Origin: Isoetes taiwanensis
Lineage: Eukaryota > Streptophyta > Lycopodiopsida > Isoetales > Isoetaceae
Assembly: GCA_021234155.1 (NCBI GenBank)
Contig: JAJEKV010000011.1
Span: forward strand, 9,775,712 to 9,839,711
Reading direction: 5' to 3'
Length of the DNA stretch: 64,000 nt
Under the pieces are notes generated by a model. That model was given only the letters and a program-made list of their open reading frames with translations. It was not told the origin of the DNA and did not search any database. The translations under genes and the position numbers were made by a program. Below, one piece after another: positions 1 to 64,000 of the stretch. The first letter of the stretch is position 1, and each line of letters begins with the position of its first letter.

Positions 1-199
1 ATCTTATACGGCGTGAGGCAGCTCGCAAGAAGGAGGCCTCTGGTATATGGTCGAAGCTCGGCAGTGGCGCCACACTCCCCTTCACGTAAGTCTACGAATT
101 TTTTTTAAAAAAACTCGTATTTTCACTGACGTATATGTACGCCAAAAAACATTAAAAACCCCCTCGACGTGCACGCAGATGAGTTATACGTCCATACAT
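1..199. other. Intergenic, no gene seen
   Basis: I see no open frame or RNA in this stretch. It carries short A/T runs and leads into the GC-rich inverted-repeat arm that begins near 207. Confidence 0.4.
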
Positions 200-206
200 G
201 TGAACC

Positions 207-515
207 CCCCTTGATCAGCCGTGGGTGTGATCCCCTCCTCCGGGATCGCCATCGCGTGGCCGATATCGGCTACCCGATATATGCCACGTTATCCCGGCCT
301 CCGGGATCACCACCATGGCCGACATCGGCCGACATCGGGGACCCGGGAAAATGCCGTTCTCCCGATCCCGCAGATAGGGACTTCGCCGAGCAACCGCTAC
401 CACGACAAATTCGTGGTGAATCCCTCCTCCCGATCACCGATAATTCCTACCGTGATTACCTCCTCCTCGATCAACACCACATAGGGAGCATCGACATCGG
501 CGATCCGAGCATCTA
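207..515. repeat. Left arm of a long imperfect inverted repeat
   Basis: This stretch matches the reverse complement of about 3,265-3,545. Both arms contain the palindrome GGCCGATATCGGCC, the module GATCCC.CCTCCGGGATC, a doubled GGCCGACATC and a shared tail CACATAGGG...GGCGATCC. The arms stay alignable over about 270-300 bp with scattered substitutions and small indels, and about 2.75 kb lies between them. Open frames read through this arm, but they follow the repeat symmetry and are not protein-like. It may be a terminal inverted repeat of a decayed DNA element or part of a GC-rich satellite; I saw no target-site duplication. Confidence 0.7.
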
Positions 516-2740
516 AGGACCGAGCACGTTATCCTCCGGCCCACCGGACCATGTCACAATGTTGTTAAGCACGCCAAAAATCGGCGATTTTTTGAAGATT
601 TTTAAAATTTTGAAAAAATCTTTAAAACGATTTCATAAAATACGCTAAAAATCTTTAAAATCCTTTAAAAACCCAAAATATTTACCTTTTAAAATCCTTA
701 AAAATCCTTATAATCGGGGACCAAATATATGATATTCCGCCTTATTTATCCTTGTTATAAAATTTTATAATCTAAGTGTGATTATTTTTTCCTCCGGATT
801 GCATGGCAAAACAACCACCGTTTTAATAAAGAAGATAAGCCGATGATTTGTTGGCATCTTAAACTTGGGGGATCCCGGAATTATGTCCACAAAGCAAAGG
901 TTGTGTAATTTTTTATTTTTTATTTCCAATATACAAATCATAAAAACTTTTTAAAAACGTGCAGAGGGCACCACACAGGCCCGGTTTTGTGCGTGGTGGA
1001 GGGAAGACATGATGACAAATTTTTTTGGTGAGGAATTGAGTGTGCAAGAACCCCGCCAAAGCTCAATTTAGCTTAACATGCAAGAAATAAAACAAAGACA
1101 ACACACATACAAGAATAGGCTCCTAAGCAAAGATCGATCTCCTCGAATCTTCAATACCGAGGGCACCGAATAGTCGAGAATTTTCGCGGTTCCTCCGCCT
1201 CGAGATGTGGAATTCAACATCGGATGATTTGCTGCCCACCTTCAAGAGAGGACTTTGAACCACAATTGATAATCTAGAGAAAATTTAAACCGCCAAAGCT
1301 CCTTTCTAATCCCTCCGTCATATAATTTTAGAGATTCAAAGAAGTGGGGTCCAAAAGATATACAAATACCACATTTTTATCTTGCTCTGGCCTGGGAGCC
1401 AATTCATCCATTTTCAAGCTCCTCCTCCGATTCTTCATGCACAACTGGTTTGGAGCCATCGATCCCGATCCCTCCCGCCCTGCATAAAAGTCCGCTTCCT
1501 TGGGGTACCCCGCGCACTTGGGCTATTCAATTTGGGGTTTTGGGAGGAGGTGAATTCAATTCAAGCCGTGATTCGCAGCCTTCTAACTCCGCGACTCACA
1601 TCGCCTCCTCATTCCAACCGGTGTTTGCTCATAGCTCAAATCACCAAACAAATCCTTATCATCCAAATTGCCATGCCCGCCTCCTAATCCTTTCTTTGAT
1701 TTCCTTATCCGGCTCTACACCGCATTTCAAGTTCCGTCAGCCTTTCTCCGCGACTCTGCAAGTTTATAAACTCGCTCGGGCCGAGGGCGATTTGCTCATC
1801 CGCCATACGCCTGGCCGCTGCCCTTGCCCTCTCAAGTTTTCGCCCCCGATTGTGGCTAAATTTGAAGCTCCGGATCAAGAGATCTCTCCACACTTATCCC
1901 ATAATCTCTAACCCTCACCTCAGCCTTGTTCTTCTAATTGACCCCTCTGTGGCATCCGAAGCCCGTAATTTTGCCATAATTGATGCACCATGAACCTATG
2001 ATTCTCCAGCCCATCTTCCTCCTGTAGGATTTGCTAGCGATCCCACCCGACTGCAACGCCATTTTCGACCGACCGATCATACCTCGTAGTCCTTCGCCTC
2101 GCTTGATTGACGCTAAAACATTCAATATTACTTTTGGGCCTCATCCCCCTCATCCGCATTTTGAGCATTCTTTTGGAACATCCGCATTTCCATTTCCTTC
2201 CCATTGGCCATCGACCAAGCCTCGACCGGCGCAGCAGGGTAATCTTCCTGTGGTGAAGCTCCTTTAGCTCTTGCTTCTGCCCTTAGTCTCTTTTTGTTCG
2301 GGGATTGAACCTCTTGGTCGGATTCAATCCCAGCAATATCTTTGAGGCAGTTGGGCAATTGCCAAGCCGAGTTTTATTCTATTGCCCCATTCCAGTTCTC
2401 GTTAATGGAGGTATTTAGGCTGATTTCCAGGTTAATCGACTCCTCCACCATCTGTAAAATAACATAACCGGTTAGAATAAGACTAAAATAGACTTAACAA
2501 ACGGACCTGTCGATGGCGCTTACCTTTAAATACTCGACAGATGCAACACCAGCGACAGCGCCTCTGATTCTAAGAAGACCTGCCCTTTCCGCCGGCCTCG
2601 GCCGGAAAGGGCAATCGTTCTTGGCGCACAGAGTTCGGACATAGCCATCGCCAAACTGTGCTCCCATCCTCCGGAATCCCCCACCGCACACGTGGCGACT
2701 CGCAATTGGGCCCGTACGAATAGCTCTCCGGTTACACCAT
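516..2740. other. Spacer between inverted-repeat arms, no recognisable gene
   Basis: The first part (about 560-780) is very A/T-rich with repeated AAAATCCTTAAA-like words. The part from 1,380 to 2,360 is C-rich and has several overlapping short open frames, none with a recognisable domain or codon-like pattern. I see no transposase motif here. Confidence 0.4.
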
Positions 2741-2819
2741 TAGTGGATGGCGTACGACACTGACCTGGGCCGTCAAGCATTAATTCAAACCAATGGCATC
2801 GATTCGACCACGTGGACGG

Positions 2820-3660
2820 CCCCCCGCTTTCGTCAAGGCAGTGGTGATCCCGGAGGAGGTTTTCACCGAGAAGGCCTCTCGGGGATCCCGGAGGGCGAAA
2901 TAACCCTGGCGTATAACGGGCATCCGATATCGGCCGAGCGATGGCGATCCCGGAGGAGGGGATCACGTGTCGAATTCGGGTAATCCCGGAGGGCGTTTTC
3001 ACCGAAGCATCCCGGGATCCCGGAGGAGGGAATCACTCTGGGAGTGGTGTGATCCCGGAGGAGGAAATCACATCAGGAATCGAACCCGGCGGGCATCATG
3101 GTCCCACGGCCCACGTTGGGGATCCCAGAGGCGGGGATAACGCGGCCGATATCGGATCGCCGATATTGGCCCCACGGTGGTGATCCCGGAGGCGGGGATA
3201 ACGCGGCCGATATCGGATCGCCGATATTGGCCCCACGGTGATCCCGGAGGCGGGGATAACGCGGCCGATATCGGATCGCCGATATCGGCCCTATGTGGGT
3301 GATCCCGAGGAAGTAATCACGACGGGGTATCGGATCCCGAGGAGGGATTCACCACTACCGATATCCCGCCGCTTCGGCCAGATTCCTATCCGGGATCCCG
3401 GAGGGCAGCATCTTCCCGGGTCCCTGATGTCGGCCGATGTCGGCCATGGTGGTGATCCCGGATGCCGGGATAAGGTGGCGTATATCGGGTGGCCGATATC
3501 GGCCACGCGATGGCGATCCCGGAGGAGGGGATCACACCCACCTACCGATATCGGGCGCAGCTTATCGGGCGCCAAAGATGGGGATCCCAGAGGGCGTGAT
3601 CAGCGCTGGTGATTCCTGAGGGCGATCGTGTTGGTGATACCGGAGGCGGGGAACACCACG
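2820..3660. repeat. GATCCCGGAGG-module array with right inverted-repeat arm
   Basis: GATCCCGGAGG(A/C)GGGGAT(C/A)AC recurs many times at irregular spacing. A clean tandem stretch has units starting at 3,121, 3,182, 3,240 and 3,301 (58-61 bp). Each unit pairs the module with GCGGCCGATATCGGATCGCCGATAT. The portion 3,265-3,545 is the inverted partner of the arm at 207-515. Many modules are self-palindromic, so hairpins are expected. The open frames across it are repeat-driven. Confidence 0.75.
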
Positions 3661-4690
3661 GACGGCCCAGATGTGTCGCGTGGGCGGACGGCCCAGATTT
3701 ATGCAGGACCCCTGTGTCAGTACAGTGAAACGGGACCGGAGGACGGTATTTTCACCTCCGGGATCCTCGAAACCAGAGTAAGCTCGATAGACCAGAGTAA
3801 ACTATCCTGAGCCTTCTAGGCATAGTAAGCTCGATAGAGACATTTACTAACTAAAGAAACAAAAGATGACAAGGATAAAGTTAGCTAGCTCATCTAAGTT
3901 GTTATTCTGAGATACAGATTGAGAAATCACATGTACCATATTTGGCTCTTTAAGCCATACTTACATGCCACCATTTATGTTTTTTCCTTAAACCCCTCGG
4001 GGATGTCACATCTAGACTTGAACTGCAAAAAGATGTAAAAGCTATAGTATATAGAACAAGATAAGGGAAAGATTCAAAGGTGCAAAACATTTGAAAAGAT
4101 GCAAAGGTGCAAAACATTTGAAAATACTTACTAACATGTCTTAATACCACCAGAAAAATCCCGCCTTTACTTCTCCTAGCTGCTCACTGAGCACCAGTGG
4201 CTTTTGATTTACCACCAAATCACGTGTTTCTGCCTCACCTGCAGCCAGAGAACTGCATTTGATTTTTGAAGCAGGATTTGTCACAGGCCTGCGCATGATT
4301 ATCAATAAGATTAAAAATAATACGCAAACAATGAAATTGCATGCCCTTACATTTTAGAATATACGATCCTTTTCTCCTTTTCTTCTGACTTTGCTCTTCA
4401 GAAGGACAAACAGGTTTTTCCGTATCAGATCTGAGACTTTTTGGCTGCAAATTGTTTGGAGGCAAATTGTTTTGGGCGGGATGGAATGGAGCGTGGCTAT
4501 GGCAGCCACATGTTCTGACGCTGCTATGGAAAAGGATGATCTGACGCTGTTGCCACATGTCCAGGGCTGTAAATGGATTAGGGCTGTAAATGGAAAAAGA
4601 CTGTACTGTAAATGGAAAAAGGCTGCACGTAAAAAAGGTCCTGAGACTAATTTGAAACCTGCGCACCTATAATAAGAATCCAAAGGTGCC
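3661..4690. other. Upstream region of the F-box gene, no gene seen
   Basis: This roughly 1-kb stretch has no convincing coding sequence. It contains short internal duplications (GGTGCAAAACATTTGAAAA twice near 4,080-4,125, and GGGCTGTAAATGGA twice near 4,565-4,595). The promoter of the gene at 4,700 should lie here, but I cannot point to a convincing TATA box. Confidence 0.35.
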
Positions 4691-4699
4691 TCAGACTCT

Positions 4700-5923
4700 T
4701 TGGAAAGCTGGGCAACTCAAAGAATCCAACCCTACGTCATTGGCAGGGGGGAAAGCCGGAGCTTCTGTGTTGAAAAAATGCTACTCAAGTCAATGGTACG
4801 TCAGAAAGCTCAAACAGAATTACCAAGCGAGATACTGGAAAACGTGCTACTCTATGTGGAAGATGTGGGCGACGTGGTTAGATTCTCAGTGGTGTCCAAA
4901 TACTGGTACAGATACGTGCATTCCGAATCCTTTTTGAGAAGGGGACCCAAGTGCCCACAGAGAAGGCTATGCCGAATTAACTACTGGGGAGTGCTGGAGT
5001 GGCTAGATTTTTCTCCGACATCCCAGAATACAGATCCGCCAATATGGAAGAAAAGGACGGGGAGGACAATAGGTGGGGACACGATGGTCCAGAGCTCGCA
5101 TAATCTAGTATGCGCAGTCAGGGAAATTGGGAAGGAAGGAAGGAAGTATATTTTAACGTCCACGGATCGGCAAAGAACTTACCAGGTGCGGGTGTTTGAT
5201 CCCTTTAGCAGCTCTGCTCCGCACTGCTTATACCCTCCACCGCTCGAATACCTCATTACCCTGGCATTTAGCTTTGATCCTGCAACCAGCCGCTACATTG
5301 TCGTCCTTGGCGATGGTGTTCATAATAAGACACTTTTGATTTATGAGTCCGCCTCTGGCGCTTGGAACCGTGTCGTCGATTTTCCCTCTTGGAAATTCAG
5401 CTTGCTTTTCCAGGGCTCTTTTTACTCCATACGCACCAGCATTTCATGCACTGCTTTGGGTAAGTTTGATATATACCAATACCACATTGCTTCACAAACT
5501 TCTTCCAACAAAATAATTTCTCTTCAGCCCCATTCTCTAATCTACCACTTTTGTGAATACGATGGTAATCTCATGGTGGCTGGAATTCATTCCAAATCAT
5601 TGTTCATCTCGCTCCTCTGCGAGGAGAAGGAGAAGGAACACTACGTTCCCAAGTTATTATCTTCTCATCCATGGACGCGCATGTACTATCAATACTCTTC
5701 ATCTTCAGGGCAAGGTCTTCTATGTGTACAAACAACTCAATGGACAGGAAGAGCTATCATCCAGAAAGCGTTAGTTTACTGTGTCTCCACAAATAAATGG
5801 CATACTTTAAAGAGCTCCCAAGTTGTGAGCTCCAAAGTTGTAAAGTCGAGAGGTGCTTTGTATAAGTTGTTAAAAGCTTACTCTTGTATATTGCCGAGCT
5901 TAAGGGTGATAGACTTGGCATAA
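4700..5923 (+). CDS. F-box/kelch-type protein, probable SCF substrate adaptor
   Basis: This is a single uninterrupted frame of 407 codons. Residues about 39-82 form an F-box (ELPSEILENVLLYVE followed by VVRFSVVSKYWY and a conserved F), the motif that binds SKP1 in SCF ubiquitin ligases. The rest looks like a degenerate beta-propeller of the plant F-box/kelch type: a YQVRVFDPFS strand near 161-170, FDPATSRYIVVLGDG near 192-205, and LLIYESASGAW at 212-222, which is the typical 'Y.S.t..W' blade end. Length fits the family (about 350-450 aa). The first Met is kept; Met27 (about 4,778) is a plausible alternative nearer the F-box. No intron is needed, as in many plant F-box/kelch genes. The last codons lie inside a short duplicated sequence. 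The substrate is unknown. Recent duplicates are common in this family, so a pseudogene cannot be excluded. Confidence 0.8.
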   Translation: MESWATQRIQPYVIGRGESRSFCVEKMLLKSMVRQKAQTELPSEILENVLLYVEDVGDVVRFSVVSKYWYRYVHSESFLRRGPKCPQRRLCRINYWGVLEWLDFSPTSQNTDPPIWKKRTGRTIGGDTMVQSSHNLVCAVREIGKEGRKYILTSTDRQRTYQVRVFDPFSSSAPHCLYPPPLEYLITLAFSFDPATSRYIVVLGDGVHNKTLLIYESASGAWNRVVDFPSWKFSLLFQGSFYSIRTSISCTALGKFDIYQYHIASQTSSNKIISLQPHSLIYHFCEYDGNLMVAGIHSKSLFISLLCEEKEKEHYVPKLLSSHPWTRMYYQYSSSSGQGLLCVQTTQWTGRAIIQKALVYCVSTNKWHTLKSSQVVSSKVVKSRGALYKLLKAYSCILPSLRVIDLA

Positions 5924-5943
5924 GTGTGATAGACTTGGCATAA
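5907..5943. repeat. Short tandem duplication at the F-box stop codon
   Basis: GTGATAGACTTGGCATAA occurs twice in a row. The first copy contains the stop codon of the F-box gene, so the duplication repeats the end of the frame. Confidence 0.8.
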
Positions 5944-7283
5944 AGGTTATCTAAAGATTGAGCATGAAGCAAACTTTCCTTTGTAAAATAACAAATGTTC
6001 ACAAACATAAATGTTGATTAAGGAAGTTATTAAATTGCATTGAATTGAATTGTACTAAATTTTATTGTCCATGGAGACCAAATGGTCTATGGGATCCAAT
6101 GCCACAAAGGTCACAATAAGCCCATTACTATGGGGATTATTCACATGCCCAATTAGTTCTCTTTTATAACTAGAATCACACCGAACTTTTAGAGGAAAAT
6201 AACTACATTGTATTGTTGACACCAAACTTTTACAGGGAAATAACTACATTGTATTGTTGACAATTGGTGAAAAGTTTACACAAGTTTTCAATATTAGGCT
6301 AAATCTAAGCTTCAAGCTATGACAAAGGCTTAAGGATTTAGGAATGCACAGGAACTGGTTTAGAATGAATCAGTATCAAGGAATCGCTACCCTTATATAC
6401 ACGTTGATGAAGATGCCTTTTTCTACATAAGACTCTTTCTGTAGAAAACCTTTTTGTGTAATAACATCCTCTATGAAAACGCTATCATGTAGATTCACCA
6501 TCTTAGAACAAGTTATACCTTCTCTAGCAATGCGAAATAATTTTCAAAATTTCCAGCTGTCCCGAAATCATGAAACATGTGACTTGTTATAACTACCGAT
6601 CACCCTGCTATCGACCTTTAATTATAAACATTCACTTTTATAGCTAAGGTTAGCTTAATAAAGAAAACATATTCATTCCATGAGCTATCTGAATTGATCG
6701 CTATAATTCCTTGTTGAGTTTGAGCCCCTCCCTCGAGACGGCATACGATGAGCTATGGTACATGCAATGGTGATGATCACACTTCTAGGCACATGGCAGG
6801 GGCTCGCAAGGGAAGAAAGTCCAAGCAATATAGGAGTCGTGCTCAGGTATTATCTACCTTTCTTGGCAGTTGACAGAGTTTTGTCTTTCATAAAGAAATC
6901 AACTTGCGAGGAAAAGAGACCATGTACCTGCTAGTCGGCCTGTCAGAGCTTCGAATGCATGCAAGGTTGCTTGACTTTATCGATCAGGTCATCCTACTCA
7001 AGTGATCAACATCACCGCACATCTTCGGCACACCTCATATAGGGATGCTAAGCAGTCACTGCATCCCACACGATGGGTAAGACATTAAGGGAGGAGCATT
7101 TTCCATTCAAGAGGACACATCGAGGAATATTCTTTGCAACTTAGGATGACGAGCTAGAATCAGACATGAAGGTCACTCCAACTATAGTAGCAGCATTTCA
7201 AAAAATCTTAGTGTCAACCAGAACGTGGAATATACAGCAAGTAAGAAGGATCAAACTAGAGATGGGGTGGATGAAAAGTTAAA
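5944..7283. other. Intergenic, no gene seen
   Basis: No coding pattern is evident. A tandem duplication of about 43 bp (CCAAACTTTTACAGGGAAAT followed by AACTACATTGTATTGTTGAC) sits at about 6,180-6,262. The part after 6,700 has higher complexity but no open frame worth naming. Confidence 0.4.
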
Positions 7284-7490
7284 GAATGCAATGGTTCTAT
7301 GCCATCATAGAACCATCATTCTTGGGAAGACGGCATCCTATTTTCGGACCTTTTTTACAATCATCTATAAATTGTTCCATTTCCTTACTTTCTGCATCGG
7401 TGTTCTCTTTGAGTGTTCCATCTTCTTTGCTCCCTTATCTCTACTTTTCTAGTTGTATGTTTTGTACTTTTTCTGTTGAATATGTAGCAC
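7284..7490. repeat. Dispersed repeat segment starting with a palindrome (copy 1)
   Basis: The hairpin AATGGTTCTATG/CATAGAACCATCATT is followed by about 150 bp shared with 29,938-30,090 (CTTGGGAAGACGGCATCC, then TCTATAAATTGTTCCATTTC). The neighbouring 7,480-7,620 matches the reverse complement of about 29,380-29,520. These segments therefore belong to one composite repeat that has been rearranged between copies. Confidence 0.7.
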
Positions 7491-7679
7491 AATAACAGGG
7501 GGTTACTTTTAGATTTTTATACGTTTTTTCACATGGTTTTTCTATGATTTCGTTGTTGTATTCGTTGAGGTGTACTAAATAGTATTTCTAGAGTGCACCC
7601 TTTATGGGCCGTTGATTTTCATTGGTTGGAACAATCCGAGGGTTGTTGTCTTCCTCTGCATGTGTTTGTGCATGAACAC

Positions 7680-7815
7680 TGCGCATGTGTATGCATGTGC
7701 ATGTGCATGTGTGTGCATGTGCATGTGCATTGTGCATGTGCAAGTGCAAGTGCAAGTGCAAGTGCATGTGCATGTGCATGTGTGCATGTGTGTGCATGTG
7801 TGCATATGCATGTGT
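7680..7815. repeat. (TGCATG)n/(TGCAAG)n microsatellite
   Basis: GTGCATGTGCATG repeats run for about 135 bp with a short internal TGCAAG block. Open frames in all registers here (Cys/Met/His/Val repeats) are microsatellite artefacts. Confidence 0.95.
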
Positions 7816-8339
7816 ACTTGCCCTCTTGGATTCTTATTGCCGGAGTGGATTTTACTACCACGAGATGGATTTTTTGCTCACACTTACAAAGGTATTTGTT
7901 TTTTAATGTTTCTTCAGTTAGCATAATGTTTTGTTTTACAAGGTATTGGTTTCCTGATTCTACAATGTAGTGCTGCAAAACCCCCTTTTGTTTCCTTCCT
8001 AAGATTTGCTGCAGATTCAAGTTTAGGCCCTCTGTTTGCTTCCAACTCTTGGATATTCCTGGCTGTCGGATTGTTCATAGCAGCCAGCCTTTAGCTTGAA
8101 TCAACAAGCAGATTCTTATGCACACAACAGGCGGATTATTCCACGCCCTTTTTCATGTCACGCAGATCAGTCAAACAGTGGCCACAAGAATGCATTTATA
8201 TTGTAGGTTTGCAACTTTAATCGAACCATAAGCTGAATCATGCATTACCTTTAAGCTAGAGATGGAACATTCAAAATCATATGGATTGATAAACAATGGT
8301 GTCATTGTGAAAGAGAAATAGTTGTAGCGGAATTAACAA
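7816..8339. other. Interior of the dispersed repeat, no gene seen
   Basis: Moderately A/T-rich sequence without a coding pattern. It lies between shared segments of the composite repeat. Confidence 0.3.
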
Positions 8340-9050
8340 TTATATGTAGCATAATAACAGGGGATTTTCTTTGTGTTGCAAACTTTATGACTTTCAGAAT
8401 AATGGGATCAATCTGCTCTATCTTTATGGTAACTTTTACTTATGTTCTATTTGTTTTATTGTGATCAACTTCAAAAGCTACAGGTGATGAAAGCCTCAAA
8501 TGAATTCTAGTTTTTTCCTGGTTTGAATTCTAAAATTTTTGTCACATCGAGGGGGGGGGACGTCCCTAAGGCCCTGAAGGGGCCAAAAATTTTTTTTTTT
8601 GCAACGAGAGCCCACATAATTATATTTTGCACGTATGAAATCAACACCATATAGTATTCCGCGTGAAATCTTATAGTATTTTGCGAATCTTGTTATACAG
8701 TATAGCAAATTTTGTACTTGCATACCCCACAAACGCAGGAACTTTACGCACGTGATAGATTAAGGAATAAGGGGTGAATATACCTATCCAACAAATGACT
8801 CTCAGTTGTCTGAGTCACCCCCTCGTGAATATGCACCCAAACCAAAGGGGGTTAAGGGGGATTTTAATTTAAATGTGTTGGACCCAATGGTTGTGTTAAT
8901 TAATGTCAATGATAGTTATGTGTTGGTTGTTAATGTCAATGGTTGTTATGTGTTGGTTGTTATGTGTTGGGGGATTTAATTTTTATATGTTAGATGTTAA
9001 TGGTTTGTGTTGGTTGTTAATGTCAATGGTTGTTATGTGTTACCTAATTC
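8340..9050. mobile_element. Composite dispersed repeat, copy 1 (inverted MITE plus flanks)
   Basis: Three blocks recur at 28.1-28.76 kb. Block C (about 8,360-8,600, with AATGGGATCAATCTGCTCTA) is the reverse complement of about 28,520-28,750. Block M (about 8,601-8,820) is the reverse complement of the MITE at 28,101-28,348 and lacks the outer part of one terminal repeat. Block B (about 8,822-9,010, TGAATATGCACCCAAAC then AATGGTTGTTATGTGTTGG) is direct with 28,345-28,510. The order here is C'-M'-B, against M-B-C in the other copy. No protein is encoded. Confidence 0.7.
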
Positions 9051-9169
9051 TTAAAATCTTTGTGTCTTTCTGGAGATTTTTTAAGTTGATTAGAAATGGT
9101 AGATCTTGAATCGATTCTTCTTGCTTGTGTTTGTTGCTTATGTGCTAAGTTGAGTGATTTTGGGGTGTT

Positions 9170-9580
9170 CACTACAAAAATTGCCCCCGCTATTTATCGC
9201 CTATTACGGCGCCCGTGACGCCGCTTTGAACGTCGATGAACGATGCCAAAAAGTCGATGAACGACGCCTATAACGACGCCCGATCGCCGCTTTTACGCCG
9301 CGACGCTGCCGCTATATCGCTGCAGCAATCCGCCGCCTTAAAGCGACGACGTGACGCCGTTCAACGACGCAAGACACGCACGGTCGCCACATAACTGGCG
9401 GCGGCGCGGGCGTCGGTAAGTTGCCGACGACGGGCGTTTACGCGGTTTGACGCCGCTTAACGACGCCACGCACGCGGCAGCCCACGCGGTTTGGGCGGCG
9501 CCAAATACGGCAGGTTGCGCTGTCGACGCAGACCAGACGTAAGCAACGTCGTTCAACGACGTTGCTTACGTGTATTAAAT
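9170..9580. repeat. Left terminal and subterminal repeats of the CACTA-type element
   Basis: Dense GACGCC, AACGACG and CGATGAACGACG words follow the CACTACAA terminus. A perfect 35-bp palindrome (17-bp arms, 1-bp centre) spans 9,537-9,571, with arms reading ACGTAAGCAACGTCGTT. In CACTA elements, subterminal repeats of this kind bind the element's regulatory protein; that role is inferred here from the family. Confidence 0.65.
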
Positions 9581-10735
9581 TTTTTTTTTTAATTTTTTTT
9601 TAATAAATTGAAAAAAAAATAATAATACATTTATTATGAATGAAGTTAATACATTTAATTTAAAGCCTATAAAATGAATTTAACCAATAAAGAAATATAA
9701 GATTTTAACGTCATTAAATGATGTCGCTTAAATATATTAAAAAAATACAAAAATAAATGAAGCCCCAATTTTTTTAGCTAAATACATTAATCAATAAATT
9801 AAGCTAAATACATTAATCAATACATTAAGCATATTGAAAATTAAATGCTTACCTGGTACAAGGTGGCAAAGTTGTTTTGCACAAACAACGCATTTGCTAG
9901 GAGTGTACATGCAAAACAATAAATTCAATGATTAGTAAAATATTAGTATAAATAAACAACTTAAAGGAAAAAAAAAATATGGAAAATCAATGGGGAGGGG
10001 TGGTTTCAATGACGCCCCTTCTTGGATAACAATTTAACCTAAATAAAGCATTAGTATTTTATTAGCATATTGAAAAAATTAAATCCTTACCTGAAGAGGT
10101 GCCAACTTGTTTTGGTAAGAACAACACATTTTGCTAGGAGTGTACATGCAAAACAAAAAAATTCAATGATTAGAAAGAAATAGTATAAAACAACTAATAA
10201 GAAAAAATTTTGAAAGAAGAAGGGTCTCTGCCTTTAACGACGCCTTCTTAGATGGGAAAAAAAATTAGAAGAAGAATGGAAGAATTCAAGAAGAAAAGGC
10301 TAAGAAGAAGAGGAGGAACCCAAAATGGGGAGGAAGAATAATGAAGAAGATGAAGCCAAGAGGAGGATTAAGAGTAAGAATTTGAATAAGAGGAGGAAGA
10401 AGTAGTATAAGAGGAGGAAGAATCAAGAAGAAGATGACAAAGGGAATGGAAGAATATGTATGGAAGAAGGATGCAAGAATGGAAGAAGAAGAATGAAGGT
10501 TGAAGGAAGAACAAACAACAAATACAAAAAGCCCTAAATCTACCCAAAACAAGTTTAGATTCAAAAACGAAGTTGGTTGATCCGCGTGCACATACCTTAT
10601 GAAGCTTGTCTTACACTTAGAATAGACCCCAAAGTAGATCCGCAAGACCGAAAATCGCCTCAAAAAATGCTCCTCCATAAGCTTTGCTTGCTCGAAAATA
10701 AGCGGCTGGATTGCCGCCACCGCTGTTTTGATTTA
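9580..10735. other. CACTA interior, A/T- and purine-rich, no gene
   Basis: Two related blocks recur at about 9,840-9,925 and 10,075-10,170 (AAAT(G/C)CTTACCTG...CAAACTTGTTTT-like, GTGTACATGCAAAACAA). From 10,200 to 10,520 the plus strand is a long GAAGAAGA-type purine tract. Open frames on the opposite strand here are low-complexity products. Confidence 0.5.
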
Positions 10736-10862
10736 AATCACAAGTCGCCGCTTTAACGACGTCCACGCCGTTAAACGACGACAAAAAACGCCATTGAACG
10801 GCGTTTGTAACGACGGCGTTTTTTTTTACGACGACCAAATTTTTTTTTTTTTTTTTTTTTGA
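10735..10862. repeat. Internal block of CACTA-like subterminal repeats ending in poly-T
   Basis: The sequence carries GCTTTAACGACGTCCACGCC, AACGGCGTTTG and ACGACGGCG, the same vocabulary as the element's ends, followed by more than 20 T. It may mark the end of a smaller related element or an internal duplication of the left end. Confidence 0.5.
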
Positions 10863-11158
10863 ATGCATGTACACTTGATACATGGGTTTATTTAACCGAT
10901 AGGGGTTTAGTTGACTTGCTACACCCGTTAAAGTTATGAAATATACCACCATGAAAATGTTCAATGTTTTGTGGTACATCCGCTGAGCTATGAGGTATAT
11001 AATAATGATGATGATAACTAGTAATACCTTACCGCCTTTCTACGATAACTAATACCTTACCAACATGCAAAGATGTAGTTTATCTTAAAATTTTATTTTA
11101 TTAGATTTAAAAAGGTTAGGTTTCCACCAATAGTATATGTAGCTACGTGTTCGACGAC

Positions 11159-11160
<2 letters not shown>

Positions 11161-11235
<75 letters not shown>
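11161..11235. repeat. (TA)n microsatellite
   Basis: About 75 bp of uninterrupted TA, followed by further TATA-rich stretches and a poly-T run up to about 11,325. Just after it, TTTTGCCCCCGCTATGAGAAC resembles the start of the CACTA left end (ATTGCCCCCGCTAT at 9,181). Confidence 0.95.
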
Positions 11236-11238
<3 letters not shown>

Positions 11239-11388
11239 TATATATATATATTTGCCCCTATATATATATAACTATATATATATATATAACATATATAAGA
11301 TATATTTTTTTTTTTTTTTTTTTTAATTTTGCCCCCGCTATGAGAACTCCCTACCAACAAGCTGTCGCTTTATCTCAACAAGCTAGCC

Positions 11389-11955
11389 GACTTAGGAAGC
11401 TAGCCGACAAAAAATCAGAATTTAAGTCCGTACTATGCATTAATTACAATTTACTTAATGTGTTGCTACCGCAAAAGCGGCCTTGATTCTAACCGCCACA
11501 ACGGGAAGAGTACAGGTCCAAACTCCATTCCGCCGGTTCCTTTGCTTCGCTTCTCATCCGCATGTGATTGGCCACGTTCCAAGTGCAAAAGACCAAAACT
11601 CGGCACCCAAAACGCAAACCCTGCTAGAACCTGGCAACTCATAGGGTTTACGTTTCGGAGGCTCTATGCTTGTCAGATTTGACTAGGACCTAGCGCCGTG
11701 TCTTGAGGTAGAGGGGGGGGTGTTGACGCCAGAGCACGGACCCTAAAAACCACCCGGAAGCAGCTTGCCCCGAAAGTCCTCTCCCGAAGGCCCTGGCGAC
11801 GGACGGGCAACTTTCCCTCTCCGGAACCGTGATCTGTCTCTGCCAATGGACTCAGAACGTCGACATTGCCCTAGGGACCAAGTTTTGTGGCCAGAAGCCC
11901 ACCCCTTCTCGAAGAAGCGCCAAACTATCTCGTGTGCAACACACTCGTAGTCAAT
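11389..11955. repeat. 1.1-kb tandem repeat, unit 1 (first half)
   Basis: It starts GACTTAGGAAGCTAG and runs to CTCGTAGTCAAT, where the 4.4-kb element interrupts it; the unit continues at 16,353. It contains the purine run GAGGTAGAGGGGGGGG immediately followed by TGTTGACGCC (11,721), an arrangement like a polypurine tract next to an LTR start. No reading frame is conserved between units. Confidence 0.8.
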
Positions 11956-14900
11956 CACATGGCGCCCAAAAAACAATCACTATTAGTTTCTTACAGCACT
12001 TTTTACATGAAACCATTATAAAAAAAAGATGTTACTAAGTGGGTTAATGTGTTGAATAACCACTAATAGTTTCATGGTGTGGTTCTTATGTATGACTTAT
12101 CGTTCTAGTTTGTTACCATAGTTAACCACCATGGTTCTTTATGATAGTTCGTTTGTTTAGTTTATAGTAGTGTTTTATTGCTCAATTTTAAGTATGTGTA
12201 TTGATTAGTAAGGCCATGAACCACTAATGGATTCAACTTTATTTGTTGTGCTTTTCTAATGAAATTACGTGCCTTATTTCATATGAACTAAGGTTGCTTC
12301 CTACAATAAAATCTCGTAATATTTTATCATAGAACATGGACTAACTAGCAATAGTTTTTGCATTAAGATAGTGAATTTTATTGTCTTAGTTGAAATTGGT
12401 TTAGTGAACAAAATGTGGCCTAATTTAAGATGGGAACTATTGCTATTTCAAGTCAAAAACAATGATGAGTTCTCCATTAAGTTGCTAGTGGTTTCTTGGT
12501 CCATGTAATTGACATTTAATTTATGTCACAAATTAAAATACCTAATTTTTGTGTGATTCAAGCAAACATGGTAAATAATACCATGTGAAATGTGGTAAGT
12601 GATACCATGTGGTAAGTGATACCATGTGTTAAATAACGGCCACCATTGATGATTGTAGCTCTAACTGCCATCATTTGTAACTGCCACCATTTGTAACTGC
12701 CACCATTGATGACTGTCATCTGCAATCCAGGATAAATAATGTTCTCCATAATTTATACCATGTGGAATTAGTTTTTCATTGAGTTCTTCTATATGTTCCT
12801 TAGTCCTCACAACAGTTTCTAAGCTTTGCCTGTTGGGAATCGAACCCAAACTCGTCCATAAGGCATGTTGCTTAGCTCTTAAAGTCTCGCCTCTTAAAAT
12901 AACAATTAAGCATAGACGATCTAGCAAGTACTCGGACTAAACTACTTCTTGATATTATATATAAGATGTAGCCCACTTCTATCCAGTATAATGGATAATC
13001 TGTCATTGCTATGCATAGCTCCTGATGAGTTAAGGCAATGGATATATCGATCTACTAGCAAGAACAAAAGCGAAAACAACAGTGTGAAGTGAAAAATGAT
13101 TCCAGGAAAACTTAAAGGGGTCAGGGGGATGCTCGAGAAGCATAGGCAAGACCCTGTAAACTGCACCACAAGGGGTTAAAAAGGCACAGACAAACTAAGG
13201 TTAAAGATGCCACCATACTTCCTACAGAGGCAACGCTTCAGCATCCCACAGTTCTTGGCAAGCACTGAATCCAAGCTAGAGGAAAGTTAAATCAGAAATA
13301 CAAAAAGGAAATAGCAGCAAAAGAAAAAACAAAGCAATGATATGAACTCAAGGGAGCCAGAATCTAGCATCCCTCATGCAAATCGGGATGGGGAGCCAGA
13401 TCGAGCATTTCACATGTAGCCTTGCCGCTCCCATCCATCAAAGTATAACTCAAAACTCTACAAACAAACCAGAACAACAAGAAATTGCAGAAGATGAACA
13501 CGGGGAGCTTTGATCCACCACTGCGCAGAACAAAAATACTAGAGTAATATTCTGGAGTGATATTCTGATATTCACTTTTGTATCTTACACACTCTACGTA
13601 ACCTCTTCAAAAACAGAAAGAACAGAAGGTTTGTTTCAACAACAAAGTTATATCCTTGTCGAAACCTCTTCGCTGTTATTGAAACCACTTTGCTACCACT
13701 ACTGTTTCTCCATTGTATCCAAACCTAGACTACGTAATAGAGCCCAGCAGCTGTGCTTCTTTCAAAAACAGAAGAAAGCAGCAACAGAGAGAAACCGAAT
13801 ATGGAAAGTGTAGAAAGCTCAAATGACATGCAAACTCTAGAGACAATACGAAACTCTTAAAAAACCTTCAGAGAGCGTAAAGAAAAGGGGAAGGGTCCGC
13901 AAAGAGGCAGAACATCATTCCACAGGGAAGGGTCTGCACTATTCTTACCTAGACGCTGAAGGAGTAGAGACGGAAGAAGCGAAGTGAAGAAGCAGCGAGG
14001 GTAGCAATACCTCAGAAAAGGAGAGAGAAAAGGAGGGAAAAAAAAAGGGTATTATGGCTATAAATGTATTCGTCTAAACCCCGACCTTACTTTTTATATG
14101 GTTCAAGATATGCTGGCGTATATACAAATGTATTGAGAAATAACATTGAGTTACCAACAATGGTTTAGAGATAGAGAAATAACATTGAGTTACCAACAAT
14201 GGTTTAGAGATAGAGTTCTCTGAAGTAATTTGTATAGGGGAAGGGAAGCTGGTTCCACATTCTGCCATGGGACCCCATTCTTGCCACAGGGGGAGGGGCC
14301 CCGCAACCGGCGGCAACCGGAAGTGCGTCTCTGCGAAATGGAGAACGCGAAATGGAGAACACAAAACACATCTTTAGAGGATGTTTATCAGTTGAGCAGA
14401 ATGCAACAACCGACTTCCATTCTCTGTTACTGGGGAGTGCTAGATGTTACCAAATTGCACGCCAGAGAAAACTCGCGACCCAACTTCTCTGTGAAACCCT
14501 TCTAGTCTATTCTATTCTGTTATATAGAAAGAATATATATGAATCATTGACAGTAAAATGAAATCAACAACCAAAAACTTGAACCCCAACTAAACCATTA
14601 CTCCACACAAATCTTTGATCAAACAATAAGCATCCCCACAAAAAATTCATGCGAACAACATTGCTAATAACGGGTTGACCATTGTTCTGTTATAGTTAGC
14701 TAGACATTGAAGGCCAATATGTTGGTTTGCGTGGAGTCACTAGGTTTATATTCTGGTATATTGCATGATTATACAAGAATATGAAACTCCCAGTGACTCA
14801 AAGGGTTATATGTCTACGGCATGTATATTCCACAAAATATGCTTGAGAATGCTATGTGCCTACATGTTAAGAGAATACCTCCCCCAGTCCCCTCCCCTCC

Positions 14901-16349
14901 TTCCTCTCGAATCATTTATTCCATGAATATGCCAAAATATATTGGAATAGCCCATCCCACAACCCTTTTTGCCGCATGCCACTTAATTAAATCTAAAACA
15001 AATAGTCGAAAAAAAGAAAGAAAGAAAGAAAGAAAGAAAGGCAACCCCAATATATTCCTTCATTATAAATCCGCAATCCTTTAACCTTTAATATCAACCA
15101 AACCCTTAAACCTCCAAGGCTTGCCTAAAGTCATTAAGTTTGCCAAAATGCAACACCAACATATTTCTTTATCCAAATCCTTAAATCTCCAAGGCTTACC
15201 ATAAAGTCAGTAAGTTTGCCAAAAGTCAACCACAACATATTCTTTCATTATAAATCTTGAATCTTGTAATGTCAAACAAACCATTAAATCTCCAAGGCTT
15301 GCCTCGTTTCAAGCTATTTCTGCTTTTGAGCCTGTTTTTGAACATGTTTTCCAATCTATTTTTGAGCTATTTCTGTCATATTTGCACATTTATCACCTTC
15401 AAGGTTATTCCAAGGCATCGGAACCTGAATGTCTTGATACATCCGTGCATACATGTGGCAAATACCATAAGCAAAGATAAATGACAGTGTCGAGTTAAAG
15501 GCCACTTTGATTGAACATTCAAAATAAGATCTTTTGAGACCAACTTCTTATTGTTAATTCTACCAATATTATATAATGAACCAATCCTTTTCGTAGAATT
15601 AAATACTATGGTATGTCAAAAATCCTTTGGAATTAAATTACCAGGCTAGTGCGGTGCTAACGCCACTGGAACACTAGCAAAATAACATTCGGTATAACAT
15701 GTGTCCAGGATCGTGCATCCCGCCATTGGGAGACATCCACATCATCATGCCACATCACCAAACTGATGAAATCACCATCCTAGTCATCAAAGTTTCCACA
15801 TAACTCATATTTGACATAAAGTTCAAAACCTCCAGGATAGTGCGGCTCTGCCAATGCTGATCACCTATTTTGGGAACCTAGCTTGGGCAGTAGAACGTTG
15901 TGGTCCTGTCATCGTTGCGAGCACCAAGGTGGATGCCATGATGTATTCTAGAGCAGTGGACTGAACACCAAAATTGACACCACGACCTTTTAATTCAATT
16001 CAATGTACATTGAGTAATGTTGGGCAAAATTGAACTAGCTTTTATGCCATGTCATAAGTCATAGAGTTGTTTTATTAAATCATTACTAATTTAATGGACT
16101 ACTATAGTACGCATGAATCAATCTCATAACCCATGGTTCTAATAAACCATTGTCATATTTAAAATCAACATTCATAACCACTATCACATTTAAAACCAAC
16201 ATTCATAACCACTATTGATCCCAATAAACCACTATGATATGTAGTTTTCTTCTATCAAATAAAATCATGCATAAAAAACCACATATATCATGGTTTTTTG
16301 ACGATTTGACATTGGTTAAATATAATAGTTTAGTTTTGGGCTCCTTGTG
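11956..16349. mobile_element. 4.4-kb non-autonomous element with CACATGG ends (3-bp TSD AAT)
   Basis: The left end is CACATGGCGCCCAAAA. The right end on the other strand is CACAAGGAGCCCAAAA, with partial similarity continuing inward (ACTATTA). AAT flanks both sides (11,953-11,955 and 16,350-16,352). The uninterrupted sibling units at about 17,475 and 18,592 read GTAGTCAATTGGCCTAGG, which is exactly the predicted empty site. A 3-bp TSD and CACA ends suggest the CACTA/CMC group, but no transposase is visible. The interior has no convincing gene; it holds short repeats (12,560-12,720; a 39-bp duplication at about 14,131-14,213; a roughly 75-bp unit repeated at 15,090-15,300; GAAA at 15,011-15,040). 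Confidence 0.75.
12780..12905 (-). repeat. Possible tRNA-derived SINE fragment
   Basis: On the minus strand, TTTGGGTTCGATTCCCAA forms a T-arm-like hairpin with a perfect pol III B box (GGTTCGATTCC) at 12,835-12,847. A matching A box at normal spacing is not clear, so this may be a truncated SINE or chance. Confidence 0.3.
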
Positions 16350-16352
16350 AAT

Positions 16353-16918
16353 TGGCCTAGGAGGTGGCTGCTGAATACTGCAATGTAGGGCGTAAGTGTT
16401 TATTTCTTTTGCAAAACTGACCGTGTAACTTGGTCCCTAGGGTAATTTTGGCATTCTGGACGATGTGGCGAAGTCGGATCGGCATTTCGGAGCCTCCGCA
16501 ATGTCCGAACGACAAAACACTTTGGTTTCTACAATCGCCGCCGCAGACGCCGCTTCGCTGGGTTTGATATGTTCTCCGGACGGATGTTGGATTTTTGGAC
16601 CTTCTCGGACCAGGTTCCCGGAACAAAGGATTCAACGGTCGGATACGGAACCGAGATCCGGAGTGTGGTCTTTAGCGCATTACACTCCCCCGGAGCCGCC
16701 AGAAAGGCTGCCTCGGGAAGCTTTTTGGGGCTCGGCCTCACGGGGTTCGGACTCTCCCCCTCTAATGAGGAGGCCTTGCAAGGTCCTCGCCTTGTTTGAC
16801 TTGGGCAAGTGTGCTAAATTTGGCTGCCCAACAACAGTCGCCCTCGCCCGCTCTAGTGCAAACTATTTGATCTAAACCTTATCCAAAATTTTTGAGAGTT
16901 GGCCCGTATGTTGGCGAT
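16353..16918. repeat. 1.1-kb tandem repeat, unit 1 (second half)
   Basis: It resumes TGGCCTAGGAGG after the inserted element and runs through GGATGTTGGATTTTTGGACC to TGTTGGCGAT. Joined to 11,389-11,955 it gives a unit of about 1,133 bp, matching the siblings in length and order. Confidence 0.8.
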
Positions 16919-18028
16919 GACTTAGGAAGCTAGTGACAAAAAATCAGAATTTAAGTCCGCACTATGCATTAATTACGAATTTACTTAATGTCTTGCTACC
17001 GCAAAAGCGGCCCTTGACTTCTAACTGCCACAACGGGAGGAGTACAGTCCAAACTCCATTCCGTCAGTTCCCCTTGCTTCGCCGTTCTCAACTCATGTGA
17101 TCGGCCACGCCCCAAGTGCAAAGACCAAAACTTCGGCACCCAAAACGCAAACCCCCGCTAGAACCCGGCAACTCATAGGGTTTACGTTTCGGAGGCTCTA
17201 TCCTTGTCAGATTTGACTAGGACCTTGCGCCATGTCTTGAGGTAGAGGGGGGGTGTTGACGCCAGAGCACGCACCCTAAAACCACCCGAAGCAGCTTGCC
17301 CCAAAATTCCTCTCCCGGGCCTCGGCGGCGGACGGGCAACTTCCCCTCCGGAACCGTGGATCCGTCTCGCCAATGGACTCGAACGTCGACATTGCCCTAG
17401 GGACCAAGTTTTGTGGCCGTAAGCCCACCCCTTCTCGAAGAAGCCAAACTATCTCATGTGCAACACACTTTCGTAGTCAATTGGCCTAGGAGGTGGTGGC
17501 AATACCGCAATGTAGGGGCGTAAGTGTTTCTTTCTTTTGCAAAACCGACCGCGTGTAACTTTGTCCCTAGGGTAATTTTGGTATTCCGGACGATGTGGCG
17601 GTCGGATCGGCATTTCGAGCCTCCGCAATGTCCGAACGACAAAACACTTTGGTTTATACTGCCGCGCCGCGGGGACGCTTGATATGTTCTCTCGGACGGA
17701 TGTTGGATTTTTGGACCTTCTCGGACCAGGTTCCCGGAACAAAGGATTCAACGGCTCGGATACGGAACCGAGATCCGGAGTGTGGTCTTTAGCGTCGCCC
17801 GGGCGGAAGGCCGCCAGAAAGGCTGCCTCGGGAAGCCTTTTGGGGCTCGCCTCCCGGGTTCTGGACTCTCCCCTCTAATGAGGAGGCCTTGCAAGGTCCT
17901 GGCCTTGTTTGACTTGGGCAAGTGTGCCACTCGGCTGCCCAACAACAGTCGCCCGCCCGTTCTAGTGCAAACTATTTGATCTAAACCTTATCCAAAATTT
18001 TTTGAGAGTTGGCCTCAGATGTTGGCGA
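16919..18028. repeat. 1.1-kb tandem repeat, unit 2
   Basis: A complete unit of about 1,110 bp in the same order as its neighbours, with the purine run plus TGTTGAC at 17,254. Open frames differ from unit to unit through indels, so it is not a gene array. Confidence 0.85.
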
Positions 18029-19142
18029 TGACTTAGGAAGCTAGATGACAAAAATCAGAATTTAAGTCCGTACTATGCATTAATTACGAATTTACGAATG
18101 TCTTGCTACTTGCAAAAAGCGCCCTTGACTTCTAACCGCCACAACGGAAGGACTACAGGTCCAAACTCCATTCCGCCGTTCCCCTTGCTTCGTTCTCAAC
18201 CGCATGTGATCGGCCACGCCCCAAGTGCAAAAGACCAAAACTTCGGCACCCAAAAACGCAAACCCCGCTAGAACCCGGCAACTCATAGGGTTTACGTTTG
18301 AGGCTCTATCCTTGTCAGATTTGACTAGGACCTTGCGCCGTGTCTTGAGGTAGAGGGGGGGTGTTGACGCCAGAGCACGGACCCTAAAAACCACCCGGAA
18401 GCATCTTGCCCCAAAATTCCTCTCCCGGCTGCCCCGGCGACGGACGGGCAACTTCCCTCTCCCGAACCAGTGATCCGTCTCCGCCAATGGACTCGAGAAC
18501 GTCGACATTGCCCTCTACGGACCAAGTTTTGTGGCCAGAAGCCCACCCCTTCTCGAAGAAGCGCCAAACTATCTCATGTGCGACACACTCGTAGTCAATT
18601 GGCCTAGGAGGTCGCTGCTGAATACTGCAATGTAGGGCGTAAGTGTTTCTTTCTTTTGCAACTTGGTTCCTAGGGTAATTTTGGCATTCTGGACGATGTG
18701 GCGAAGTCGGATCGGCATTTCGGAGCCTCCGCAATGTCCGAACGACAAAACACTTTGGTTTCTACACTGTCGCCCGCAGGACGCTTCGCGGTTTGATATG
18801 TTCTCCCGGACGGATGTTGGATTTTTGGACCTTCTCGACCAGGTTCCCGAACAAAGGATTCAACGGTTTGATACGGAACCGAGATCCGGAGTGTGGTCTT
18901 TAGCGTCACGCCCCCTGCGGCCGCCAGAAAGGTCACTGCCTCGGGGAAGCTTTTTGGGGCTCGCCTCCTGGGGTTCGGACTCTCCCCTCTAATGAGGAGG
19001 CCTTGCAAGGTCCTGGCCTTGTTTGACTTGGGCAAGTGTGCCAGCTCGGCTGCCCAACAACAGGCTGCCCGGACCGTTCTAGTGCAAACTATTTGATCTA
19101 AACCTTATCCAAAATTTTTGAGAGTTGGCCTGTATGTTGGCG
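18029..19142. repeat. 1.1-kb tandem repeat, unit 3
   Basis: A complete unit of about 1,114 bp. It differs from unit 2 by scattered 1-5-bp indels, many in CG/CAG-rich words. The purine run plus TGTTGACG lies at 18,362. Confidence 0.85.
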
Positions 19143-19802
19143 ATGACTTAGGAAGCTAGCTGACAAAAAATCAGAATTTAAGTCCGTACTATGCATTAAT
19201 TACGAATTTACGAATGTCTTGCTACTGCAAAAGCGGCCCTTGACTTCTAACTGCCACAACGGGAGGAGTACAGGTCCAAACTCCATTCCGTCAGTTCCCC
19301 TTGCTTCGCGTTCTCAACTGCATGTGATCGGCCACGTCCCAAGTGCAAAAGACCAAAACTTGGCACCCAAAACGCAAACCCTGCTAGAACCTGGCAACTC
19401 ATGCTCTATCCTTGTTAGATTTGACTAGGACCTTGCGCCGTGTCTTGAGGTAGAGGGGGGGTGTTGACGCCAGAGCACGGACCCTAAAAACCACCCGGAA
19501 GTAGCTTGCCCCAAAATTCCTCTCCGGCGGCCCCGGCGACGGACGGGCAACTTCCCTCCCGAACCGTGATCCGTCTCGCCAATGGACTCCAAATGACATT
19601 GCCCTAGGGACCAAGTTTTGTGGCCGAAGCCCACCCCTTCTCGAAGAAGCCAAACTATCTCATGTGCAACACACTTTCGTAGTCGGGCTTGGCCTAGGAG
19701 GTGGTCACTGGCGAATCGCAATGTAGGGCGTAAGTGTTTCTTTCTTTTGCAAACCGACCGTGTAACTTGGTCCCTAGGGTAATTTTGGCATTCCTGGACG
19801 AT
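19143..19802. repeat. 1.1-kb tandem repeat, unit 4 (truncated)
   Basis: It follows the consensus to GGCATTCCTGGACGAT and then breaks off into AAAAGCGCCGTCGTATTAA and poly-T. The purine run plus TGTTGACG lies at 19,462. Confidence 0.8.
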
Positions 19803-19840
19803 AAAAGCGCCGTCGTATTAATTTTTTTTTTTTTTTTTTT

Positions 19841-22718
19841 TTATGAATAATATGCATTAACCATATGTTACAATACAAACTTGTCAACATATTTCATGTT
19901 TTTGAAAGTGTATTATATCTCGCATAGGTCGTCAGCTATGCAACTTTGGCATATACACTTGCTACAGCCATGACAGTGATTGAAAATTTTAAATTGATTG
20001 CAATGGCGAGCAAAATGTAATAACAAAGATAAGATGGTGGTTATGTAAGAAAAATGACTTATTGATGGGCAAAAGATGAGCAAATTATGACGGCACAATT
20101 TGGAGTCAACAAAGTGCCTAAGACCTAGGTGGAAGTTGATACAATTTGGTGAACTATGGTCTCCCATGACATGTAGGCTTGGCCTTGTTTCGTTTAAATA
20201 CATTGGTTTTGCCCAAGAAAAATCCGAATCATTTCATAGGGAAAAATACCATGACATGTGGGCTTGGACTTTTTTCGCTTAAATACATTAGTTTTACCCA
20301 AAGAAAAAATCCTAATCGTTTCATAGGGAAAATACCATAGGAAAATACCATGGACGAACATAATGGATAACCCTAATTATTTCATGCATGCTCTCTACTT
20401 GAACAGATACGATCCGGGAGCACCATACATCCGGCATGCTTTATCTTCGATCTCGCCATAGATGAAAGGTATGGCTCGATTGCTCAAGATTTAGGTATTC
20501 AAGGATTTAAGGAAGCCAGATAAAGCAATTTCGAACTTGGCCATATACGATTGCATTGGTTGAACCCTAATTAGGGTGGACAGATGTAATTCTTGCGGCT
20601 CAAATGGCAAGAGGTAGATGTTTGTTTGAAATGCATATGGTTCTTTGCCAATATTAGATTGTAAAGCCAAATATTGCCTCGCCTTGTATATTCCCTCAGA
20701 AGTTGTGGGAAATGTTGACACAAGCATCTGCTGCTTTCTATGATCAAACAAGACATTGAAGATGCTTCTAGGAATACACAAATCATCAAAACTAAAGGCA
20801 TTTCTGCTTGAAACGTAAGGCTTCACACAGTTTTGACGATTTTCATTTGTTATGTACTTCCATTGCTTAAATGCACTTCCACCGATTATTTTAACGAAAG
20901 TTAAATGGTACTCAATTTATTCAAGGCATGCATAGCCTATATACATGTGAAAAAAAACGGGAAGATAATCTGATTATTCGGATTATTCGTAATTTCACAA
21001 TTTAGCATTATCTAGATGCTTTCCAAAGGAAATAAATCTAGCTTAGCTTGTACTCACGGGAAGATAATTACAGAAAGATAATCTAGCCTTGCAAGGAAGT
21101 CACTTTGCGGCACTACACAAAAGGTGCGGATAAGGCGTTAGCACTCTAGCAAACCGCCAAACTAAGGATTATCCCAAGATCTGCGACTCGGGTTGGATGC
21201 ATAGTCAAATCTATATTATAGCTTATTTGCTTCAAATGGTAGTATATTGCTTAGATTATATGTGATTGCACTTGTGTAGGATATAGCCGGGTCTAGACCG
21301 GATTTGCATTGTTTTATGGTCTACCCTTGATCCGAAGAATAGCCTAGACTATGATTACATGCTCATGCATGTTATTGGTCTACATGATCAAGCTTCAGAT
21401 TCAACATACCGCTTTGAGGTAGGTTTTGTGATTTATAATTTTGGCCAAATATGGTGGAGGTGTATACATTAGATTCTCGCCCATGCATGATGAAATGTGT
21501 GATATGATTTCCAAAGGAAGTAGACCACGTGTGCTAGTGCCACACGGTGATTAACATTTTGTAGGGGATCTCTCGATATGGTGAATGGACATTTGGGAGA
21601 AATGTGCCATAGTAAATTAAATAGTAAATTAAATAATGACATAGTAATGGATGGCAAGTAATGGATGCTATAAACACGAGCTTTCTCTTGATGCTTAGGC
21701 TTGAAAAAAATAAGTAATATACATGCCGAACATTGTCAAGATCAAAACACCGCACGTAATATGTATAGACCTATGCTAGGTTGTCTAGATCTTTAGAACT
21801 ATGAAGATTTGACTAAGACATGTTCTCTTGCATGGATTTTAAATATTTTCTCTTGCATGTTCTCTTGCATGGACCAAGACATGGGCAAAGGTACTTTAAA
21901 TATTTTCTCACGACAGATTTTCTCACGCTTATAAGTAGAGGGCGTTTTATAAAGCACTTTCGGGGCCGATATCCGATACTCTAAACATAAGCATCCTATG
22001 CTTGCTGGGCCAGATAAAATGGTAGATGTATGGGAGGATTAACATGCAAAGCTAACATTAAAATTGCTTGGGAACTATATGTTAAAGGCAAGAGTAAGTT
22101 AGGCATTCTTTGCTATCTTTCTATTGTGTTGAGGATTACATCCAAGGTGAAGGGCGAAAAGCCCAAGAAATCTAAGCTTACCTGTTAGTGACTTAGGCTC
22201 TTACCCTTCTTAGGCTAACTGTCCTCCTGGTTTCCTCAAGCAGTAACGGGATTTCTTGCTCCTATGTGTGTTTTCCATTTATTCAAGTTGGAAAAGCTAC
22301 AAGACAAGACAAGATGACATCGAAGATACATTTTTGATAAATTTGCTGAGCTTTATGGTGCTGATTTGGAAGACAAGGAAAATTCTGAACTCTATGTTTG
22401 CTGGATATTCTAATCCCAGTCTAGAAAAAGCATCTTTTTAGACTTTAAAAAAGTATTTAACATTGGTAATATAAAGATTTATGGAGAACTTTTTGGATTA
22501 TGAATGAAATTATGTTTATAAGCTCTAGAGAATTGGGAACTTCTTGTAGATTGTAGAATATGGTAATTGCTTTTGCCTTGATAAATGCTAACCATTTTAA
22601 GGCTTAAGTCAAATGTACACCGATTTGGCTTAAAGGTCGATATTGACCTAAGTGGTCTTTGCAAAAGTCCATGAAAGGTAAAAGTCCTGCTTTAAACAGG
22701 TTTAAAGGGTTTTTTTTT
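19841..22718. repeat. 2.88-kb direct repeat, copy A
   Basis: It begins TTATGAATAATATGCA and ends GGTTTAAAGGGTTTTTTTT. It matches 23,200-26,078 over the whole length at high identity (offset about 3,359 bp). Both copies are bordered by T runs. Differences cluster at CAG, CTG and CCGG words. The end signatures are not LTR-like (no TG...CA, no primer binding site after the first copy). Confidence 0.9.
20355..20560 (+). pseudogene. Possible hAT-type transposase remnant (copy A)
   Basis: This is the damaged counterpart of the better frame in copy B (23,725-23,928). Here small changes break the frame (for example GCCAGATAAAGC against GCCACTGATAAAGC). See the copy B entry for the resemblance. Confidence 0.3.
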
Positions 22719-23199
22719 CATTAACTCAGCCTCTCTAGTTATACTAGGGACCTTAAAATGGTTGGAATACAGTGTTTATAATTTCTTATTAATACTTATT
22801 GATATTTATAGGGATTGGCATAGGTCGGACATGGGAATTATGATTCTATCCAAGCTGATTTTCGCTAGTGGCTTTGCAAAGCAGACATAAGGAAATCCAT
22901 TCAAAAATAAAGGTAACATGACATTTGTTTTTGAAATTATGCCGATTGAATTTTTACACAAATTGGATTATAGAATGAGTTCTGGCTCTTTTAAACTAGT
23001 CATTTGGCATTGGCCCAGACTAGGGTTATTCTGTTTGCCATTTGGCTCTCTTAAAAGAGAAATAAATACTTGCAATAAGAGTTAATTAGGCAATATAGGT
23101 AGGGTAGGGCTTTGGCAACAAGGTCCTACTCTCCTTGTTGCTAACTCTATGTATGACTTTTGCCCACCCCGACCTACGGTAGGAGGCAGGCTTTTTTTA
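22719..23199. other. Spacer between the two 2.88-kb repeats
   Basis: About 480 bp of unique sequence without an open frame of note. It lacks a primer binding site and polypurine tract at the expected places, which argues against an LTR-retrotransposon interior. Confidence 0.5.
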
Positions 23200-26078
23200 T
23201 TATGAATAATATGCAGACTTAACCATATGTTACAATACAAACTTGTCAACATATTTCATGTTTTTGAAAGTGTATTATATCTGCATAGGCTGCTGCAGGG
23301 CGTAACTTTGGCATATACACTTGCTACAGGCCATGACAGGTGATTGAAAATTTTAAATTGATTGCAATGGCGGAGCAAAATGTAATAACAAAGATAAGAT
23401 GGTGGTTATGTAAGAAAAATGACTTATTGATGGGCAAAAGATGAGCAATTACGACGGCACAATTTGGAGTCAACAAAGTGCCTAAGACCTAGGTGGAAGT
23501 TGATACAATTTGGTGAACTATGGTCTCCCATGACATGTAGGCTTGGCCTTGTTTCGTTTAAATACATTGGTTTTGCCCAGTAAAAATCCGAATCATTTCA
23601 TAGGGAAAATACCATGACATGTGGGCTTGGACTTTTTTCGTTTAAATACATTAGTTTTACCCAGTAAAAATCCTAATCGTTTCATAGGGAAAATACCATA
23701 GGGAAAATACCATGGACGAACATAATGGATAACCCTAATTATTTCATGCATGCTCTCTACTTGAACAGATACGATCTGGGAGCACCATACATCTGGCATG
23801 CTTTATCTTCGATCTCGGCCATAGATGAAAGGTATGGCTCGATTGCTCAAGATTTAGGTATTCAAGGATTTAAGGAAGCCACTGATAAAGCAATTTCGAA
23901 CTTGGCCATATACGATTGCATTGGTTGAACCCTAATTAGGGTGGATGATGTAATTTTAAGCGGCTCAAATGGCAAGAGGTAGATGTTTGTTTCGAGAAAT
24001 GCATATGGTTCTTTGCCAATATTAGATTGTAAAGCCAAATATTGCCCCGCCTTGTATATTCCTCAGAGTTGTGGGAAATGTTGACACAAGCATCTGCTTT
24101 GTTTCTATGATCAAACAAGACATTGAAGATGCTTCTAGGAATACACAAATCATCAAAACTAAAGGCATTTCTTTGAAACGTAAGGCTTCACACAGTTTGA
24201 CGATTTTCATTTGTTATGTACTTCCATTGCTTAAATGCACTTCCAATCGATTATTTTAACGAAGTTAAATGGTACTCAATTTATTCAAGGCATGCATAGC
24301 CTATATACATGTGAAAAAACGTGGAAGATAATCTGATTATTCGGATTATTCGTAATTTCACAATTTAGCATTATCTAGATGCTTTCCAAAGGAAATAAAT
24401 CTAGCTTAGCTTGTACTCACAGAAGATAATTACAGAAGATAATCTAGCCTTGCAAGGAAGTCACTTTGCCGGCACTACACAAAAAGGTGCGATAAGGCGT
24501 TAGCACTCTAGCAAATGGCCAAACTAAGGATTATCCCAAGATCTGCGACTTCAGGGTTGGATGCATAGTCAAATCTATATTATAGCTTATTTGCTTCAAA
24601 TGGTAGTATATTGCTTAGATTATATGTGATTGCACTTGTGTAGGATATAGCTGGGGTCTAGACCCCTGGATTTGCATTGTTTTATGGTCTACCCTTGATC
24701 CGGAAGAATAGCCTAGACTATGATTACATGCTCATGCATGTTATTGGTCTACATGACTGCTTCCGTTCAACAAATACTGCTTGAGGTAGGTTTTGTGATT
24801 TATAATTTTGGCCAAATATGGTGGAGGTGTATACATTAGATTCTCGCCCATGCATGATGAAATGTGCTGATATGATTTCCAAAGGAAGTAGACCCCGTGT
24901 GCTAGTGCCACACCGATTAACATTTTGTAGGGGATCTCGATATGGTGAATGGACATTTGGGAGAAATGTGCCATAGTAAATTAAATAGTAAATTAAATAA
25001 TGACATAGTAATGGATGGCAAGTAATGGATGCTATAAACACGAGCTTTCTCTTGATGCTTAGGCTTGAAAAAATAAGTAATATACATGTTTAACATTGTC
25101 AAGATCAAAACACCGCATCGTAATATGTATAGACCTATGCTAGGTTGTCTAGATCTTTAGAACTATGAAGATTTGACTAAGACATGTTCTCTTGCATGGA
25201 TTTTAAATATTTTCTCTTGCATGTTCTCTTGCATGGACCAAGACATGGGCAGTGTACTTTAAATATTTTCTCACGATGGATTTTTTTCACGCTTATAAGT
25301 AGAGGGCGGTTTATAAAGCACTCGGGGCGATATCCGATACTCTAAACATAAGCATCCTATGCTTGTCCGGGCCGGATAAAATGGTAGATGTATGGGAGGA
25401 TTAACATGCAGGCTAACATTAAAATTGCTTGGGAACTATATGTTAAAGGCAGAGTAAGTTAGGCATTCTTTGCTATCTTTCTATTGTGTTGAGGATTACA
25501 TCCAAGGTGAAGGGCGAAAAGCCCAAGAAATCTAAGCTTACCTGTTAGTGACTTAGGCTCTTACCCTTCTTAGGCTAACTGTCCTCTGGTTTCACTGCAG
25601 GTAACGGGATTTCTTGCTCCTATGTGTGTTTTCCATTTATTCAAGTTGGAAAAGCTACAAGACAAGACAAGATGACATCGAAGATACATTTTTGACAAAT
25701 TTGCTGAGCTTTATGGTGCTGATTTGGAAGACAAGGAAAATTCTGAACTCTATGTTTGCTGGATATTCTAATCCCAGTCTAGAAAAAGCGCCTTTTTAGA
25801 CTTTAAAAAGTATTTAACATTGGTAATATAAAGATTTATGGAGAACTTTTTGGATTATGAATGAAATTATGTTTATAAGCTCTAGAGAATTGGGAACTTC
25901 TTGTAGATTGTAGAATATGGTAATTGCTTTTGCCTTGATAAATGCTAACCATTTTAAGGCTTAAGTCAAATGTACACCTGATTTGGCTTAAGGCTGCATA
26001 TTGACCGGAAGTGGTCTTTGCAAAAGTCCATGAAAGGTAAAAGTCTGTTTTAACAGGTTTAAAGGGTTTTTTTTTTTT
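23200..26078. repeat. 2.88-kb direct repeat, copy B
   Basis: Second copy of the block at 19,841-22,718, in the same orientation, ending in GGTTTAAAGGG plus poly-T. An A-rich and (AAAT)n stretch follows at about 26,080-26,118, then the CACTA-type subterminal repeats. Confidence 0.9.
23725..23928 (+). pseudogene. Possible hAT-type transposase remnant (copy B)
   Basis: A 67-codon frame reads MDNPNYFMHALYLN, then IWHALSSI, then IYDCIG. The 'P..(H/Y)..A.YLNP' pattern and the loosely spaced aromatic residues recall the region before the dimerisation domain of plant hAT transposases. No catalytic or dimerisation motif is present, so this is at best a fragment. The name is a resemblance, not a confirmed match. 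Confidence 0.3.
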
Positions 26079-26118
26079 CCCCAAAAAAAAAAAATAAATA
26101 AATAAATAAATAAATAAA

Positions 26119-26657
26119 TTAGTGACGTCATTAAACGACGTTGCTTACGTGGCGCTCTGCTGACAATAGCGTGGCACGGACGATGCCGGCCACGCTGGCA
26201 AAACTGCTGCCACGTCAGATATTCTAGGCGTCGTTTAACGACGTCATGTCGACGTGGCAGGACACTTTGGCGTGCCCGGCGGCATGTCGCCAAGCCCGCA
26301 CGGCCGACCGGTCACGCCGATTTTTAGTCGACGTTCAACGACGTCATGTCGACGTGGCAAAACACGGTGGCGTGCCAGCCTGGCATGTCAACAAGCCACG
26401 CAGCCGGATGTGCCACGTCAGATCCACGAGACGACGTTAAACGACGTTTTGTGCACGTGGCACGACACGCACGCTTGCCATCTTGGCAGCAGTACCATGC
26501 CACGCAGGCCAATCCGACACGTCAGCCCTGAGAAACGTCGTTGAACGACGTCGAAACGACGTTGTCGTCGTTGAACGACGATGTCGTCGATGTTCGACGA
26601 CGACCCGTCGTTCTTCAACGTCGCGACGTCGTTGGACGTCGACTATCCCTTGTAGTG
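26119..26657. repeat. Right subterminal repeats and terminus of the CACTA-type element
   Basis: GTTTAACGACGTCATGTCGACGTGGCA-like units (split here as CGTTTAACGACGTC and ATGTCGACGTGGCA) recur about every 110-120 bp at 26,230, 26,335 and 26,430. They give way to dense CGTCGTTGAACGACG words and the terminus CCCTTGTAGTG. Several open frames run through both strands only because the repeats have a 3-bp rhythm. Confidence 0.65.
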
Positions 26658-26660
26658 GTT

Positions 26661-26950
26661 ATTCTCAATGCCCTTCATCTAACCACGCGGCAACAAATCT
26701 TGTTTTAGCGTAAAAAAAACACCACTGCAATTCCAATTCCCTTTCCAGGTCCTTTTGATTAAGTGCTCACTGCATTTCCCTTTCCGAGGTCTTTTTGATT
26801 AAGCGCTCTCAATATGAACTGCATGAAGATGCTTCATGTTTTTTGCAATTTGCAGTATGATATCGACTAAGCAAAAAGTCATGACTCCCAAGTCTGTTCC
26901 CATGAGCTCTAAAACAAGAAATTTTTACATGCATCATCCGAAGATCATGG
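26661..26950. other. Flank of the CACTA-type element, no gene seen
   Basis: It contains a short duplication (TTCCCTTTCC(A/G)(A/G)GTC(C/T)TTTTGATTAAG) at 26,740-26,805. The sequence next to the kinase fragment may be its intron or downstream part. Confidence 0.3.
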
Positions 26951-26952
26951 CT

Positions 26953-27172
26953 TACAGTCTCCTCATGTTCAATTGTCCTAGTATTTGGTCCAAACGTTCT
27001 CCAGTAAGGATCTGAGAGCACACTACTAATAAACTAAAAACATCCACCTTCATACTATAGTTGCTCAACTCTTCTAACATTTCTGTAGCCATGTATAGAG
27101 ATGTGCCTCTCATCTGGGTATTCGAACCTATGGCAAAATCTGCTTTGAGACACCAAAGTCAGCTAGCTTTAT
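26953..27172 (-). pseudogene. Protein kinase fragment (activation segment), broken
   Basis: Read on the minus strand, KLADFGVSKQ carries the DFG magnesium-binding loop. After a one-base frame change comes MRGTSLYMATEMLEE, equivalent to the GT..YMAPEM element, with Thr where Pro is expected. Then follows NYSMKVDVFSLLVVCSQILTGE, equivalent to the 'sDVFSfGvl..EilTG' helix. This is subdomains VII-IX of a Ser/Thr (plant receptor-like or Raf-like) kinase. The N-lobe, catalytic loop and C-lobe are absent. The frame shift, the Pro-to-Thr change and the isolation argue for a dead copy. A possible donor site follows (ACTGTAAGCC), so this may be a single captured exon. Confidence 0.65.
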
Positions 27173-27201
27173 AAGATTTCTTGGATTATTTTCTTTTCTT
27201 G

Positions 27202-27935
27202 ATGGCGTCTACTCGAGCAGCTTCTCAAAAGCATAAACGCAAGTATATTGATAAAAGACGGTCGTCCATCCCTCTTAAGAAGCATCTTGTTAAGAAGCAT
27301 CGTGCATCAGCTATTCCTTCCGTTCCGTCCAATAGGGCTACTTTGAATCCCAACTTTTCAAATCCTTTAGCTTCAGGTTTTGGTTTTTCTCCAAGTTCCT
27401 CGTCTGATTTGCCTAATTGCTCCATTTTCTTCCCATGCTCCTACATCTCATAATGATCCCTTCCTTGGCGGGCCAAAATTCTACGATTCCTAGTTCTTCT
27501 TCTTTAGATGCTAATAACAAGATTCTACAAGCAATAAAACTCCAGTCTGCTCAAATCCAAGACTTACAAAGTTCTTTATCTATCCAATATCATGTTAATG
27601 AGAAGATTGAGGCCTTGAGGTTGGAGTTTCGGGAACGCGCTTCTCGTGCTATACCTACTTTTAAGAATGATCCAATTAGAATCCAGTATGAGTTCTTGTC
27701 CTCTATGCAAGACCGTTTTGATGATTTATATTCTCGCTTATCTGCATTGAGCCCTTCGATTCCTAATGATGTTCTTACAATTGTGGAAGGGGGTAAGACG
27801 TCTGTTGCTCAACATATGAAGTTCTTGATTGTTGCAGACACGGACTATGAGATAGCTCTCGATTTTAATTACCATATTTTTCCTCCTTTCTCCGTTGATG
27901 AAGCATGGCGTCTCAAATTCGCCCGCCAGTGTTGA
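27202..27935 (+). pseudogene. Gag-like ORF of an unidentified retroelement, frameshifted
   Basis: An N-terminal basic/Ser-rich part (MASTRAASQKHKRKYIDKRR, about 80 codons) runs in one frame. From about 27,430 the coding signal passes to another frame (through SSSSLDANNKILQAIKLQ), so at least one frameshift is present. The C-terminal part has a coiled-coil-like stretch (QIQDLQSSLSIQYHVNEKIE) and the pattern FKNDPIRIQYEFL, later VEGGKTSVAQHMKFLIVADT. The spacing 'FK..gn..QyeF... V..G...... K.L..AD' resembles first-ORF proteins of DIRS-like (tyrosine recombinase) retroelements. I cannot confirm this, and no reverse transcriptase or recombinase follows. It stops at 27,935. Confidence 0.35.
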
Positions 27936-28100
27936 CCTAGTTGTCTTCATTAGTTGAGTTGCACCTTTGGTGGGCATGGAACTTATTGTATTGACCCTTG
28001 TTCGGCCTCATTGGGGTTCCTTCCACGACTCATTGCTTAATTTGGTTTTTTCATCCATACATTTTGTGCCTCTAGGAGCTAAGTATTGATTTTTTGCATT

Positions 28101-28348
28101 ATTCACACGGGGGGTGACTCCGGGCAACGAGAGCTGTTGGATAGGCATATTCACCCCTTATTCCTTAATCTACACCGTACGTAAAGTTCCTCGTTTGTGG
28201 GGTATGCAAGTACAAAATTTGCTATACTGTATAACAAGATTCGCAAAATACTATAAGATTTCAAGCAGAATACTATATAGTGTTGATTTCATACGTGCAA
28301 AATACAATTATGAGGGCTCTCGCTGCCCTACGTCACCCCCCGTGTGAA
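28101..28348. mobile_element. MITE-like element with 34-bp terminal inverted repeats
   Basis: The left end ATTCACACGGGGGGTGAC, continuing GGGCAACGAGAGC, is mirrored by the right end GCTCTCGCTGCCC...GTCACCCCCCGTGTGAAT, with about 4 mismatches in 34 bp. The element is about 248 bp and has no coding capacity. A second, inverted and partly truncated copy lies at about 8,601-8,820, next to the same right-hand flank. No clear target duplication is visible. Confidence 0.75.
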
Positions 28349-28760
28349 TATGCACCCAAACTAAAGGGGGTTTAAGGGGGATTTTAATTTAAATGTGTTG
28401 GACCCAATGGTTGTGTTAATTAATGTCAATGGTAGTTATGTGTTGGTTGTTAATGTCAATGGTTGTTATGTGTTGGGGGGTTTAATTTTTATATGTTGGA
28501 TGTTAATGGTTTGTGTTGCAAAAAAAAATTTGGCCCTTCGGGCCTTAAGGACATCCACCCCCCCCCCCGGTGAGACAAAAATTTTAGAATTCAAACCAGA
28601 AAAAAACTAGAATTCATTTGAGGCTTTCATCACCGTAAACTTTTGAATTTCATCACAAGAAAAAACAAATAGAACATAAGTAAAAGTTACCATAAAGATA
28701 GAGCAGATTGATCCCATTATTCTTCTAAACTCATAAAGTTTGCAACACCCATACACAAAC
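28349..28760. repeat. Flanking blocks B and C of the composite repeat (copy 2)
   Basis: Block B (to about 28,515) is direct with 8,822-9,010. Block C (about 28,520-28,750, with GGCCCTTCGGGCC and AGAGCAGATTGATCCCATT) is the reverse complement of about 8,360-8,600. The C/G homopolymer near 28,556-28,568 is likely unstable. Confidence 0.7.
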
Positions 28761-29165
28761 ATTTTTCAACTGGAATTTAACAGCAACCTTTGGCCTCCAT
28801 GGATTCTTGTGGTGAGAAACCAAAGTGGGAAACTTTTCTGCTTGTTAGCACAAGGATCTAGAAGCCTCAAAATCTAAAAATGCATGGTAATTTTTTGCAG
28901 GCTTCATTCGGAATGAGCCATAAAACAATATCCAATAGCGCAATCAGATTAATCACCGGTAGGATGTAAAAGCCTACCAAACCCGGCCGGAAAATTGCTG
29001 TTTTAGCATAGATAACTTAACCAAACATATCCATATCATACACTATCAAAAAGATCTCGGAGAGAGCTTTCCAACGCAATAAAAATCATCTCAAACAGAG
29101 CTCTGGATCAAAAGTTATGATAAGAAATGTGTTGCCGGCGGGGAAACTGCACTACATGCGCCCTT
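28761..29165. other. No gene seen
   Basis: A/T-rich sequence between the composite repeat blocks. I see no shared structure or open frame worth naming. Confidence 0.3.
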
Positions 29166-29171
29166 CATGTG

Positions 29172-29365
29172 CCCATTATGCACCACACACACAAAAAGAG
29201 GGCTTTTGTTGTGAGCCATTGGTTGTTGACCATTATGCACCACACACAAAAAAGAGCTTTTGTTGTGAGCCATTGGTTGTTGACCATTATGCACCACACG
29301 CACAAAAAAAAAAAAAAGGGTTTTAGTTGTGAGCCATTGGTTGTTGACCATTGGAAAAAAAAAAA
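29172..29365. repeat. Roughly 60-bp tandem repeat with poly-A tracts
   Basis: GTGAGCCATTGGTTGTTGAC followed by CATTATGCACCACAC and an A-rich run is repeated three to four times. It ends with a run of about 20 A. Frames on both strands are repeat products. Confidence 0.85.
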
Positions 29366-29379
29366 AAAAAAAAAGGCTA

Positions 29380-29520
29380 AAATCAATGGCTCAGAAATGA
29401 TGCACTCTAGATGTACGCATTAGTACATCCATTTGAATACATCACGAAATCATAGGAAAACCTTAGTGAAAAGCGTACAAAAACACAAAGAAAACCCCCT
29501 GTTATTATGCTACATATTCT
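29380..29520. repeat. Segment inverted relative to 7,480-7,620
   Basis: GAAAACCCCCTGTTATTATG then CTACATATTC is the reverse complement of the sequence after the palindromic segment at 7.48 kb. It shows that the composite repeat continues to this point, in inverse orientation. Confidence 0.65.
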
Positions 29521-29937
29521 TTATTAATTATATTTTTTGATAACCAATGTTTCTAGTTGTTTTTTGCTTTACTTATTCAAGTTGCTTCAGATTGCTTAGG
29601 GTAGCTTCTTCAAATTTTCGTCATCCTTTGTATTAGCCTTTAACTTTCTTATTTATGATTAACCTCTGGTATCTTGTCCTTTGCATTTTTATGTTTCGTT
29701 TTATGTGGTGGTTTTTATAGTTCGGAGGTTTTCGCTTGTTGTGCTTGTCTATCAACTCTGGCTTGTATCGTATTGCTTGTCACATTTGGGCATTACCAAT
29801 GTAGTAGAAGTGGCTGTTTTTAGGATCTCTAAGCATTGTGGAATTCTTTATAGTTTTCTCGTTTTCTAGATTATTTAAAAGGTGGATTGTTCCTCTTCTG
29901 TCGGCTATGTCATTTGTTGTTGTATAGAGTCTCCCAA
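29521..29937. other. No gene seen
   Basis: T-rich sequence separating two blocks of the composite repeat; it has no counterpart in the first copy at 7.3-9.05 kb that I can see. Confidence 0.3.
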
Positions 29938-30090
29938 GAATGAAATGGTTCTATGCCATCATAGAACCATCATTCTTGGGAAGACGGCATCCTATTTTCG
30001 GACCTTTTTTCGAGGGCCTTTTTTACAATCATCTATAAATTGTTCCATTTCCTTACTTTCTGTATCAACGTTCTCTTTGAGTGTTCCATC
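29938..30090. repeat. Dispersed repeat segment starting with a palindrome (copy 2)
   Basis: The inverted repeat CCCAAGAATGAAATGGTTC / GAACCATCATTCTTGGG is followed by the same sequence as 7,310-7,410, with a 14-bp internal insertion (CGAGGGCCTTTTTT). The hairpin arms are more complete here than in copy 1. Confidence 0.75.
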
Positions 30091-30197
30091 AAAAGTTTCT
30101 TGTCCACGTTCTAAGACAAATAAAAACGGACCGAGTTAAATTTAGACGCATTGGTAAAACTGGTTCGAGATATTTATGAGAATCAGAGGTAAGTAAT

Positions 30198-31640
30198 ATG
30201 CCCATATCAGGCGCACACTCATATATGTTCACCATGATGGAAGTAAAAGAGATATTATTAGATTTGGCTAATGATAAAGCCCACGATTTGGATGGCATGT
30301 GTGTGGAACTGTTGAAATGGGGGGGAGAGAAAATAGTACAGATACTCACAGATTTGCTAAATAAGAGTGTGAGGCAAGGATTATCTCTCTTCTGGAAGAT
30401 GAATAGGGTACACCCCATCCACAAATCAGGGGACAAACAAGTGGTACAGGACAATTTTGATTGGTAGTATGTTTGCCAAGATACTAGGAAGCGTATTGGA
30501 GGTAAAATTAAATACTTGGGCAGAACTGGAAGAGGTGCACTCCAGAGGTCAAGCTGGATTCAGGAAAGGACATAGTATGTTCGATCATATTCTAAAGAAA
30601 CCAAATGAAACATTGTTTGTTGCATTTATAGATTTTTGTAAAGCATTTGATACAATCCCACGAGGAAATCTATGGGAGAGGATGGCGCAACTTGGAGTGC
30701 CTCAAGACATCCAGGGAGCATTATCTCAGCTATACTCAAAAGTATTAATAAATATTTTCTGGGATTTAGATGACCATATCAGAAGCACTTTCGGGGTCCG
30801 TCAAGGATCCCCACTGTCACCGACATTATTTGGCATTTTTATTGATGGCTGAGGGCACATTCTTTAGCAAGAACTACTCTGGGTTTGTACATAATCCAAC
30901 TTCTCTTGTATGCTGATGATGTGGTTATATTATCCCAAAAAAGGAAATCTTACAGGAGTGCTTAAACAACCTAGCAGCATTCTGTGATTGTAAAGGCATG
31001 GAGGTAAACATCTCAAAATAAAAAATTATGATATTCGGGACTCGAGATCGTCCATCATCTACATATAAATGGCAAGAAATGGGAGTGGTTAAATCCTACA
31101 GTCTCTGGGAATTGATACGTCTTCAAGATATGACTGGAAATAATGCATAAAAAAGAAGAATCTCGGGTGGAAGAGCAGCCCTTTTTAACATGCTAGGGAG
31201 ATGCAATAAGGCAAATTTGGTGGATTTTGGTCTCAAGAGAATTCTATTCAAAACACTAATGCAGACAATTCTTCTATATGGGGTCCCCATCAGGAGGCCG
31301 GGAATTTCAGCACGGACGTGGAAGGAAATAGAAGCAATACAAATTTGTCAGAGAAGAGCTAGGAATAAGTTCTCAAATTCCATATGCTATCATGTTGGCT
31401 GAAGTTGGGATGCTGCCACTTGAGGCTGAAGGGTTGTACCAAACAATGAATTTCTATCACAGGATCAAGAACTGAGATGCAGGCAAGTTTTTGCATCAGG
31501 CGTTGGCATGTGCAAGTGAAGGATGGGAGAAGGATTTACTTGCTTGGGGAGAAAGATGGGGAATTGAAGCACTGGCTTGGCCTTTTGACAAAGAAGAGGC
31601 AAAAACATTACTGCGCAGAGTGATTATACATGTTCTCATC
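30198..31640 (+). pseudogene. LINE (non-LTR retrotransposon) reverse transcriptase, degenerate
   Basis: Consecutive frames, broken by stops and frameshifts, give the ordered blocks of a non-LTR reverse transcriptase: VKEILLDLANDKAHDLDGM (the 'a...l...KapGpDG' block), VHPIHKSGD, QAGFRKGHSMFDHI, AFIDFCKAFDTI (first catalytic Asp, about 30,631), GVRQGSPLSPTLFGIFID, and LYADDVVILS (catalytic YADD box, about 30,906-30,930). A thumb/connection part follows, with LFKTLMQTILLYGVP. Both catalytic Asp regions are visible, but the element is dead here. The 5' endonuclease and first ORF are missing (5'-truncated), as is usual for LINE copies. The 3' end is not clear. Confidence 0.85.
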
Positions 31641-32520
31641 CATTTCCAAAAAGTGCAGACATTTGATTACCATTGCATTGCATTATTTGTCGCAAACACG
31701 TCCTATTTGGCCACTTATAGTTTGGCATCACATTCTTGAAGTTGTTCTTTATATTTTTAGGTTTTTTCGGCACTATTGTTATATTTCATTTGCATATTTG
31801 CTATTTAGCTTTATCTAGATATGCCAAATATTGCATTTGGCACTCCATTGCAATTTTTGACGTGGGTTTTTATTTTTTATGCTTATCTTTATTTAGGTGT
31901 GGAGTATACTGAGTTGTTGCACATGAGGTATTTTATTGAGCGCATTCTAATTTTGTGCATTGTGCTAGTCTTGCCTGATTCTCATTGTCTCGGGGAGTCC
32001 ATTTCTAGCTGGCTATTGAGATCTTTTTGCACGTATATCATGCTTTTCGAGAGTTAATCTTGCCTCATTCATCTAGCTATTTTTGTGATTTCTTAGTTGG
32101 AGTATTTAGAATATCTGTTTTCTTGTGTTGATTTTGGTCATAGAAATCTTTATCCACTATTTTTTGTTTATTGCTCTTCTATATTTGCACATATTTTGCC
32201 GATCCTGAATTCCATTTTCTGCATCTGTACTTCCACTTGGATTTGAATTTTGTCATTACATATCACGTGATCTAGGTTCGTTTTTGGTTTGCATGCTTCT
32301 TTTACATATTTTCTCGAGGTTGGCAGTCGTGGCTTTATTTTTTGTATTTGGGCCAAATCTCCAGAGATACATGTCTCAAGTTGTCCATTATTGCACCTAG
32401 GTTTGTTATTGAATTTATCGCTTATGCGTTTACATCTTGGTGTGCATAACTCCTCATACATCATTTGCGTTTAACCTCTAGGTCCCGAGAACCTGAGCCA
32501 TTGACGAATTAACCTAACCA
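31641..32520. other. No gene seen
   Basis: T-rich, long low-information stretch after the LINE remnant. It may include the LINE 3' region, but no poly-A tail or target duplication was found. Confidence 0.3.
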
Positions 32521-32639
32521 TTATGTTTAGAGTAGATGGATTTGATCTATTCTCTATCATTTTAGTTCATTGGATGATGATTGGATTAGTCTATGTGCAC
32601 TTCTGTGTATTGGGATAGGAGGTAGAGACCTAGATTATT

Positions 32640-33676
<1,037 letters not shown>

Positions 33677-33687
33677 TGGTATCAGAG
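33677..33687 (+). promoter_or_regulatory. Primer binding site for initiator-Met tRNA
   Basis: TGGTATCAGAG is the standard plant LTR-retrotransposon primer binding site complementary to the 3' end of tRNA-iMet. It lies 1 bp after a CA dinucleotide that could end an LTR. Confidence 0.55.
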
Positions 33688-34080
33688 TTATGATCTTGGT
33701 TGACCAAGATCGAGCATTGACCATCTTCCAGTAGTACTAAGCCATCACTAGAGATGTGCATCCTTCCACTTAGGTCTGGGATTAAACCCCGATTCCTTGC
33801 CCTCGTGGCCTGAGACTGTTGCATGCAGGCCTGTGATGTCCTCACGTCTGTAGGGAGCTGCACACATGCATGTGCTGTTCCCGCAGCTTCATAACCGTTT
33901 CCCTGAAACTAGGCCACCGTTTACTGGTTACTGTCTAAAGCCCTCTGGTCCTAGGATGCCCAAAAAGTCATATGTGGCAGGCGGCACTAGGCTGGTGACG
34001 CTAGGTTCGGCGATGCCCCTAGAGTTGCCCCTAGGATCCGAAAACTTCCTCAAGGTGGGATTTAATCCTGCCTACAAAGT

Positions 34081-34190
34081 GTGCATGTATGGCCAAAGTT
34101 TTGCCCAACGGATGTGTGGTGAGTTGGTATAGGCCTAGTAATGCCAAAATAAATGTGCACTTGGTCTGGGGTTCAAACCCGGCCATTAAT
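34081..34190 (+). promoter_or_regulatory. tRNA-like internal pol III promoter (first satellite unit)
   Basis: This is a representative copy of the A-box/B-box pair found in nearly every unit. The D-arm-like part has GGT/GCC pairing around GAGTTGGTATAG. The T-arm-like part pairs GGG with CCC around TTCAAA. The anticodon-like region between (AATGCCAAAATAAATGTGCAC) does not fold as a proper anticodon arm, so this is tRNA-derived rather than a functional tRNA. Whether it is transcribed is unknown. Confidence 0.5.
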
Positions 34191-37100
34191 ATGTTTATAT
34201 TTGGGAGTTGGTTATTGGGGGTTATAATGCGCCATGATCCCCCGACATGGTAGAACTTAAAAGCCTATACATGTCCTCCACTTTGGCTGCCGCGTGGCGA
34301 TGGGACAAAAACTAGCTAGTCTCGTAAAAGACTAGTCTAGACCAAATAAAAGTTGGTTTTACGATTCATCGTGGCTGGTTTATCGGTTACCGCCTAAAAG
34401 CCCTCCTCGGTCCTAGGATGCCCAAAAAGTCATATGTGGCAAAGGCACTAGGCTGGGTGACACTAGGTTCGGGCGATGCCCCTAGAGTTGCCCCTAGGAT
34501 CCAAAACTTCCTCAAGGTGGGATTTAATCCTGCCTACAAAGTGTGCATGTATGGCCAAAATTTTGCCCAACGGATGTGTGGTGAGTTGGTATAGGCCTAA
34601 TAATGCCAAAATAAATGTGCACTTGGTCGGGGGTTCAAACCCGGCCAGTGTATGTTTATATTTGGGAGTTGGTTACTGGGGTTATACGGCCATGATCCCC
34701 GACGTGGTAGAACTTAAAAGCCTATACATGTCCTCCACTTTGGCTGCTCGTTGGCAGTGGGACAAAAACTAGCTAGTCTGTCAAAAGACTAGTCTAGACC
34801 AGTAAAAGTTGATTTATAGATTACTGTGGCTGGTTTACTGGTTACTGTCTAAAGCCCTCTGGTCCTAGGATGCCCAAAAAGTCATATGTGGCAGGCGGCA
34901 CTAGGCTGGTGACGCTAGGTTCAGCGATGCCCCTAGAGTTGCCCCTAGGATCCGAAAACTTCCTCAAGGTGGGATTTAATCCTGCCTACAAAGTGTGCAT
35001 GTATGGCCAAAGTTTTGCCCAACGGATGTGTGGTGAGTTGGTATAGGCCTAGTAATGCCAAAATAAATGTGCACTTGGTCGGGGGTTCAAACCCGGCCAG
35101 TGTATGTTTATATTTGGGAGTTGGTTACTGGGGTTATACGGCCATGATCCCCGACGTGGTAGAACTTAAAAGCCTATACATGTCCTCCACTTTGGCTGCT
35201 CGTTGGCAGTGGGACAAAAACTAGCTAGTCCGTCAAAAAGACTAGTCTAGACCCAATAAAAGTTGGTTTACGACATCGTGGCTGGTTTATCGGTTACCGC
35301 CTAAAGCCCTCCGTCCTAGGATGCCCAAAAGTCATATGTGGCAAAGGCACTAGGCTGGTGACGCTTAGGTTCGGGCGATGCCCCTAAAGTTGCCCCTAGG
35401 ATCCGAAAACTTCCTCAAGGTGGGATTTAATCCTGCCTACAAATTGTGCATGTATGGCCAAAGTTTTGTCCAACGGATGTGTGGTGAGTTGGTATAGGCC
35501 TAGTAATGCCAAAATAAATGTGCACTTGGTCGGGGTTCAAACCCGGCGGCGGTATGTTTATATTTGGGAGTTGGTTACCGGGTTATACTGGCCATGATCC
35601 CCGACGGGTAGAACTTAAAAGCCTATACATGTCCTCCACGCCATTGGCGAAGTGGGACAAAAACTAGCTAGTCCGTCAAAAAGACTAGTCTAGACCAAGA
35701 AAAGTTGGTTTACGACATCGCGGATCGGTTTTTGGGTTACCGCCTAAAGCCCTCCTCGGGTCCTAGGATGCCCAAAAAGTCATATGTGGCAGGCGGCACT
35801 AGGGTGGTGACGCTTAGGTTCGGGCGATGCCCCTAGAGTTGCCCCTAGGATCCAAAACTTCCTCAACGTGGGATTTAATCCTGCCTACAAAGTGTGCATG
35901 TATGGCCAAAGTTTTGCCCAACGGATGTGTGGTGAGTTGGTATAGGCCTAGTAATGCCAAAATGAATGTGCACTTGGTCGGGGGTTCAAACCCGGCCAGT
36001 GTATGTTTATATTTGGGAGTTGGTTACTGGGGTTATACGGCCATGATCCCCGACGTGGTAGAACTTAAAAGCCTATACATGTCCTCCACTTTGGCTGCTC
36101 GTTGGCAGTGGGACAAAAACTAGCTAGTCTGTCAAAAGACTAGTCTAGACCAAGAAAAAAGTTGGTTTACGATTATCGTGGCTGGTTTATCGTTCTTGTC
36201 TAAAGCCCTCTCGGTCCTAGGATGCCCAAAAAGTCATATGTGGCAGGCGGCACTAGGCTGGTGACGCTAGGTTCGGCGATGCCCCTAGAGTTGCCCCTAG
36301 GATCCGAAAACTTCCTCAAGGTGGGATTTAATCCTGCCTAGGATCCGAAAACTTCCTCAAGGTGGGATTTAATCCTGCCTACAAAGTGTGCATGTATGGC
36401 CAAAGTTTTGCCCAACGGATGTGTGGTGAGTTGGTATAGGCCTAGTAATGCCAAAATAAATGTGCACTTGGTCGGGGGTTCAAACCCGGCCAGTGTATGT
36501 TTATATTTGGGAGTTGGTTACTGGGGTTATACGACCATGATCCCCGACGTGGTAGAACTTAAAAGCCTATACATGTCCTCCAATTTGGCTGGCTCGTTGG
36601 CAGTGGGACAAAAACTAGCTAGTCTGTCAAAAGACTAGTCTAGACCAGTAAAAGTTGGTTTACTGATTCTTGGGCTGATTTATCGGGTTCTTGTCTAAAG
36701 CCCTCTGGTCCTAGGATGCCCAAAAAGCATCCTGGTCCTAGGATGCTCAAAAAGTCATATGTGGCAAAGGCACTAGGGTTTTTGCCTTATGACGCTTAGG
36801 TTCTATGATGCCCCTAGAATTGCCCTTAGGATCCGAAAACTTCCTCAAGGTGGGATTTAATCCTGCCTACAAAGTGTGCCCCTAGGATCCGAAAACTTCC
36901 TCAAGGTGGGATTTAATCTTGCCTACAAAGTGTGCATGTATGGCCAAAATTTTGCCCAACGGATGTGTGGTGAGTTGGTATAGGCCTAGTAATGCCAAAA
37001 TAAATGTGCACTTGGTCGGGGTTCAAACCCTACCGGTGTATGTTTGTTATATTTGGGAGTTGGTTACCGGGGTTATCGGCCATGATCCCCGACGTGGTAG

Positions 37101-40100
37101 AACTTAAAAGCCTATACATGTCCTCCACTTTGGCTGCTTTCGTTGGCCCTGCTGGACAAAAACTAGCTAGTCTGTCAAAAAGACTAGTCTAGACCAATAA
37201 AAGTTGGTTTTGCTGATTCATCGTGGCTGGTTTATTTGGTTACTTTAAAAAAAGCCCTCTGGGTCCTAGGATGCCCAAAAAGTCATATGTGGTCGTGGCT
37301 GGTTTATCGTTGGTTCTTGCCTAAAGCCCTCGGGTCCTAGGATGCCCAAAAGTCATATGTGGCAAAGTGCACTAGGGCTGGTGGACGCTTAGGTTCGGCG
37401 ATGCCCCTAGAGTTTCCCCTAGGATCCAAAAAAAACCTCAAGGTGGGATTTAATCCTGCCTACAAAGTGTGCATGTATGGCCAAAGTTTTGCCCAACGGA
37501 TGTGTGGTGAGTTGGTATAGGCCTAGTAATGCCAAAATAAATGTGCACTTGGTCGGGGTTCAAACCCCACCGGTGTATGTTTATATTTGGGAGTTGGTTA
37601 TCGGGGTTATACGCCATGATCCCCCTACGTGGTAGAACTTAAAAGCCTATACATGTCCTCCACTTTGGTCGCCGGCGATGGGACAAAAACTAGCTAGTCT
37701 GTCAAAAGACTAGTCTAGACAAAACGACATCGCGGGCTGGTTTATAGCTAAAGCCCTCCTCGTCCTAGGATGCCCAAAAAGTCATATGTGGCAAAGCGCA
37801 CTAGGGTCGCTAGGTTCGGGCGATGCCCTAGAGTTGCCCCTAGGATCCAAAACTTCCTCAAGGTGGGATTTAATCCTGCCTAAAGTGTGTATGGCCAAAG
37901 TTTTGCCCAACGGATGTGTGGTGAGTTGGTATAGGCCTAGTAATGCCAAAATAAATGTGCACTTGGTCGGGGTTCAAACCCTACCCGGTATGTTTATATT
38001 TGGGAGTTGGTTCTCTGGGGTTATCTGGCCATGATCCCCGACGTGGTGAGAACTTAAAAGCCTATACATGTCCTCCACTTTGGTCCTTTCGTTGGCGCCC
38101 AAAAACTAGCTAGTCTGTCAAAAGACTAGTCTAGACCAGTAAAAGCTGGTTTACTGGTTACTGTCTAAAGCCCTCTGGTCCTAGGATGCCCAAAAAGTCA
38201 TATGTGGCAGGCGGCACTAGGCTGGTGACGCTAGGTTCGGCGATGCCCCTAGAGTTGCCCCTAGGATCCGAAAACTTCCTCAAGGTGGGATTTAATCCTG
38301 CCTACAAAGTGTGCATGTATGGCCAAAGTTTTGCCCAACGGATGTGTGGTGAGTTGGTATAGGCCTAGTAATGCCAAAATAAATGTGCACTTGGTCAGGG
38401 GTTCAAACCCGGCGGTGTATGTTTATATTTGGGAGTTGGTTCTTTCAGGTTATACGGCCATGATCCCCGGCGTGGTAGAACTTAAAAGCCTATACATGTC
38501 CTCCCACTTTGGCGCTCGTTGGCGATGGGACAAAAACTAGCTAGTCCGTCAAAAGACTAGTCTAGACCATAAAAGTTGGTTTACGATTCGTGGCTGGGTT
38601 TATTGGTTACTTGTCTAAAAAACCCTCGGGTCCTAGGATGCCCAAAAAGTCATATGTGGCAAAGGCGCACTAGGCTGGTGGACGCTTAGGTTCGGGCGAT
38701 GCCCCTAGAGTTGCCCCTAGGATCCGAAAACTTCCTCAAGGTGGGATTTAATCCTGCCTACAAAGTGTGCATGTATGGCCAAAGTTTTGCCCAATGGATG
38801 TGTGGTGAGTTGGTATAGGCCTAGTAATGCCAAAATAAATGTGCACTTGGTCAGGGGTTCAAACCCGACCAGTGTATGTTTATATTTGGGAGTTGGTTAC
38901 TGGGGTTATACGGCCATGATCCCCGACGTGGTAGAACTTAAAAGCCTATACATGTCCTCCACTTTGGCAGCTCGTTGGCAGTGGGACAAAAACTAGCTAG
39001 TCTGTCAAAAGACTAGTCTAGACCAGTAAAAGTTGGTTTACGACATTCGTGGCTGGTTTACTGGATTCTTGTCTAAAGCCCTCCTGGTCCTAGGATGCCC
39101 AAAAAGTCATATGTGGTCGTGGGTCCTTCTCGGTCCCCTCTGGTCCTAGGATGCCCAAAAAGTCATATGTGGCGGCACTAGGCTGGTGACGCTAGGTTCG
39201 GGCGATGCCCCTAGAGTTTCCCCTAGGATCCGAAAACTTCCTCAAGGTGGGATTTAATCCTGCCTACAAAGTGTGCATGTATGGCCAAAGTTTTGCCCAA
39301 CGGATGTGTGGTGAGTTGGTATAGGCCTAGTAATGCCAAAATAAATGTGCACTTGGTCGGGGGTTCAAACCCGGCCAGTGTATGTTTATATTTGGGAGTT
39401 GGTTATTTGGGTTATCTGGCCATGATCCCCAATGTGGTAGAACTTAAAAGCCTATACATGTCCTCCACTTTGGCTGCTCGTTGGCAGTGGGACAAAAACT
39501 AGCTAGTCTGTCAAAAGACTAGTCTAGACCAGTAAAAGTTGGTTTACGATTACTGTGGCTGGTTTTACTGGTTACTGTCTAAAGCCCTCTGGTCCTAGGA
39601 TGCCCAAAAGTCATATGTGGCAGGCGGCACTAGGCTGGTGACGCTAGGTTCGGCGATGCCCCTAGAGTTGCCCCTAGGATCCGAAAACTTCCTCAAGGTG
39701 GGATTTAATCCCGCCTACAAAGTGTGCATGTATGGCCAAAGTTTTGCCCAACGGATGTGTGGTGAGTTGGTATAGGCCTAGTAATGCCAAAATAAATGTG
39801 CACTTGGTCTGGGGTTCAAACCCGGCCATGTATGTTTATATTTGGGAGTTGGTTACCGGGGTTATCTGGCCATGATCCCCACGTGGTAGAACTTAAAAGC
39901 CTATACATGTCCTCCACTTTGGTGCCGTTGGCGATGGGACAAAAACTAGCTAGTCCGTCAAAAGACTAGTCTAGACCATAAAAGTTGGTTTACGATTCGT
40001 GGGTCTGGTTTATTGGTTTCTTGTCTAAAGCCCTCGGTCCTAGGATGCCCAAAAAGTCATATGTGGCGGCGGCACTAGGCTGGTGACGCTAGGTTCGGGC

Positions 40101-43100
40101 GATGCCCCTAGAGTTGCCCCTAGGATCCAAAAAACTTCCTCAAGGTGGGATTTAATCCTGCCTTACAAAGTGTGCATGTATGGCCAAAGTTTTGCCCAAC
40201 GGATGTGTGGTGAGTTGGTATAGGCCTAGTAATGCCAAAATAAATGTGCACTTGGTCGGGGTTCAAACCCGCCAAATGTATGTTTATATTTGGGAGTTGG
40301 TTCTTGGGGTTATAATGCCATGATCCCCGACGTGGTAGAACTTAAAAGCCTATACATGTCCTCCACTTTGGCTGCTTTCGTTGGCGATGGGACAAAACTA
40401 GCTAGTCTGTCAAAAGACTAGTCTAGACCAATAAAAGTTGGTTTACGATTCGTGGCTGGTTTCTTCGGTTCTTGTCTAAAAAGCCTCCGGTCCTAGGATG
40501 CCCAAAAAGTCATATGTGGCAAAGGCGGCACTAGGCTGGGTGACGCTTAGGTTCGGCCCCTAGAGCCCCCTAGGATCCAAAACTTCCTCTAGGATGCCCA
40601 AAAAGTCATATGGCAATCCCTAGGATCCCCTAGGATCCCAAAACTTCCTCAAGGTGGGATTTAATCCTGCCTACAAAGTGTGCATATATGGCCAAAGTTT
40701 TGCCCAAAAAAGTCGGATGTGTGGTGAGTTGGTATAGGCCTAGTAATGCCAAAATAAATGTGCACTTGGTGGGGGTTCAAACCCGGCCAAGTGTATGTTT
40801 ATATTTGGGAGTTGGTTCTTGGGGTTATACTGGCCATGATCCCCGGATCGGTAGAACTTAAAAGCCTATACATGTCCTCCACTTTGGCTCTTCGTTGGCG
40901 ATGGGACAAAAAACTAGCTAGTCCGTCAAAAGACTAGTCTAGACCAAGAAAAGCCGGGGCTTTACTTGTTCTTGCCTAAAGCCCTCTGGTCCTAGGATGC
41001 CCAAAAAGTCATATGTGGCAAAAGTTAGGGACTACTGGTGACGCTTAGGTTTGGGCGATGCCCCTAGAGTTGCCCCTAGGATCCAAAACTTCCTCAAGGT
41101 GGGATTTAATCCACAAAGTGTGCATATGTATGGCCAAAGTTTTGCCCAACGGATGTGTGGTGAGTTGGTATAGGCCTAGTAATGCCAAAATAAATGTGCA
41201 CTTGGTGGGGGTTCAAACCCTGGTTTTATATTTGGGAGTTGGTTCTTGGGTTATCTGCCCATGATCCCCGGCGTGGTAAACTTAAAAGCCTATACATGTC
41301 CTCCACTTTGGTCCTGGCGGGGACAAAAACTAGCTAAAAAGACTAGTCTAGACCAATAAAAGTTGGTTTTCACGACATCGTGGCTGGTTTCTTCGGTTCT
41401 TGTCTAAAGCCCTCGGTCCTAGGATGCCCAAAAAGTCATATGTGGCGCTAGGCTGGTGGCGCTTAGGTTGGCGATGCCCCTAGAGTTGCCCCTAGGATCC
41501 AAAAACTTCCTCAAGGTGGGATTTAATCCCGCCTACAAAGTGTGCATGTATGGCCAAAGTTTTGCCCAATCGGATGTGTGGTGAGTTGGTATAGGCCTAG
41601 TAATGCCAAAATAAATGTGCACTTGGTCTGGGGTTCAAACCCGGCCGGTGTATGTTTATATTTGGGAGTTGGTTATCGGGGTTATCTGGCCATGATCCCC
41701 GACGTGGTAGAACTTAAAAGCCTATACATGTCCTCCACTTTGGCTTTCGTTGGCGATGGGACAAAAACTAGCTAGTCTGTCAAAAGACTAGTCTAGACCA
41801 AGAAAAGTTGGTTTACTGACATCGTGGCTGGTTTATTTGTTCTTGTCTAAAAGCCCTCTCGGTCCTAGGATGCCCAAAAGTCATATGTGGCAAAGCACTA
41901 GGGTAGGCTGGTGACGCTTAGGTTCGGACGCCCCTAGAGTTGCCCCTAGGATCCATGCCCTCAAGGTGGGATTTAATCCCCTAGGATCCAAAACTTCCTC
42001 AAGGTGGGATTTAATCCTGCCTACAAAGTGTGCATGTATGGCCAAAGTTTTGCCCAACGGATGTGTGGTGAGTTGGTATAGGCCTAGTAATGCCAAAATA
42101 AATGTGCACTTGGTCGGGGTTCAAACCCGGCCGTGTATGTTTATATTTGGGAGTTGGTTCTTGGGGTTATCTGGCCATGATCCCCGGCGTGGTAGAACTT
42201 AAAAGCCTATACATGTCCTCCACTTTGGCTGCTTTCGTTGGCGGTGGGACAAAAACTAGCTAGTCCGTCAAAAGACTAGTCTAGACCCGATAAAAGTTGG
42301 TTTCTGATTCTTGTGGCTGGTTTCTTTCGTTCTTGTCTAAAGCCCTCCGGTCCTAGGATGCCCAAAAGTCATATGTGGCGGCGGCACTAGGCTGGTGGCC
42401 GCTAGGTTCTACGATGCCCCTAGAGTTGCCCCTAGGATCCAAAAACTTCCTCAAGGTGGGATTTAATCCCTGCCTACAAAGGTGGGATTTAATCTTGCCT
42501 ATGTATGTATGGCCAAAATTTTGCCCAATCGGATGTGTGGTGAGTTGGTATAGGCCTAGTAATGCCAAAATAAATGTGCACTTGGTCGGGGTTCAAACCC
42601 GCCGGTGTATGTTTATATTTGGGAGTTGGTTACCGGGGTTATCTGACCATGATCCCCGACGTGGTAGAACTTAAAAGCCTATACATGTCCTCCACTTTGG
42701 CTGCTCGTTGGCGTGGGGACAAAAACTAGCTAGTCCGTCAAAAGACTAGTCTAGACCAATAAAAGTTGGTTTACTGACATCGTAGGTTTCTTACCTAAAG
42801 CCCTCGGTCCTAGGATGCCCAAAAGTCATATGTGGTTGTGGCTGGTTTACCGGTTCTTGTCTAAAGCCCTCGGTCCTAGGATGCCCAAAAAGTCATATGT
42901 GCGGTGTGGCACTAGGCTGGTGACGCTTAGGTTCTAAACGATGCCCCTAGAGTTGCCCCTAGGATCCCAAAACTTCCTCAAGGTGGGATTTAATCCCCTA
43001 CAAAGTGTGCATGTATGGCCAAAGTTTTGCCCAACGGATGTGTGGTGAGTTGGTATAGGCCTAGTAATGCCAAAATAAATGTGCACTTGGTGGGGTTCAA

Positions 43101-46100
43101 ACCCGGCCGGTGTATGTTTATATTTGGGAGTTGGTTCTTTGGGGTTATCGGCCATGATCCCCGGCGTGGTAGAACTTAAAAGCCTATACATGTCCTCCAC
43201 TTTGGTCGCTCGTTGGCGATGGGGACAAAAACTAGCTAGTCTGTCAAAAGACTAGTCTAGACCAAGAAAAGTTGGTTTTACAGACATCGTGGCTGGTTTA
43301 TTGGTTCTTGTCTAAAGCCCTCTGGTCCTAGGATGCCCAAAAAGTCATATGTGGCGGCGGCACTAAAAACGCTAGGTTCGGCGATGCCCCTAGAGTTGCC
43401 CCTAGGATCCGAAAACTTCCTCAAGGTGGGATTTAATCCACGCCTACAAAGTGTGCATGTATGGCCAAAGTTTTGCCCAAATGGATGTGTGGTGAGTTGG
43501 TATAGGCCTAGTAATGCCAAAATAAATGTGCACTTGGTGGGGGTTCAAACCCGGCCGGTGTATGTTTATATTTGGGAGTTGGTTCTTGGGGTTATCTGGC
43601 CATGATCCCCGGCGTGGTAGAACTTAAAAGCCTATACATGTCCTCCACTTTGGCTTTCGTTGGCGATGGGACAAAAACTAGCTAGTCTCAAAAGACTAGT
43701 CTAGACCAAATAAAAGTTGGTTTCACTGATTCATGTGGCTGGTTTCTTGGTTCTTGTCTAAAACCCTCCGGGTCCTAGGATGCCCAAAAGTCATATGTGG
43801 CGGTGGCACTAGGCTGGACGCAGCTAGGTTGGGCGATGCCCCTAGAGTTGCCCCTAGGATCCAAAACTTCCTCAAGGTGGGATTTAATCCTGCCTACAAA
43901 GTGTGCATGTATGGCCAAAGTTTTGCCCAATGGATGTGTGGTGAGTTGGTATAGGCCTAGTAATGCCAAAATAAATGTGCACTTGGTGGGGGTTCAAACC
44001 CGCGGTGTATGTTTATATTTGGGAGTTGGTTCTTGGGGTTATCTGACCCATGATCCCCGACGTGGTAGAACTTAAAAGCCTATACATGTCCTCCACTTTG
44101 GCTGCTCGTTGGCAGTGGGACAAAAACTAGCTAGTCTGTCAAAAGACTAGTCTAGACCAGTAAAAGTTGGTTTACAGATTACTGTGGCTGGTTTACTGGT
44201 TACTGTCTAAAGCCCTCTGGTCCTAGGATGCCCAAAAAGTCATATGTGGCAGGCGGCACTAGGCTGGTGACGCTAGGTTCGGCGATGCCCCTAGAGTTGC
44301 CCCTAGGATCCAAAACTTCCTCAAGGTGGGATTTAATCCTCGCCTACAAAAGTGTGCATGTATGGCCAAAGTTTTGCCCAACGGATGTGTGGTGAGTTGG
44401 TATAGGCCTAGTAATGCCAAAATAAATGTGCACTTGGTGGGGGTTCAAACCCGGCGGTGTATGTTTATATTTGGGAGTTGGTTCTTGGGGTTATCGGCCA
44501 TGATCCCCAACGTGGTAGAACTTAAAAGCCTATACATGTCCTCCACTTTGGCTGCTTTCGTTGGCGATGGGACAAAAAACTAGCTAGTCGTCAAAAGACT
44601 AGTCTAGACCAATAAAAGTTGGTTTGGACATCGTGGCTGGTTTCTTGGTTCTTGTCTAAAGCCCTCCCGGTCCTAGGATGCCCAAAAAGTCATATGTGGC
44701 AGGCGGCACTAGGCTGGTGACGCTAGGTTCGGCGATGCCCCTAGAGTTGCCCCTAGGATCCGAAAACTTCCTCAAGGTGGGATTTAATCCTGCCTACAAA
44801 GTGTGCATGTATGGCCAAAGTTTTGCCCAACGGATGTGTGGTGAGTTGGTATAGGCCTAGTAATGCCAAAATAAATGTGCACTTGGTGGGGGTTCAAACC
44901 CGGCCCGGTGTATGTTTATATTTGGGAGTTGGTTCTTGGGGTTATCACGGCCATGATCCCCGGCGTGGTAGAACTTAAAAGCCTATACATGTCCTCCACT
45001 TTGGCTTTGGTTGGCGATGGGACAAAAACTAGCTAGTCTGCGTCAAAAGACTAGTCTAGACCATAAAAGTTGGTTTACTGATTCTTGTGGCTGGTTTCTC
45101 GGTTCTTGTCTAAAGCCCTCGGTCCTAGGATGCCCAAAAGTCATATGTGGCAGGCGGCACTAGGCTGGTGACGCTAGGTTCGGCGATGCCCCTAGAGTTG
45201 CCCCCTAGGATCCGGAAAACTTCCTCAAGGTGGGATTTAATCCTGCCTACAAAGTGTGCATGTATGGCCAAAGTTTTGCCCAACGGATGTGTGGTGAGTT
45301 GGTATAGGCCTAGTAATGCCAAAATAAATGTGCACTTGGTCAAACCCGACGGTGTATGTTTATATTTGGGAGTTGGTTCTTTGGGGTTATACGGCCATGA
45401 TCCCCAAGCGTGGTAGAACTTAAAAGCCTATACATGTCCTCCACTTTTGCTGCTTTCGTTGGCGATGGGACAAAAACTAGCTAGTCTGTCAAAAGACTAG
45501 TCTAGACCAATAAAAGTTGGTTTCTGATTCTTTGGCTGGCTGGTTTACTGCTTGTCTAAAGCCCTCTGGTCCTAGGATGCCCAAAAAGTCATATGTGGCA
45601 GGCGGCACTAAGGCTGGTGGCGCTTAGGTTCGGCGATGCCCCTAGAGTTGCCCCTAGGATCCGAAAACTTCCTCAAGGTGGGATTTAATCCTGCCTACAA
45701 AGTGTGCATGTATGGCCAAAGTTTTGCCCAACGGATGTGTGGTGAGTTGGTATAGGCCTAGTAATGCCAAAATAAATGTGCACTTGGTGGGGGGTTCAAA
45801 CCCGGCGGTGTATGTTTATATTTGGGAGTTGGTTATTGGGGTTATACGGCCATGATCCCCGACGTGGTAGAACTTAAAAGCCTATACATGTCCTCCACTT
45901 TGGCTGCTCGTTGGCAGTGGGACAAAAACTAGCTAGTCTGTCAAAAGACTAGTCTAGACCAGTAAAAGTTGGTTTACAGATTACTGTGGCTGGTTTACTG
46001 GTTACTGTCTAAAGCCCTCTGGTCCTAGGATGCCCAAAAAGTCATATGTGGCAAAAGGCACTAGGCTGGTGGCGCTTAGGTTCGGCGATGCCCCTAGAGT

Positions 46101-48089
46101 TGCCCCTAGGATCCGAAAACTTCCTCAAGGTGGGATTTAATCCTGCCTACAAAGTGTGCATGTATGGCCAAAGTTTTGCCCAACGGATGTGTGGTGAGTT
46201 GGTATAGGCCTAGTAATGCCAAAATAAATGTGCACTTGGTGGGGGTTCAAACCCGGCGGTGTATGTTTATATTTGGGAGTTGGTTCTTGGGGTTATCTGG
46301 CCATGATCCCCGACGTGGTAGAACTTAAAAGCCTATACATGTCCTCCACTTTGGCTGCTCGTTGGCAGTGGGACAAAAACTAGCTAGTCTGTCAAAAGAC
46401 TAGTCTAGACCAGTAAAAGTTGGTTTACAGATTACTGTGGCTGGTTTACTGGTTACTGTCTAAAAAGCCCTCTGGTCCTAGGATGCCCAAAAGTCATCAT
46501 ATGTGGCGGCGGCACTAGGCTGGTGGCGCTAGGTTCGGCGATGCCCCCAGAGTTGCCCCTAGGATCCTAAAACTTCCTCAAGGTGGGATTTAATCCCGCC
46601 TACAAAGTGTGCATGTATGGCCAAAGTTTTGCCCAACGGATGTGTGGTGAGTTGGTATAGGCCTAGTAATGCCAAAATAAATGTGCACTTGGTCGGGGTT
46701 CAAACCCGGCCGGTGTATGTTTATATTTGGGAGTTGGTTCTTGGGTTATATCTGCCATGATCCCGCGTGGTAGAACTTAAAAGCCTATACATGTCCTCCA
46801 CTTTGGCCGTTGGCGATGGGACAAAAACTAGCTAGTCCGTCAAAAGACTAGTCTAGACCAAGATAAAGTTGGTTTACGACATCGTGGCTGGTTTTCTAAA
46901 CCCTCTCTGGTCCTAGGATGCCCAAAAGTCATATGTGGCGGCGGCACTAGGCTGGTGGCGCTTAGGTTCGGCGATGCCCCTAGAGTTGCCCCTAGGATCC
47001 GAAAACTTCCTCAAGGTGGGATTTAATCCTGCCTACAAAGTGTGCATGTATGGCCAAAGTTTTGCCCAACGGATGTGTGGTGAGTTGGTATAGGCCTAGT
47101 AATGCCAAAATAAATGTGCACTTGGTGGGGTTCAAACCCGACCAGTGTATGTTTATATTTGGGAGTTGGTTCTTGGGGTTATCTGACCCATGATCCCCGC
47201 GTGGTAGAACTTAAAAGCCTATACATGTCCTCCACCACGGCTCATTGGCGATGGGACAAAAACTAGCTAGTCCAAAAGACTAGTCTAGACCAATAAAAGT
47301 TGGTTTACTGATTCATTTTATTCGTGGCTGGTTTCTTTGGTTCTTGTCTAAAGCCCTCTGGTCCTAGGATGCCCAAAAAGTCATATGTGGCGAGGCACTA
47401 GGCTGGGTGGCGCTTAGGTTCGGCGATGCCCTAGAGTTGCCCCTAGGATCCAAAAAACTTCCTCAAGGTGGGATTTAATCCTGCCTACAAAGTGTGCATG
47501 TATGGCCAAAGTTTTGCCCAATGGATGTGTGGTGAGTTGGTATAGGCCTAGTAATGCCAAAATAAATGTGCACTTGGTCGGGGTTCAAACCCGGCCAGTG
47601 TATGTTTATATTTGGGAGTTGGTTACTGGGGTTATACGGCCATGATCCCCGACGTGGTAGAACTTAAAAGCCTATACATGTCCTCCACTTTGGCTGCTCG
47701 TTGGCAGTGGGACAAAAACTAGCTAGTCTGTCAAAAGACTAGTCTAGACCAGTAAAAGTTGGTTTCCGGTCCTAGGATGCCCAAAAAGTCATATGTGGTG
47801 GCTTTTTCTTGGTTCTTGTCTAAAAGCCTCCTCGGTCCTAGGATGCCCAAAAAGTCATATGTGGCAAAGGTGCACTAGGCTGGTGACGCTAGGTTCGGCG
47901 ATGCCCCTAGAGTTGCCCCTAGGATCCGAAAACTTCCTCAAGGTGGGATTTAATCCTGCCTACAAAGTGTGCATGTATGGCCAAAGTTTTGCCCAACGGA
48001 TGTGTGGTGAGTTGGTATAGGCCTAGTAATGCCAAAATAAATGTGCACTTGGTCGGGGGTTCAAACCCGCCGGTGTATGTTTATATTTG

Positions 48090-48580
48090 GGAGTTGGTTC
48101 TTTATTCATGATCCCCGACGGTTAAAAGCCTATACATGTCCTCCACTTTGCCATGATCCCCGAAAACGCTAGGTAGAACTTAAAAGCCTATACATGTCCT
48201 CCACCCTTTGGCCCAAAAAGTTGGCGGTGGGACAAAAACTAGCTAAAGTCATATGTCAAAAGACTAGTCTAGACCCCTAGAGTTTCCCCTAGGATAAAAG
48301 TTGGTTTTAATCCTCGCCATTGCATGTATGGCCAAAGTTTTGCCCATCGGATGTTAGTTGGTATAGGCCGCCTAAAGCCCTGCACTTGGTCCTAGGATGC
48401 CCAAAATGTTTATATTTGGGAGTTGGTTCTATTATCATGGCCATGTGGCTCTCGTTGGCTGATGGGACAAAAACTAGCTAGTCACTAGTCTAGACGAAGA
48501 AAAGTTGGTTTCCCTAGAGTTCTAAAGCCCTCCCTAGGATGCCCAAAAGTCATATGTGGCAATAGGGCGGGTGGCGCTTA
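48090..48580. repeat. Scrambled satellite segment
   Basis: Short pieces of the satellite unit appear out of order and joined at odd points: ATGATCCCCGACG, GTTAAAAGCC, then CCATGATCCCCGAAAACGC, a CTCCACCCTTTGGCCC junction, and CCTAGAGTTTCCCC placed after the hairpin. The A box, B box and TTTT are damaged or missing here. Confidence 0.8.
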
Positions 48581-51500
48581 GGTTTCGGCGATGCCCCTAG
48601 AGTTGCCCCTAGAATCCGAAAACTTCCTCAAGGTGGGATTTAATCCTGCCTACAAAGTGTGCATGTATGGCCAAAGTTTTGCCCAACGGATGTGTGGTGA
48701 GTTGGTATAGGCCTAGTAATGCCAAAATAAATGTGCACTTGGTCGGGGGTTCAAACCCGGCCAGTGTATGTTTATATTTGGGAGTTGGTTACTGGGGTTA
48801 TACGGCCATGATCCCCGACGTGGTAGAACTTAAAAGCCTATACATGTCCTCCACTTTGGCTGCTCGTTGGCAGTGGGACAAAAACTAGCTAGTCTGTCAA
48901 AAGACTGGTTACTGTCTAAAGCCCTCTGGTCCTAGGATGCCCAAAAAGTCATATGTGGCAGGCGGCACTAGGCTGGTGACGCTAGGTTCGGCGATGCCCC
49001 TAGAGTTGCCCCTAGGATCCGAAAACTTCCTCAAGGTGGGATTTAATCCTGCCTACAAAGTGTGCATGTATGGCCAAAGTTTTGCCCAACGGATGTGTGG
49101 TGAGTTGGTATAGGCCTAGTAATGCCAAAATAAATGTGCACTTGGTCGGGGGTTCAAACCCGGCCAGTGTATGTTTATATTTGGGAGTTGGTTACTGGGG
49201 TTATACGGCCATGATCCCCGACGTGGTAGAACTTAAAAGCCTATACATGTCCTCCACTTTGGCTGCTCGTTGGCAGTGGGACAAAAACTAGCTAGTCTGT
49301 CAAAAGACTAGTCTAGACCAGTAAAAGTTGGTTTACAGATTACTGTGGCTGGTTTACTGGTTACTGTCTAAAGCCCTCTGGTCCTAGGATGCCCAAAAAG
49401 TCATATGTGGCAGGCGGCACTAGGCTGGTGACGCTAGGTTCGGCGATGCCCCTAGAGTTGCCCCTAGGATCCGAAAACTTCCTCAAGGTGGGATTTAATC
49501 CTGCCTACAAAGTGTGCATATATGGCCAAAGTTTTGCCCAACGGATGTGTGGTGAGTTGGTATAGGCCTAGTAATGCCAAAATAAATGTGCACTTGGTCG
49601 GGGGTTCAAACCCGGCCAGTGTATGTTTATATTTGGGAGTTGGTTACTGGGGTTATACGGCCATGATCCCCGACGTGGTAGAACTTAAAAGCCTATACAT
49701 GTCCTCCACTTTGGCTGCTCGTTGGCAGTGGGACAAAAACTAGCTAGTCTGTCAAAAGACTAGTCTAGACCAGTAAAAGTTGGTTTACGTGATTCGTGGC
49801 TGGTTTCGCTTGTCTAAAAGCCCTCCTGGTCCTAGGATGCCCAAAAGTCATATGTGGCGGCGGCACTAGGCTGGTGACGCTTAGTTCGGGCGATGCCCCT
49901 AGAGTTGCCCCTAGGATCCGAAAACTTCCTCAAGGTGGGATTTAATCCCCTGCCTACAAAGTGTGCATGTATGGCCAAAGTTTTGCCCAACGGATGTGTG
50001 GTGAGTTGGTATAGGCCTAGTAATGCCAAAATAAATGTGCACTTGGTGGGGGGTTCAAACCCGGCGGTGTATGTTTATATTTGGGAGTTGGTTATTGGGG
50101 TTATAATGCCATGATCCCCGACGTGGTAGAACTTAAAAGCCTATACATGTCCTCCACTTTGGCTGCTCGTTGGCAGTGGGACAAAAACTAGCTAGTCTGT
50201 CAAAAGACTAGTCTAGACCAGTAAAAGTTGGTTTACAGATTACTGTGGCTGGTTTACTGGTTACTGTCTAAAGCCCTCTGGTCCTAGGATGCCCAAAAAG
50301 TCATATGTGGCAGGCGGCACTAGGCTGGTGACGCTAGGTTCGGCGATGCCCCTAGAGTTGCCCCTAGGATCCGAAAACTTCCTCAAGGTGGGATTTAATC
50401 CTGCCTACAAAGTGTGCATGTATGGCCAAAGTTTTGCCCAACGGATGTGTGGTGAGTTGGTATAGGCCTAGTAATGCCAAAATAAATGTGCACTTGGTCG
50501 GGGGTTCAAACCCGGCCAGTGTATGTTTATATTTGGGAGTTGGTTCTTTGGGGTTATCGGCCATGATCCCCGACGTGGTAGAACTTAAAAGCCTATACAT
50601 GTCCTCCACTTTGGCTGCTTTCGTTGGCGATGGGACAAAAACTAGCTAGTCTGTCAAAAAGACTAGTCTAGACCAGATAAAAGTTGGTTTCTGATTCTCG
50701 TGGCTGGTTTCTTGGTTCTTGTCTAAAGCCCTCTGGTCCTAGGATGCCCAAAAGTCATATGTGGCAGCGGCACTAGGCTGGTGACGCTTAGGTTCGGCGA
50801 TGCCCCTAGAGTTGCCCCTAGGATCCAAAACTTCCTCAACGTGGGATTTAATCCGCCTACAAAGTGTGCATGTATGGCCAAAGTTTTGCCCAACGGATGT
50901 GTGGTGAGTTGGTATAGGCCTAGTAATGCCAAAATAAATGTGCACTTGGTCGGGGGTTCAAACCCGGCCAGTGTATGTTTATATTTGGGAGTTGGTTACT
51001 GGGGTTATACGACCATGATCCCTGACGTGGTAGAACTTAAAAGCCTATACATGTCCTCCACTTTGGCTGCTCGTTGGCAGTGGGACAAAAACTAGCTAGT
51101 TTGTCAAAAGACTAGTCTAGACCAGTAAAAGTTGGTTTCTGATTCTCGTGGCTGGTTTATCGGTTACCGCCTAAAGCCCTCCTCGTCCTAGGATGCCCAA
51201 AAAGTCATATGTGGCAGGCGGCACTAGGCTCGTGACGCTAGGTTCGGCGATGCCCCTAGAGTTGCCCCTAGGATCCGAAAACTTCCTCAAGGTGGGATTT
51301 AATCCTGCCTACAAAGTGTGCATGTATGGCCAAAGTTTTGCCCAACGGATGTGTGGTGAGTTGGTATAGGCCTAGTAATGCCAAAATAAATGTGCACTTG
51401 GTCAGGGGTTCAAACCTGGCCAATGTATATTTATATTTGGGAGTTGGTTACTGAGGTTATACGATAATGATCCCCGGCGTGGTAGAACTTAAAAGCCTAT

Positions 51501-52783
51501 ACATGTCCTCCACTTTGGCTGCTCGTTGGCAGTGGGACAAAAACTAGCTAGTCTGTCAAAAGACTAGTCTAGACCAGTAAAAGTTGGTTTACAGATTACT
51601 GTGGCTGGTTTACTGGTTACTGTCTAAAGCCCTCTGGTCCTAGGATGCCCAAAAGTCATATGTGGCAAAGCGGCACTAGGCTGGTGACGCTAGGTTCGGC
51701 GATGCCCCTAGAGTTGCCCCTAGGATCCGAAAACTTCCTCAAGGTGGGATTTAATCCCGCGCCTACAAAGTGTGCATGTATGGCCAAAGTTTTGCCCAAC
51801 GGATGTGTGGTGAGTTGGTATAGGCCTAGTAATGCCAAAATAAATGTGCACTTGGTCTGGGGTTCAAACCCGGCCATGTATGTTTATATTTGGGAGTTGG
51901 TTCTTGGGGTTATCTGCCATGATCCCCGCGTGGTAGAACTTAAAAGCCTATACATGTCCTCCACTTTGGCTGCTTTCGTTGGCGATGGGACAAAAACTAG
52001 CTAGTCCGTCAAAAAGACTAGTCTAGACCAAGAAAAGTTGGTTTACTGATTCATCGTGGGCTGGTTTCTTGGTTCTTGTCTAAAGCCCTCCGGTCCTAGG
52101 ATGCCCAAAAGTCATATGTGGCGGGCACTAGGCTGGTGACGCTAGGTTCGGCGATGCCCCTAGAGTTGCCCCTAGGATCCGAAAAACTTCCTCAACGTGG
52201 GATTTAATCCCGCCTGCCTAAAGTGTGCATGTATGGCCAAAGTTTTGCCCAACGGATGTGTGGTGAGTTGGTATAGGCCTAGTAATGCCAAAATAAATGT
52301 GCACTTGGTCGGGGTTCAAACCCGCCGGTGTATGTTTATATTTGGGAGTTGGTTCTTGGGGTTATAATGACCATGATCCCCGACGTGGTAGAACTTAAAA
52401 GCCTATACATGTCCTCCACTTTGGTCGCTTTCGTTGGCGATGGGACAAAAACTAGCTAGTTTGTCAAAAGACTAGTCTAGACCAATAAAAGTTGGTTTAC
52501 TGACATCGCGTGGCTAGTTTTATGGTTCTTGCCTAAAGCCCTCTCGGTCCTAGGATGCCCAAAGGTCATATGTGGCAGGCGGCACTAGGCTGGTGACGCT
52601 AGGTTCGGCGATGCCCCTAGAGTTGCCCCTAGGATCCGAAAACTTCCTCAAGGTAGGATTTAATCCTGCCTACAAAGTGTGCATGTATGGCCAAAGTTTT
52701 GCCCAACGGATGTGTGGTGAGTTGGTATAGGCCTAGTAATGCCAAAATAAATGCGCACTTGGTCGGGGGTTCAAACCCGGCCA

Positions 52784-55700
52784 CAGTTGGTGTACCGTAC
52801 TGACGCGAATTCTGCACTGAAAGGAAAGCAAACCCTAGAAAAATTCTACTTTGACTACGAGGCACAACTTCCATATCCTAGTGGTTGCCCTGGTTGGTGT
52901 TTGGCTAGCATACACAAGATGTAAACAACGTCACTACTATGAATGTGACTTGCACATCCATGAGAGTCTTCACAAATGTCCAGTATGTGAGATTCTTTTG
53001 GATCCTTCTAGCTAGTCTTGTCATGTAACTCGCTATAAACACTTGTCTTGAGCTTACACTTGTAATAGTCAGCATCGCCATCTCAATGCACACTTAGAAT
53101 TTTTGTTGAGGGTATAACGAACAGCAAATTGGTTCCTGCTATTAGCTTCTACGATCTTTTTCTTCTGGCTAAAAACAACATTACCTGAAGTTAAATATTG
53201 GATGTGGGGACTACTTGTACGGACGCTTGTAGGATATAGATGTAATCACGTGGGAAGTTCGCATGCATTAGTGTTCAAATCTTTAACCCGAATGTTCATC
53301 CATTTTGCACTCTTTTATTGTTTTAGGCCTTCCAAAATCTTTGCTTTAAAAGTAATATCAGTTTATGTTTGTGAGTAAAAATGCAAGGAGATCTGACTAT
53401 TTCAATGCACAAGTAGTTGACATTTGATTGATGATAGGTCACATTCAACAATAGAAATTACATAAAAAAATTAGCACACACACTATCATTTCTCCAAAAA
53501 TTTACCATCAATTTCTTTAGTCGTAAACCATTATGTCACTTCTTAAAAATAGACCATGGGTCGCTTCTATGTTTAGCTTATATTATCTTTTTGGGTTGCC
53601 CCTAAAGGGCAAACTCTCGTCCATGTGGCTATAAAAATTACTCACGGGGCACATGGAATTTGTCTCAGTGATTAGTAATGGCATCGATCCGAGCCCTCGG
53701 ATCGTTATTCTGGGACGGGACGAGAAGCTATATATGTGCTCATCATTCTTGTTGCTAGTTATCGACGTCTTCTCACAACAGCATCTCTTTCCTCGTCCAT
53801 TGCTTCATCTCTGATCCCTTTTTTTTTTTTTTTTTTTTGCTTCATCTCTGATCTTTACAGCCTATTTCCACCTTGTTCTTTTGTTTCTTTCCTTAGCCTT
53901 ATAGCCTATTCCCGATCTGGTGTTGTCACTCATTCCGAGCCCAAGACTTTTGTTCCTATTGTCGGTTTCTTTCTCTACATGTTGGTGGATCATCTAGTAG
54001 ATAGAATTTGAAGGATTTGGAATTATTGATAAAATTTTGGGGATTTTGGAGCCATATAGACCCATCTTTCCTTTCATCTTTGCTTTGAAATTAGTTTGAA
54101 AGCCATGCATCATAGGTTCTTTTGTTAATCTTGATCATACAGATATCAATGCGTTTGGTGATGAATTTGAAATTTGAGGGATTTCACATAGATAGATCTT
54201 TGGGGGATTTGGATCATATAGATGGATCTTTGCTTTGACATTGATATGAAAGTCATGCATCATATTTCTTTTGTTAATTTGTTGCAGTTTCTTTTTGCGC
54301 AGGCTGGAGATAAGTTTTTCACATTAGCAAGTTCTTTATCTATGATCGTAGATAGAGCGCATGCTGGATCAGATTAGGTGATGTGGCTAAGATTCTTGGA
54401 TCTGATCATATCAGATCAGGCATAGACTTTGGATTCCTGCTGAGATTATCAGTACATGCGACATCCAGCTGGAAGGGGTATCTATTGATGCGATGATTCT
54501 TCTCGGCCTGGAGCAATCTGCTGCTTCTCTGTCCCGTACTCTTTGATTATGCAGTTTCTTGTGCCTAGCCTATTTACATGGAAGATTGATCTTCTCTGTA
54601 GGAACTTTAAAAACGGCCAAAAACATCCATTGATGGAGAAGCTCTGACCCATGTAGATGTGTGCTTTTGCAAGAAAAGCATCTTTTCTTGCATGATCCAC
54701 AGATTTGATTCTTGCCCATCTCATCTCTTAAGCAATTTCGGCCATCTTGGTTCAAGAGTAGCCCTTCCAGACAGATCCCGACCTGACCCATCACGATTTA
54801 GGTGCAGATTCTTCCCTTCAATCCATTTTTTGACGGACTTTTGCGGATTCAAATACATACTATTCTTCCTATTCATGCATCCCCTGACCAAATAAAAACT
54901 CTCTTCCCCAAATTTGGCCCCTTTCAAGACATTTCGACATGACCCATATGCCGTTTGCCTTTTAAGCTCGCTTTCTTTCAAGTCTTCTGATCCAACACAG
55001 AAATCAATGATTTTACAGTTGTGGGTGCTCTAAATAAGGAAGATACATGCCAGATTATCCATAACCCTCATCAAATTTGAGTATGATTAGTCCACATACA
55101 ATCCAATTTCCAATTTGAGCTTTCATTCTTCTGTAAAGAATATTATCTTGTACCCCATCTAGTAGATCAAAGTAATCACATAATTAACTCTTTGAAATCT
55201 GAGTAACCTGAGTGACAGTAACCTGAGTGACAGAATGGGCTGAGGTGGTTGAATCATTATACAGGCGATGTGGCAGAACAGAGGATAATATTGCAATTGA
55301 AAAGTAACATAGACAAGATGAAAAGGAAATGAACAAAAAGAGCAGATAAAGGTTAGCACAAGTCGTGCAACCACTTCCACTTGGATACTTTTTTATAAAG
55401 TGAATGAACTCTTTGGAGCAATGAAAAAGGAGATAGTTTAGGTACTTAAAGAGAGGCAGTCACAGAGAATTGGGTGGTGATGAGGGGTGGATTCACGCTA
55501 TAGTGGATCAGTTTTGGTGTCCCCCATGTCCCCCCCCAAATAGCTTAAAAGTATAGCTTGTATTTGTGGTTTAAGAAATGCATTTGTGGTTTGAGAATTT
55601 GTATAACATTGATTACGTTGATGCCTTTTCCAGTAACCGATGAGTAATTCTAATAATAACCAACCACTTCATTAATGCTGGAGGGAATTTTTTCAAATGC

Positions 55701-55792
55701 TCAAACGGTGGAAACGTAGAGGGAGTTTGTTCCTCATTCTTTTGCTCAGTATTATTTTGGTAAGTCTACAGTGTGAAGCACATTTCTGAAAA
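52784..55792. other. Gene-poor region between satellite and nested transposon
   Basis: No convincing gene is present in these 3 kb. Points of note: a poly-T bounded by a 16-bp direct repeat at 53,801-53,853; a TATA-like GCTATATATGTGC at about 53,727 with no obvious gene behind it; two loosely related blocks at 54,050-54,270 (GATCTTTG, AAGCCATGCATCATA and AAGTCATGCATCATA); a short duplication, GTAACCTGAGTGACAG, at 55,203-55,234; and a C run near 55,530. The left end of the outer transposon (whose frame starts at 55,793) should lie in the last few hundred bp, but I could not define it. Confidence 0.4.
53801..53853. repeat. Poly-T insert bounded by a 16-bp direct repeat
   Basis: TGCTTCATCTCTGATC occurs at 53,801-53,816 and again at 53,838-53,853. 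Between them is only CC plus about 19 T. This is the shape of a target-primed retroinsertion in which almost nothing but the poly(A) tail was copied. Confidence 0.7.
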
Positions 55793-56363
55793 ATGGAGGA
55801 GAAAGATGTATTCTTAGATATGGCAGATGAAGAAATCCAGAACATCCAGAATGAAGATCCATTTGTTAGAGTGAGTTTGAGATCATTGTTGAAAGAAATT
55901 CAATCTGGGGAAGTTTTAGATTGTGGTTTAGAACATGCAACTATTTCTAGTGTCAATCTTGAGAATGCAGATGATATATCAATCGGTCATGATCCTAGTA
56001 TTGTGGACAATACTATAAAGAATATCAAGAAGAGAAAAAAGAGAGATACAGAGCAAGAACGTCTGAAGAAACAAAGACAGAGAAAAAGACAAAAAGAAGC
56101 TAATGAGGCATTGGTGAAGATTGGAGGTCAAGATGGGTTGGATAAAAGTGGTGCAACAAAAAGGAGAGTAGTGTTAAACACCGTCAATTCATTCTTGAGG
56201 CAAACAAAAACAATGAATCTCCAGATTAAACGAGAAATATTGATTGATGTACTAGAACATAAAGCTATGGAAGAGATAGTTGGGGATCTCTTGAAGAATC
56301 TGGAAGCAAAAACAACCATAATAGATAATATCAGAGATTCAATCCATATCATGAAGCAATCAA
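55793..56363 (+). pseudogene. Outer transposase-like ORF, 5' part, interrupted by a transposon
   Basis: The frame starts MEEKDVFLDMADEEIQ and has 190 complete codons before the insertion point. It has an acidic N-terminus, a strongly basic helix (KKRKKRDTEQERLKKQRQRK, about residues 80-104, a likely nuclear-localisation or DNA-binding region), and a helical C-terminal part (EILIDVLEHKAMEEIVGDLL). At 56,364 a 7.4-kb element begins, and the frame would stop after two more codons (RV). Removing the element and one TSD copy lets the frame continue at 63,777 with no stop. The continuation contains a motif found near the N-terminus of the DFAENY-type transposase-like proteins, so this is probably a second member of that group. 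An unknown host gene remains possible. Confidence 0.7.
56360..56363. repeat. Target-site duplication TCAA (left)
   Basis: TCAA directly precedes the terminal repeat GGGTATAAAATCACT and recurs at 63,773-63,776 after the right terminus. It is a 4-bp duplication, and the reconstructed empty site keeps the host frame. Confidence 0.85.
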
Positions 56364-56393
56364 GGGTATAAAATCACTAGTCGGGTACAAAAA
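56364..56393. repeat. Left terminal inverted repeat
   Basis: It begins GGGTATAAAATCACT and then reads AGTCGGGTACAAAAA. It pairs with 63,743-63,772 on the opposite strand. Confidence 0.85.
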
Positions 56394-56497
56394 AACGCGA
56401 AAAAGCAAAGCAAAAAGCAAAGCAAAAGCAAACTTTTTCGGTTCACATTTCGGTTAGCTCCGGAATCAGAATTTTGGCGCCATAACTACCTCTGGCG

Positions 56498-56785
56498 ATG
56501 GCGATGAAGCTTTCTGACGAAGGAATGGTACCGCAGAAATGGATTAAATGGTTGGAGGATCAAATTACTGACGAGGATTGGGAATCAGTCTGGAATCATG
56601 GCTTCACTGACGGTAAAATTAAGAAATTTTATGTGAAGCCTCATTTAAAAGAACTGCTAGATTTTCTTATCTCAGAGCTTTATCCTCATGGTCTGGCGAA
56701 CAATGAGCTCAGGAAGAAATTTGCCTTTGCATTTACTTGGGAGAATTGTAGTCGAGCAGCTCTTAACCCGACGAACACAAGATAA
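56498..56785 (+). CDS. Hypothetical protein or exon inside the transposon
   Basis: A 95-codon frame, MAMKLSDEGMVPQKWIKWLE to NPTNTR, has a natural amino-acid mix with Trp-rich and acidic helices (WIKWLEDQITDEDWESVW, then LKELLDFLISELYPHGL). I do not recognise the domain. It lies 130 bp inside the left end, on the same strand as the captured HAD gene, and could be its first exon, a second captured fragment, or an accessory gene of the element. The sequence after it lacks an open continuation, but a small intron cannot be excluded. Confidence 0.45.
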   Translation: MAMKLSDEGMVPQKWIKWLEDQITDEDWESVWNHGFTDGKIKKFYVKPHLKELLDFLISELYPHGLANNELRKKFAFAFTWENCSRAALNPTNTR

Positions 56786-56989
56786 AGCTGGGTTTCATTT
56801 AAAGAACAAGTTGACAGTACCCAAGGAAGCTAGTTAAGCTCGAACCAAAACATTCCACACTGGCGAAACTTGACCTCTCTCGGTGGCGGCGGCGAAGAAC
56901 CACACCAAATCCCACACCATTGAAGCCAAGTAATGCAGGTTTACTCTCGGGCAAGTCTTTGTTCCTTTGCTAAAAAAACGTAGGTAGCT

Positions 56990-58375
56990 TAATTTTAATG
57001 TTAGGGTCTTGGATGAAGAAGTGAATAGGTTGGAGGGTGAATTTGAATTGTGCAAGAAAGATCCAGCGAACATTGCAAAGCAAGATCACCCTAAACGTAT
57101 ATGTGAATGAGAGAGATATTGCGGGGATCGAAGCAAGCGAGAGAAGACATAAGCGGGTTGCGGTGAGATCAATTTTTGGAATCCAAAGTAGAAAAGTCGA
57201 TTCGATAAGAAAAGAATTGAGGACTTGATGCGGGACTTGATGCGAGGAGAAATTCTATTGCAGGAAATTAGAGAGCCTTATTGAAAAGGTGGATGATCAT
57301 CAAGTTGAGAAGAAGAATGAATTGGAAGCATTACATGGAGTGCTAGAAAGGGACCTGCTCAAATGGAAGAATTACGGGGCTAATTGCTATAACTTGAGTA
57401 GTGTAAATGCCTCCCGTATTCAGTTCAAGTTATTGCAAAGCGAGGTTGCCATTGTGTTATGAAATACCATGTTCTCGCATGTGGATTAGCTTTCCAAGAT
57501 GACTACAAGATTAGTGCAAAGGCTACCATGCCAACATGCTTATCATTTAATTTGCAGCCCGCTTCTTGTAGAGAATAAAAATGCCCGGATTGTTCTATGG
57601 ATGTCCCAATGAAATTCTTTGAAGAACTTGGCTTAGAGACCAATGCAAATGAAGGAGAAGAAAAAGAAGAACAAAAGCGGAAGAATCATCTAAGAAAGTA
57701 AGTATTATTTATTTGCTTTGCTTTATTTGTGAAAATTGCTTTTGTTGAAAAGTTTTGGTCATGTTATTTGCGGGAAAAAGTTACCAACAAAAAAGGAAAC
57801 ATGATGACTATGTGGATTTAGATGAATTTGGTGAATTTGATGATGTGAATGAAGATCTTTGGTGATTCCCCGACCGCATATATGAAGGTATTTTAGAAAA
57901 TATTCCAAGTTCTTGAGGGAAGGAGCTTCTTTGGGAATTAAGAGCGTGTTGAGAAGAGCTACAATCAATATCAAGGAAACTAGCCTTGAACCTCAGCGAG
58001 ACTATTCTTCCTGATCCTGTAACTCCAACTCGGATATTCACATCGAATCTTTGTGGAACGGACAACTCCACCAGTTGTGGATCAGCAGGAGCTGGACAAA
58101 TTGGTGGTCACAATTGCGGATGCCACAAATGAGAATTACCAGCAGTGGATGAGCAAGACAAAGAAGCGTCGGGGAGGATGGAAGAGAAGTTCAAGAGGAT
58201 GCAACAAAGAATACACAATTCCAAGGAAGCGTCTTTGGCAGGCCAGCAAAAAAAAGAAGAAAGCAATCAAACCTATTCCCAAAGTAGTTCTTTGAGAAAG
58301 GTGCAAGTTACAAAAGGTGACAAACGCACTCCAATAGAAAGAATATTAGATGCCTATAATGGGAAGGGCTAAACT
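56990..58375 (+). pseudogene. Decayed coding pieces between the first ORF and the HAD gene
   Basis: Several short coding-like stretches in changing frames suggest broken exons of one plus-strand gene: DEEVNRLEGEFELCKKDP (about 57,015), EKVDDHQVEKKNELEALH (about 57,280), MPTCLSF and a CPDCSMDVPMKFFEELGLE stretch (about 57,585-57,640), and RMEEKFKRMQQRIHNSKE to PIERILDAYNGKG (about 58,175-58,371). Most are charged and helical or coiled-coil-like. The last ends at a stop about 220 bp before the HAD exon. I cannot assign a family. Frames shift often enough that either decay or sequence error is involved. Confidence 0.4.
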
Positions 58376-58594
58376 TTGAACACAGAAACCACTCAGTATT
58401 TGACATTGTCATATTTTCAATTTGTAAGATTTACATTAAAATAAAATCTTTTCTAAATATTAGAATCAGTAAACTTTTCATTAAAATAAAATGTTTTCAT
58501 TGAATATGTGAATCTGTAATCTTTTCATAGTTGACAATGTCATATCTTAGTTTGTGTCTAAAGTGTTTTTTAAAAATGTATCTCTTGTTTGTAG

Positions 58595-59272
58595 GGAGGC
58601 ACAAAGACAAACTGTTGGTCCTTGATTTGAATGGTGTGCTTATGAAGAGTTGGCATAAGCATGACAAACCTGAGAACACCAATACCGCAAATCAAGAAAC
58701 CGCATACACAACCAACAAAGTCTTTGGTTTGCGGACCAGGTTTGCATAATTTCATGGACTGGGCCCTAGAACATTTTGAAATTGCTATTTGGTCCAAGTA
58801 TGAACCGCTACAACATCATTGAGTGCCTGCGGCCGGATGTTGCTGCCAGATTATCTTATTAAGTTCAAGTTCATTTGGGAAGGAGCACAATGTTTGAAAT
58901 TGCCTTATCCACACCGACCAATCCGACAAAAGCCGGTCTATTTGAAGCCACTTTCTTATGTCATTGAAGCATATCCCGAAATGAAGAATGTCTTGTTGGT
59001 GGATGATTCTCTCAGATAAATCTTTTTTTCACCCGGTGTACCATTCTTTAATAGTTAGCTCATTTCAGTTTGATGAGGGCAATGAATGGTTTGAAAAGAT
59101 GAAGGATGTATTGTTTGGTTGGGCTGAAAGTCCCGAGCCTACAAAATTTGTGAAAGAACATCTTGCCCCGAAATTGTCAAACAAGAAGACTTTGATATTT
59201 TGGATTTGTGTTCCAAGCATGTGCGGGAGAATCCAAGATGGGCTATTCTGTGAAACGGTGCGGTTGCCATGA
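58595..59272 (+). pseudogene. Captured HAD/FCP1-type phosphatase-like gene, frameshifted
   Basis: An exon appears to begin after the acceptor TTTGTAG at 58,594. It opens with KDKLLVLDLNGVLMKS, the motif I of HAD phosphatases in the form seen in plant FCP1/NIF-like proteins (the second Asp of DxDx(T/V) is Asn; first Asp at about 58,624). Then come GLHNFMDWALEHFEIAIWSK (motif II region, 'W(S/T)s'), FKFIWEGAQC, KNVLLVDDS (motif III, VDD) and EWFEKMKDVLFGW...KFVKEHL (the usual C-terminal tail). All blocks are in the right order, but they lie in at least three frames, with shifts near 58,735, 58,800 and 59,010. Canonical members bind or dephosphorylate phosphoproteins; the DLN variant may not be catalytic. 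The gene faces the transposase and ends about 400 bp from its stop. Confidence 0.75.
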
Positions 59273-59284
59273 TGGAACTTCGGT

Positions 59285-59676
59285 AAGCAATTTATTTTTT
59301 GCTTGATTTGCTTGATTTGCTTGGCTTGCCATATCTTCTTACCTTAATCGGAGTTACGCTCTTGCGGGTTCCCCGAAGACAGTTGTGAGGCAATGGATGT
59401 TAAGGAATGTCAAGAAAAGTGTAAGATGTGAAAAAATACAGCTGGCAACCATAAAATTTTCTTCCTGGTTGCCACATTTTGAATGCACATCATTGTGCAA
59501 TGTAATGTTAGATGTGAATATACCTGGCATACATAAATTTTTTTCCCCTGGTTGCCAGATTTTGAATGCACATCATTGTGCACTCTATTGTAAACTGTTG
59601 TAACAATATCAATATGAATGTCAATGTTTTGTACTATGCACTTGTGAACTGAAACCCAAATCAGAGAGCATTGAAC
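59285..59676. repeat. Convergent intergenic segment with an 82-bp direct repeat
   Basis: The block CTGGTTGCCA(C/G)ATTTTGAATG, continuing CACATCATTGTGCA, occurs at about 59,466 and about 59,548. TTTGCTTGATTTGCTTG repeats precede it at 59,295-59,330. Both genes end here, so it probably holds their polyadenylation signals. Confidence 0.6.
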
Positions 59677-62600
59677 TCATTCCTGAACAGGTAAAGATGA
59701 CATGATTTTCCGGCGTGTCTCTTCTCCTAACATGTACATGTTGCCACCAATATCATTCATGTCAAACTTAACATGCCTTACCAAGTGGTCAGAATTGAAG
59801 CCACCGGGCTTGTCCACCAGCAATTGAAAAGTTAGAGTGTCTAATTGCTGATAGTAGTGGCCTGATACTATAACCTCTCCAACATTGTATACATTCCCCC
59901 ACTCATCAACATAAGAATCCAGCAATGTTTGCTTTGTCTCAGTACACTGCAGTAAGTAAAAGTCGACACCCTCATCATTATTTTCTTCTGCAGGTACAGC
60001 AAAGTTATCCCCAACTTCTAAGATGTCACTGAGGTAATCAAGCTCACCCTCATCATCATCATCTTCTTCTTCCTCCTCCTCATTGGATAATTTGTCTTCT
60101 GCATTCACTGGTTGTACTTCTTTTGGTTTTAATACACCTTCTTTCCAGCCTCCTATCCTTCTCTTGTTAATGCAATTATCCCAATCTCCATGAAAACATG
60201 CTTGGCAAAAACAAGCAAGGCATCTGGTACTCACTTTTGTTGGATCCTTCCTATCAAGTGCCCTAATGCTATGTAACTTTGAGCTCCCATTCAAAGTTTT
60301 CCATTCCTTCTTTTCAGACTTATCTATGTCCTTAGCTTCAATATTCCAAAAGTACCTGGAAAGCATTGACTCAAAGCAAGTTAATGCAAAAGCAAAGCAA
60401 AGCAAATTCAGAAAGCAAATGCAAGAGCAAATTGTTAGCAAAGATAATCAAAGCAGAAATCAAAAGTAATGAGACATCCACCTGGAATTGAATGAAAGCC
60501 AACATGCAGAGCAAATTTAATGAATGCAGAAAGCAAATGCAAAGCCAATTCAAAGCAAAGTTAGTCAAAGCATTAATCAAAGCAAAAGCAAAAAGCAAAA
60601 GCAAAAAGCAAAAGCATCAAAGCAATTCCATCGAGCAAAGATAATCAAAGCGTAAATCAAAAGTAATGAGACAACCACCGGAATTGAATGAAAGCCAAGA
60701 TAAATGCGAGAAAAGCAAATGCAGAGCAAATTTAATGAATGCAGAAAGCAAATGCAAAGCCAATTCAAAGCAAAGTTAGTCAAAGCATTAATCAAAGCAA
60801 AAGCAAAAAGCAAAAGCAAAAAGCAAAAGCATCAAAGCAATTCCATCAGAGCAAAGATAATCAAAGCAGAAATCAAAAGTAATGAGACAACCACCTGGAA
60901 TTGAATGAAAGCCAAGATAAATGCAGAAAGCAAATGCAGAGCAAATTTAATGAATGCAGAAAGCATATGCAAGGCCAATTCAAAGCAAAGTTAGTCAAAG
61001 CAAAAGCAAAAAGCAAAGCATCAAAGCAATTCCATCAAAGCAAACACTAGGCCAGCCTACCAGAAAATACCTCTTTTTTCATTGGCACAAGGATGGTTTT
61101 CAATGTACCATTTTAGGAATTCCACCGCATCCTTAGCACATTGCAGCTTCCAGGAATCATACTTCAGTTGCTCCTTTGCTAGAATTAATTTCAAAACAGC
61201 TCCAGCTCCATCATGTTCTCCTTTACCATGAGAACTTGCAAAAAAACACCATAAATATTCCAGAGTAGGATTGTTCACAAAATTTCTACCTATGTACCAG
61301 AAGGGTCTGGCACCTTTGAATTGAGATGTGCAACCATCACTCCAAAAAACATGGTTGCTGTACTCTATATTCATTTGTTTCAGCCACTGTGCATGGACTT
61401 TCAAGCAGTGGTTGACAAACTCAGTTGAATGCTCCTTGCAATCAAAATGTAAAATGTGTCTCCTTAATTATTCTTCGATCCATACACGAACTTGTTTCTC
61501 GATCCCGAACAAGATCTTTTGTGTTCCTAAATTCTTCCTCTTCCTTTTCTGTAGGATGTCTATAGGTAATGTGAACAAGAATAGTAATTTGGTCGGTATG
61601 CCAATGGCATGATTGTACTTCCTTCTGAATTTTGAGGCTATAGTTCTCAGCAAAATCAATTACTGATACAATAGTATTCTTTGGAAAGTTGGCTAAGCAT
61701 TGCTTAAATTGCTTTGCACATAATGTCTTAGATGTAATTATGTGGAACAAATTGCACAAGTGTCTTGTTGGCATACTTGAATAAACTCTTGTCTTGGAGC
61801 GAGACTTGTATGCTAATCTTGTGACTTTAGTTGGTTTTTTTCCTCCCTCTTACGAATTGAACTCTCTCCTTCAAATTACCGGGCTCTTGCTGCAATAATG
61901 CCAGAACAATTTGGTGATGTTAGGTCCTAAACAAGTTTCGAAAAAAGTAAATAACACTAAAACAAATTAATATACCTTCTCAAACTGTTTCCACTCAACA
62001 AAATGTCTTTCATTGTCTTTTCCTTTGGACAGATTGGCAATCTGAAAAGCTTCTAACGTTTGCTCATTTCCAAAATAGATATACATGAATGTTAAATGTA
62101 CCTTTTCAAACCACAAGATTTACAAGCAACCATCAGACAGGAATGCTTGTGCCATTCTTCTAAGGGATCTTGCTTTTCACATACAAGTTCCCTCCACAAC
62201 TCACTAGTAGACTTGTAAGTCATCAATTTAGCTTTGCATTCATCTCCTTCTCCACACACACTGCAATTGCAGGAACAATTTTCATGAACACCTCTAGGGT
62301 CTGTTCTTATTCTGTTCAGTGTTTGAAGAACAAATTCCAAATGGATGTGATAATTGGCAAAGGAAGAAGTTTCCCTCTCATGAAGTCTTCTAACAAATGA
62401 AGGCTTCAGCCTCTCAAATGTTTGTTGTGCAATGTTGATATGTGGATATTGTTGCTTGAAAGCCATATAGAACTGGAGCTGCAGACAACATGTAAAATTC
62501 ATTTTGTAATGCATAAAGCAAAATCATGAAAGTACTGAAACAATGAAGCAAATCAATCATAATAAGTAATTAATCAAAGATACTGAGACATTGCAGAATG

Positions 62601-62890
62601 CAAATTTATAAAGCAATAGGGACTGAAACAATGCAGATAGCAAATTCATACATAAAACATGTGAAGCATAAATTGTTCAACTTCAACATGAAAAGTTTTA
62701 TCAAACACTACAAATTAACAGCTGACCAGAAACATTCCAGATATAAATACCTGGGAGACCTCAAGCAAATGGATTGGATGGTCAACTTTATTGCCATTTT
62801 CTGTCTTAAACTTCCTCACATGTTTTTTGTATGGAGAAACTCTTGTGTTTTCAGTCCGAAAACTAGACAACCTTTTTTCACTTCATCAGC
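59677..62890 (-). pseudogene. Transposase-like gene (DFAENY / SDG..SQFK / SHGKG..DG type), multi-exon
   Basis: Reading from high to low coordinates: exon A ends at 62,751 (TENTRVSPYKKHVRK...LLEVSQ, donor CAG|GTATTT). Exon B is 62,478-62,102 (LQFYMAFKQQYPHINI, FERLKPSFVRRL, then a Cys-rich C.C.VCGEGDEC segment and C..C), acceptor CTGCAG|CTCC. Exon C, about 61,880-61,061, carries VSVIDFAENYSLKIQ (about 61,657), SDGCTSQFKG (about 61,338) and SSHGKGEHDGAGAVLKL. Exon D, 60,355-59,677, carries C.ACFCQACFHGDWDNC and a long acidic stretch. The phase-2 intron 60,356-61,060 fits GT-AG. The three Asp-containing blocks look like a DD(D/E) nuclease core; the Cys clusters are probably zinc-binding. This motif set is known to me from uncharacterised invertebrate transposon-like proteins. 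A frameshift near 61,445-61,500, and possibly others, breaks this copy. Confidence 0.7.
60468..61050. repeat. Intronic tandem repeat, three copies of about 197-216 bp
   Basis: Units begin AATGAGACA(A/T)CCACC at 60,469, about 60,666 and about 60,882. They are rich in AAAGCAAAAGCAAAAAGC and AATGCAGAAAGCAAATGC. The third unit is truncated. The array fills most of the transposase intron 60,356-61,060 and shares the AAAGCAA word with both transposon ends. Confidence 0.85.
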
Positions 62891-63239
62891 GCCGGAAATC
62901 GGACCTTTTCTTCCTCAAAACATAGACCGGGGACCTGATTCCCTTTACGCCATTACTCTTCTTCTATAGGCTGCACAAATAGATTTTCTAGGCACTTCAA
63001 GCAGCACAGCTCTTTAGAAATGATTAAGTTTATTCTCGTGGATGTAACCATTTGTAAAGTTGACCTTTTCTTTGCCGAATGTCAATCTTTACGGTTCGTT
63101 TGTGTACCGCATAGTTTCCTTCACATTAGCAATCACTTTTTGCATAACCTTTGTCTCTCTTTTTGTGCGCAACGCTTACTTGTAAAGGTACATTTGGTTT
63201 TATCTTTCTTACAAATCATCCACAATAGCGACCTTATCT

Positions 63240-63713
63240 AAAGCATTGGCATGTTTTGTCGGATCCTCAAAATAATCATGCATATCCTTTGAAATCTCCT
63301 GAATTCTTCTCACACCGAGGCTTAATTCTTTGGAATTAGCAGTGGCTTCCATCAATTCCCTTTTTGCGTTTCCTTGATTCCCTCTTTACGGCAAAAGATC
63401 AATTTCCACGAAAAAAATCAGTCTCTTCTCATCTTCATCCATTCAAATTATGAATATGAGAAACTCCAATCCGATGATTCTCCACCGTAACCAAATTAGA
63501 GAATGGCAAGAGGGGCAGTTCCCCCGCCAACCTGCCTCCTTCAATTTCGCAATTACACTCCATCATTCCTCCCGCCAAAGCCAACCGTAACTGATTCCCC
63601 AATAATCGGACAGCCATGTCATCGATCCGTAGGAGTGATCGAGTTTGGGGGGAATTCACAGTTCGCTGTGTGCTGAGAAGAACGAGCAAAGCAATTCGAT
63701 AAAGCAAAAGCAA
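63240..63713 (-). pseudogene. Coding-like remnants near the right end of the transposon
   Basis: Minus-strand pieces look protein-coding but are out of frame with each other. One is MAVRLLGNQLRLALAGGMME with a stop at 63,435. The other, at about 63,240-63,400, reads LMEATANSKELSLGVRRIQE then ISKDMHDYFEDP and VAIVDDL. They lie where the first exon of the transposase would be expected, but do not resemble the outer ORF. They may be its 5' exons or a further captured gene. Not recognised. Confidence 0.35.
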
Positions 63714-63742
63714 AGCAAAGCAAGCAGACGTCCGGACACTAC

Positions 63743-63772
63743 TTTTTCAACCCCACGAGTGATTTTATACCC
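63743..63772. repeat. Right terminal inverted repeat
   Basis: It ends AGTGATTTTATACCC, the reverse complement of the left terminus; the inner half is 11 of 15 identical. TCAA follows at 63,773-63,776. Confidence 0.85.
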
Positions 63773-63776
63773 TCAA

Positions 63777-64000
63777 CTAGTCTAGATTGTATGGCTGCTA
63801 AAAAATCTTGTTTAGCAATGGCAATAGGCAATGAACAGAAAAGCAGCTACAGAAAAATGGGAAAAGTTCTTGATGCTGCAAAGAGAGACAAATTTGAGAT
63901 AAATTGCAATTCAGGAAAATGGGTGTACTATAGAAGGGGAAGAAGATGTGATTCCATTTCTGATTCTGTCATTGCTCTTGTACAGGATTTTTGGATTTCT
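63777..64000 (+). pseudogene. Outer transposase-like ORF, 3' continuation (partial at window edge)
   Basis: Removing the inserted element and one TCAA joins 56,363 to 63,777 within one codon (A + CT = Thr). It then gives 74 further codons without a stop, to the window edge. The piece includes SYRKMGKVLDAAKRDKFEIN and, near the end, VIALVQDFWIS. The '(V/I)..DFW' element stands just before the first conserved block in DFAENY-type transposase-like proteins, and the inserted element's exon A starts close to the same point. The frame presumably continues beyond the window. Confidence 0.75.

Follow-up and report, generated by a model that had tools for sequence, protein, structure and literature searches.

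We found that a 7.4-kb element lies nested inside a related transposon in the analysed DNA of Isoetes taiwanensis (the window, a stretch of 64,000 nucleotides whose first letter is position 1), and this nested insertion is confirmed. The inserted element is very probably a young two-gene cut-and-paste transposon that entered an exon of its relative, with most of the decay in its interior being assembly error. The target, cut with a 4-bp stagger, would have been the first exon of the transposase gene in another member of the same superfamily. The features of both elements are collected in Table 1.

Table 1. Features of the inner and outer transposons in the window.
Feature	Positions	Strand	Remarks
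Left part of the outer transposon, with terminus GGGTGGATTCACGC at 55485	55485..56363	+	start of the match to outer copies
Left part of the interrupted first coding exon of the outer transposase	55793..56362	+	ORF; unbroken in other copies
Target-site duplication TCAA, left copy	56360..56363	no strand	
Inner transposon, 7409 bp	56364..63772	no strand	ends, duplications, other copies, empty outer sites
Left terminal inverted repeat	56364..56393	+	matches right end, 26/30
Gene 2, N-terminal piece	56486..56785	+	open in window; starts 218-aa frame in L032
Gene 2, coiled-coil and RING-like region	57192..57719	+	own-genome RING-exon match; frame broken here
Gene 2, NIF/FCP1-like phosphatase domain	58570..59016	+	own-genome match; frame broken here
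Transposase C-terminal exon (CFC-x2-C region)	59677..60447	-	29% identity to outer C-terminus, E=4e-22
215-bp tandem repeat, 2.4 copies	60494..61002	no strand	between inner transposase exons
Transposase catalytic exon, D, D, E (VIDFAENY / FWSDGC / HGKGEHDG)	61057..61849	-	
Transposase Cys-rich exon	62092..62523	-	26% identity to outer exon, E=1e-13
Transposase N-terminal exon	62757..63400 (approximate)	-	broken in window copy, open in L025
Right terminal inverted repeat	63743..63772	-	pairs with left end, 26/30
Target-site duplication TCAA, right copy	63773..63776	no strand	
Outer transposase, rest of split exon	63777..64000	+	extends beyond window edge in L041

The nested insertion and its empty sites

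A sequence-only reading of this DNA had described an open frame split by a 7.4-kb cut-and-paste element with matching termini and a TCAA duplication, and this description is borne out. The first 15 bp of the terminal inverted repeats (TIRs) are identical, shuffling one end 100,000 times never produced the observed match of 26 positions (the best gave 20), and the 15-bp terminus is found, window-wide and with up to two mismatches allowed, at the two element ends only. When the flanks were joined in silico with one TCAA, the frame was restored as claimed, giving a single open frame of 795 nt (265 codons). The same reading held a chance continuation of this frame to be unlikely. When the bases of the right flank were shuffled 20,000 times, an open 76-codon frame arose in only 19 cases, but 98 of 2552 sampled window places are equally open, so that openness alone is weaker evidence than was claimed.

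Uninterrupted outer copies are present in the genome and settle the question without recourse to frame openness. Among 40 scored matches of each flank (of 126 candidates for the left and 114 for the right), 23 flank pairs have a gap of exactly 0 and show the empty site; the 7.4 kb is no integral part of the outer repeat in these joined copies. One pair is separated, and this is the window copy, whose flanks lie 7413 bp apart (7409 + 4). We inspected ten other outer loci, which represent nine places (L011 and L040 are identical in place). The flanks are contiguous base to base in nine of the ten, and in L037 some bases adjacent to the junction are unaligned. Within these ten loci the match starts at 55484–55485 in nine and at 55487 in one, and the terminus GGGTGGATTCACGC stands at the corresponding place in all, with two mismatches in one. 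The window copy is without 21 bp, in frame, that are present in the other outer copies read. The right end of the outer element was not found within the 5 kb examined. Inverted ends, a fixed 4-bp duplication and an empty site identify the inner element as a TIR DNA transposon.

Other members of the inner family carry both the TIRs and the target-site duplications. Exact 4-bp duplications, located at different places, flank 15 of 20 fetched copies, and five have no exact one; the exact 15-bp terminus is present at both ends in 18, whereas L024 has a single mismatch in its right terminus and L023 is without a right end. Altogether 28 end pairs span 3860–8977 bp. Of the best 40 of 67 left ends, 33 are identical over 101 bp, and of the best 40 of 72 right ends, 26 are identical over 100 bp (window copy included in both sets). 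These near-identical ends argue for youth and thereby support the recent insertion that had been proposed from the intact outer frame. The frame itself dates the event only weakly, because it is an exon of a repeat whose copies are near-identical and the assembly at the junction seems accurate; frame breaks occur further inside both elements and are mostly explained by assembly error.

A transposase and a convergent RING/NIF-like gene

The transposon that holds the outer open frame is related to the inner element, and the frame is its first transposase exon. The two transposases are homologous in four segments. From six codons right of the junction, the outer residues match the inner transposase N-terminus (44/120, E=2e-21), and the Cys-rich and C-terminal exons match as listed in Table 1. 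BLASTP of the outer left part against the inner N-terminal exon gave no match. The kinship of the two elements is absent from the earlier reading.

The catalytic exon of the inner transposase is broken in places in the window copy; in L043 and L045 it is a single unbroken frame. In the catalytic alignment of five families D90, D197 and E237 are invariant, and the core reads D-D-E or D-D-D. Third codon positions are the most divergent in 21 of 21 transposase pairs. We infer that the transposase has an RNase-H-like core with invariant D, D and E (or D) residues. Two AlphaFold models were poor (mean pLDDT 41 and 37). A fold search of the PDB returned no entry at E≤0.001; its highest-ranking matches, to RNase HII and Argonaute/PIWI, had E≥0.007. 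A PDB profile search with the transposase gave no match up to E=10. Pfam, NCBIfam and PHROGs furnished no convincing model; one beta-propeller Pfam match (E=7.6e-05, in one of five members) is taken as chance, perhaps due to a lysine-rich run, which is a guess. No relatives were detected in IMG/VR, GTDB genomes or plasmids, and two phage matches to a capsid protein (E=1) were rejected.

The second gene of the inner element, which encodes RING and NIF-phosphatase-like parts, is convergent with the transposase. Its NIF domain scores above the curated PF03031 cut-off of 21.8 bits in the inner family (L023, E=2.9e-13, 50.2 bits) and also above it in another family (L062, E=2.9e-14, 53.5 bits). The RING-like part reached PF13639 (RING-H2) at E=0.0014 with 19.3 bits, under the curated cut-off of 27.3, and the Arkadia RING at E=0.0035; the coiled-coil and RING-like region is open in L021 and L020. 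Motif I of NIF/FCP1 proteins usually has a second Asp where gene 2 has Asn, motif I being D-x-N-G-V in both families read. Third codon positions of the NIF domain are the most divergent in both comparisons, only slightly above first positions.

The convergent two-gene layout recurs in families that are only 34–67% identical. A first look at the genome gave 8683 transposase, 5005 NIF and 1945 RING candidates, of which up to 150 each were scored. In other families, where pairs were defined by a spacing below 10 kb and not by shared element ends, all 26 transposase–NIF pairs are convergent, and in all 26 RING–NIF pairs the two lie on the same strand with RING upstream (inner-family rows excluded from both counts). 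It is very unlikely that the inner family alone picked up part of a host gene (transduplication) and that gene 2 is no standard part. NIF domains occur in ordinary proteins of eukaryotes, UBLCP1 (E=0.0017) is the only solved relative found, and the 5 kb of the outer element read to the right contain no NIF gene (best E 0.053), all of which would suit such a capture. Against it stand the thousands of NIF-exon candidates, the 40–53% identity and long open frames of this exon in other families, and the fixed order of the close pairs. Gene 2 may be absent from some families or lie further along the outer element.

The gene 2 protein, with a coiled coil, a RING-like and a NIF-like region, could be a working component that helps the element in the nucleus, a role that is conceivable though rather doubtful. 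It would perhaps act in targeting or as a ubiquitin-ligase scaffold and not as an active phosphatase, given the Asn in motif I.

Copy differences at CG and CHG sites

Most frame breaks and copy differences in both repeats look like assembly error. Between inner copies the rate of differences is 15.0% within two bases of CG or CHG vs 1.5% elsewhere. The differences peak at the CHG middle base (27–37%); the middle bases of CTT, CAT and CTA differ at 0.2–0.4%. Over some 500 bp inward from the ends, the share of CG/CHG sites that are erroneous climbs from 0 (left) or 0.06 (right) to about 0.55. Some observations fit assembly error less well. Of the control triplets outside CG/CHG, CAA (2.9%) and GAG, GTG and GAC (1.1–1.8%) lie above CTT, CAT and CTA, and the outer copies show a rough gradient only. 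Several internally deleted copies have fewer differences beside their unique deletion breakpoints, L024 does not, and L015 and L031 were not scorable. Reading the majority base in each column of 13 inner copies failed to recover long frames over the whole length, and individual copies were used instead.

That the differences are real, and the family old and decayed with ends kept by selection for mobility, is very unlikely. The interiors do depart from the majority by about 4–6 events per 100 bp with the first 100 bp identical in all 13 copies, and many variants are common to at least three of them. Such decay is at odds with the concentration of differences near CG/CHG, with a peak at the CHG middle base, where cytosine deamination cannot act, and with the inward climb of the error fraction. 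Moreover, 79% of shared-site pairs at least 1000 bases apart fail the four-gamete test, and at clean positions 167 of 36,656 bases are off the majority, with 45 isolated changes counted. The error pattern, fading towards the ends, fits an imperfectly polished Nanopore assembly, and the apparent decay would mostly be assembly error at methylated CG/CHG sites. The inner family would thus be younger and more intact than its sequence suggests. The assembly was hybrid-scaffolded and gap-filled, yet a join of two unrelated contigs at the split is extremely improbable, given that the join carries an exact 4-bp duplication and falls precisely on the element termini, which other copies show too, and given the lack of any run of N in the window.

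Relation to known elements and significance

Kolobok elements are cut-and-paste transposons with a 4-bp duplication, as here, of the sequence TTAA; none of 16 duplications (15 copies and the window) is TTAA, and we rejected this assignment. UBLCP1/FCP1-type NIF phosphatases share the PF03031 domain with gene 2, which differs in being mobile and numerous, in its upstream RING exon and in the Asn of motif I. MULEs are transposons with captured or accessory genes. A non-transposase gene inside a transposon is also described for Sola2-Fanzor elements in the accessible part of PMC3627910. In contrast to both, the second gene here does not vary by family, and families that have diverged share it in one constant, convergent arrangement.

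By element features, not by transposase sequence, the superfamily is Sola-like in outline. According to the accessible portions of the sources, Sola elements have 4-bp duplications, TIRs of 11–1124 bp and lengths of mostly 2–9 kb and are reported from a moss (PMC10741241), and Sola2 combines a long transposase with 4-bp duplications that are AT-rich (PMC3627910). The inner element likewise has 4-bp duplications and inverted ends of about 30 bp, and the spans of its family's end pairs fall within the length range given in that portion of PMC10741241. The comparison is one of descriptions alone, in which the core here (D-D-E or D-D-D) faces the DDD type of Sola, and those portions of the two articles mention no second gene such as RING–NIF. 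Titles and abstract openings of the open-access papers searched contained no account of this element or of any NIF-gene transposon.

In summary, the nesting of one transposon in another is by itself ordinary. Base-calling error at CG/CHG may mimic transposon decay in Nanopore assemblies, and such error would spoil attempts to date transposons in them and to call pseudogenes or autonomous copies. One may tentatively envisage an undescribed DDE superfamily, very abundant in this lycophyte, in which the autonomous unit would consist of the transposase and a convergent RING/NIF-like gene needed for or steering transposition, and in which the CG/CHG assembly errors would record dense methylation. 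Because a RING and phosphatase-like gene recurs in an abundant transposon type, a role as a helper or in host targeting can be put to the test.

The nested insertion and its empty site

The genome from which the window comes (1,658,258,908 bases, 1110 contigs), where it occupies positions 9775712-9839711 of contig C919, was searched with both flanks of the inner element, giving 126 first-look candidates for the left flank and 114 for the right. Among the best 40 scored per flank, the two flanks meet with gap 0 in 23 cases and are set apart, by 7413 bases, in the window copy only; the outer copy L035 runs uninterrupted across the junction. The empty site is real, and so is the nested insertion, which is of an ordinary kind. 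Uninterrupted outer copies thus exist, as expected from the sequence-only reading, in which a 7.4-kb transposon had split an open frame that is restored at the empty site. Joining the flanks yields a single open frame of 265 codons, and the outer frame continues beyond the window edge. The argument from chance, however, is only moderate by itself, since the 76 right-hand codons stay open in 19 of 20,000 shuffles but also at 98 of 2552 sampled window positions.

By comparison of their protein sequences, the outer and inner elements are relatives, with matches in the N-terminal (E=2e-21), Cys-rich (E=1e-13), catalytic (E=2e-19) and C-terminal (E=4e-22) exons; against the inner N-terminal exon, the first outer exon gave no match over its left half. 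A related transposase also adjoins the inner copy L025 (1 of 20 other inner copies, short flanks searched).

Features of the window
Feature	Position	Length	Description
F-box open frame	4676-5923	415 aa	PF12937, E=9.7e-07; likely a host gene
Long tandem array	33919-52783		unit roughly 452 bp, about 36 copies in five blocks
Outer element, left end	55485		terminus GGGTGGATTCACGC
Inner element	56364-63772	7409 bp	TCAA on both sides; ends matching 26/30
Repeat within inner element	60494-61002		215-bp repeat, 2.4 copies, AAAGC-rich
Gap in outer copy	about 63875	21 bp	in frame; the bases are present in the other outer copies read

The inner family and its transposase

With the window counted, the left end is identical over 101 bp in 33 of the 40 scored (best 40 of 67 candidates), and the right end over 100 bp in 26 of 40 (best 40 of 72). 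Left and right ends form 28 pairs spanning 3860 to 8977 bp, mostly near 7.4 kb. The 4-bp target duplications anticipated for the family are exact in 15 of the 20 fetched copies, with no fixed motif; the other five are L019, L021, L031, L027 (3 bp) and L023, whose right end is missing. Copies L015, L016, L018, L024, L028, L031 and L032 have internal deletions with both ends kept and are likely non-autonomous derivatives. Alignment breaks at the 215-bp repeat suggest that its copy number varies between copies. In locus L014, the inner copy (866-8300) lies between perfect 8-bp inverted arms, GAGATCAC-CGTA-GTGATCTC.

A tblastn search of the genome with the transposase gave 8683 first-look candidates and, among the matches listed, at least 146 matches. 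Five families align, the other four at 53-63% identity to the first, with D90, D197 and E237 invariant, and third codon positions are the most changed in all 21 pairwise comparisons of seven transposase exons. The predicted structures are of low confidence; in our reading the first model hints at strands and helices in RNase-H-like order, and a fold search with a low-confidence model returned Argonaute/PIWI and RNase HII as top matches, only at E>=0.007. In duplication length and size the inner element resembles Sola as described in PMC10741241, a likeness of outline.

A second gene in convergent layout

The second gene of the inner element combines a coiled-coil and RING-like region (PF13639, E=0.0014, under the cut-off) with a NIF-phosphatase domain (PF03031, E=2.9e-13), and its exons are open in other inner copies. 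Among the matches listed, other families carry NIF exons at 40-53% and the RING exon at 34-38% identity; the one such NIF exon fetched scored 53.5 bits. Motif I reads D-x-N-G-V in both NIF exons compared, so that phosphatase activity is doubtful.

The layout was analyzed with 126 transposase and 93 NIF rows among the matches listed, inner-family and partial rows being dropped. Within 10 kb we found 26 transposase-NIF pairs, convergent in 26 of 26, against a chance expectation of about 0.15 in a rough model. For 26 of the 50 RING rows among the matches listed, a same-strand NIF exon follows downstream at a distance of at most 10 kb, and of 1.27-1.50 kb in 23 of these 26 pairs; these 50 rows gave no RING-NIF pair in any other arrangement. 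Rows lacking a partner among the matches listed are uninformative either way. Genes within element ends were seen for the inner family only.

Decay or assembly error

The window copy and 12 of the 20 fetched ones, all full-length, were compared with their majority. In their interiors these 13 inner copies show about 4-6 differing events for every 100 bp, but the initial 100 bp have none; the copies were picked by their left ends, and the right end nonetheless has a similar gradient. Columns with at least three deviating copies lie near CHG in 339 of 493 cases, compared with 679 of 4668 invariant columns, and near CG in 155 of 493 compared with 275 of 4668. Far from CG/CHG, just 167 of 36,656 bases differ. 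The rate of differences peaks at 27-37% in the middle of CHG, at a base that deamination leaves unaltered; the control middles CTT, CAT and CTA differ at 0.2-0.4%, with CAA (2.9%) and GAG, GTG and GAC (1.1-1.8%) deviating more. At the element's ends the share of CG/CHG sites in error is 0 (left) or 0.06 (right), and over ~500 bp inwards it climbs to about 0.55. Methylated cytosine can cause such base-calling errors. Frames broken in the window are open in some copies (L043, L045), which favours error, while the deletion breakpoints in internally shortened copies and the gradient seen in the outer family give a mixed picture.

The published Isoetes taiwanensis assembly (1658.30 Mb, 204 scaffolds and 909 contigs) is described as built with miniasm and racon from Nanopore v9.4.1 reads and polished with pilon and Illumina 2x150 reads (PMC8566536). 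Short reads would be placeable only near unique flanks, and element interiors would thereby keep base-calling errors. Both this error pattern and the two-gene layout are worth pursuing.
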